From: Synechococcus sp. AG-686-F08
Lineage (GTDB): Bacteria; Cyanobacteriota; Cyanobacteriia; PCC-6307; Cyanobiaceae
Direction of reading: 5' to 3'
DNA length: 33,250 bases
NCBI GenBank assembly: GCA_003210315.1
Contig: QCVQ01000019.1
Location: 1 to 33,250 of the forward strand
In this document: piece by piece, positions 1 through 33,250 of the stretch
Position numbering within the stretch: position 1 is the first letter of the stretch
Layout: each line of letters starts with the position of its first letter
The notes under the pieces: generated by a model
Databases searched by the model: none
The model's input: the letters and a program-made list of their open reading frames with translations, nothing else
What the model was told of the DNA's origin: nothing
Program-made: the position numbers and the translations under genes

Positions 1-278
1 CGGGCAGGAGGCGACAAGGGCTGCAGCAAAGGGGCCAGTCGCTGGCGATCAGCAGGGTCAACATCGACCAGTTTTGGCATCAACGCCTCGAGCTCTGAAG
101 CCAAGTGGTCGGTACTGAAGGCACGATGCCCCGTATCAAACCCTCCCGTTTCGCCGCGGCCAATGCAGCCATCCAGGCTGAAGGTGAGCTCGAGATGTTC
201 AACCTTGGCTGTGGTTCCGCGGCTAATGGCAAGCGGCACTGCTTTGGTGAGAGAAAAGCGCCGAAGAGACCAGCCCAT
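1..278 (-). CDS. Dipeptide epimerase (enolase superfamily), N-terminal part, runs off the left edge
   Basis: Read on the minus strand from an ATG at 276-278, this frame is open to the window edge (92 residues). It begins [20 protein letters not shown] and continues with a dG-x-GrGE stretch (IGRGETGG around residues 39-46). That matches the N-terminal capping domain of L-Ala-D/L-Glu (dipeptide) epimerases and other mandelate-racemase/muconate-lactonizing enzymes; family members recycle muropeptide dipeptides. The catalytic barrel with its lysines and metal ligands lies outside the window, so the substrate is inferred only from N-terminal similarity. It is divergent from miaB, with about 100 bp between likely starts that must hold both promoters. 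Confidence 0.72.
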
Positions 279-375
279 CGTCTTAATACACCAATCCCCA
301 AGCTGGCACAAGCTGGCGGTGGCTCACACTAAAAGGAGATTTCACCGTCGTCGGTCTCCAGGATCGCCACCCGCT

Positions 376-1797
376 TTGGCTCTCTCCAGTCCCGCCAGCC
401 CCAGCCTTGCTAAGACCCACCCTGCTCCCTCGACTCGGGACGAGGAGCAGCGCGGCAGCTACTGGATCACCACGTTTGGCTGCCAGATGAACAAGGCCGA
501 TTCCGAGCGGATGGCAGGAATCCTGGAGACCATGGGCTATCGGGAAGCCAATGCCGAACTAGACGCTGATCTCGTTCTCTACAACACCTGCACCATTCGC
601 GACAACGCCGAACAAAAGGTGTACAGCTATTTAGGTCGCCAGGCCATCCGCAAGCGAACCAATCCCAATCTCACCTTGGTCGTGGCTGGCTGCGTCGCGC
701 AACAAGAGGGAGAATCCCTATTGCGCCGAGTGCCGGAGCTGGATTTGGTCATGGGACCCCAGCACGCCAATCGCCTCGAGACCCTGCTGACACAAGTTCA
801 AACAGGACAACAGGTGGTCGCAACTGAAGACCATCACATCCTCGAAGACCTCACCACCGCCAGGCGCGATAGCAGCACCTGCGCTTGGGTGAATGTGATT
901 TACGGCTGCAATGAGCGTTGCACCTACTGCGTGGTGCCCTCGGTCCGTGGAAAAGAACAATCCCGGCTGCCGAATTCCATTCTTTTGGAGATGGAAGGCT
1001 TGGCCGCGCGTGGGTTCAAAGAGATCACCTTGCTCGGCCAAAACATTGATGCCTATGGACGCGATCTACCAGGCATCACCGCCGAGGGCCGACGCCAACA
1101 CACCCTCACGGATCTCCTTCACCACGTGCATGACGTCGAGGGGATCGAACGCCTGCGTTTTGCCACGAGTCACCCGAGATATTTCACCGAACGCCTGATT
1201 GATGCCTGCGCTGACCTTCCGAAAGTGTGCGAACACTTCCATATCCCTTTCCAAAGCGGTGACAACGAGCTTTTAAAAGCCATGGCCCGCGGGTACACCG
1301 TTGAGCGCTACCGCCGCATCATTGATCGCATTCGCAAGCGCATGCCCGATGCAGCCATCAGCGCTGATGTGATCGTGGCCTTCCCTGGAGAAACCGACGC
1401 TCAGTACAGGCGCACCCTGGCGTTGATTGAAGAGATTGGCTTTGACCAAGTCAACACAGCTGCCTATTCGCCAAGGCCCAACACACCCGCTGCGGACTGG
1501 AACAATCAGCTCTCTGAAGAGGTCAAAGTGGCACGCCTTCAAGAGATCAATGCTCTCGTGGAATCCACGGCAAAAGAACGGAACGCTCGTTATGCCGGTC
1601 GGATTGAGCAAGTGCTTGCAGAGGGGATTAATCCCAAGGATCCAAGCCAGCTGATGGGGCGGACACGCACCAACAGGCTGACCTTCTTCTCTGCTGAATC
1701 TCCCAACGGCATCACGCATCGTGCGGGAGATCTCGTTGATGTTCGAATCGACCAAGTTCGCCCCTTCTCCCTCACTGGCACACCGGTGATCAACTGA
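376..1797 (+). CDS. miaB: tRNA-2-methylthio-N6-dimethylallyladenosine synthase MiaB
   Basis: Radical-SAM methylthiotransferase that adds a methylthio group to i6A37 of tRNAs. The N-terminal UPF0004 domain shows its three cysteines ([26 protein letters not shown]). The radical-SAM cluster is [10 protein letters not shown] (CxxxCxxC), followed by the VRGKEQSR stretch typical of MiaB. The C-terminus (about the last 65 residues, with MGRTRTNR and [15 protein letters not shown]) is a TRAM domain. The frame is open from 163, but residues before the conserved [11 protein letters not shown] are low in conservation-like signal. I prefer the TTG at 376, which gives 473 residues, close to the family length; no strong Shine-Dalgarno sequence decides this. 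Followed closely by ddl on the same strand. Confidence 0.93.
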
Positions 1798-1820
1798 TAA
1801 CTTTCGGGTTCGCTTTTTGA

Positions 1821-2897
1821 ATGACCGGCCGCACCATGCCCTCTTCTCCCGTTCGCATTGGCGTGGTGTTCGGAGGAGCATCCGGTGAGCATGCCGTGTC
1901 GATTCGCTCGGCCATCACCGTGATCAATGCCCTTCAACACGGGCAAAACCGAGATCGCTTCGAAGTGGTTCCGCTCTACATCGATCAAGCGGGGCGTTGG
2001 TGGCCTGAGCGCATTGCCAACAGCGTGCTCGAACAAAAGCAGCCGCTAAGAGAGGACAACCTTCCCCAGCCCCTACCGCCCGCGGGCTTTCGCTCCTTGC
2101 CGATTGACAACGACCGGGTGGATGTTTGGTTCCCCGTGCTTCATGGTCCCAACGGAGAGGACGGCACTGTGCAGGGGTTGTTCACACTGATGGGCCAGCC
2201 CTATGTGGGCTCAGGCGTGCTTGGTTCAGCCGTAGGGATGGACAAGCTGGCCATGAAAGCTGCTTTTGCCGCCGCAGGGTTACCGCAGGTTCCCTACGTG
2301 GGACTGAACGCTGCAGACCTGCATCACCCCGAACGCCAAAACCAGCTGGTCGCGAGAATTGAAGCAGAATTGGGCTATCCGTGTTTTGTCAAACCGGCCA
2401 ACATGGGTTCATCGGTTGGAATCAGCAAAGCGCGTGACCGAGACCAACTGCTTGCCGGCCTGCAGGAAGCGGCAGTCCATGACACCCGCCTCGTTGTAGA
2501 GCGTGGTGTTAGCGCCCGCGAGTTGGAATGCGCCGTACTCGGACGGCAACAACTGGAGGCTTCCGTTGTGGGCGAAATCAGTTTTGAGGCCGATTGGTAC
2601 GACTACGACACGAAGTACACCGACGGCTGCAGCCAAACGCTGATTCCAGCACCACTTCCCGATCCTGTGAGCGCTCAGATTCAGGCGATTGCCCTGCAAG
2701 CCTGCACAGCTGTTCACGCCTATGGCTTGGCTCGAGTGGATGTTTTTTACGATGAGACAAGCGGTGACATCTGGCTCAACGAGATCAATACCCTGCCCGG
2801 ATTCACCTCCCAAAGCATGTACCCCATGCTTTGGGAGGCCAGTGGTGTCGCTTTACCCGACCTAGTGGCCCAGCTGGTCCACACAGCGCGAGAATGA
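1821..2897 (+). CDS. ddl: D-alanine--D-alanine ligase
   Basis: ATP-grasp ligase that makes D-Ala-D-Ala for peptidoglycan precursors in the cytoplasm. The N-terminal signature [17 protein letters not shown], the central [18 protein letters not shown], the ATP-grasp lysine region [17 protein letters not shown] and the C-terminal [16 protein letters not shown] are all present, so the enzyme looks intact (358 residues, normal length). A second in-frame ATG at 1836 ([10 protein letters not shown]) lies closer to the conserved start and may be the true one. It is 23 bp after miaB and 19 bp before the next small gene, in a run leading into ftsQ and ftsZ. This places wall precursor synthesis beside division genes, as is usual in cyanobacteria. 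Confidence 0.95.
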
Positions 2898-2916
2898 ACA
2901 AACATCCAGACAAGCG

Positions 2917-3327
2917 ATGATTGAAGGTCTGCTCTGGCTTCCACTCCTCGTCGCCTTTGTGCTGCTCGTAGCACTGGGGTGGCTCGAGCGCCGACGTCAA
3001 AATCTGTTCCGAGCCTGGAGCGAAGGGTCTGAGTTAGCCAAACTCGACGGCTGCGGCGCAGCACTTCTTAAGGATGGAGAACTGCGCTGGAGCAGCTTTA
3101 GTGCTGGGTCCTTTCAAGAGGAGGGGCATTTTGTGATCAAGGGCCTGGAATTGGTCGAACTCATGGCCCTGGCATCAGGAGAGGCACCGCTAGCCAGTGA
3201 ATCTCAAGGTCGATGCCGTCTCAGATTGATTGGGAATGGCCTTCAGCTCGACGTGCCCTTTGCCGATGCAGATCGCGCTCGCCGCTGGATGGACCAGCTG
3301 ATGTCTCGCGCACGCTGCGACTTGTGA
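2917..3327 (+). CDS. Small membrane-anchored hypothetical protein between ddl and ftsQ
   Basis: 136 residues. A single strongly hydrophobic segment lies at residues 4-22 (LLWLPLLVAFVLLVALGW) and is followed by a basic stop-transfer stretch (ERRRQN). The remainder is a soluble domain of about 110 residues with no motif I recognise. Its stop codon overlaps the likely GTG start of ftsQ (GTGA), indicating translational coupling, so a role around the division machinery or envelope is a reasonable inference from position only. Confidence 0.8.
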   Translation: MIEGLLWLPLLVAFVLLVALGWLERRRQNLFRAWSEGSELAKLDGCGAALLKDGELRWSSFSAGSFQEEGHFVIKGLELVELMALASGEAPLASESQGRCRLRLIGNGLQLDVPFADADRARRWMDQLMSRARCDL

Positions 3328-4193
3328 GCCCGGACGCTTCCAGTAAGAAAGGCCTCAAGTTCGGCAAACGCAAAAGCCAAGGCCCTCTGCCTCCTGGCGT
3401 GGAGCGGCGTCGAAGGCTGCGCCAAGAGCGCAGACAAGAACGCTTGATCCAATTGTGGAGGCTTGTTTTTTTTCTCCTCACGGCCACTGGCTTGAGCTGG
3501 TTGTTGCTGACCCTGGGATGGAGCCTGAGATCCTCGTCACAAATTCAGATCAGCGGAAGCCAGCGGATGGACGAAACCGTGGTGGTGAAGGCTGCAGGCC
3601 TCACCTTTCCCCAATCACTATTGAGCCTTGAGCCTGGTGAGATCGAGACCAAATTGACGCAGGAGCTTCCTGTGCAAGAGGTATCCGTTCAGCGGCGCCT
3701 TCTCCCTCCAGGTCTCGACATCCAACTCGTCGAACGACGCCCTGTTGCGGCGGCCACCCGGATGGGCCCCAAGGGAATCGAGCAGGGCATGGTGGACCGC
3801 AAAGCTCAGTGGATGCCGATGGACATGGCCAAGCAGGGCGAAAAGCCAGCAAGCGGAGTGAAAGTTGAAGGCTGGATTTCCAATCGACGCGCAGTCATTG
3901 CCCGCATTCTTCAACAGCGAGACCAACTGGGTCGACCACTAAAAACAATTGTGGTGGAACCCGCTGGTGACGTCAGTTTGCGCATTGAGACGCTTGGCCT
4001 CGTCCATCTAGGCGCCAATGACACCCTTTTAGATCAGCAATTCAAAACCATTGCGCAACTGAACCAAAGCCTCCCTCCCAAGCTGCGTGGCGCATCCAGC
4101 GAAGGCCTTGATCTCAGTGATCCAAGCCAACCTGAACTGAAATTACGGCCTAAGTCCAATTCAGCAACCCCGGAAAAAGCCAGCGAAGGTTGA
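3324..4193 (+). CDS. ftsQ: Cell division protein FtsQ (POTRA-domain)
   Basis: 289 residues from a GTG at 3324 whose last two bases belong to the TGA of the preceding gene; this overlap is the reason for choosing the start. Layout: a basic cytoplasmic tail ([17 protein letters not shown]), one membrane segment around residues 48-66 ([19 protein letters not shown]), then a POTRA-like region beginning [20 protein letters not shown] and a beta domain containing [19 protein letters not shown]. FtsQ-type proteins bridge early and late divisome proteins on the outer face of the inner membrane. Identification rests on topology, the POTRA pattern and position directly before ftsZ. Confidence 0.88.
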
Positions 4194-4272
4194 TGCCCCC
4201 CGCGGCATAAATGATCGTGACAATCAAGTTCCTGTATCACTTTTGTCGGCAAAAGCCGCTCACAGCTCCATA

Positions 4273-5436
4273 ATGCAACCGATTACAGCGGTTCAAGCCC
4301 AGATAATGGAGATTGTGAGCGGTGAAATGTCCTCATCCATGAATCCAGAGGGCATCTCGCCTAGCCAATCGGCTCGCATTGAAGTGATCGGCGTTGGAGG
4401 CGGTGGCAGCAACGCCGTCAATCGCATGATTTTGAGCGACCTGGAAGGGGTTGCTTACCGCGTTCTAAACACCGATGCACAGGCGCTGATTCAATCCGCA
4501 GCTGACAATCGGGTTCAATTGGGCCAAACCCTCACCCGCGGACTTGGAGCTGGCGGCAACCCCAGCATTGGCCAAAAAGCAGCAGAAGAATCTCGAGCTG
4601 ATCTTCAACAGGCTCTTCAAGGTGCAGATCTGGTGTTCATCGCCGCGGGCATGGGTGGTGGAACTGGAACGGGTGCGGCTCCTGTGGTTGCAGAGGTAGC
4701 CAAAGAAAGTGGAGCCCTCACCGTTGGCATCGTCACCAAACCATTCAGCTTTGAAGGCCGCCGCCGAATGCGTCAGGCCGATGAAGGCATTGCCCGTCTG
4801 GCAGAGCACGTTGACACCTTGATCGTGATTCCCAACGATCGGCTACGCGATGCCATCGCTGGAGCACCTCTGCAGGAAGCCTTCCGCAGTGCCGATGACG
4901 TTCTGCGCATGGGAGTGAAGGGGATCAGCGACATCATTACGCTTCCAGGCCTCGTCAACGTTGACTTTGCTGACGTGCGCTCGGTAATGACCGAAGCCGG
5001 TACTGCCCTATTGGGTATCGGTGTGGGTTCAGGACGATCACGGGCGGTTGAAGCCGCACAAACCGCTATCAACAGCCCCTTGCTGGAAGCAGCACGCATC
5101 GATGGTGCCAACGGTTGCGTGATCAACATCAGTGGCGGCCGGGACATGACCCTCGAGGACATGACCACCGCATCAGAGGTGATTTACGACGTGGTGGATC
5201 CAGAAGCCAACATCATTGTTGGCGCTGTGGTGGACGAGCGCCTCGAGGGTGAAATTCACGTGACCGTGATTGCTACTGGCTTTACAGACGGGAATCCCTA
5301 TCGCTCTGAGCGCAGCACCACTCGCCCACCCGTTTCAGCATTCGAGCCCAGCTCCAATACCAACATCTCTTCGGAAAGTGGAGCTCGAATTCCTGATTTC
5401 CTCAGGCAACGTCAGCAGCGCCAAAACGACACTTAA
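4273..5436 (+). CDS. ftsZ: Cell division protein FtsZ
   Basis: Tubulin-like GTPase that forms the cytokinetic ring. Nucleotide-binding motifs are clear: [14 protein letters not shown] near the start and the tubulin signature [17 protein letters not shown], followed by the T7-loop region ([12 protein letters not shown]). The C-terminal peptide ends with [13 protein letters not shown], the expected site for membrane tethers. The start is uncertain: the frame is open from a TTG at 4243, ATGs occur at 4273, 4306 and 4327, and the conserved core begins only at about 4378. The ATG at 4327 would give the length typical of picocyanobacterial FtsZ. I list the first ATG. It is 80 bp downstream of ftsQ. 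Confidence 0.95.
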
Positions 5437-5439
5437 AGG

Positions 5440-5530
5440 TTGGTGACCCGGAGTCCACGCCTGCCCAGAGCATCCCGTGTGGCTGCTCCCTTCCGGTTCT
5501 GACCAGGTTTGGGCGTCTGGACCGCATGGA
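5440..5530 (-). ncRNA. ffs: Signal recognition particle RNA (4.5S type)
   Basis: On the minus strand the conserved apical domain reads GGTCAGAACCGGAAGGGAGC followed by AGCC, matching the SRP RNA tetraloop/asymmetric-loop region that binds Ffh. The flanking ends pair: GGTCCAGACGCC (complement of 5512-5523) with GGCGTGGACTCC (complement of 5451-5462), giving the long closing stem. Exact 5' and 3' ends are estimates from the pairing. It sits antisense between ftsZ and panB, which are both on the plus strand. Confidence 0.9.
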
Positions 5531-5581
5531 TCCGAATCAACGGAATGTTAGCAATGAACCTCTTTGATGGCGGAAGGGCGG

Positions 5582-6400
5582 ATGCGCCCAGCTGAATTGA
5601 CTCGCTTCAAGCAATCCGGCAGAGCAATCACGATGCTCACAGCCTGGGATGGCCTCAGTGCTGCCTTGGTGGAAGAAGCCGGTGCCGACGTGGTCTTAGT
5701 GGGTGATTCACTCGCGATGGTGGTTCTTGGCCATGAGACCACCCTTCCGGTCACGCTTGAACACATGCTTCATCACAGCCAAGCCGTATGCCGTGGCTTG
5801 AGCAAACCTCTCGCCGATCGACCTCTGGTGGTTTGCGATCTGCCATTCCTGAGTTATCAGTGCGGCCTCGATCGCGCCGTCGCCGCGGCAGGCACCATTC
5901 TCAAAGAGTCAGATGTCGCTGGCATCAAGCTTGAGGGTGGAGAACCAGAGATCGTTGCCGTTGTCGATCGCCTCGTCCGCATGGGTATCCCAGTGATGGG
6001 CCATCTCGGACTCACCCCCCAGGCTGTGCACCGACTCGGTTACCGGCGGCAAGCCATCGATCCGCGCAGCCAGGACAAGCTGCATCGCCAAGCGCAAGCC
6101 CTACAGGACGCCGGTTGTTTCTCACTTGTTGTGGAGCATGTCCCCAGCGAACTCGCCGGTCGGTTGCGACGCACGTTGTCCATCCCAGTGATCGGCATCG
6201 GCGCCGGTCCCGATTGCGATGGACAGGTCAGCGTGACCGCCGACCTGCTGGGCTTAACGCCAAGCCAACCGCCCTTTACCCCGGCGCGGATGCAAGGCCG
6301 TGAACTCAGCATCAGCGCTCTCAAAAGCTGGCTTATGGAGCAACGGGAGCAGGGAGCAACTCCCACCACTCCACCACCTCCACCAGCACCCGATTGCTAA
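5582..6400 (+). CDS. panB: 3-methyl-2-oxobutanoate hydroxymethyltransferase
   Basis: Transfers a hydroxymethyl group from methylene-THF to alpha-ketoisovalerate to give ketopantoate, the first committed step to pantothenate and CoA. Signature stretches are [32 protein letters not shown] (metal- and substrate-binding), GIKLEGGE and [11 protein letters not shown]; catalytic-region [10 protein letters not shown] and [13 protein letters not shown] are also present. I start at MRPAELTRF (5582); an ATG at 5567 is in frame and possible. The tail ends in a run of six prolines. The 3' end overlaps the convergent HemW-like gene by 68 bp, and that proline tail is antisense to it. Confidence 0.94.
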
Positions 6401-7571
6401 CGGCCATCCCTTCGGGATCGCTCAGGCGCCAGCGGCAGCCAAAGCGTTCCATCAGGCCCATTTCCACAAAGGGTTGCCAGCGCGCTTCAAGGGCGGGCAA
6501 ATCACGGCTGCAGCGCCGTTGGTTCCAGCCGCAGCGTCTCGCAAGCTCCCACAGATCCACGCCTTCGTGGCATCGCAGTCCCACCAGCAGCCGATCGTCC
6601 AAAGGCAAGCTCGTCGCTGTCCGTTCCAGCAAGCTCGAATCCAGATGTTGACGCTGGTCTTTCAACCAGGATCCATAGGCCTCACGCGTTCGAGGACGGG
6701 CCATCCGCTCCCCCCAAGGCGCACTGGTGGCACCAAGACCAAAGGCCCACCAGCCTGCGCCACTCCAGTACACCCGGTTATGCCTTGAGGCATGACCGGG
6801 TCTGGCGAAATTTGAAATTTCATAGCGGCTGTAACCGGCGCGCCGGAGCCTGCGGGTGGTGAAGGCAATGCGATCGGCGGCAGCGTCCTCCTCAGGAAGC
6901 GCCAACTCACCACGTTTCTCGCGCCAAGCAAACACCGTGCCTGGCTCAACGCTGAGGTCGTAGATCGACACATGAGGTGCCCGCACAGCAACGGCCTGAT
7001 CCAGCTGCGCCGCCCATTCCTCGTCTCCTTGATCTGGAAGGTTTCGAATCAGATCCAAGCTCCAGCTCTGCAGTCCTCCAACCTGCAATGACTCTTGGAG
7101 CCAATGGCAGGCCTCCAGCAAATCCTGCCTGCGATGTCGGCGCCCCAAGGCCGCAAGCCTGAGATCGTCAAAACTTTGACCACCCAAACTCACGCGGGTC
7201 ACGCCCGCCTCGATCAGGGCGCGAAGATCACTCCGCCCAAACGTGGCAGGGTCCATCTCCAGGGTGATTTCAGCACCATCCTGGAACCCGAATCGGCCTC
7301 TGAGCTGCTGCAGCAGCGCTGCAATTTGATCAGGTCTTAACAGCGATGGCGTGCCACCCCCGACATACACGGTGGCCAGTGCAGGGCCTTGGGGAGACAG
7401 GTTGATTTCTGCGCTCAGCAGCTCCAAGTAGGCCTCGATCGAGCCACTACCCGACCCTCCAAACGCATCAGCCCGATCACCGAGAGGCACCACGGCAAAG
7501 TCGCAGTAAAAACAACGCCGATGGCAAAAGGGAATGTGTAAATAGGCGCTGCGAGGTGCAGATGCGGTCAT
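6333..7571 (-). CDS. hemW: HemW-like radical SAM protein (formerly called coproporphyrinogen III oxidase-like)
   Basis: The radical-SAM cluster CHRRCFYC lies at residues 16-23 (C16, C20, C23), followed by the SAM-binding VYVGGGTPS motif and the HemN-family stretches [18 protein letters not shown] and [11 protein letters not shown]. The C-terminal HemN_C-like part is present. HemW proteins are heme-binding and have been proposed as heme chaperones; the extra residues that distinguish true HemN oxidases are not evident, so HemW is preferred. I start at [16 protein letters not shown] (ATG 7571), because the longer frame to 7631 adds a non-conserved extension that runs toward the divergent PIN-TRAM gene. 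The 3' end overlaps panB. Confidence 0.88.
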
Positions 7572-7642
7572 CTGCGCAGGCAGAGCGACGGAAGATGGTG
7601 CATGCTGCCTGCATACGGAGTGAACGGCCACGACTGATCGCC

Positions 7643-8791
7643 ATGGTTGAAGTTCTCATCCTGGTCCTATTTCTGATCTCCGGTGGAGCCACCGGCTGGA
7701 TGGGAGTTCATCTCCTTCCACAAGAGATGCTGGACGATGTCACCGATGTCCAACGGGTACGCCTAGGGCTCACAGGCGTTGGCACCGGCATAGGCCTAGT
7801 AGCTGGCCTGGTTTTTAAGCGGCTGCGCCTGCAACTGATGCAGCAGGTGCGCACGATGCCCACCGATTTATTGATCAGTCGATCGGTGGGACTGATCCTG
7901 GGCTTGCTGGTCGCCAACCTATTGCTGGCGCCCATCCTGCTGCTCCCCCTTGCCGGTGGCGTAACGCTGGTTAAACCCTTGGCTGCGGTGCTCAGCAATG
8001 TGTTTTTTGGGGTTCTGGGATACAACCTCGCTGAGGTTCATGGACGCACACTCCTGCGCCTGTTCAACCCCACAAGCACCGAAGCCTTGCTAGTGGCAGA
8101 CGGTGTTCTCACCCCCGCCACCCCGAAGATCCTCGATACCAGCGTGATCATCGATGGGCGAATCCGCGGCATGTTGGCCTGCGGTTTGCTGGAAGGTCAG
8201 GCGATCGTTGCCCAAACCGTGATCGACGAGATGCAGCAATTGGCCGACTCCACGAATCTGGAGAAACGTGCCAAAGGGCGTCGTGGTCTCAAACTTCTGC
8301 GCGATCTACGCGACACCTACGGACGTCGACTGGTGATCAACAGCACCCGTTACGAAGGCACAGGCACAGACGATCGCCTTCTGCTTCTGGCAGGCGATAC
8401 GGGCGGCACGCTTGTGACCGCCGACTTCAACCTGGCCCAGGTCGCTGAAGTGAAAGAGATCAAAGTGATGAATCTCAGCGAATTGGTGATCGCCTTACGA
8501 CCTGAGGTTCAGCCTGGTGATGAGCTGCTGCTCAAAATCGTGCGCGAAGGCAAAGAGGAAAGTCAGGGGGTGGGCTATCTCGAAGACGGCACGATGGTGG
8601 TGGTTGAGGAGGGCCGGACCTTGATCGGTTCCCGTCAACCCGTCGTAGTGACCGGTGCTCTGCAGACCCCAACAGGGCGCATGGTGTTTGCACGCCGCGA
8701 CAAAAATGGGGCACGAAACAACCGCAGCAGCAAGGGCAGCAAGAGCAAGGCTGCTCGGACGGACAGCCCTGAGGAGCAGCCGTCCACTTGA
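7643..8791 (+). CDS. Membrane-anchored PIN-TRAM domain protein (YacL-like)
   Basis: 382 residues from the ATG at 7643. Hydrophobic segments lie at about residues 2-20, 42-58, 82-105 and 107-128. A PIN nuclease-like domain begins at KILDTSVIIDGRI (acidic residue D165) and shows TGTDDRLLLLA and LVTADFNLAQVAEV with the expected acidic residues. A TRAM domain follows (QPGDELLLKIVREGKEE through RQPVVVTGALQT), then a basic low-complexity tail. This order is shared by the cyanobacterial and Firmicute YacL/PIN-TRAM family. Ribonuclease activity is suggested by the PIN residues but not shown. Divergent from the hemW-like gene, with 71 bp between starts. Confidence 0.88.
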   Translation: MVEVLILVLFLISGGATGWMGVHLLPQEMLDDVTDVQRVRLGLTGVGTGIGLVAGLVFKRLRLQLMQQVRTMPTDLLISRSVGLILGLLVANLLLAPILLLPLAGGVTLVKPLAAVLSNVFFGVLGYNLAEVHGRTLLRLFNPTSTEALLVADGVLTPATPKILDTSVIIDGRIRGMLACGLLEGQAIVAQTVIDEMQQLADSTNLEKRAKGRRGLKLLRDLRDTYGRRLVINSTRYEGTGTDDRLLLLAGDTGGTLVTADFNLAQVAEVKEIKVMNLSELVIALRPEVQPGDELLLKIVREGKEESQGVGYLEDGTMVVVEEGRTLIGSRQPVVVTGALQTPTGRMVFARRDKNGARNNRSSKGSKSKAARTDSPEEQPST

Positions 8792-8830
8792 CCCCGCTAG
8801 GCTCCCTCTACGACAGGGATGCTTAGAGGA

Positions 8831-9496
8831 ATGACCACATCAGCGCCTTATTACGGCGATTCAGGCGTGATGCGCACACCACCGCCTGACCTTCCCTCTT
8901 TGATGCTCAAGGAGCGGATCGTCTATCTGGGTCTTCCGCTGTTTTCAGACGGAGATGCCAAGCGTCAGATGGGCCTTGACGTGACAGAACTGATCATTGC
9001 CCAGCTCCTCTTTTTGGAGTTTGACAACCCAGATAAGCCGATTTACTTCTACATCAACTCCACGGGTACAAGCTGGTATTCAGGCGAGTCCATTGGCTTT
9101 GAGACAGAAGCCTTTGCGATCTGCGACACGCTTCGCTACGTGAAGCCTCCCGTCCACACGATTTGCATCGGTCAGGCGATGGGAACGGCTGCCGTCATTC
9201 TTTCTGCTGGCACCAAAGGCCAAAGGGCGGCCCTACCCCATTCCTCCATCGTCTTGCATCAGCCCCGAAGCGGAGCTCGTGGCCAGGCCACGGACATTCA
9301 AATCCGCGCCAAAGAGGTGCTGCACAACAAGCGGGCCATGCTCGAAATCCTTTCGACCAACACCGGTCGCAGCGTGGAAGAACTCTCAGCAGATTCAGAC
9401 AGGATGAGTTATCTCACTCCTCAAGAAGCCGTGTCCTACGGCCTGATTGACAGGGTTCTCGAGAGCCGCAAGGACCTGCCTGCTGCGGTGGGTTAA
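8831..9496 (+). CDS. clpR: ClpR, catalytically inactive ClpP-like subunit
   Basis: ClpP fold, but the catalytic serine is replaced by glycine. The ClpP motif GLAASMGA reads GQAMGTAA here, placing Gly118 at the serine position, while the catalytic-region histidine (VLHQP, His143) is retained. In cyanobacteria ClpR is known to assemble with ClpP3 into a mixed proteolytic core that works with ClpC. I start at MTTSAPYYGD (ATG 8831); an ATG at 8819 adds four residues. clpP3 follows 113 bp downstream in the same orientation, the normal paired arrangement. Confidence 0.93.
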   Translation: MTTSAPYYGDSGVMRTPPPDLPSLMLKERIVYLGLPLFSDGDAKRQMGLDVTELIIAQLLFLEFDNPDKPIYFYINSTGTSWYSGESIGFETEAFAICDTLRYVKPPVHTICIGQAMGTAAVILSAGTKGQRAALPHSSIVLHQPRSGARGQATDIQIRAKEVLHNKRAMLEILSTNTGRSVEELSADSDRMSYLTPQEAVSYGLIDRVLESRKDLPAAVG

Positions 9497-9513
9497 TCAC
9501 GCATCCCAGTCAA

Positions 9514-9567
9514 CAACTGCATCTGTAGTTGAAAACACCAAAACTGTTCAACCAGCTGTGGTTGTTT
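9514..9567 (+). promoter_or_regulatory. Two hairpins between clpR and clpP3
   Basis: CAACT/AGTTG (9514-9531) and CAACCA-GCTG-TGGTTG (9549-9564) can each form a short stem. The second is followed by only TTT, so it is a weak terminator at best. Because both lie within the clpR-clpP3 intergenic gap, they could adjust the ratio of the two subunits or stabilise a processed end. The role is inference. Confidence 0.35.
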
Positions 9568-9609
9568 AACAGAATCAATTTTTTATCTCCTTCTATCCAC
9601 TAAGGACCC

Positions 9610-10212
9610 ATGCCGATCGGTACCCCCAGCGTTCCCTACCGCCTCCCCGGCAGCCAAATGGAGCGCTGGGTTGACATTTACACACGCCTTGGCGTTGAAA
9701 GGATTTTGTTCCTCGGCTCTGACGTGAATGACGGAATTGCGAACAGCCTCGTCGCCCAGATGCTGTATCTCGATTCCGAAGACAGCAGCAAGCCCATCTA
9801 CCTGTACATCAACTCTCCAGGTGGATCTGTAACCGCTGGTTTGGCGATTTACGACACCATGCAATACGTCAAGAGTGACGTGGTCACGATCTGCGTCGGA
9901 CTGGCTGCCTCGATGGGAGCCTTCTTGTTGACAGCTGGCACGAAAGGCAAGCGCTTGGCCTTACCGCATAGCCGAATCATGATCCACCAACCTCTTGGTG
10001 GCACGGCGCAACGCCAGGCGAGTGACATCGAAATCGAAGCCAGGGAAATCTTGCGGATGAAGGAAATGCTCAACCGCTCGATGGCCGATATGACCGGACA
10101 GAGTTTCGAAAAAATCGAGAAGGATACCGACCGGGATTATTTCTTGAGTGCTGCAGAGGCTAAGGATTACGGCTTGATCGATCGGGTGATTTCTCACCCC
10201 AACGAAGCTTGA
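9610..10212 (+). CDS. clpP3: ATP-dependent Clp protease proteolytic subunit (ClpP3 type)
   Basis: 200 residues with a complete catalytic triad: Ser101 in GLAASMGA, His126 in IMIHQPLGG and an Asp in EKDTDRD (about residue 172). The N-terminal axial region ([12 protein letters not shown]) and handle region look normal. Located directly behind clpR, so it is most likely the active partner of that inactive subunit; the numbering as clpP3 rests on this pairing. The start ATG at 9610 is preceded by an AAGGA element (9602-9606) at close spacing. Confidence 0.93.
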
Positions 10213-10235
10213 GGGTGCATCCGGTCCATCCGTAA

Positions 10236-11264
<1,029 letters not shown>

Positions 11265-11281
11265 TCGATCCCGTTCTGCTG

Positions 11282-12256
11282 GTGATCGCCGCCGCAGGCC
11301 TTGACCTGTTGGTCGGCGATCCCCGCTGGTGCCCCCATCCAGTGGTGGCCATGGGTCGAGTGATCACTGGATTAAGACAATGGATCGAAGCCTGGGCCGG
11401 AGACCGGCCCTTTCCACTGCGCGCCGGTGGGTTTCTGATCACCTTCGTGTTGGTGTTGGGAAGCGGCGGAACGGGCTGGCTGCTCGAGCGGCTGATCTTG
11501 CCACCGTCTCCATTGCCCCAACCTTTGGCGGCATTGTTACTCGTGATTGCCTTGGCAAGTGCCCTTGCAGCACGCAGCCTTCGCGACAGCGTGCTGGCTG
11601 TCCTTCAGGTCCTTCCCGACCTCCCCTCAGCAAGAGAGCGCTTGAGTTGGATTGTTGGCCGTGACGTGAGCCAATTGGATCAAGATGGAATCCTCCGGGC
11701 GAGCGCCGAAACAGCCAGTGAAAATGCCGTGGATGGACTGTTTGCCCCCTTGTTTTGGATGCTGATCGGAGCAGGCCTATGGAAGGCGGGGTTCAGCCAA
11801 GGTCCAGGCCCCCTGGCCATGGCATGGGCCTTCAAAGCCAGCAGCACCCTTGATTCCATGCTCGGGTACAGGAAGGAACGGCTGCGCTGGCTCGGGACTG
11901 CTGGGGCCAAGCTCGACGATCTCCTGACCTGGTTGCCCTGCAGGTTGGTGCTCATCACGCTTCCACTGGTGAGTTTGCGCTGGACCCAATGGTCAACAAC
12001 GGTGGGTGCGGCGGTTGTTGATGGGAGCCCTGATCCCTCTCCAAACGCAGGACTCTCAGAATCCATTTTTGCCCACTGCGCCGGCGTTCAGCTGGGCGGC
12101 CTCAATCGTTACGGCAACACGTGGATCAACAAACCGCTGCTTTCGGCCCAATCAGGGAAGGCAACAGCTTCAGGCGTGCGCAGAATGTTGGACCTTGGCC
12201 TCAAACTTGAAGCGGCTTGGTTGGTGGTGGCAGCTGGCTGGTCGTTCCTTCAGTAG
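11282..12256 (+). CDS. cbiB: Adenosylcobinamide-phosphate synthase, CbiB/CobD family
   Basis: Integral membrane enzyme that attaches the aminopropanol arm during cobalamin (pseudocobalamin in these organisms) synthesis. It opens with the family signature LDLLVGDPRWCPHPVVAMG, then a hydrophobic segment, and has RDVSQLDQDGILRASAETASEN (about residues 126-147) and AFKASSTLDSMLGYR, all typical of CbiB. GTG at 11282 is taken as start; the frame stays open a little upstream into ilvC, so a few more residues are possible. The 3' end overlaps the convergent sugar transferase gene by 7 bp. Confidence 0.92.
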   Translation: MIAAAGLDLLVGDPRWCPHPVVAMGRVITGLRQWIEAWAGDRPFPLRAGGFLITFVLVLGSGGTGWLLERLILPPSPLPQPLAALLLVIALASALAARSLRDSVLAVLQVLPDLPSARERLSWIVGRDVSQLDQDGILRASAETASENAVDGLFAPLFWMLIGAGLWKAGFSQGPGPLAMAWAFKASSTLDSMLGYRKERLRWLGTAGAKLDDLLTWLPCRLVLITLPLVSLRWTQWSTTVGAAVVDGSPDPSPNAGLSESIFAHCAGVQLGGLNRYGNTWINKPLLSAQSGKATASGVRRMLDLGLKLEAAWLVVAAGWSFLQ

Positions 12257-13008
12257 GCACCACGATCCATAGGCAAAAGAAGCACTCCAAAGGTGCGCAG
12301 AATGATCGCCAAATCAAGAAGGAAAGAGCGACCTCTCGAATAGGCCAAATCAAGCCTCACCCGCTTGGCATAGCTGAGATTATTGCGACCACTCACCTGC
12401 CACAACCCTGTCAAACCAGGTCTTACAGCCAAAACCTCATCCATGAAAGGGCCATATCTTTCGATTTCCTTATCGACGATTGGCCGGGGTCCAACCACGC
12501 TCATCTCACCGCGTAAGACGTTCAGGAACTGAGGAAGTTCATCCAGGCTGGAACGCCTCAAGAAGCGGCCGATCGGAGTGATGCGAGGGTCTTGGCGAAG
12601 CTTGAAATCCCGCTCAAACTCAGCGCGCATTTCCGGTGACTCAGCCAACACGCGTTGCAGAACAGCGTCAGCATCAGCGCGCATGGTGCGGAATTTGATG
12701 CAACCAAAACGGCGATATCCACGACCAACGCGTTTCTGGACGTAAAACACCGGTCCAGGCGAACTCAAGCTCACCAAGGCAGCAATCAACAAAAAGGCTG
12801 GAGATCCAAGCCCCAAGGCCAACAAGGAAAAAGCAATATCACCACTTCGCTTGAGCGAGCGTCCCAGCCGGCTCTGTTTTCTAACCAGTGCCACTGATGT
12901 GAGCACTGAGGGAGGAGCTGACAACAACTCGAGATGCCGCTTCGTCGCACGTCGACTCAGGCTGGATCCACCTGCCTGAAACGACGAACGACGAAGACTG
13001 ACTTGCAT
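12250..13008 (-). CDS. Bacterial sugar transferase (polyisoprenyl-phosphate glycosyl-1-phosphate transferase)
   Basis: 252 residues from the ATG at 13008 (MQVSLRRSSF). The core is the PF02397-type domain: KRSGDIAFSLLALGLGSP with a membrane segment, FYVQKRVGRGYRRFGCIKFRTM, then RITPIGRFLRRSSLDELPQF, MSVVGPRPIVDKEIERYG and RPGLTGLWQVSGRNN. These enzymes load the first sugar phosphate onto a lipid carrier at the start of exopolysaccharide or O-antigen synthesis. The open frame continues to 13365, but that extension is cysteine/serine-rich and overlaps another gene, so I exclude it. The sugar specificity cannot be told from sequence. Confidence 0.9.
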   Translation of the reverse strand: MQVSLRRSSFQAGGSSLSRRATKRHLELLSAPPSVLTSVALVRKQSRLGRSLKRSGDIAFSLLALGLGSPAFLLIAALVSLSSPGPVFYVQKRVGRGYRRFGCIKFRTMRADADAVLQRVLAESPEMRAEFERDFKLRQDPRITPIGRFLRRSSLDELPQFLNVLRGEMSVVGPRPIVDKEIERYGPFMDEVLAVRPGLTGLWQVSGRNNLSYAKRVRLDLAYSRGRSFLLDLAIILRTFGVLLLPMDRGAY

Positions 13009-13222
13009 CAAGTGTCCCTTGAGTCTCAACCTACTGAACCGCAACAAGGGACAACTAAAAGAGCAAAAGGTCCAGTCACCGCAACGGCACAGGAACAACT
13101 GCTGATTTCGGCTCGCTTGCGCACGACCATCGTATCTGCAGAGAACAGCATTTGCTGACAGAAACAGATCAAGAAGTTTCTCAGCCAATTGCGGCGAAGA
13201 GCAAGAATTCCGAAGCTGGGTC

Positions 13223-13480
13223 ATGACTTCCACCGACACATCCATCAGCGCCCTTCTCGAAGAAGCTCTACAAGAGCCAACGATTGGAGAAACAGGGAGC
13301 TTTCGGTGGCACGCCACAGCGATTGGAATCGCGGCGCTTGGGATCGATGAATCCCCGCCTTCCACACCACCCTTTGAAAAGGCCTTGAAGGAAGGCTTAG
13401 AGATTGGCTTGGATCTAAGCCGAGAGGAGCGTGAATTTCATCAAGTGAGCCAGGGGCTAGTCCTCTTGTTTCATTCTTAA
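13223..13480 (+). CDS. Small hypothetical protein
   Basis: 85 residues, acidic, with plausible coding composition (SISALLEEALQEPTIGETGS, LKEGLEIGLDLSREEREFHQ). No family recognised, no signal or membrane segment. No clear Shine-Dalgarno before the ATG at 13223. It opposes the N-terminal extension of the sugar transferase frame, and only one of the two can be real; I favour this one because its amino-acid make-up is more protein-like. Confidence 0.5.
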   Translation: MTSTDTSISALLEEALQEPTIGETGSFRWHATAIGIAALGIDESPPSTPPFEKALKEGLEIGLDLSREEREFHQVSQGLVLLFHS

Positions 13481-13535
13481 TTGATTGAAGACTTATAAAG
13501 CAAACATTTTAAACAGCCCAAAACAAGCAATTAAT

Positions 13536-13628
13536 TTGAAAAAGCACCTGCTCATCGTTGCCAAATACTGGCTTGGAGGATTCACCGCATTAATGCTTCT
13601 GTTCTATGCAATCATTTCCATAAAATAA
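13536..13628 (+). CDS. Possible 30-aa single-pass membrane peptide
   Basis: A TTG-initiated frame gives LKKHLLIVAKYWLGGF followed by TALMLLFYAIISIK: a basic N-terminus, one hydrophobic span of about 20 residues and a terminal lysine. This is the layout of small inner- or thylakoid-membrane peptides. It lies about 55 bp behind the preceding small gene on the same strand. There is no ATG and no good ribosome-binding site, so it may be fortuitous. Confidence 0.3.
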   Translation: MKKHLLIVAKYWLGGFTALMLLFYAIISIK

Positions 13629-13677
13629 AGCCTCTTCCAGCAGACATGGGCATCATAAAAACACCTATCTGCAGGAA

Positions 13678-14082
13678 TCATTCCCCTCGCAATATTGCTC
13701 CATTCCAAAGAGGATGGGACAGAATCACTGACAAATCATCAAGAAGCTGTGTCTGAGCTTCATATGTCCAACTGCGGTCGATGATCTGCATCAGATATTC
13801 ATGCTGTGCTCCGTGTCCGCGCTGGCGAGAGCAAACAACAATGACATCATCGTATGAAATAGGAAAATCATTAGTTAAAGATCGACCCAAAATCCCCTCT
13901 GAGATAAACAACAAAAAATCACAAACAACCTGACTAAGAAACTCCTCTCCCTCAGCAAGATCTCCGCAGGCAATCATCTGCTCTTTCGTCTGTGGCGTAT
14001 ACGTCACAAATGAAAAAAAGAAAGGAGCACCCGTTTTCTGTAAAAACAAGCCTTTAAATGGCCGACTGCCCATCTTGTTCAC
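13678..14082 (-). CDS. Hypothetical protein
   Basis: 134 residues, start MNKMGSRPFKG (14082). Two hydrophobic patches (FFFSFVTYTP near residue 25; VVCDFLLFISEGILG near residue 55) look like buried strands or helices rather than membrane spans. Ends RGE. No motif recognised. The only gene in the AT-rich transition between core and island for which the reading frame is convincing. Confidence 0.6.
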   Translation of the reverse strand: MNKMGSRPFKGLFLQKTGAPFFFSFVTYTPQTKEQMIACGDLAEGEEFLSQVVCDFLLFISEGILGRSLTNDFPISYDDVIVVCSRQRGHGAQHEYLMQIIDRSWTYEAQTQLLDDLSVILSHPLWNGAILRGE

Positions 14083-14593
14083 ATTTTTGATCGTGACTCA
14101 TGACTCATGACAGAGACCTCGGCAATATCTAGAAAGCCTCTGAATTCTAAACCCACTCTTTTATCCTTCTCAGTGCTGATCGCAGCAAAAGGCCTACTCC
14201 TGCTTGACGAGAAACAGTGCAGCTATAAGGAAGAGCATTCACATTGACTGACCTGCGATTGTTTCAGAGAAACAATACAAAATAATCAATCAAATAATGC
14301 CATGAGGAAAAGCAGCAGATTATCCGAATTCTCATGGTTCATTAGACCGGGCATGCGTCATGCATTCCCAGCCTTAAGACCAGGCACTCAGGATTTTGCA
14401 AATCAGATCCCAGCGATTGCAATCTCTGACTACAGAAAGCACATGTGGGGGTGGCATTCACTCACTCAAATCCGAGATTCACATGAATCATTGACATCTA
14501 ACCAACGATTTAGAACGGAGAGGGTGGAAGTCAATTTCACCCAAAACGGGACGGCATGACACAACATGGGAAGGATTTCCCAAATCGTGCCAG

Positions 14594-14617
14594 AAATACC
14601 ACAACAAATACCACAAC
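14594..14617. repeat. Perfect 12-bp tandem repeat near the island's left edge
   Basis: AAATACCACAAC occurs twice with no gap (14594-14605, 14606-14617). Short direct repeats of this kind resemble integrase arm-type or excisionase binding sites beside an attachment site, and an AlpA-type protein is encoded just to the right. That function is inference. Confidence 0.6.
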
Positions 14618-14669
14618 ACGGAGAATGTCGTTGAGGTGGTCTAGTCCAATCCACGAAGGGAAATGCCCT

Positions 14670-14698
14670 GGACGATTTCAGATCACGGACGATTTCAG
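14670..14698. repeat. 12-bp direct repeat beside the alpA terminator
   Basis: GGACGATTTCAG is repeated exactly at 14670-14681 and 14687-14698 (17 bp centre to centre). It lies between the tandem repeat at 14594 and the terminator of the alpA operon, and may be a protein-binding site or a target duplication. Confidence 0.55.
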
Positions 14699-14706
14699 GC
14701 AGGCAC

Positions 14707-14739
14707 AAAAAAAGGCAGAGCACCCGTGAGTGCCCTGCC
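14707..14739 (-). terminator. Rho-independent terminator of the helicase-alpA operon
   Basis: Stem GGCAG-a-GCAC / GTGC-c-CTGCC (14714-14739) with a 6-nt loop. On the minus strand it is followed directly by seven T residues (complement of 14707-14713). It lies 9 bp beyond the end of the AlpA-type gene, which makes it the end of the minus-strand operon starting at 16995. Confidence 0.88.
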
Positions 14740-14747
14740 TGCTGAGG

Positions 14748-14945
14748 TCATTGCTTTGCGATCTGGTCTTGCATCCACTTGGTGACGTCGGACTCCACCC
14801 AGACGACGGTGTTCCCACCCACAGAGATCTGCCTAGGGAACGTTTCTGCCTCCATCCATCGATAGAGGGTTGATCGGGTCACCCCGACCAGGTTGAGCAC
14901 CTCGGGGAGTCGGAGGAACCGAGGTGCTGTGGTTTGTCTGGGCAT
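14748..14945 (-). CDS. AlpA-type winged-helix DNA-binding protein (excisionase/regulator-like)
   Basis: 65 residues with the MerR-like AlpA/excisionase pattern: LRLPEVLNLVGVTRSTLYRW, then FPRQISVGGNTVVWVESDV and KWMQDQIAKQ. The recognition helix is the VTRSTLYRWM stretch. AlpA-type proteins regulate or direct excision of cryptic prophages, satellites and integrated plasmids. Its start overlaps the stop of the 89-aa gene (ATGA), and a terminator follows, so it is the last gene of the operon. No integrase is visible next to it, which is unusual for this family. Confidence 0.85.
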   Translation of the reverse strand: MPRQTTAPRFLRLPEVLNLVGVTRSTLYRWMEAETFPRQISVGGNTVVWVESDVTKWMQDQIAKQ

Positions 14946-15214
14946 CAGATAGTCGCTCCCCTGCGATGCCGCTGCGCGTTCATTCGCTCCAACGCAAAAT
15001 CAAGGTCCTCCAAGAACCACTCCACGTCCTCAAGCAGGTCGGGGTAGAGGAAGGCATGGACATCGATGGCATTGACCAGAAAGTCGTTAGCGCTGTCCGA
15101 TGTCCCATAAGGGCGAAGACCCATCAGAGACCGTGCCTCCTCAATGGTCTCGATCTGTTCTGCGGTTGGAACCCAGTCCGCCAGTTTCGGGTTGGTGCTG
15201 AAAGGAGTGCTCAT
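14945..15214 (-). CDS. Small acidic protein between helicase and AlpA genes
   Basis: 89 residues, not recognised. It contains PTAEQIETIEEARSLMGLRP and a strongly acidic C-terminal half (FLYPDLLEDVEWFLEDLDFA) predicted helical, ending in a basic tail RMNAQRHRRG. Its ATG overlaps the helicase stop and its TGA overlaps the alpA start, so the three products are probably made in a coupled fashion. A replication accessory or regulator role is inferred from the operon only. Confidence 0.72.
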   Translation of the reverse strand: MSTPFSTNPKLADWVPTAEQIETIEEARSLMGLRPYGTSDSANDFLVNAIDVHAFLYPDLLEDVEWFLEDLDFALERMNAQRHRRGATI

Positions 15215-16995
15215 CAGACCGACACCTCCTCTGGATCGAACAGGAAGTCGGTGAAACGACCACCAGTCACCACTGGTTCGGGCGCAGGATCAGGTTCCTG
15301 AGGGGTGTCACCGGACTCGGCACCAGTCATGACTCCCTTCTGAGCATCCAGTAGATACCAGTCCTTGTTCTCACCGTTCACCGTCTTCAACCAACGACCA
15401 TTGGGTCGATCAGGGTTGACTCTGTATCCAAGTCCCGTGCAGACGTTCTTAAAGGTGCTGGTCTTCCACTTGGAGGAGTACTCAGAGAATCGTTCGAACT
15501 CCGGGTAATACCCGAAGAAGGCAATGACCTCGTCCTTGCTGACTTCTGATCCGTTATCGACAACGCCCTGAATGAACTTGGTCAGTTCGTCCAGGAGCAT
15601 CTGGTCGCCATAACAGATCTTGAGCAACTGGCGTTCTGCCATGACGTTGTCCTCGAACTTGACCAGACCGTTCTTGAGGTACTGGTCCAGGCAGTAAACG
15701 CAGGTCGAATAGAAGGCAGACCACTCGTTCTGATCCCAGACCTTCTTGTCGCAAAGACGTCCTCCGTGGAAGTCGGCAGGGGTCTTACCCGTGAGGTCCT
15801 CCTGCTCTCCGTAGTACGTACTGATCGGTGCAAACCAGATGCGTCGTCGGTCCGAACGGTGCGTCGTGGAGATCGTGTAGTTGGTCGTGATGACCAACTT
15901 GGGTGCCTTGTCCTCATCAATCACCAACTTGGCGACACCTTTGTCCTCAACGGTGAAACCATCAGTGATCTGGTTGTAGAGGGTCTCAAGTTCGAAGTCC
16001 TTGGTTGTGTCAGAGAGCACGACGATCTCCTTGTCAGGGGTGAATCCAGACATGAGAAATCTGTTGTCCCCTGTCTTCTCCTTCTTCATATCGACAAAGT
16101 GCCAGGGTTTGATGTGCCGGAACGACTTGGCAATGATCGATTTGCCATTGCCTCCTGCCTTCCACTCCGTTGTGCGGTCGTAGAAGACGATTGCTCTTCT
16201 GTTTTCGGGTGGATAGAAGTTATGGAGCAGATATCCATAGGAGGTAACAAGGGTCTTGAGCATTCCGTGATTGACCACCCAACGACCTGATTGCTTCTCT
16301 TGTGCCAGGTTCTGCATGAAGTCCCACCAGATGCCGTGGGGACCTTCTTCGAGGTTGTCCTCTTTGAAGTCGGCAGGACGGATCTGCTTCTCCCAGACAA
16401 AAATTTCGGGAGGCAAGACCGCGTAGGGAATAAGCGTCGGAGGTCGGTGCTTCGTGACCACCACAACTCCATTGCGGAAGCAGACATGTGCCTGATCATC
16501 CATGTCCTTAAGAGGACGTTGAGGCACTGCTTCGACTTTGCCTTTGTCGTCTTCTGACTCCACGAGAGGGAGAGAGGGGAGGAACTTGAGAGTCCAGGTC
16601 GTGAACAGATCACTTCGATCGTGTACCCGTTCAATTAGGTGCTCAACGTTGATGTCTCCTGCCATACCCCCGATCACCTCAAGGGTGGTGAGAGTCCAGT
16701 CAAAGATCTTTTCCGAGACCTCCATGTCCTTGATGGACCCAAGGATCTTCACTCGACGACCAAGTTTCTGGACGATCAGATACGGACCGTCCTCCTGGTC
16801 TGGTTCTCGAAATTTGTAGAACCCGAAAGCAGGGAGGAACTCTTTTACATATCTGAATGCATTGTGCTTTGAAAGTTTTGCAATCCTTTTTTTGTTTTCT
16901 TTGTCTGGATACCAGAAGAAAGATTTGCGAATAGAACCACTTGGTTCGATCACCGACATAGTGTTCGAACCGATAATTTCCCTTGCTGTAAACAT
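15214..16995 (-). CDS. SF3/D5-type helicase, putative replication protein of the element
   Basis: 593 residues. Walker A is WKAGGNGKSIIAK (GGNGKS, residues 281-286), Walker B EIVVLSD (323-329), sensor 1 KLVITTNY (366-373), followed by an RSDRRRIWF arginine stretch (380-388) in the arginine-finger position. This is the arrangement of phage/plasmid D5-like primase-helicases. The N-terminal 270 residues show no catalytic primase motif that I can identify, so DNA unwinding is better supported than priming. The start ATG at 16995 is preceded by AGAGGG at good spacing, and that leader contains one of the island's 8-bp repeat triplets. First gene of the operon ending with alpA. Confidence 0.85.
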   Translation of the reverse strand: MFTAREIIGSNTMSVIEPSGSIRKSFFWYPDKENKKRIAKLSKHNAFRYVKEFLPAFGFYKFREPDQEDGPYLIVQKLGRRVKILGSIKDMEVSEKIFDWTLTTLEVIGGMAGDINVEHLIERVHDRSDLFTTWTLKFLPSLPLVESEDDKGKVEAVPQRPLKDMDDQAHVCFRNGVVVVTKHRPPTLIPYAVLPPEIFVWEKQIRPADFKEDNLEEGPHGIWWDFMQNLAQEKQSGRWVVNHGMLKTLVTSYGYLLHNFYPPENRRAIVFYDRTTEWKAGGNGKSIIAKSFRHIKPWHFVDMKKEKTGDNRFLMSGFTPDKEIVVLSDTTKDFELETLYNQITDGFTVEDKGVAKLVIDEDKAPKLVITTNYTISTTHRSDRRRIWFAPISTYYGEQEDLTGKTPADFHGGRLCDKKVWDQNEWSAFYSTCVYCLDQYLKNGLVKFEDNVMAERQLLKICYGDQMLLDELTKFIQGVVDNGSEVSKDEVIAFFGYYPEFERFSEYSSKWKTSTFKNVCTGLGYRVNPDRPNGRWLKTVNGENKDWYLLDAQKGVMTGAESGDTPQEPDPAPEPVVTGGRFTDFLFDPEEVSV

Positions 16996-17004
16996 AGAAC
17001 CCTC

Positions 17005-17028
17005 TGTTAATCTGTTATTTTGTTATTT
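17005..17028 (-). repeat. 8-bp repeat triplet, copy A (helicase leader)
   Basis: On the minus strand three units of the consensus WTAACRRA follow one another at 8-bp pitch (ATAACAAA, ATAACAGA, TTAACAGA), 10 bp upstream of the helicase ATG. The same DNA on the plus strand includes the -35-like TTGTTA of the promoter for the small gene at 17071. A protein bound here could control both directions. Confidence 0.75.
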
Positions 17029-17047
17029 GTATAAATTGTGATACAAT
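17020..17047 (+). promoter_or_regulatory. Probable sigma70-type promoter for the small gene at 17071
   Basis: TTGTTA (17020-17025), a 16-bp spacer and TACAAT (17042-17047), about 23 bp before the ATG at 17071. The -35 lies inside repeat triplet A, suggesting control by whatever binds those repeats. Confidence 0.5.
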
Positions 17048-17070
17048 ACAATCATATTTACTAGAAATAT

Positions 17071-17184
17071 ATGCAAGCAGTTATCGATAAGTCGACAGAA
17101 AATAAGGCGAGTGAAGTTAAACCTCAACTCACCCTTAAAAGAACTTCTCCCGCTCCGGGTGTGTATGTTTATAAGTGGGTATGA
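17071..17184 (+). CDS. 37-aa small protein in the helicase upstream region
   Basis: ATG at 17071, TGA at 17182-17184. The peptide starts MQAVIDKSTENKASEVKPQL and ends SPAPGVYVYKWV: polar and charged N-terminal half, hydrophobic-aromatic C-terminus, no membrane span. It has a good promoter in front, is divergent from the helicase gene and is enclosed by two 8-bp repeat triplets (17005 and 17186). No ribosome-binding site is evident. The location would suit a replication or copy-number regulator, which is inference. Family not recognised. Confidence 0.5.
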   Translation: MQAVIDKSTENKASEVKPQLTLKRTSPAPGVYVYKWV

Positions 17185-17185
17185 C

Positions 17186-17209
17186 CAACAAATTAACGGA
17201 ATAACACTT
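17186..17209 (+). repeat. 8-bp repeat triplet, copy D
   Basis: Units ACAACAAA-like, TTAACGGA and ATAACACT at 8-bp pitch on the plus strand, directly after the stop of the 37-aa gene. It shares a further GAAACTG downstream with copy E at 30242, so the similarity extends beyond the triplet. Confidence 0.7.
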
Positions 17210-17459
17210 AGAAACTGAATTCAGGAGTGTTTTCTAATTGAAGTGAAGAGACGAACCGATTGACATCATCCTGCAGTCTCTTTTGATAGGGACCACCTGC
17301 TCCAGGACCAGGAACAGTGAATGAACGTTTTTGTCCTCCATAGAAGGCAACCAAACGTTTATGTCCTCCGCGTCTCTTGGCGACGTGAAAGGTTCCTTCA
17401 TCAGAGATGCGACCAAGGAACTTCGTGACCTTACGGATATATGCGTGGGAAGTGCTCAT
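17208..17459 (-). CDS. Small basic protein, weakly HicA-like
   Basis: 83 residues, basic. The middle (AKRRGGHKRLVAFYGGQKRS followed by FTVPGPGAGG) faintly recalls the GSHxxF...TVP pattern of HicA-type double-stranded-RNA-binding toxins, but no HicB-like antitoxin partner is apparent in the neighbouring gene, so I do not call a toxin. The start ATG overlaps the stop of the upstream gene (ATGA). AT-rich cargo composition. Confidence 0.6.
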   Translation of the reverse strand: MSTSHAYIRKVTKFLGRISDEGTFHVAKRRGGHKRLVAFYGGQKRSFTVPGPGAGGPYQKRLQDDVNRFVSSLQLENTPEFSF

Positions 17460-17947
17460 GCATCCTCCTGAGCACAGGTGTTCTCAAAGACAATGCAGTT
17501 ATCCATGGTAAGTGAATGAAATCCTTCCCCTTTTGGCAGGACATACTCAACATGTATATCTGAAATAAACTCTTCATTTTGGTTGAAGAATTCATCGATA
17601 GAAGAGAATCTATTGCGAAGACTCAAAAGCAAGTCGTCGGTAAGTGTCTCTTCAGTGTCTTTGAGGTCGGCAAGAAAGATAAAGTTGTAGTCAGGCAATC
17701 CTTCTTCGAGTCGATTATTCCATTCAGGAAAGTCTGGGTAGAACATCTCAAAGTAGAGATCGATCTCATATGTGTCTCCTACCTGCGGAAAGTCTTCAAC
17801 GGGAGTACTAGTACGACCATCCGCTTTTACGCGAAATCTACAACCAGTGCGACTGCGAAACTGCTGCATCAGCAAAGTAAATTCGTCGATGCATTTATTA
17901 GGAACTTGGTCAATGATGTAACTGATTTTTGGTTTTTTTGTAGTCAT
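17456..17947 (-). CDS. Hypothetical acidic cargo protein
   Basis: 163 residues, start MTTKKPKISYIIDQVPNKC. Acidic, with aromatic-rich stretches (YEIDLYFEMFYPDFPEWNNR) and an internal DLKDTEETLTDDLLLSLRNR helix. No family recognised. It overlaps the next gene by 4 bp. Its own leader carries hairpin element copy 1, so it is separated from the gene upstream by a structured RNA element. Confidence 0.65.
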   Translation of the reverse strand: MTTKKPKISYIIDQVPNKCIDEFTLLMQQFRSRTGCRFRVKADGRTSTPVEDFPQVGDTYEIDLYFEMFYPDFPEWNNRLEEGLPDYNFIFLADLKDTEETLTDDLLLSLRNRFSSIDEFFNQNEEFISDIHVEYVLPKGEGFHSLTMDNCIVFENTCAQEDA

Positions 17948-17967
17948 ATCAAGTCGGAACTATTAAT

Positions 17968-18034
17968 GGGGACAAGCACCATCAGTCGCCTGGTCCCCAG
18001 CAGGGTTTATTGACGGTCTGAAGTCGTCAGTAAA
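17968..18034 (-). repeat. Tandem hairpin element, copy 1
   Basis: Minus-strand order: directly after the TGA of the 18035-18679 gene comes stem TTTACTGACG / CGTCAATAAA (18006-18034, one G-U pair, 9-nt loop). Then comes CCC and a second structure GGGGAC...GTCCCC (17968-17973 with 17993-17998) enclosing CAG-GCGA-CTG. The next gene starts 20 bp later. No T-run follows, so it is not an ordinary terminator. Confidence 0.85.
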
Positions 18035-18679
18035 TCAAACTGAATGCAGTTGAGAAAGAGTAGAAGTAACCAGAGAAGACAGTTGCGCTACTTCTTTTAC
18101 GGTCTTATTCAGTGCCTCTTGCTCCTTCGATTCTGCAGACTGCTTTTCCTGGAGTTTCCACACATATTCAAAGTAAGAAGCACCACGAGCAATCACAGGA
18201 AATGTCATATAGGAATAACCGCGATCAATTGCACGGTCGTATTCAGAAGGGTCCTTGTAGATCCATGTAATAGGTTCCTCAGACAGAAGGTTTCCCGCAA
18301 TTTGTTGGATGAAATTGCGGTGCTCCTGCACGGTTGCCTGAACCAGTTTCGGGGAGTTGCGGTAGGTCATCAACATGAGAAGTGCATCAGCAGCACTCCA
18401 TGTCTCATATACAGGGACATAGAGAACCTCACGATTAATCACTTGACGACTTGGTGAGAAGTCACGTTCGACCTGATCTTGGACTCCGTACTTGCGCATG
18501 TAGTCAAAGACTATGGTCCTCTCTTCTTCAGATTCCCAGGAAACGCATTCAGAAAAGAAAGGGAGGAACTTCGCCCGCATCTTCTCCGAAGAGTAATAGT
18601 AATAGCGTTCTTCATTAACCAACTTGGTGTCTGCAATTGCAATAATGGATTCAACGAACTTCTTGCGATCAAATAGCAT
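18035..18679 (-). CDS. Hypothetical cargo protein with C-terminal coiled-coil-like region
   Basis: 214 residues, start MLFDRKKFVESIIAIADTKL. Aromatic-rich early region (ERYYYYSSEKMRAKFLPFFS). The last 45 residues (LQEKQSAESKEQEALNKTVK and onwards) look like a helical coiled coil. No catalytic motif or family recognised. Both sides are marked by hairpin elements (copy 2 in its leader, copy 1 immediately behind the stop), so it behaves like one unit of a punctuated array. Confidence 0.65.
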   Translation of the reverse strand: MLFDRKKFVESIIAIADTKLVNEERYYYYSSEKMRAKFLPFFSECVSWESEEERTIVFDYMRKYGVQDQVERDFSPSRQVINREVLYVPVYETWSAADALLMLMTYRNSPKLVQATVQEHRNFIQQIAGNLLSEEPITWIYKDPSEYDRAIDRGYSYMTFPVIARGASYFEYVWKLQEKQSAESKEQEALNKTVKEVAQLSSLVTSTLSQLHSV

Positions 18680-18714
18680 GATTAAAAAGTATTAGAGATA
18701 AGAAATAAAAGAAT

Positions 18715-18779
18715 GGGACTCTTACCAGCAGTCTCCTGGTCCCTGCAGGGTTTATTGACGGTCTGAGGTCGTCAGTAAA
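18715..18779 (-). repeat. Tandem hairpin element, copy 2
   Basis: Minus strand: starting 9 bp after the stop of the 18789-19145 gene, stem TTTACTGACG / CGTCAATAAA (18751-18760 with 18770-18779), then CCCTGCA and a second structure GGGAC...GTCCC (18715-18719 with 18739-18743) enclosing CAG-GAGA-CTG. Relative to copy 1 the tetraloop changes GCGA to GAGA, still GNRA, and the outer stem keeps pairing. Confidence 0.85.
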
Positions 18780-18788
18780 TCTGTCTCT

Positions 18789-19145
18789 TCAGAGATCGTC
18801 AATCACAGGCATATTTGTTGGATAGAGATCCTTATGATTGCCCTCGTAATCTCCCTTGCTCATGAAGGCGATTCTGCTTTCTACTGCATCTTCGAAGTAG
18901 TCACCTTCTTCGGCATCTCTGATTCGGTCATAGAAGATCTCCATTGCTTGATCTTTATTAGGAATATCATTGGCATCAATTTCGACGAGATGGTAGTTGC
19001 TAGTAAGTTTTTGAGCAAGGTCGAATCGTTTAATTCTACGTAGTGGATCAATAAACGGATTAAGGATATCGTCCATTCCGACATGCACCACTCTGATCAA
19101 AAAGTGATCAGCACAAAGGTCCAAAGGTGTTTCGGTCGAAGTCAT
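18789..19145 (-). CDS. Hypothetical acidic cargo protein
   Basis: 118 residues, start MTSTETPLDLCADHFLIRVV. Acidic second half (FYDRIRDAEEGDYFEDAVES). No recognisable family, signal or membrane span. The start overlaps the stop of the upstream gene by 4 bp (ATGA), so it is translationally coupled to it. Hairpin element copy 2 lies 9 bp behind its stop. Confidence 0.62.
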   Translation of the reverse strand: MTSTETPLDLCADHFLIRVVHVGMDDILNPFIDPLRRIKRFDLAQKLTSNYHLVEIDANDIPNKDQAMEIFYDRIRDAEEGDYFEDAVESRIAFMSKGDYEGNHKDLYPTNMPVIDDL

Positions 19146-19729
19146 ACTGAATAAGACGAAGGGAACAAGAAAGCAAACTGTCCTTTGACGGGAATACCCA
19201 CACGGCGACAGAGACGTGCAGATCTCTCACAGCAAACAATTGATGGAGCAACGAAATCGATTTGATCACGCACTTCGTTCACAAGGGTCTTCAGAGAATC
19301 AAGGTCCTCCATGACCATTGCCTGCCATTGCTTATAAACAACACTTCCGTATTTGCGAGTGATATCTTCTACGATTACATCCGGATGGAAACGGTAGCAG
19401 TCACCTACCCAGACATTAATGGTGAGATCCCAAAACTTGAATTGTGTATCCCAAGAAACAGCAAGACTCCATGATCCACAGTTTCCCATTACACGGACTT
19501 TTATGCGAGTATGCGATGGGTTTACACACTCAAATTCAGGATCAATATCAACCTCAACGGCATGCCAATTAGGCGTCAGAAGATCTGACAAAGAGTATGA
19601 ATGCTTTCGGCGAGAGTAATAGTTATACCAATCGCTTTGTTGAGCATACGGATCATATCTCTGTTGCTTTAGGAAGTTTTTAATGTATTTATCAGTGGTT
19701 TCTGTTGTCTTACCAAATCCAACTGCCAT
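19142..19729 (-). CDS. Hypothetical cargo protein
   Basis: 195 residues from the ATG at 19729 (MAVGFGKTTETTDKYIKNFL). I chose this start because it sits next to the stop of the upstream gene (19731); the frame itself is open to 19774. The central part is tryptophan-rich (SWSLAVSWDTQFKFWDLTIN), suggesting a beta-rich soluble domain, and the C-terminus contains a cysteine pair (IVCCERSARLCRR). No family recognised. Confidence 0.6.
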   Translation of the reverse strand: MAVGFGKTTETTDKYIKNFLKQQRYDPYAQQSDWYNYYSRRKHSYSLSDLLTPNWHAVEVDIDPEFECVNPSHTRIKVRVMGNCGSWSLAVSWDTQFKFWDLTINVWVGDCYRFHPDVIVEDITRKYGSVVYKQWQAMVMEDLDSLKTLVNEVRDQIDFVAPSIVCCERSARLCRRVGIPVKGQFAFLFPSSYSV

Positions 19730-19730
19730 A

Positions 19731-20081
19731 TCAGTTCTGAATTGCGATAGATGTATTAGGGATTTGCTTGACACTCATGAAGATCTTTCCAGCGATGAAA
19801 TCGATCAGGTATTCCTTGATGTGCCTGGAGTAATGATCGGAATAAACGAGGTCTTCGATTTCGTAATCAGAGAGTCGACCTTCTTCTTGCAAGTGCTCTG
19901 GGAAACGATCCAGTACACGTCCAATGCAGTCTTCAAATTCGTGCGGTATTTCTTGGCGCACGAAAGTAATCGCAAGATTGCGTAGTTCTTTTTGATTCAT
20001 TTTCAAAACATGAGTAAAAGTGTTCTTTGCCCTTTGGCGTCCTTCCAGAACTGAATCTTCCAGATCCTGCCTAGAAACCAC
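19731..20081 (-). CDS. Hypothetical acidic cargo protein
   Basis: 116 residues if the GTG directly behind the upstream TAA (20081) is used; 89 residues from the ATG at 20000 (MNQKELRNLAITFVRQEIPH). The sequence is helical and acidic (HEFEDCIGRVLDRFPEHLQE, YEIEDLVYSDHYSRHIKEYL). No family recognised. Part of the tightly packed minus-strand run from 20635 to 18789. Confidence 0.55.
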   Translation of the reverse strand: MVSRQDLEDSVLEGRQRAKNTFTHVLKMNQKELRNLAITFVRQEIPHEFEDCIGRVLDRFPEHLQEEGRLSDYEIEDLVYSDHYSRHIKEYLIDFIAGKIFMSVKQIPNTSIAIQN

Positions 20082-20207
20082 TTATGCCAATACATATTCC
20101 TCTGGTGAAAAGTCGGACTCCTGCTCTTCCCAGATCAACTGCTCTTCAGGAAATGGCGCATAAAGACCTTCTTCCAGTTCCTGGAAGATTCGTGCATAGA
20201 GATTCAT
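20082..20207 (-). CDS. 41-aa acidic small protein
   Basis: ATG at 20205-20207, TAA at 20082-20084. The peptide begins MNLYARIFQELEEGLYAPFP and ends SPEEYVLA, with 12 acidic residues and only one basic residue. Its stop is immediately followed by the GTG of the next gene. The composition is protein-like and it fits the operon spacing, but it is too short for family assignment. Confidence 0.5.
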   Translation of the reverse strand: MNLYARIFQELEEGLYAPFPEEQLIWEEQESDFSPEEYVLA

Positions 20208-20251
20208 GACTTAGTTGCGATTGGATATGTGATCAGTTCTCGGGTGTGCCC

Positions 20252-20635
20252 TCAGGCACAAACCCGCTGCTTTTTCTCTCGGGTGTAAACCGAGGGCATA
20301 CCTGCCAGCAGTTCCGTTGAGGCAATGCCTTCCTTCTGAGCACTCACGGGTGCCTTCCAGGTTGCAAGACTCTTATCAACGGTTACGCGAGCACGAGGAG
20401 TACGGCGTTTGTTCGAACGCTTAGGTGCACCAGATTGTGCTGCTCCAGACCAGGTGCGTTGAGTCTTCTCTTTGAGGCGCTCACTAGTGGTGGTTGCGCC
20501 TGAGCGAACCAAGGGATTCACGTGGAGTGCCTTGTATCTCTTGAGGAAACGTCCCTCTTCTCTGCTGAGCGTGGAATATCCGAATTTGTCTGCTTGTTCT
20601 TTGAGTTGGTTGTAGATCTCAGTGGCAGTGAGCAA
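20252..20635 (-). CDS. Basic hypothetical protein, first gene of a minus-strand cargo run
   Basis: 127 residues from a TTG at 20635 (LLTATEIYNQLKEQADKFGY). A helical N-terminus is followed by a long basic, disordered stretch (GAPKRSNKRRTPRARVTVDK), suggesting nucleic-acid binding. GC-richer than the genes it precedes, so it belongs with the element backbone. There is no ATG and the frame continues open upstream, so the start is uncertain. Transcription probably comes from the minus-strand promoter in the control region at 20778-20867. Confidence 0.5.
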   Translation of the reverse strand: MLTATEIYNQLKEQADKFGYSTLSREEGRFLKRYKALHVNPLVRSGATTTSERLKEKTQRTWSGAAQSGAPKRSNKRRTPRARVTVDKSLATWKAPVSAQKEGIASTELLAGMPSVYTREKKQRVCA

Positions 20636-20777
20636 CGTTGATGCGGCGAAGGAACTGATGCCCCAATGACCGAAGGGGCGTCTTGCTTGAGGAAGTACTC
20701 CTCTTTCGCGGCGGTGAAGGGTTTGAAGGCAGTTACCGATTGCCTAAGAGGAGAAGCAAGTCCTGCCCTCCCCTGAT

Positions 20778-20867
20778 GTCTATAGTATAGACGACTTCTC
20801 CGTGCGGAGACGTAACACCCGCCAGTTCGTCGACCGCCCACTCTCTGCGACAGTCTCCGTGCGGAGA
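20778..20867. promoter_or_regulatory. Control region with two TCTCCG palindromes (copy 1)
   Basis: Contains a perfect 15-bp palindrome GTCTATAGTATAGAC (20778-20792) that includes a TATACT -10 on the minus strand. Two identical 14-bp palindromes TCTCCGTGCGGAGA follow at 20797-20810 and 20854-20867, 57 bp apart. It lies between divergent genes (20252-20635 minus; 20941-21129 plus). A closely similar arrangement at 24172-24255 argues for a shared repressor. Confidence 0.7.
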
Positions 20868-20940
20868 CGCGGTATGTTGCGGGAGTTGGAAGCGATGCCT
20901 TGAGAGCACCACCAACACCTCAAACCAGATTTCAAAACCA

Positions 20941-21129
20941 ATGACTTTCCCTTGCCTTGCCGTCTGGGCACTGGTCCTGCTGCTGCTGCCCCTCCATCTC
21001 CTGCTCTGGATCACCGAGAGCAGAAGCACCAGCATCCAGAGGATGAGGAAGAGGGGGGCAACGTGGAAGGAGATTGGTGCCCGTTATGGGTGCTCACCAT
21101 CCACAGCAAGGAGGTGGTGCTTGCCCTGA
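20941..21129 (+). CDS. Membrane-anchored helix-turn-helix small protein
   Basis: 62 residues. One hydrophobic span at residues 5-23 (CLAVWALVLLLLPLHLLLW) is followed by a basic linker (RSTSIQRMRKRG) and a helix-turn-helix of the resolvase/Hin type: TWKEIGARYGCSPSTARRW (residues 41-59). A DNA-binding domain tethered to a membrane in so short a protein is unusual. It lies downstream of the palindrome pair at 20797-20867 and converges on the Api92-like gene with no gap. Confidence 0.6.
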   Translation: MTFPCLAVWALVLLLLPLHLLLWITESRSTSIQRMRKRGATWKEIGARYGCSPSTARRWCLP

Positions 21130-21867
21130 CTACTTCTGACCAACCAGTTCGGTCATGGTCGGAGCAGAGGTCTTCTTCATGACCTGGAGGGTCAGGGCGT
21201 ACTTAATCGGGGTGAGGAGTTCATCCATGGCGTCTGCTTCGACGTCGCACCAGAGGTCCCACATTTCATCTGTAGCGTCTTCGTCCTCAGGGTTTTCTGC
21301 CTTCTCCCAAAGACCTGGGTGGTTCTCCTTTGCCCAGGTCTCCTTCAACTTGCTGATATCAGAGCAGTAGTCCAGGACCACTCCGTCTTTGGCGACAGTG
21401 ACGCCAAAAAAGTCATTTCCGTCCTCGCTGTAGGTGCTCGTCAACAAGACACCAGGGAACTTCTTTGAGAGAACCTCCATGCAGTTCTCATTGAGAGGAG
21501 ACCAGGCACTCACGAAGGGGATGTCGAATTCGGTATCGGGTCCCTTGGGGAACTGCAGTTCATAGAAGGAGTAATCGATCCACTTGGTGCCCCAGTTCAT
21601 GTTGCGCCAATCCCACCAGGAGTCCTCACGGATCGTGGGTTCGTTCTCCAGGATCTTCTGCTTCTCTTCTTCGGTCTTGGCATAGGAAGCAGCAATCTCT
21701 GGGAACAACTTGGGGACTGGAGTCACCGAGTAGTCGGGTTCGGGGTAGAGGGTGGTCAGGAAACCTCCTATCTTCTTTTCCCCTGTGACACAGGCATCGA
21801 GTAACTCTTTCCACTGAGCAGGAGACAGACCCTCAAAAGAAAGTGTATTAGAACAATCATTTGCCAT
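21130..21867 (-). CDS. Api92-like (DUF1281-type) phage/mobile-element protein
   Basis: 245 residues. The start MANDCSNTLSFEGLSPAQW and the WDWRNMNWGTKWIDYSFYEL stretch are hallmarks of the phage Api92-like/DUF1281 family, whose members usually begin MANWCxNTL and carry NWGTKWD. The family is common in phages, plasmids and islands; its biochemical role is unknown to me. The rest is acidic (ENPEDEDATDEMWDLWCDVE). GC-rich backbone composition. Confidence 0.78.
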   Translation of the reverse strand: MANDCSNTLSFEGLSPAQWKELLDACVTGEKKIGGFLTTLYPEPDYSVTPVPKLFPEIAASYAKTEEEKQKILENEPTIREDSWWDWRNMNWGTKWIDYSFYELQFPKGPDTEFDIPFVSAWSPLNENCMEVLSKKFPGVLLTSTYSEDGNDFFGVTVAKDGVVLDYCSDISKLKETWAKENHPGLWEKAENPEDEDATDEMWDLWCDVEADAMDELLTPIKYALTLQVMKKTSAPTMTELVGQK

Positions 21868-21869
21868 TT

Positions 21870-22028
21870 TTAGTATTCAGGAAATTCAGAGATTTTGTAT
21901 TCAGCAAGGGAATGGATCATCGTCCATACCCTTTGACCAGAAGCACCCTGCTCATTGCAGAAATACTCCACTATGTCTTCAGTTATCTCAAGCAGATCTT
22001 CTGCTTGTTCTATGTATTCGTTAAGCAA
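21870..22028 (-). CDS. 52-aa acidic small protein
   Basis: TTG start at 22028, TAA at 21870-21872. The peptide (LNEYIEQAEDLLEITEDIVE, then YFCNEQGASGQRVWTMIHSL) is helical and acidic. The start is supported by its leader: the 8-bp repeat triplet, then GGATTCT and the start codon, aligns closely with the helicase leader (triplet, GGGTTCT, ATG). It ends 3 bp before the Api92-like gene. No family recognised. Confidence 0.55.
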   Translation of the reverse strand: MLNEYIEQAEDLLEITEDIVEYFCNEQGASGQRVWTMIHSLAEYKISEFPEY

Positions 22029-22038
22029 AGAATCCAAT

Positions 22039-22060
22039 GTTAATCTGTTAATTTGTTGGG
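22039..22060 (-). repeat. 8-bp repeat triplet, copy C (leader of the 52-aa gene)
   Basis: Minus-strand units (CC)CAACAAA, TTAACAGA, TTAACATT at 8-bp pitch, about 10 bp upstream of the TTG at 22028. With copy A it forms a leader conserved between two otherwise unrelated genes. Confidence 0.7.
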
Positions 22061-22068
22061 ACTCTCAG

Positions 22069-22118
22069 CGCTCCATACGAAGCGGGTTTATTGACGGTCT
22101 GAGTTGATCGTCATGTAT
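22069..22118 (-). repeat. Tandem hairpin element, copy 3
   Basis: Minus strand, directly behind the stop of the 22119-23006 gene: stem TGACG / CGTCA (22092-22096 with 22109-22113), the conserved CTCAGACCGTCAATAAACCC, then a second stem CGCTTC-GTAT-GGAGCG (22069-22084). The second stem differs in sequence from copies 1 and 2 but matches copy 4 with a compensatory change. Confidence 0.8.
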
Positions 22119-23006
22119 TCAATCGATATCGCAGTTGATAAGCATGGGTCGGATCCAAACTTGTTTCACGCTGGACCGATTTACTCCATGTCTCTGTCTT
22201 CTCCAATGTCCACGTCTCATGTGGGGAATGCGGAATCTTCCATTTACGGATTCTTGCTCACCCTTAAAGACTTTGCGGACAGGACGGATATTGAAGTTCT
22301 CTCCTATTACCCGTGGAGCAGTTTTCCGATCCTTGCAAGAAATGGATCCGAAACCAGACTTCCCCTTTATGCCACTTTCTACAGTCACGTACTCAGGATA
22401 TTCCTTGAGCAAGAGAAGAAGATTTAGAGCAAGAGATCTAAGAGATGTATAAACATTAGAATAATTTGATTCGTGATCTTCGCAAAACGGTTGAAGCAGG
22501 CAGGTATCAGTAAAAATACGATCTTGATAAACACTGCCAAACTCATTAACGCCGTATACGACATAGATCAAATCCCTCAAACCCATCCCTGGAAGACCAG
22601 TAAGATCTGGAACCTCCATACTCGACATCTCAAAATGTAATGGTATGTCGACGATATACATCAGAGACACACTCTGCCCCTCGTCCACAAGGAATCCATG
22701 TGGAAGAACGATTTCGAGTACTGGTGAAATATCAGGACTCGAGTAGACCTTTTCTGGCAGGTCTGTCCTGATCAACAATTCGGCAAGACCCTCACTCAAG
22801 AAGTAAGGATCAATCTTTAGTGAGTCGACCCCTCTAATAGTGTTCTTGAGGTCATCAACCTTGCCTGACTCGTCAAGCAAAACAAGTGCCTTAAGGCATT
22901 GTAGATACTCATACTCAAGAAAACCATTGGGTGACCTGAAATTCCTCCTTGGTTTTGGGAATTTGTGCGATCGCAATATGTTGCGATGCCTTTTGGTTAA
23001 GACCAT
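22119..23006 (-). CDS. Cargo protein with C-terminal HMRRGHWRRQ motif
   Basis: 295 residues from the ATG at 23006; a TTG at 23018 adds four. The N-terminal 220 residues are unrecognised (RNFRSPNGFLEYEYLQCLKA; YIVDIPLHFEMSSMEVPDLT). The C-terminus has IPHMRRGHWRRQRHG followed by KQVWIRPMLIN, a small domain I have seen at the ends of proteins in plasmids and integrative elements, of unknown function. Flanked by hairpin element copies 4 (leader) and 3 (behind the stop). AT-rich. Confidence 0.68.
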   Translation of the reverse strand: MVLTKRHRNILRSHKFPKPRRNFRSPNGFLEYEYLQCLKALVLLDESGKVDDLKNTIRGVDSLKIDPYFLSEGLAELLIRTDLPEKVYSSPDISPVLEIVLPHGFLVDEGQSVSLMYIVDIPLHFEMSSMEVPDLTGLPGMGLRDLIYVVYGVNEFGSVYQDRIFTDTCLLQPFCEDHESNYSNVYTSLRSLALNLLLLLKEYPEYVTVESGIKGKSGFGSISCKDRKTAPRVIGENFNIRPVRKVFKGEQESVNGRFRIPHMRRGHWRRQRHGVNRSSVKQVWIRPMLINCDID

Positions 23007-23034
23007 GAATAATGTCAATAGAAGTTGATATCAG

Positions 23035-23078
23035 CACTCCATGCGAAGTGGGTTTATTGACGGTCTGAGGTCGTCAGG
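23035..23078 (-). repeat. Tandem hairpin element, copy 4
   Basis: Minus strand, 3 bp behind the stop of the 23082-23375 gene: stem TGACG / CGTCA (23058-23062 with 23072-23076), the conserved CTCAGACCGTCAATAAACCC, then second stem CACTTC-GCAT-GGAGTG (23035-23050). Compared with copy 3, one G-C pair is replaced by A-U on both sides. Confidence 0.8.
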
Positions 23079-23081
23079 GAA

Positions 23082-23375
23082 TCAACAGTTTTCTCCTATG
23101 ACTGATGCAGCATATAAAATGCGATCAGTCGAAAATACTTCACGACATATAAAAAGATTAGTCAGGAAACTCTCAATTCCATCCTTATCCATCCGATCAG
23201 AGAACTCATAGTTATCTCCAAGAATATTGTTTAAGGTGAATGAACGAGTGGAAAAGTCAACCACTACTTCGTCGCAATGCTCAGAAAAGAATTTGAAACT
23301 TTCTCTGGTATTTTGAACGTCTTTCAAGTCAATAACAAGGCAAGGAGAATATGTTTTTTCTCGGTGTTCTCTCAC
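23082..23375 (-). CDS. Hypothetical cargo protein
   Basis: 97 residues from a GTG at 23375 (REHREKTYSPCLVIDLKDVQ). Alternating hydrophobic/charged strands (EVVVDFSTRSFTLNNILGD) suggest a compact alpha/beta domain. Not recognised. No ATG is available near the start and no ribosome-binding site is clear. The upstream boundary is the hairpin pair at 23384-23434, the downstream one is hairpin element copy 4. Confidence 0.5.
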   Translation of the reverse strand: MREHREKTYSPCLVIDLKDVQNTRESFKFFSEHCDEVVVDFSTRSFTLNNILGDNYEFSDRMDKDGIESFLTNLFICREVFSTDRILYAASVIGENC

Positions 23376-23412
23376 CGATAGGGTTTTGAGTCGGTTTATC
23401 GACTATCAATTG

Positions 23413-23454
23413 CTCCAACATTTATTGATTGGAGTTTGGTCATGGGTCAGTAAA
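23413..23454 (-). terminator. Hairpin behind the 23440 gene; degenerate fifth copy of the hairpin element
   Basis: Two overlapping pairings. CTCCAA / TTGGAG (23413-23418 with 23429-23434) is a perfect local stem just after the stop. In addition TTTATTGA (23421-23428) can pair with TCAGTAAA (23447-23454), exactly the outer eight pairs of the element stem in copies 1 and 2, including the single G-U. The element-like stem overlaps the end of the coding frame. Confidence 0.5.
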
Positions 23455-23706
23455 TAGGTGACCGTTCGGAACGGCATGTAGGGAGTGGCGAGTGCCCGCA
23501 ACCACAAGCACTGCAATATTTGGAGGTTCGACCGATGGCACCTGCTCCCTGAGCAAGTCCTCATATCCATCTGGGAGTGGTCCAGGGAACTCATAGAGAA
23601 ACCTCTCCATGTCCTGAAGGGGGACAAAGAACTTGTCCCCGTTGAGTCGTGGGAAATAAACCCAGAGACCCCTCTCAGTTGAGGTCTGCATAGTTCCCGT
23701 CTGCAT
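23440..23706 (-). CDS. Hypothetical protein, last gene of a three-gene minus-strand set
   Basis: 88 residues from the ATG at 23706 (MQTGTMQTSTERGLWVYFPR), chosen because AAGGGAG lies 6 nt upstream; ATG 23691 is an alternative. Contains KFFVPLQDMERFLYEFPGPL and VPSVEPPNIAVLVVAGTRHS. No recognised family. The first 32 bp overlap the end of the 55-aa gene in another frame. GC-rich backbone composition. Confidence 0.55.
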   Translation of the reverse strand: MQTGTMQTSTERGLWVYFPRLNGDKFFVPLQDMERFLYEFPGPLPDGYEDLLREQVPSVEPPNIAVLVVAGTRHSLHAVPNGHLFTDP

Positions 23707-23842
23707 CCCAGACTCCCTTGAACCTGGTGCCCTTGGAAGGGTTGAAGTTTTTGGAATATTCGATTCGGTAATAACCGCGTTCACTCCGTCGGTCAAAGTT
23801 GCGTTTGTAGTTGCGTCGGTTGTTGCTGGAACGGTCGTACAT
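23675..23842 (-). CDS. 55-aa basic, tyrosine-rich small protein
   Basis: ATG at 23840-23842, TGA at 23675-23677. N-terminal MYDRSSNNRRNYKRNFDRRS is strongly basic; the end FKGVWDADGNYADLN resembles a short folded motif. The composition suggests RNA or DNA binding. It lies 35 bp behind the DUF7249-like gene and overlaps the next gene, consistent with one transcript. Confidence 0.5.
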   Translation of the reverse strand: MYDRSSNNRRNYKRNFDRRSERGYYRIEYSKNFNPSKGTRFKGVWDADGNYADLN

Positions 23843-23877
23843 GGATCCGATTGATTGGTGGGGGGACTGCTCCCGAC

Positions 23878-24120
23878 TCAGAGGTCGGAGAGGCAGTCAT
23901 TCAGTTCTTCGTGGTCCAGTGCTGGATCGGTGAAGGAGATGCCGTCTGGGGTCTCCTTCTTGCCGAAGGTGTGGACCAGGACTTCCGCAAGGTCCTGGTA
24001 GTTCCCACCCCCACTGGAGATGCGACGAGCAAGGACATTGAGGGACTCTTCGTTCCCGATCCACAGAGCAACGTTCCAGGTCTGGTGATTTGCCCAACCG
24101 TTGAAAGTGCCCATGGTCAT
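23878..24120 (-). CDS. DUF7249-like small phage/mobile-element protein
   Basis: 80 residues with the hallmark FNGWANHQTWNVALWIGNEE near the N-terminus; proteins with WxNxxTWNVALW are widespread in phages and mobile elements, with no known activity that I can state. The middle contains YQDLAEVLVHTFG and the end is acidic (DHEELNDCLSDL). Transcription probably starts from the TATTAT -10 on the minus strand at about 24172 in the duplicated control region. Confidence 0.72.
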   Translation of the reverse strand: MTMGTFNGWANHQTWNVALWIGNEESLNVLARRISSGGGNYQDLAEVLVHTFGKKETPDGISFTDPALDHEELNDCLSDL

Positions 24121-24171
24121 CAGGAGGTGAAGGAGTGCGGAGAGGTCGTCCCTCCCCCTTGCTTCCTTTAA

Positions 24172-24255
24172 TAATAGACGACATCTCCGCAGGGAGACGC
24201 AGTGTGTACCACTAAGTCGAACCGTCCACTACCTACGACGATCTCTGCGCGAAGA
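24172..24255. promoter_or_regulatory. Control region with two TCTC palindromes (copy 2)
   Basis: Similar in layout to 20778-20867: an AT-rich -10 (ATAATAG then ACGAC), palindrome TCTCCGCAGGGAGA (24184-24197), a shared inner segment GTCGAACCGTCCACT, and an imperfect palindrome TCTCTGCGCGAAGA (24242-24255), 58 bp apart. Further half-sites occur at about 24381 and 24399. It lies between the divergent DUF7249-like and 300-aa genes. Confidence 0.65.
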
Positions 24256-24443
24256 GTGTCATATAAAAGGCAAAAAGCGTTTGTTTCTCTTTCTCTGGGA
24301 GGGGGAATGCACCCTCGATGCAGGCAGAAATGGTCAAAATTTGCCCGTTAGACCTCTGTCGACACAGAAATGACAACCAATCTCGGAGAAATCATTGAAT
24401 CTCCGCAGAGAACGTCGTAGGGTTTGAGCACAGAGATGAACAG
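24256..24443 (+). other. Leader region of the 300-aa gene, with a possible 14-aa leader peptide
   Basis: At 24307 an ATG preceded by a strong GGGAGGGGGA opens a 14-codon frame ending TAG at 24349-24351 (MHPRCRQKWSKFAR). The ribosome-binding site lies in a GAGGG/CCCTC stem. Additional TCTCGGAGA and TCTCCGCAGAGA half-sites lie at 24381-24412. I see no other gene. Confidence 0.3.
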
Positions 24444-25346
24444 ATGAGCAGTACGACCACCGCTGAGTTCCTTGAGGAAGTGCAGAACGGAGAACTCAAA
24501 GGAACGGTCGACCAAGTGCTCGCTACCTGTGCCGTGATCGCCCGTGCCAAGGGTGTCCTATCGGATGGGGACTTCAGAGACCTGCGTGATCAGTCTCCTT
24601 ATACGGAGAAGGTCTGGTCAAAACTCCTGCAGGTCGGAATGGATGACCGACTGGAAGGGGTGAAAGAGCATCTGCCCCCCAGTTACACCACCCTCCACAA
24701 AATCCACTGCCTCACGGACGAGGAACTCAAGAAGGCAATTCAGGAGGGGCACGTCCATCCCAAGGTCTCTCAGGGTTCTCTGGACCGTTGGTTGAGATAC
24801 GAACGATTCGAGAAGGACGAGGAGGCACCGCCAGAAGACTTCTCTTCTTTGGTGACAGTGCTTGGTCCTTCCGGCATCGAGGAAGACACGCTCAACCGAT
24901 TTAAGGGAGACCTGGAAAAACTGGTCGGGATCTATGGATTCAGGACGCAGTACGAGGGAGAGCAGACGATGGTTGCTCTCCGTCAGCAGAGATCACAGGA
25001 CAACGCAGGAGTACTGGCGCAGACACTGAGCAAGGAACTCAAGAGCACCTGGGATGCGGCAGAGGAGGAACTGAAAACCCAGTTCACCCTCACTTCACTG
25101 GATGAACTGGTGCAGGCACCGATGACCACTTTCACGGGGTTCCTGAACAGGCACCGAAAGGGGAGGGACGAGTTCTGGATGTTCCATGCCCATGACTACA
25201 TCCACAAGATTGCTTTGGAATATTTGAAGGCATCGACCCGTGCTCAGCGATTCAACTACCGACGACGACTAAAAGAAGTGGCAGAGACACACGAGCACTT
25301 GGCATCCAAGGTTCAGGAGACCCTGGATGGAGTCATGAATTACTAG
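24444..25346 (+). CDS. 300-aa DNA-binding-like protein (KorB/DUF3102-like middle), putative replication or partition factor
   Basis: Residues 74-110 (LPPSYTTLHKIHCLTDEELK then GHVHPKVSQGSLDRWLR) resemble the helix-turn-helix region of ParB/KorB-like and DUF3102 proteins, where a lexical pattern of S-x-TL-x-K-x-x-L and an I/VHP motif recurs. The N-terminus holds a second helical segment (LATCAVIARAKGVLSDGDF) and the C-terminus is helical and charged. The paired operators upstream suggest it is repressed with the DUF7249-like gene. GC-rich backbone composition. Function is inferred; no catalytic motif is seen. Confidence 0.6.
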   Translation: MSSTTTAEFLEEVQNGELKGTVDQVLATCAVIARAKGVLSDGDFRDLRDQSPYTEKVWSKLLQVGMDDRLEGVKEHLPPSYTTLHKIHCLTDEELKKAIQEGHVHPKVSQGSLDRWLRYERFEKDEEAPPEDFSSLVTVLGPSGIEEDTLNRFKGDLEKLVGIYGFRTQYEGEQTMVALRQQRSQDNAGVLAQTLSKELKSTWDAAEEELKTQFTLTSLDELVQAPMTTFTGFLNRHRKGRDEFWMFHAHDYIHKIALEYLKASTRAQRFNYRRRLKEVAETHEHLASKVQETLDGVMNY

Positions 25347-25361
25347 AAATATGCATTTGCG

Positions 25362-25385
25362 TTGTTAATCTGTTATTCCGTTATT
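25362..25385 (-). repeat. 8-bp repeat triplet, copy B
   Basis: Minus-strand units ATAACGGA, ATAACAGA, TTAACAAC at 8-bp pitch. Plus-strand TCTGTTATTCCGTTATT (25369-25385) is a perfect inverted match to 30247-30263, so copies B and E frame the cargo block 25.4-30.2 kb. Lies between convergent genes. Confidence 0.75.
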
Positions 25386-25400
25386 CATTAAACAGTAATC

Positions 25401-25422
25401 TCCACTTTCACATTCAAGTGGA
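25401..25422. terminator. Possible bidirectional terminator hairpin
   Basis: Perfect stem TCCACTT-TCACATTC-AAGTGGA between the convergent genes ending at 25346 and 25434. No T-run on either side, so termination efficiency is doubtful. Confidence 0.4.
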
Positions 25423-25433
25423 TTGCAGCAGGA

Positions 25434-25892
25434 CTAATTCTTCCTTCTTGCCTGACCAACCACGACAAGCACTGGTGCGAAAGCAAAAAGAGACGAAATT
25501 GCAATATTGCCAAATCTATTCTTCCCGTCCTCTTTCCATGCATTAACGTTATTCACGATACCAACAACGCCAAAGGTAATCACTGCCAAATAAACAAGTA
25601 ACTGAGTCTTTGCCGCTGACAAATCCTTAGGGTCAATTCCTTTGACATAACTAAAATCACCTTCAGAGTCGAGGTTGTCGAGCGTAGTATCTTTAATGAT
25701 CGCCTTGAAGACTCGATAAAGATCTTGGATGATGTAAGCACCCAAGAACAGGAATATAAATACCCAGAAAGCACCTGGAGATGCCCTATAAGCGCTTATC
25801 CCTATAAAGAGACCTAATACCCATTTGAAAACATGAAAAGATAGGAAGACAAAGTCAAAAACAATTCTTTTGCCGCTTCTCATGATCGTCAT
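25434..25892 (-). CDS. Four-span membrane protein, cargo
   Basis: 152 residues from the ATG at 25892 (a TTG at 25898 and an ATG at 25883 are also in frame). Hydrophobic spans at about residues 12-32, 40-58, 94-112 and 127-143, separated by a charged loop (TLDNLDSEGDFSYVKGIDPK). Basic C-terminus (GQARRKN). Family not recognised. First of a minus-strand pair inside the block framed by repeat copies B and E. Confidence 0.65.
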   Translation of the reverse strand: MTIMRSGKRIVFDFVFLSFHVFKWVLGLFIGISAYRASPGAFWVFIFLFLGAYIIQDLYRVFKAIIKDTTLDNLDSEGDFSYVKGIDPKDLSAAKTQLLVYLAVITFGVVGIVNNVNAWKEDGKNRFGNIAISSLFAFAPVLVVVGQARRKN

Positions 25893-25934
25893 AAGCAATC
25901 AATGAAATAATAACAGCATCAAGACCCAAACCTA

Positions 25935-26267
25935 TCAGAAATCAATATCAGGGTCGTCATTAAGCAATTCAACATAGAGAGGGGTGACTAAATCTTTCTC
26001 TTTGTAAATACCTTCAATAGAGACATAGAGATCATCGTCATTCCATTCTCTACCATTAAGAGTAATTATAATTTGATTAACTGCTTCGCCTAACTCTGAG
26101 ATACTATCAACCAAGATACTTTCATGTCCTCCTACGCGTTCAACGGTAATACAATAGTGACTAGGATTTCCCTGTGTTTCTCTGCGTTCGTCAATTTCCT
26201 TAAGGCATTCTTGCATTACCTCTTTCTCCGTAAGTTCGCTAAAAGAATTTATGGGATATGCAGTCAT
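25935..26267 (-). CDS. Hypothetical acidic cargo protein
   Basis: 110 residues from the ATG at 26267 (MTAYPINSFSELTEKEVMQE); a TTG at 26282 extends it by five. Contains VERVGGHESILVDSISELGE and ends in an acidic tail (ELLNDDPDIDF). No family or membrane span recognised. It is 42 bp upstream of the four-span membrane gene on the same strand, so the two may be cotranscribed. Confidence 0.6.
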   Translation of the reverse strand: MTAYPINSFSELTEKEVMQECLKEIDERRETQGNPSHYCITVERVGGHESILVDSISELGEAVNQIIITLNGREWNDDDLYVSIEGIYKEKDLVTPLYVELLNDDPDIDF

Positions 26268-26409
26268 AACATTCGAGGGCAAATCGATTTATATTACCAG
26301 GAATACATCAAAACTGAGTATCCTCTTTCGCTTGGGGAGTAGCGAAAGCATATTTTGTTCATGACTCCTATTCCTTTGCTTATCGCATAATGCAGCACCA
26401 GGGACTGCT

Positions 26410-26560
26410 TTATTGGCATTGGTCTCTTACCCACTCAGCAGCATCCTTATCGCCAAGAGATGCCATTTCTTTCCAGTCCTCACATGCACCTTTTAGGTCT
26501 CCAATATTTTCTTTGGTGATGCCTCGATTGGTGTAGGCAGTGAACTGAGAAGTTGTAGAT
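26410..26560 (-). pseudogene. C-terminal fragment of a TPR protein
   Basis: The frame ending TAA at 26410-26412 reads FTAYTNRGITKENIGDLKGA, then CEDWKEMASLGDKDAAEWVR. This is clearly related to the last repeat of the TPR gene at 32555 (YAYYNRGVANTELGNRKNAC, then IDFKKAASLGDEDAAEWVKK). Upstream it meets a stop within about 50 codons and has no start codon, so it is a remnant. It lies inside the AT-rich cargo block, on the same strand as the intact gene 6.1 kb away. Confidence 0.75.
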
Positions 26561-26614
26561 TCTTATTCTCTTTGTACCAATTACATAAAAGACTAGAATG
26601 AACGTATGATGAGA

Positions 26615-27133
26615 TCATTCATCCCAGTATCTGAAATCACGAACAAGCAAGTAGTCGATCAAATAAATTGCCTTATCGCATTCGTAAATTGTCAACTGTG
26701 AGTCTTCATAGTCCTCTTCATCAAAACGTGCCAAATCAACTAGTGGACCGACATCAAGAGGATCGAAAGAAGGTGATAAAACAGTATCTTGAATTAATGC
26801 GATACGCCCTGAATCAATCAATAATTGATCCAAGGGTTCATCATCTGCAAAATACGATTTACAATCAAGAAGAACTGAGTCAGGGTCGTGCAAATCGTCT
26901 GCCTCATAAAACGGGTAAACACCATCACCATTAGCAGTTCCAAACAATGCAAAGTAAATGCCATTATGTTCAAACACGCCATCCGTCAGACATGACTCTG
27001 GAGACAAATCACCTAAACCTCCATTATTGTCAAAAGCAATACCAATATCACAAAACAGATAGCGACCACTAGGGTCAATCTTCATTGAATGCTCGATATA
27101 ACCAGAGCATACATTGGATTGGATTAATTTCAT
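26615..27133 (-). CDS. Hypothetical acidic cargo protein
   Basis: 172 residues, start MKLIQSNVCSGYIEHSMKID. Beta-rich and very acidic: DPSGRYLFCDIGIAFDNNGG, GIYFALFGTANGDGVYPFYE, then LLDCKSYFADDEPLDQLLID. The pattern is that of a soluble beta-sandwich or immunity-like protein, but no family is recognised. Divergent from the operon beginning at 27435, with 300 bp of AT-rich DNA between. Confidence 0.65.
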   Translation of the reverse strand: MKLIQSNVCSGYIEHSMKIDPSGRYLFCDIGIAFDNNGGLGDLSPESCLTDGVFEHNGIYFALFGTANGDGVYPFYEADDLHDPDSVLLDCKSYFADDEPLDQLLIDSGRIALIQDTVLSPSFDPLDVGPLVDLARFDEEDYEDSQLTIYECDKAIYLIDYLLVRDFRYWDE

Positions 27134-27434
27134 TTGGATCTAGTTATACAAATTTATAGCAATAACTATAAAACATACTTGTGTGATTTGCAATAACTGC
27201 TCTGCTTCCATCAAGGTAGTCAGAGCAAACTATTCAGGCAATCAGAGATGCCTGAGAGAAGACCTGATGGACCTCTTCTATCCATAAATAAAGTTTCGAA
27301 CTGTTGTTCATTTATTATAATATTTTATCAACATACCAATAGAATGCAATATTGGAATATCGATAGACTTCTTCTGAGCACTCCTAGACAATTTGAGTCT
27401 ATCAAGATAGAATGAATATATCGTAGAAATTGTC
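27134..27434. promoter_or_regulatory. AT-rich divergent control region with several inverted repeats
   Basis: No gene seen. Inverted repeats: TCAGGCA/TGCCTGA (about 27234-27255), CCAATA/TATTGG (about 27339-27358), GATAGACT (27362-27369) with AGTCTATC (27396-27403), and the palindrome TCTATCAAGATAGA (27398-27411), which shares the right arm. The last two overlap, so two alternative structures are possible just upstream of the 27435 start. It must contain promoters for both 26615-27133 and 27435-30188. Confidence 0.5.
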
Positions 27435-28181
27435 ATGACAACTCCAAGGCATAAGAAGTTTGGATATGAATTGACTGACAAAGATAAATTTAGATACTTC
27501 TCTAAGATATTCGCGCTTTACGAGAGCGATATCAAAAGATACTGGGACAAAACACAGTCAGAAGACTGGGACGATTTCGAGGTATTACCTGAATCGTTCA
27601 GACTTGATTATCTTGATAATCAGTTCGATCAAGATTATGAGGAGAACTGTAATGATGAAGATGAAGACGAAGATGTGCCATTTGAAATTGAACTACACGG
27701 AAAAGACCTACTTAGTGAAAATTACAAACGTATCCTTGATAGAGCGATCGAGGTCAGGAAGAAGGAACATCCTGATGAGGATGAAGAGACACTATTTGCC
27801 AATACTATTGAGGAACTTGCAGAAGAGTATGGTCCACCATGGTTAAAACTGCACCCACCTGCCAACCAATTACCTGGCAAAAAGTACAAGACAATCACCG
27901 ACGCTCAACTAGCAGGATGGGAATGGGACGAAGACCATATGATTAATATCGAGATGCCTAAGAAATATCTCCTTGCCTGGTTTGACAATGTGGAATTCGA
28001 TGAAGATGAGGAAGATGACTTTTCCTTCGGTTTTGAAAAGTATGATAAAGATACACTTTTAATCACTGAATTCAATCCTGATTTCTGGACTGAATGCAGT
28101 CAGGAAGACTTTGAGAAAGCAGTCTTAGATAGACTTCATCTCAAGAAAGAGTGGATTGAAAGCATGACCGTTGATGGTTAA
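27435..28181 (+). CDS. Very acidic 248-aa protein, first gene of a three-gene membrane operon
   Basis: Begins MTTPRHKKFGYELTDKDKFR. Contains acidic runs (EENCNDEDEDEDVPFEIELH; FDEDEEDDFSFGFEKYDKDT) and a central segment with GPPWLKLHPPANQLPGKKYK. Extremely acidic proteins can act as DNA mimics, calcium binders or antitoxin-like partners; none of these is shown here. Family not recognised. No ribosome-binding site is apparent. 46 bp ahead of the membrane gene on the same strand. Confidence 0.68.
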   Translation: MTTPRHKKFGYELTDKDKFRYFSKIFALYESDIKRYWDKTQSEDWDDFEVLPESFRLDYLDNQFDQDYEENCNDEDEDEDVPFEIELHGKDLLSENYKRILDRAIEVRKKEHPDEDEETLFANTIEELAEEYGPPWLKLHPPANQLPGKKYKTITDAQLAGWEWDEDHMINIEMPKKYLLAWFDNVEFDEDEEDDFSFGFEKYDKDTLLITEFNPDFWTECSQEDFEKAVLDRLHLKKEWIESMTVDG

Positions 28182-28227
28182 TAACTAATGAAAACTTCCC
28201 TTTTTACACACTCTACATATTGAATTT

Positions 28228-29061
28228 ATGGTTGACGCTGCATTCTCACTTATCAATCTGGCACTAATCGCAGTAACCTTAGTACTTACATTCAAGGGAT
28301 TTCCCTATGCATTTATTAGTTTTGCAGGATACTTTCTATCAATGACCGCAGTTACCACATTTCTAGGAGTGTGGATTAATCCTGGGAAGGAGCACAAGTC
28401 ATATCTCACCAAGATATTTGCTTCTCTAGTAGGGATAGCAATGCTTCTAGCAGGTGAATGGGTCATCAATAAGGGGGGTTTAGTCTCTCTCTCATTTGGG
28501 GATCCAAGCGTTGAAGTTGGCACCACGCTTACCTTCTCATTAATTGCATGGATAACTGGATTACTTGGTGCGTTGAGAGGTGCTCATAAAAGTAAGGGTG
28601 TCAACGAAGTCTTGCCTGATGACGATGCCCCTACAAACACCAAGGTCGAATATCTACTAAAACTAAAGTTGAAGACTGCAAGAACAGAATTGATAACCAA
28701 TATATCGAGCACACTACTCATATTTGCATCAATAATTGCACCGATATACCTTGCAATTTTAACAGCAAATCCATTAAAACTATTTCTCCTTCTTCTCTTC
28801 CCGATAGCAGTCATTTCGATGGGTCTTGGTATGAGAGGGGGCGGTTTTCTTGTATATCTACCGACACTTGCAATTAGCATCCTTCTCATAACGGTATCTG
28901 CGCCTTGGTGGTACTGGATACTGGGCATATGCATTTGTATCACTTATACTCAAACAATTTCTTCGATCCCACTACTTAAAAAAGAGGAATCTTATTTGTT
29001 TGATAAATGGCAAATTGCGGATGCGGTCTCAAGAATGCGAACTGAGGAGCAAAGTAATTGA
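28228..29061 (+). CDS. Multi-pass membrane protein, second gene of the cargo operon
   Basis: 277 residues with about eight hydrophobic spans: LINLALIAVTLVLTF, FISFAGYFLSMTAVTTFLGV, IFASLVGIAMLLAGEWVI, TLTFSLIAWITGLLGAL, then a 30-residue soluble loop (SKGVNEVLPDDDAPTNTKVE), followed by TLLIFASIIAPIYLAIL, LFLLLLFPIAVISMGLG, YLPTLAISILLITVSAP and WWYWILGICICITY. It ends in a charged cytoplasmic tail. No transporter signature recognised. Its TGA overlaps the TTG start of the next gene by 4 bp (TTGA), so the products are probably made together. Confidence 0.72.
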   Translation: MVDAAFSLINLALIAVTLVLTFKGFPYAFISFAGYFLSMTAVTTFLGVWINPGKEHKSYLTKIFASLVGIAMLLAGEWVINKGGLVSLSFGDPSVEVGTTLTFSLIAWITGLLGALRGAHKSKGVNEVLPDDDAPTNTKVEYLLKLKLKTARTELITNISSTLLIFASIIAPIYLAILTANPLKLFLLLLFPIAVISMGLGMRGGGFLVYLPTLAISILLITVSAPWWYWILGICICITYTQTISSIPLLKKEESYLFDKWQIADAVSRMRTEEQSN

Positions 29062-30188
29062 AACTTGAGAACTACAAACGCCTGGCAATGACCCTCGGTG
29101 CTGGGATGGCAGGTGCAGTGGTCGTGTCTGCAATAGGTGCTCAAAAGTCTTATGTACTTGCTGCTGCCTTAGCGGGAGGTTCTGGAAGCGCAATTGTATT
29201 AAAGATCAAAGAAGATGCAGAAAGTGAAGATATTATTGAAAAGGAAATGAAAAAATACGATGCTGCGGTGGAATTGGCAATATTCCTAGGAGATTCAGAA
29301 ATATTTGAAAAAACTGACAACATTAATGATCCAAAGGAATACCTGAACGAGACTGAAGAAACAACCATAGACTTTCTTCAAAACTGGAAGAGTTATAGTA
29401 AAGAAACATACGATCAAATTTGTACTTTTGATCCAGTTATAGAAGTACTATTTGGATATTCCCTACTACTGAACAGCAATTATTCTTGTCATAGTAAATC
29501 ACATCCACCACTACAAGAATGGGTGAGGAAGGCACTATGCGCAAGTGCCATGGCAATCCATTTCAAAACTTCTAGAACTGATGAATGGTTCAAGGAAGAA
29601 GTGAGAGAAAAGGTCAGATATTTTGTGTTAAATATTAGAAGAGAGTGGGCAGAATTTCTTATACAACTTTTAGTATTCCTTGATGCTATGGAGCAAACCC
29701 TCAATGGAATTGAGAAAGCGGATGCGTACAACAAGTCTCTACAAAAATTTGTGAGCAATCATCTTCGAGAGATCTATAAAGAAATCAATAATGACTGCAC
29801 ACTTGTGGCGCAGGGAATGGACTCATGGGTCAAAAAATTGATGACAAAAACTAGTTTTAGTGAGAGTAATCCGCCGGAATTACATATCAACGATATTGAG
29901 GATGGTCGCCAAGAAGTTTTTTGGGGCAACAAGGACTCAACATGGAAGCATGGCAGATCTTGCACTTATTTGGTTGACTGGAATGGAGGTGCATGTGTTA
30001 AGGAGACCAATGAATTTGTTGTATTCAAAGATTGGAAACAATTTCCATTTATTGCTGCCACCATAATTCAAGATGTTTTTGGTCCCTATGATCATGAAAA
30101 TGCTACCAAGGCACTTGGAGAGGACATTAAAAGGTATTTAGTTGCTAAAAAGCGAGAGAAGGCAAAAGAATCAGAAGATAAAGAGTAA
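29058..30188 (+). CDS. Membrane-anchored 376-aa protein, third gene of the cargo operon
   Basis: TTG start at 29058, overlapping the preceding stop. The N-terminus is a hydrophobic hairpin (LGAGMAGAVVVSAIGAQKSY, then VLAAALAGGSGSAIVLKI; about residues 12-50). A long helical soluble region follows (EMKKYDAAVELAIFLGDSEI; EWAEFLIQLLVFLDAMEQTL), then a C-terminal part with tryptophan and glycine motifs (EVFWGNKDSTWKHGRSCTYL, VDWNGGACVKETNEFVVFKD). No catalytic motif or family recognised. Ends in a lysine/glutamate-rich tail. Confidence 0.7.
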   Translation: MKLENYKRLAMTLGAGMAGAVVVSAIGAQKSYVLAAALAGGSGSAIVLKIKEDAESEDIIEKEMKKYDAAVELAIFLGDSEIFEKTDNINDPKEYLNETEETTIDFLQNWKSYSKETYDQICTFDPVIEVLFGYSLLLNSNYSCHSKSHPPLQEWVRKALCASAMAIHFKTSRTDEWFKEEVREKVRYFVLNIRREWAEFLIQLLVFLDAMEQTLNGIEKADAYNKSLQKFVSNHLREIYKEINNDCTLVAQGMDSWVKKLMTKTSFSESNPPELHINDIEDGRQEVFWGNKDSTWKHGRSCTYLVDWNGGACVKETNEFVVFKDWKQFPFIAATIIQDVFGPYDHENATKALGEDIKRYLVAKKREKAKESEDKE

Positions 30189-30241
30189 TCTTTAAAGCGA
30201 CATCTTTTAGACAATTATAGCAATTAACCCTTTAATGCCAT

Positions 30242-30265
30242 AACAAAATAACGGAATAACAGACT
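30242..30265 (+). repeat. 8-bp repeat triplet, copy E
   Basis: Units ATAACAAA-like, ATAACGGA, ATAACAGA at 8-bp pitch on the plus strand, between convergent genes. 30247-30263 is the perfect reverse complement of 25369-25385 (17 bp). Followed by CTGAAACTG, also partly shared with copy D. Confidence 0.75.
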
Positions 30266-30280
30266 GAAACTGGAAATCGC

Positions 30281-30595
30281 TCATGTCCTCACCTTATACT
30301 TAAAGTCAACAAGCAACCTCCTGGTATCGCTTTCATAGAGACCATATGTATTAATCCATATTTCATATCGACAGTAATATTGAACTTCTTCTTTGTCGGA
30401 TGCCTCCTCTAACTTATCCAATTCCAAAAGGCATTCGCGTCTTGCATCTTTATCGGTTGTAAATGACTCAACCCTCTCAGGTCTTAGACGAAATCTACCG
30501 TCTTGTTTTACCGACTCAAATTGCTCGCAACTAGCGAGAAGTACCATGCTAGCAATAGTTATTAAAACAAAAGAGAACTTGGAGAGTGTTTTCAA
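30281..30595 (-). CDS. Small lipoprotein
   Basis: 104 residues from a TTG at 30595. The signal sequence LKTLSKFSFVLITIASMVLL is followed by the lipobox LLASC (cysteine at residue 23), giving a mature lipoprotein of 82 residues that is charged and mainly helical (RRECLLELDKLEEASDKEEV) with a cysteine in QYYCRYEIW. Envelope location is well supported; function unknown. AT-rich cargo composition. Confidence 0.7.
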   Translation of the reverse strand: MKTLSKFSFVLITIASMVLLASCEQFESVKQDGRFRLRPERVESFTTDKDARRECLLELDKLEEASDKEEVQYYCRYEIWINTYGLYESDTRRLLVDFKYKVRT

Positions 30596-30716
30596 TATCC
30601 TAATGTTAGGTAAAGGGCATTTTTCAGATATTGACTATACCAATAACTTCTACCCTCTAACATCACCATAACTAACACTGGAAAACATAAGGGAAGAAAG
30701 ACTCTGAAGCACCTCC

Positions 30717-30965
30717 TCACGGTTCCGCATCAGCACCCCAGACAGCAGGAACCTTTTCCCAACCCTTCCGCACCAAGTCCTTCCACATACCTTCTGCTCT
30801 TTCCCTTCTGAGGTGCTTACGGGTCTTGAGAAGAGCAGGAGAACCATCTGGCATCGCACGACCCTTATCCACGAAGACACGAGGGTCGACGGACCAACTC
30901 TTCTCATCCCTCTGAAACCGATAGGTCCATCCGTCCTGAGGATTTCGCAACCAACCATCTCCCAC
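30717..30965 (-). CDS. DUF1651 family protein
   Basis: 82 residues from a GTG at 30965, with AGAGGG about 6 nt upstream. The sequence matches the DUF1651 pattern I know from marine Synechococcus and Prochlorococcus: GDGWLRNPQDGWTYRFQRDE, then WSVDPRVFVDKGRAMPDGSP, ALLKTRKHLRRERA and a final MWKDLVRKGWEKV. Function unknown. Its presence is a good taxonomic hint. An 18-bp inverted repeat lies directly upstream. Confidence 0.85.
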   Translation of the reverse strand: MGDGWLRNPQDGWTYRFQRDEKSWSVDPRVFVDKGRAMPDGSPALLKTRKHLRRERAEGMWKDLVRKGWEKVPAVWGADAEP

Positions 30966-30977
30966 GATCGCCCTCTT

Positions 30978-30995
30978 CTAATACATGCGTATTAG
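30978..30995. promoter_or_regulatory. Inverted repeat upstream of the DUF1651 gene
   Basis: CTAATAC-ATGC-GTATTAG, perfect 7-bp arms, ending 13 bp before the GTG start (minus strand). A likely operator or 5'-UTR hairpin between the divergent DUF1651 and recombinase genes. Confidence 0.55.
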
Positions 30996-31084
30996 TCATA
31001 GCAGTGGGTTGGTGTTCGGAAACTCTTGAGTTGCTCAATCAAAAACGAACAGGACGCTCAACTGGGTTCTCAGGAGCAAAATTC

Positions 31085-31137
31085 GTTCGGAAAGGCGTTC
31101 GGTTGCTATACTCTAGAAACACTTACCCTTTCCGAAC
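31085..31137 (+). promoter_or_regulatory. Promoter of the serine recombinase gene bracketed by an 11-bp inverted repeat
   Basis: GTTCGGAAAGG (31085-31095) and its exact reverse complement CCTTTCCGAAC (31127-31137) enclose a TATACT -10 (31107-31112). A further GTTCGGAAA lies at 31014-31022 and GTTCGG at 31097-31102. Such spaced, partly direct and partly inverted sites resemble a resolvase binding (res-like) region that also represses its own gene. Confidence 0.6.
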
Positions 31138-31139
31138 AG

Positions 31140-31715
31140 ATGGGACGGAAAATCGGATACGCAAGGTGCTCAACCACTCATCAATCCACCGACTCGCAAG
31201 TGGATGACCTCAAAGCAGATGGATGCGAAGAGGTCTTCTTTGAAAAGGTCTCAAGCACCACAACCCTGGAGCAACGACATCAACTGCGTGCGTGCCTATC
31301 TGTTCTCCGTGAAGGAGACCTGCTCTGTGTTGCCAAGTTGGACCGCCTTGGGAGGAGTCAGGTCGAGGTCATCAACCGTCTGAATGATCTCCAGCAAGAG
31401 GGAATCCATGTAAGGACCCTGGATGGATTAATAGACACCAAGGCACTTGGCAAGATGGCACCTCTTGTCGTTGGACTCCTTACTGGACTTTCAGAAGTGG
31501 AAAGATCTCTTATCCAGGAGAGAAGCAGAGAGTCCGTAGATCACCGCAGAAAGACAGGCGGAAACCTTGGAGGGAGACCTAAAACCTCCAACAAGAAAGA
31601 GTCCTTGGTCTTGCGTCTCCGCAAAGAAGGAGAGTCCTATCGGTCGATCAAGGATCAAACAGGTCTGGCACTCGCAACCATCACACGCATCATCAAAGAA
31701 GAAGAGGTGGTGTGA
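31140..31715 (+). CDS. Small serine recombinase (resolvase/invertase family)
   Basis: 191 residues from the ATG at 31140, chosen because the catalytic N-terminus begins there (MGRKIGYARCSTTHQSTDSQ, nucleophile Ser11). Other family residues are seen in LCVAKLDRLGRSQVEVINRL and in EVERSLIQERSRES (long E helix). A C-terminal helix-turn-helix follows GRPK (SYRSIKDQTGLALATITRII). The size fits Tn3-resolvase/Gin-type enzymes that resolve or invert DNA, not the large phage integrases. Its stop overlaps the next gene's start (ATG at 31715), so it heads a four-gene operon. Confidence 0.93.
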   Translation: MGRKIGYARCSTTHQSTDSQVDDLKADGCEEVFFEKVSSTTTLEQRHQLRACLSVLREGDLLCVAKLDRLGRSQVEVINRLNDLQQEGIHVRTLDGLIDTKALGKMAPLVVGLLTGLSEVERSLIQERSRESVDHRRKTGGNLGGRPKTSNKKESLVLRLRKEGESYRSIKDQTGLALATITRIIKEEEVV

Positions 31716-31984
31716 TGCTGAAGATTCTTATTGGGGTTGGTCTGGGATTCCTTCTCTTCTCTAATCCAGGTGCCCGCCAGATCACTGCTGATGCATTGCG
31801 TGCTGCTGCTGATGCGCTTGCACCAGAGCAAGAAGGCAAAGCATTCCAAGACCGAGTGCAGGATGCTGTGCTTGAGCAAGTCCTAGAAAAAAATGAGAGC
31901 ACTTCTGCTACTGATGTTCCTGCCGCTGATGCCAGCGAAGGCAGAGCAACCCAACATCAAGTGCCCAGGGAACAACACCGTTGA
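31715..31984 (+). CDS. Small membrane-anchored protein behind the recombinase
   Basis: 89 residues (MLKILIGVGLGFLLFSNPGA...), an N-terminal hydrophobic segment, then a helical part rich in alanine (ITADALRAAADALAPEQEGK) and a polar tail. I recognise the general pattern from short marine cyanobacterial hypotheticals. The start overlaps the recombinase TGA; a GTG one codon earlier (31712) is equally possible. Its last 92 bp overlap the next gene in another frame. Confidence 0.7.
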   Translation: MLKILIGVGLGFLLFSNPGARQITADALRAAADALAPEQEGKAFQDRVQDAVLEQVLEKNESTSATDVPAADASEGRATQHQVPREQHR

Positions 31985-32207
31985 GATGAGATGGTGCGCC
32001 TCCAAGAGTATGGATGAGTCCAAGGCAGCACTTGAGAAGAAACTCTCACCAGAGACTCTTAAGCAATGGAGAGAGGCAACCATGGAAGTCTGCTCTGCTG
32101 CCTATCGACCTTATTTGCAAGGAACGATTTACCCACAACTGGTTGTTGGATGTGATGACCGACTCAACAGAGTTCTGCTTAAAGAGTTCAAAGGACTAGG
32201 CGAATGA
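31893..32207 (+). CDS. Exported DUF1311/LprI-like protein
   Basis: 104 residues. The signal peptide MRALLLLMFLPLMPAKA is likely cleaved after AKA. The mature part has four cysteines in a pattern like DUF1311 (IKCPGNNTVEMRWCASKSMD; TMEVCSAAYRPYLQGTIYPQ; VVGCDDRLNRVL), a family that includes lysozyme-inhibitor-like LprI. The match is moderate and based on spacing of Cys, Trp and the final R-x-L. It overlaps the genes on both sides. Confidence 0.7.
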   Translation: MRALLLLMFLPLMPAKAEQPNIKCPGNNTVEMRWCASKSMDESKAALEKKLSPETLKQWREATMEVCSAAYRPYLQGTIYPQLVVGCDDRLNRVLLKEFKGLGE

Positions 32208-32428
32208 GAATATTTCTCCTACTAATCCTTTCACTTGCACTACCTATCATGGCAGCACCCAAATACAGAATCCAAGTAAGAAATCAGTTCGGTGGATGGC
32301 AGCAGTATCAAACAGTTCATCACCTTCCCTCTGCCGCAAGAACAGCACAAACCAAAGCAACTCAATCAGGTAAGCAATACAGGATCATTGACGACGACGG
32401 AAATCTTATGGATCTCTTCTATCCCTAA
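32204..32428 (+). CDS. Small exported protein
   Basis: 74 residues with an N-terminal signal peptide (MRIFLLLILSLALPIMAAPK), cleavage likely after the MAA. The mature 55 residues (YRIQVRNQFGGWQQYQTVHH, then RYRIIDDDGNLMDLFYP-like end) look like a small beta domain. No family recognised. Overlaps the preceding stop by 4 bp (ATGA), so it ends the recombinase operon. Confidence 0.7.
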   Translation: MRIFLLLILSLALPIMAAPKYRIQVRNQFGGWQQYQTVHHLPSAARTAQTKATQSGKQYRIIDDDGNLMDLFYP

Positions 32429-32532
32429 TCAGGAAACTTGGGTTGATAGTTCGTCTTTGCCAATTCCTTCTCTCTCACATACTTCCTGTATTGAGGTGGG
32501 TTCCACTTTTTTAGGAAGGTGGCGAACCGCAT
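32425..32532 (-). CDS. 35-aa basic small protein
   Basis: ATG at 32530-32532, TAG at 32425-32427. The peptide MRFATFLKKWNPPQYRKYVR then EKELAKTNYQPKFPD is basic and aromatic, with a realistic amino-acid mix. Its stop shares bases with the convergent gene's stop (CTAA at 32425-32428). It is 22 bp from the end of the TPR gene on the same strand. Not recognised. Confidence 0.55.
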   Translation of the reverse strand: MRFATFLKKWNPPQYRKYVREKELAKTNYQPKFPD

Positions 32533-32554
32533 CGTGTGATTACAGGACTGACAA

Positions 32555-33250
32555 TTAGCACTGCTTCTTCACCCACTCAGCAGCATCTTCATCGCCAAGA
32601 GATGCCGCTTTCTTAAAATCAATACAGGCATTTTTGCGATTACCTAACTCCGTATTAGCAACGCCACGATTGTAGTAAGCATAGGCATCCTGCGGATCAA
32701 TTGCTATTGCTCTGCTGAAATCAACGATTGCACCTTGATCATCTTTTAATTTACCTTTGAGGACTCCACGATTGTAATAGGCATTGGCAAGTTGCGGATT
32801 AATTGCAATTGCTTTGCTGTAATCAGCAATTGCTCCTTGATAATCTTTTAATTCACGCTTGGTATTGCCACGATTGGCATAGGCAGCGGCAAGTTGCGGA
32901 TTAATTGCAATTGCCTTGCTGTAATCTGAAGTTGCTCCTTGATAATCTTTTAATTTACGCTTGGTATTGCCACGATTGTAATAGGCACTGAGGTTTTGCG
33001 GATTAATCTCTATTGCCTTACTGTAATCAGCAATTGCTCCTTGATAGTCTCCTAAATCTTCCTTTGTACTACCACGATTGTAGTAAGCATTGGCATACTG
33101 TGGATTAAGTTCTATTGCCCTGTTGTAATCTTCAATTCCTTCTTGATAAACCTCTAACAACGTCCTGACATTACCGCGATTTAAGTATGCAACGGCATAC
33201 TGCGGATTAATCTCTATTGCTTTACTGTAATCAGCAATTGCTTCTTGATA
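32555..33250 (-). CDS. Tetratricopeptide repeat protein, N-terminus beyond the window
   Basis: At least 231 residues made of 34-residue TPR units (for example NAYYNRGSTKEDLGDYQGAI followed by ADYSKAIEINPQ), about seven in view, very regular and nearly identical. The C-terminus breaks the pattern: NRKNACIDFKKAASLGDEDA then AEWVKKQC. The frame remains open to the right edge (YQEAIADYSKAIEINPQY is the last unit), so the internal TTG near 33160 is not the start. TPR proteins serve as protein-binding scaffolds; the partner is unknown. Confidence 0.88.
   Translation of the reverse strand, partial: YQEAIADYSKAIEINPQYAVAYLNRGNVRTLLEVYQEGIEDYNRAIELNPQYANAYYNRGSTKEDLGDYQGAIADYSKAIEINPQNLSAYYNRGNTKRKLKDYQGATSDYSKAIAINPQLAAAYANRGNTKRELKDYQGAIADYSKAIAINPQLANAYYNRGVLKGKLKDDQGAIVDFSRAIAIDPQDAYAYYNRGVANTELGNRKNACIDFKKAASLGDEDAAEWVKKQC

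What the first reader, a model, noticed from the sequence alone, without database searches (positions are those of the whole stretch)
17968..23454. Cargo genes punctuated by a conserved hairpin element placed directly behind stop codons
Four strong copies (18006-18034, 18751-18779, about 22087-22113, about 23053-23076) and one degenerate copy (23421-23454) share a stem with the invariant minus-strand segment CAGACCGTCAATAAA(CCC). In every case the element begins within 0-9 bp of, or overlaps, the stop of a cargo gene, and the genes themselves are unrelated. The elements have no T-run, so they are not plain terminators. The gene-plus-3'-element layout is that of a cassette array: either recombination sites by which cargo is gained, or a shared RNA signal (processing, stability or translation control). 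attC sites of integrons have a similar placement, but the sequence here lacks the GTTRRRY core and no integron integrase is visible.
Basis: partly seen in the sequence, partly recalled or inferred. Interest (0 to 1): 0.75.

Follow-up and report, generated by a model that had tools for sequence, protein, structure and literature searches.

The report
Shared RNA pseudoknot before cargo genes
The repeated hairpin is one half of a conserved RNA pseudoknot that mobile gene islands of picocyanobacteria place just before the start of many unrelated cargo genes, which suggests a common switch or translation aid that makes those genes interchangeable modules.

Summary
The four strong copies are real (0 of 100 shuffles give four); the fifth is not supported. 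The hairpin is half of a larger element: an H-type pseudoknot whose loop pairs with a segment 17-32 nt beyond the first stem (40 in one copy), across a second, variable hairpin. I found 36 copies in 24 genomes of one picocyanobacterial family. A phylum sample of 292 genomes gave no hit outside that family, and no Rfam family matched an element in the stretches scanned. The crossing helix keeps pairing while its letters change (loop-swap test, 0 of 5000). Best-supported reading: a 5' leader of the following gene. In 22 of 36 copies an ATG frame starts 15-50 nt on, against 13-16% of control positions, and the 22 nt before led ATGs are strikingly G-poor (4.7% against 21%). Lying behind a stop is commoner than chance (15 of 36) but not the rule. 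attC is rejected. In a relative (G172) two cargo genes stand in swapped places around the unit element-gene-element, so elements do mark module borders. Most likely function: shared translation-level control, laid out like the T4 gene 32 leader. The mechanism is inferred.

The parts
17968..18038 (-). Element e1. S1a 18025-18029, loop 18016-18024, S1b 18011-18015, S2b (CTGA) 17982-17985, closing GTCCCC at the 3' end; leads gene 17456-17947, follows gene 18035-18679
18715..18783 (-). Element e2. S1a 18770-18774, loop 18761-18769, S1b 18756-18760; S2 weak here (CAG/CTG, 3 bp; CTG at 18729-18731); leads gene 18035-18679, follows gene 18789-19145
22064..22122 (-). Element e3. S1a 22109-22113, 12-nt loop 22097-22108, S1b 22092-22096, second hairpin CGCTTC-GTAT-GGAGCG, S2b CTGAG 22064-22068; would lead small ORF 21861-22043 (TTG start), follows gene 22119-23018
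23031..23085 (-). Element e4. S1a 23072-23076, loop 23063-23071, S1b 23058-23062, second hairpin CACTTC-GCAT-GGAGTG (compensatory to e3), S2b CTGA 23031-23034; leads gene starting ATG 23006, follows gene 23082-23375
23420..23454 (-). Claimed fifth, degenerate copy: not supported as a member
   Evidence: not reported by models R1 (unfiltered, E up to 10) or R3 (E up to 1)
17456..17947 (-). Cargo gene (163 aa, no Pfam or PHROG hit) led by e1; in relative G172 a partial homologue stands directly after the 19142-19774 homologue, without an element
18035..18679 (-). Cargo gene (214 aa, no Pfam or PHROG hit) flanked by elements e2 and e1; its homologue in G172 is flanked by elements too
18789..19145 (-). 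Cargo gene (118 aa) before e2; in G172 its homologue stands after the second element
21861..22043 (-). Small ORF behind e3; its homologue in G172 is about 1.8 kb from the nearest element
22119..23018 (-). Cargo gene (phrog_15934-like) led by e4, followed by e3
23082..23375 (-). Cargo gene with DUF7294, followed by e4
14748..14945 (-). AlpA-family regulator (mobile-element context)
   Evidence: Pfam PF05930, E 1.3e-17
24444..25346 (+). 300-aa island protein, no Pfam or NCBIfam hit; relatives in 18 of 201 family genomes (own genome included), in part in the same islands
31026..31715 (+). Serine resolvase of the island region
   Evidence: Pfam PF00239

Best explanation
The element is a cis-acting RNA: an H-type pseudoknot with a hairpin set between its helices (5' S1a - loop carrying S2a - AC - S1b - NNTAAACC - variable hairpin - 0-3 nt, often AGA - S2b 3'). 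It sits in the leader of the gene that follows, 15-48 nt before its ATG in 22 copies (23-34 nt in 18 of these), and is followed by a G-poor, U/A-rich start region, mostly without a Shine-Dalgarno sequence. Picocyanobacterial integrative islands repeat it before unrelated cargo genes, so that these share one post-transcriptional control or initiation aid. I think it acts on translation start: the knot lies at the upstream edge of where an initiating ribosome would stand, either as a landing aid or as the nucleation site of an RNA-binding protein that spreads over the start region, as gp32 does on T4 gene 32 mRNA. Shown: sequence, covarying structure, position, restriction to one family in the sample, unrelated neighbours, gene exchange at the borders. 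Inferred: that it acts as RNA in the cell, that translation is the step, and which factor binds.
For: Covariation: S1 has 13 letter combinations, 8 of them fully paired (such as TGACG/CGTCA, CGAGG/CCTCG, AGACG/CGTCT, TGAGG/CCTCA, TGACT/AGTCA), 5 with a mismatch at the outer pair. S2 has CTCAG/CTGAG, TTCTG/CAGAA, ACCAG/CTGGT, CGCAA/TTGCG, ACCTG/CAGGT, TCCCG/CGGGA. Of 28 genome-by-loop classes 13 form five pairs (11 all Watson-Crick), against 4.9 and 2.3 with loops swapped, 0 of 5000 (19-copy set). The middle hairpin has z below 0 in 30 of 34 distinct segments, mean -2.8. Position: 22 of 36 copies 15-50 nt before an ATG of a frame of at least 40 codons, controls 12.8% and 15.8%. L106, L122, L128 and three of four copies in G091 have a close start but no close stop. 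In six loci of genus g18 (small AT-rich genomes, Prochlorococcus by my inference) the knot is conserved while much of the following DNA is not, and a TATAAT-like box precedes it, by eye. Start region: G 4.7% in 23 leaders against 21.2% in 169 intergenic controls, p 4e-10 (control starts are script-called). Diversity: 23 led genes give two related pairs.
Against: No expression data. 14 of 36 copies lack an ATG at 15-50 nt by the script's rule: six g18 orthologues (63-156 nt), L059 (209 nt) and L104 (none), both with a convergent gene after them, G054 = RCC307 (none), both G268 copies (none, 99 nt), L061 (147 nt), e3 (196 nt; a TTG frame starts at about 28 nt) and L133 (script took an earlier ATG; another at about 27 nt). 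Copies also lie near stops more often than chance (15 of 36 against 14.4% of positions), and 12 of those 15 stops share one reading phase, which a pure leader does not explain. e2, L103b and L061 have only three S2 pairs in place; 8 of 36 have four, not five, S1 pairs. Folded singly without the knot, only e1 is clearly more stable than shuffles (RNA z -2.6, -0.4, -1.7, -0.8 for e1-e4). SD-like motifs: 2 of 23 leaders against 36 of 169 controls, no clear difference. A pseudoknot could also form in single-stranded DNA.
Confidence: 0.58

Rival explanations
1. Module-border repeat: the element spreads within an island and serves as homology by which genes are exchanged (as proposed for T4-type phage regulatory cassettes, recalled); its RNA role is secondary.
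For: Copies in one genome resemble each other more (0.80, 22 pairs) than copies between genomes (0.55, 608 pairs; 0.57 without orthologous sets). W18789 and W17456 have swapped slots around element-W18035-element between window and G172. e3 and its closely similar counterpart in L083 have different neighbours on both sides. G091 has four copies in 1.9 kb.
Against: Covariation in the helices is not needed for homologous exchange. The swapped genes are only 39% and (over 46 aa) 59% identical, so no base-level breakpoint can be shown.
Confidence: 0.4
2. 3'-end or intercistronic signal belonging to the gene before it: transcript processing, stability, or translation termination/readthrough at the UGA.
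For: Close stop in 15 of 36 copies; TGA at the same model columns in 7 copies and one common phase in 12 of the 15. In L059 and L104 a convergent gene follows.
Against: 21 of 36 copies have no stop within 25 nt; around L122, L106 and L128 no upstream gene is near. The in-frame extensions past the UGA differ and end after 16-39 codons in e1-e4 (read by eye).
Confidence: 0.2
3. attC-like site of a cassette integrase working on folded single-stranded DNA.
For: Hairpin between genes, unrelated neighbours, arrays; tyrosine recombinases lie within about 7 kb of a copy in 4 of 7 genomes examined.
Against: The core pair is absent in 35 of 36; no integron integrase over cut-off in the incomplete own genome. 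The pseudoknot partner strand has no counterpart in attC (recalled).
Confidence: 0.04
4. Unrecognised small-molecule riboswitch or self-cleaving ribozyme of pseudoknot type.
For: Compact knot with conserved unpaired AC and TAAAC; leader position; the glutamine-II riboswitch of picocyanobacteria is also a leader pseudoknot of small ORFs (PMC6698751, PMC2864571; passages).
Against: No Rfam match on an element at lax thresholds in the stretches scanned; led genes are mostly unrelated; helix order differs from glutamine-II.
Confidence: 0.12

Closest known systems
Phage T4 gene 32 leader pseudoknot (gp32 operator)
   Same: Pseudoknot upstream of the AUG (67 nt in T4), followed by an unstructured A+U-rich start region (PMC3014915, passages)
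   Different: One gene there, many unrelated genes here; extra hairpin between the helices here; no binding protein known here
T4-type phage mobile regulatory cassettes (Arbiol et al. 2010)
   Same: Conserved structured intergenic unit linked to modular shuffling (content recalled; only the reference with its title was seen)
   Different: Here a covarying pseudoknot in cyanobacterial integrative islands; a promoter is suggested only for the g18 copies
Glutamine-II riboswitch / Downstream-peptide motif (RF01704)
   Same: Picocyanobacterial leader pseudoknot in front of small ORFs (PMC2864571, PMC6698751, passages)
   Different: No Rfam hit; different conserved letters; there the extra hairpin lies between the first two strands of the crossing helices, here between S1b and S2b
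STAXI motif (Weinberg et al. 2010)
   Same: Pseudoknot near genes of mobile elements (PMC2864571, passage)
   Different: Tandem repeats beside DNA-handling genes; no match in the Rfam scans (that it is in Rfam is recalled)
Integron attC
   Same: Hairpin between unrelated genes
   Different: No core-site pair; no integron integrase seen; pseudoknot instead of a single folded hairpin (attC anatomy recalled)

Membership tests
Integron attC site | Inverse core RYYYAAC and core GTTRRRY at the ends | tested here: not met
   1 of 36 copies has both motifs in the stretch, none of the window's four
Integron attC site | Integron integrase in the genome | tested here: inconclusive
   TIGR02249: one match of 32 bits, cut-off 265; such sub-threshold matches ring in all 14 control genomes too; the genome is only 59% complete
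Any Rfam 15 family | Covariance-model match on the element | tested here: not met
   Whole window at gathering: only the SRP RNA. Lax scans covered e1 and e2, L103 and seven further loci: the matches listed lie off the elements, among them sub-threshold S15-leader matches (26 bits, cut-off 39.5). e3 and e4 were scanned at gathering only
Glutamine-II riboswitch RF01704 | Covariance-model match | tested here: not met
   No match
Glutamine-II riboswitch RF01704 | Glutamine binding | not testable with these tools
   needs a binding assay
Gene 32-type translational operator | Pseudoknot upstream of the AUG plus A+U-rich start region | tested here: met
   (position and composition; lack of structure in the start region was not computed)
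Gene 32-type translational operator | Autogenous binding protein encoded downstream | not testable with these tools
   Led genes are mostly unrelated; no binding data
Intrinsic terminator | GC hairpin directly followed by a T-run | tested here: not met
   T5 in 10 of 36 copies, at 31-70 nt after S1b; some copies have TTTTATT after a GTCCC/TCCCC stem, so a terminator role of those is not excluded
T4-type regulatory cassette | Early promoter plus stem-loop between genes (recalled) | tested here: inconclusive
   TATAAT-like box before S1 in most of six g18 loci, by eye; no promoter test in the others

The most novel reading that the evidence does not exclude
A plug-in leader: picocyanobacterial islands carry one pseudoknot operator in front of many unrelated cargo genes, read by one trans-acting factor (an island, host or infecting-phage RNA-binding protein). 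Any gene recombined behind a copy joins the same regulon, and the copies themselves supply the homology for that recombination.
Probability: 0.3. Interest if true: 0.85.

Novelty: new variant of a known kind. Interest (0 to 1): 0.7.

Why it matters
Genomic islands hold much of the variable gene pool of the ocean's most abundant photosynthetic cells (general knowledge), and how freshly acquired orphan genes become expressed there is unclear. A shared leader RNA at module borders would give one answer that can be tested in cultured strains, a handle to find islands and functionally linked orphan genes, and an RNA family that the Rfam 15 scans did not recognise.

Tried and rejected
(1) Element in viruses or plasmids: the 16-mer gave 19 IMG/VR stretches, none with the rest of the element by eye. 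A longer pattern gave one, judged chance by eye. e1 against phages and 17966-18790 against plasmids gave nothing convincing. (2) genome contigs pattern: 11 stretches; only Synechococcus RCC307 and Cyanobium usitatum look like members; 9 dropped by eye. (3) First genus scan with R1: 14 places outside the own genome, 4 kept (L041, L042, L043, L044), 10 dropped; two of the dropped were read in larger stretches without window-protein relatives; one of them, L045, does keep the loop letters CTCAGAC. (4) Alignment A4 misplaced e3 and was not used. (5) 'SD-less initiation is special': not supported by SD counts; G-poverty is. (6) One protein marking all element-bearing islands: none; the widest family, with a tyrosine recombinase domain, is in 9 of the 22 genomes put in. 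(7) A looser pattern in the own genome (up to 3 mismatches) gave 16 places against 14 for the reversed control, so no further copies. (8) Papers: no description of this element found with the terms (listings) and passages of PMC1242208, PMC2864571, PMC6698751; subscription journals are mostly not held.
Full report
OBSERVATION. The 16-mer TTTATTGACGGTCTGA occurs four times on the + strand at the stated places and nowhere else in that genome or in 30 genus mates. Read in gene direction (minus strand) the four copies share TCAGACCGTCAATAAACCC. The fifth, degenerate copy is not recognised by the models.

EXTENDING THE ELEMENT. A covariance model of the four first hairpins (R1) was run on 31 genus genomes. 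Of 14 places outside the own genome I kept four, because the downstream half looked alike too (L041, L042, L043, L044). Larger stretches showed that these lie in islands sharing window proteins. R2 was run on 400 family genomes: 11 genomes, 17 places. R3 was run on 249 genomes of genus g18 (8 hit), 16 of genus g45 (2), a phylum draw of 292 (3, all in the same family) and a family draw of 399 (21, in 10 of 59 genera). The draws overlap. My working set is 36 copies in 24 genomes.

STRUCTURE. Reading the copies side by side, the loop of the first hairpin is complementary to a segment after a second hairpin: an H-type pseudoknot with an embedded hairpin. In one search, with two rows re-parsed, 33 of 36 copies form at least four contiguous S2 pairs in place (G-U allowed); e2, L103b and L061 form three. 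The partner starts 17-32 nt after S1b, in L082 at 40. S1 has five pairs in 28 copies and four in 8. Swapping loops among 28 genome-by-loop classes gave 4.9 complete five-pair helices on average (maximum 12) against 13 observed, and 2.3 (maximum 8) against 11 all-Watson-Crick; 0 of 5000 swaps reached either value. A first test on 19 copies gave 0 of 5000 for the summed helix length. The middle hairpin folds better than mononucleotide shuffles in 30 of 34 distinct segments. Folded singly and without the knot, the copies e1-e4 are not regularly more stable than shuffles. Conserved unpaired letters are AC before S1b, TAAAC after it and often AGA before S2b. This is strong evidence for a structured nucleic acid, most simply RNA. 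No Rfam family matched on an element.

POSITION. Over all copies the relation to the gene after it is the more general one. In 22 of 36 copies an ATG of a frame of at least 40 codons stands 15-50 nt after S2b (23-34 nt in 18), against 12.8% of random positions and 15.8% of positions 65 nt after stops. Stops lie within -15 to +25 nt of S1a in 15 of 36, against 14.4% of positions, so this is enriched too, but less often. L106, L122, L128 and three of the four G091 copies have a start close by but no close stop. Conversely L059 and L104 have a stop but a convergent gene after them, and RCC307 has no frame in reach. In six g18 loci (small AT-rich genomes, Prochlorococcus by my inference) the knot is conserved, mostly behind a TATAAT-like box (by eye), with a frame 63-156 nt on. 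The 22 nt before led ATGs hold 4.7% G, against 21.2% before 169 intergenic control starts (p 4e-10), and are A+T-rich (74% against 56%). SD-like motifs are 2 of 23 against 36 of 169, which I do not count as a clear difference.

GENES AND SHUFFLING. The led genes are mostly unrelated: 23 proteins give two related pairs. One pair is window 18035-18679 with a G172 gene; in both genomes this gene has an element before and after it. Around it the order differs. Window: 21130 - 20252 - 19731 - 19142 - 18789 - [e2] - 18035 - [e1] - 17456 - 17208. G172: 21130' - 20252' - 19731' - 19142' - 17456' (partial) - other gene - [element] - 18035' - [element] - 18789' - others - 17208'. So 18789 and 17456 stand in each other's place; the one next to 19142 has no element before it, the one after 18035 has one. 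The element after 18035 is identical in 84 of 98 aligned bases between the two genomes, while the 18035 protein is 31% identical. e3 and the copy at L083:14258 share the unusual 12-nt loop and a similar second hairpin (97 of 120 aligned bases) but have different genes on both sides. Copies within one genome are more alike than copies between genomes (0.80 against 0.55). These facts fit local multiplication and exchange at the borders. They do not show a dedicated recombinase, and the attC core pair is absent in 35 of 36 copies.

CONTEXT. The island in the window has an AlpA-type regulator, a serine resolvase, a DUF5906/phrog_28855-like protein and cyanophage-like genes. Tyrosine recombinases lie within about 7 kb of a copy in 4 of 7 genomes examined (G172, G023, G004, G152). 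They look like integrative elements; whether they are phage satellites or tycheposon-like was not tested.

MECHANISM. I commit to a cis-acting leader RNA that works on translation start of the following gene. The distance, the G-poor start region and the parallel to the T4 gene 32 operator (pseudoknot 67 nt before the AUG, unstructured A+U-rich stretch after it; PMC3014915, passages) are the reasons. Whether it helps (ribosome landing) or represses (protein nucleation) cannot be told from sequence. UNEXPLAINED: in 12 of the 15 copies with a close stop that stop falls in one reading phase, seven of them at the same TGA. This hints that termination of the upstream gene matters too.

NOVELTY. Leader pseudoknots and module-border stem-loops are known kinds. 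A pseudoknot repeated before many unrelated mobile genes and seen in one family only is, as far as the held libraries show, undescribed.

Noticed in passing
17003-17027, 17185-17206, 22038-22060, 25355-25385, 30240-30277: A second dispersed repeat of the island (TGTTAATCTGTTATTTTGTTATT and its reverse complement) in both orientations, mostly near gene borders; it looks like a regulator or recombinase binding site.
   Followed up: no
about 20790-20872 and 24185-24255: Another short hairpin repeat around CTCCGTGCGGAGACG / CTCCGCAGGGAGACG, seen by eye.
   Followed up: no
24040-24109: 70 bases inside the DUF7249 gene are 83.8-85.7% identical to cyanophage genomes in the 20 rows listed (93 phage records match somewhere in 17000-24500; 73 were not listed), suggesting host-phage gene exchange.
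   Followed up: no
stops before elements, window 18001-23085 and related loci: In 12 of 15 copies with a close upstream stop the stop is in the same reading phase relative to the element; seven use a TGA at the same model columns.
   Followed up: partly
L139 (G091), copies at L130-L133: Four near-identical pseudoknots within 1.9 kb, each before a different small gene (two of them related); two copies also share about 35 nt upstream by eye.
   Followed up: partly
L107, L121, L123-L126, about 60 nt before the knot: A conserved block TGTGACAAT-N3-AAAAAAGAACA (with a few changes) precedes the knot in six g18 loci; possible activator site or small-RNA gene.
   Followed up: no
15214-16995 and 24444-25346: A 593-aa DUF5906/phrog_28855-like protein and a 300-aa protein without a known family; relatives of the latter are in 18 of 201 family genomes, own genome included.
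   Followed up: partly
32555-33250: TPR protein gene built of 102-nt tandem repeats, six units in the repeat table, running to the end of the window.
   Followed up: no
L059 and L113: Element-bearing DNA lies beside an argJ-like gene in both G022 and RCC307, a possible shared insertion spot (gene name recalled).
   Followed up: no
L120:2159-2285 and L128:1293-1419 (same place of G573): Sub-threshold match to the ribosomal S15 leader family (26 bits, cut-off 39.5), downstream of a pseudoknot copy and not overlapping it.
   Followed up: no
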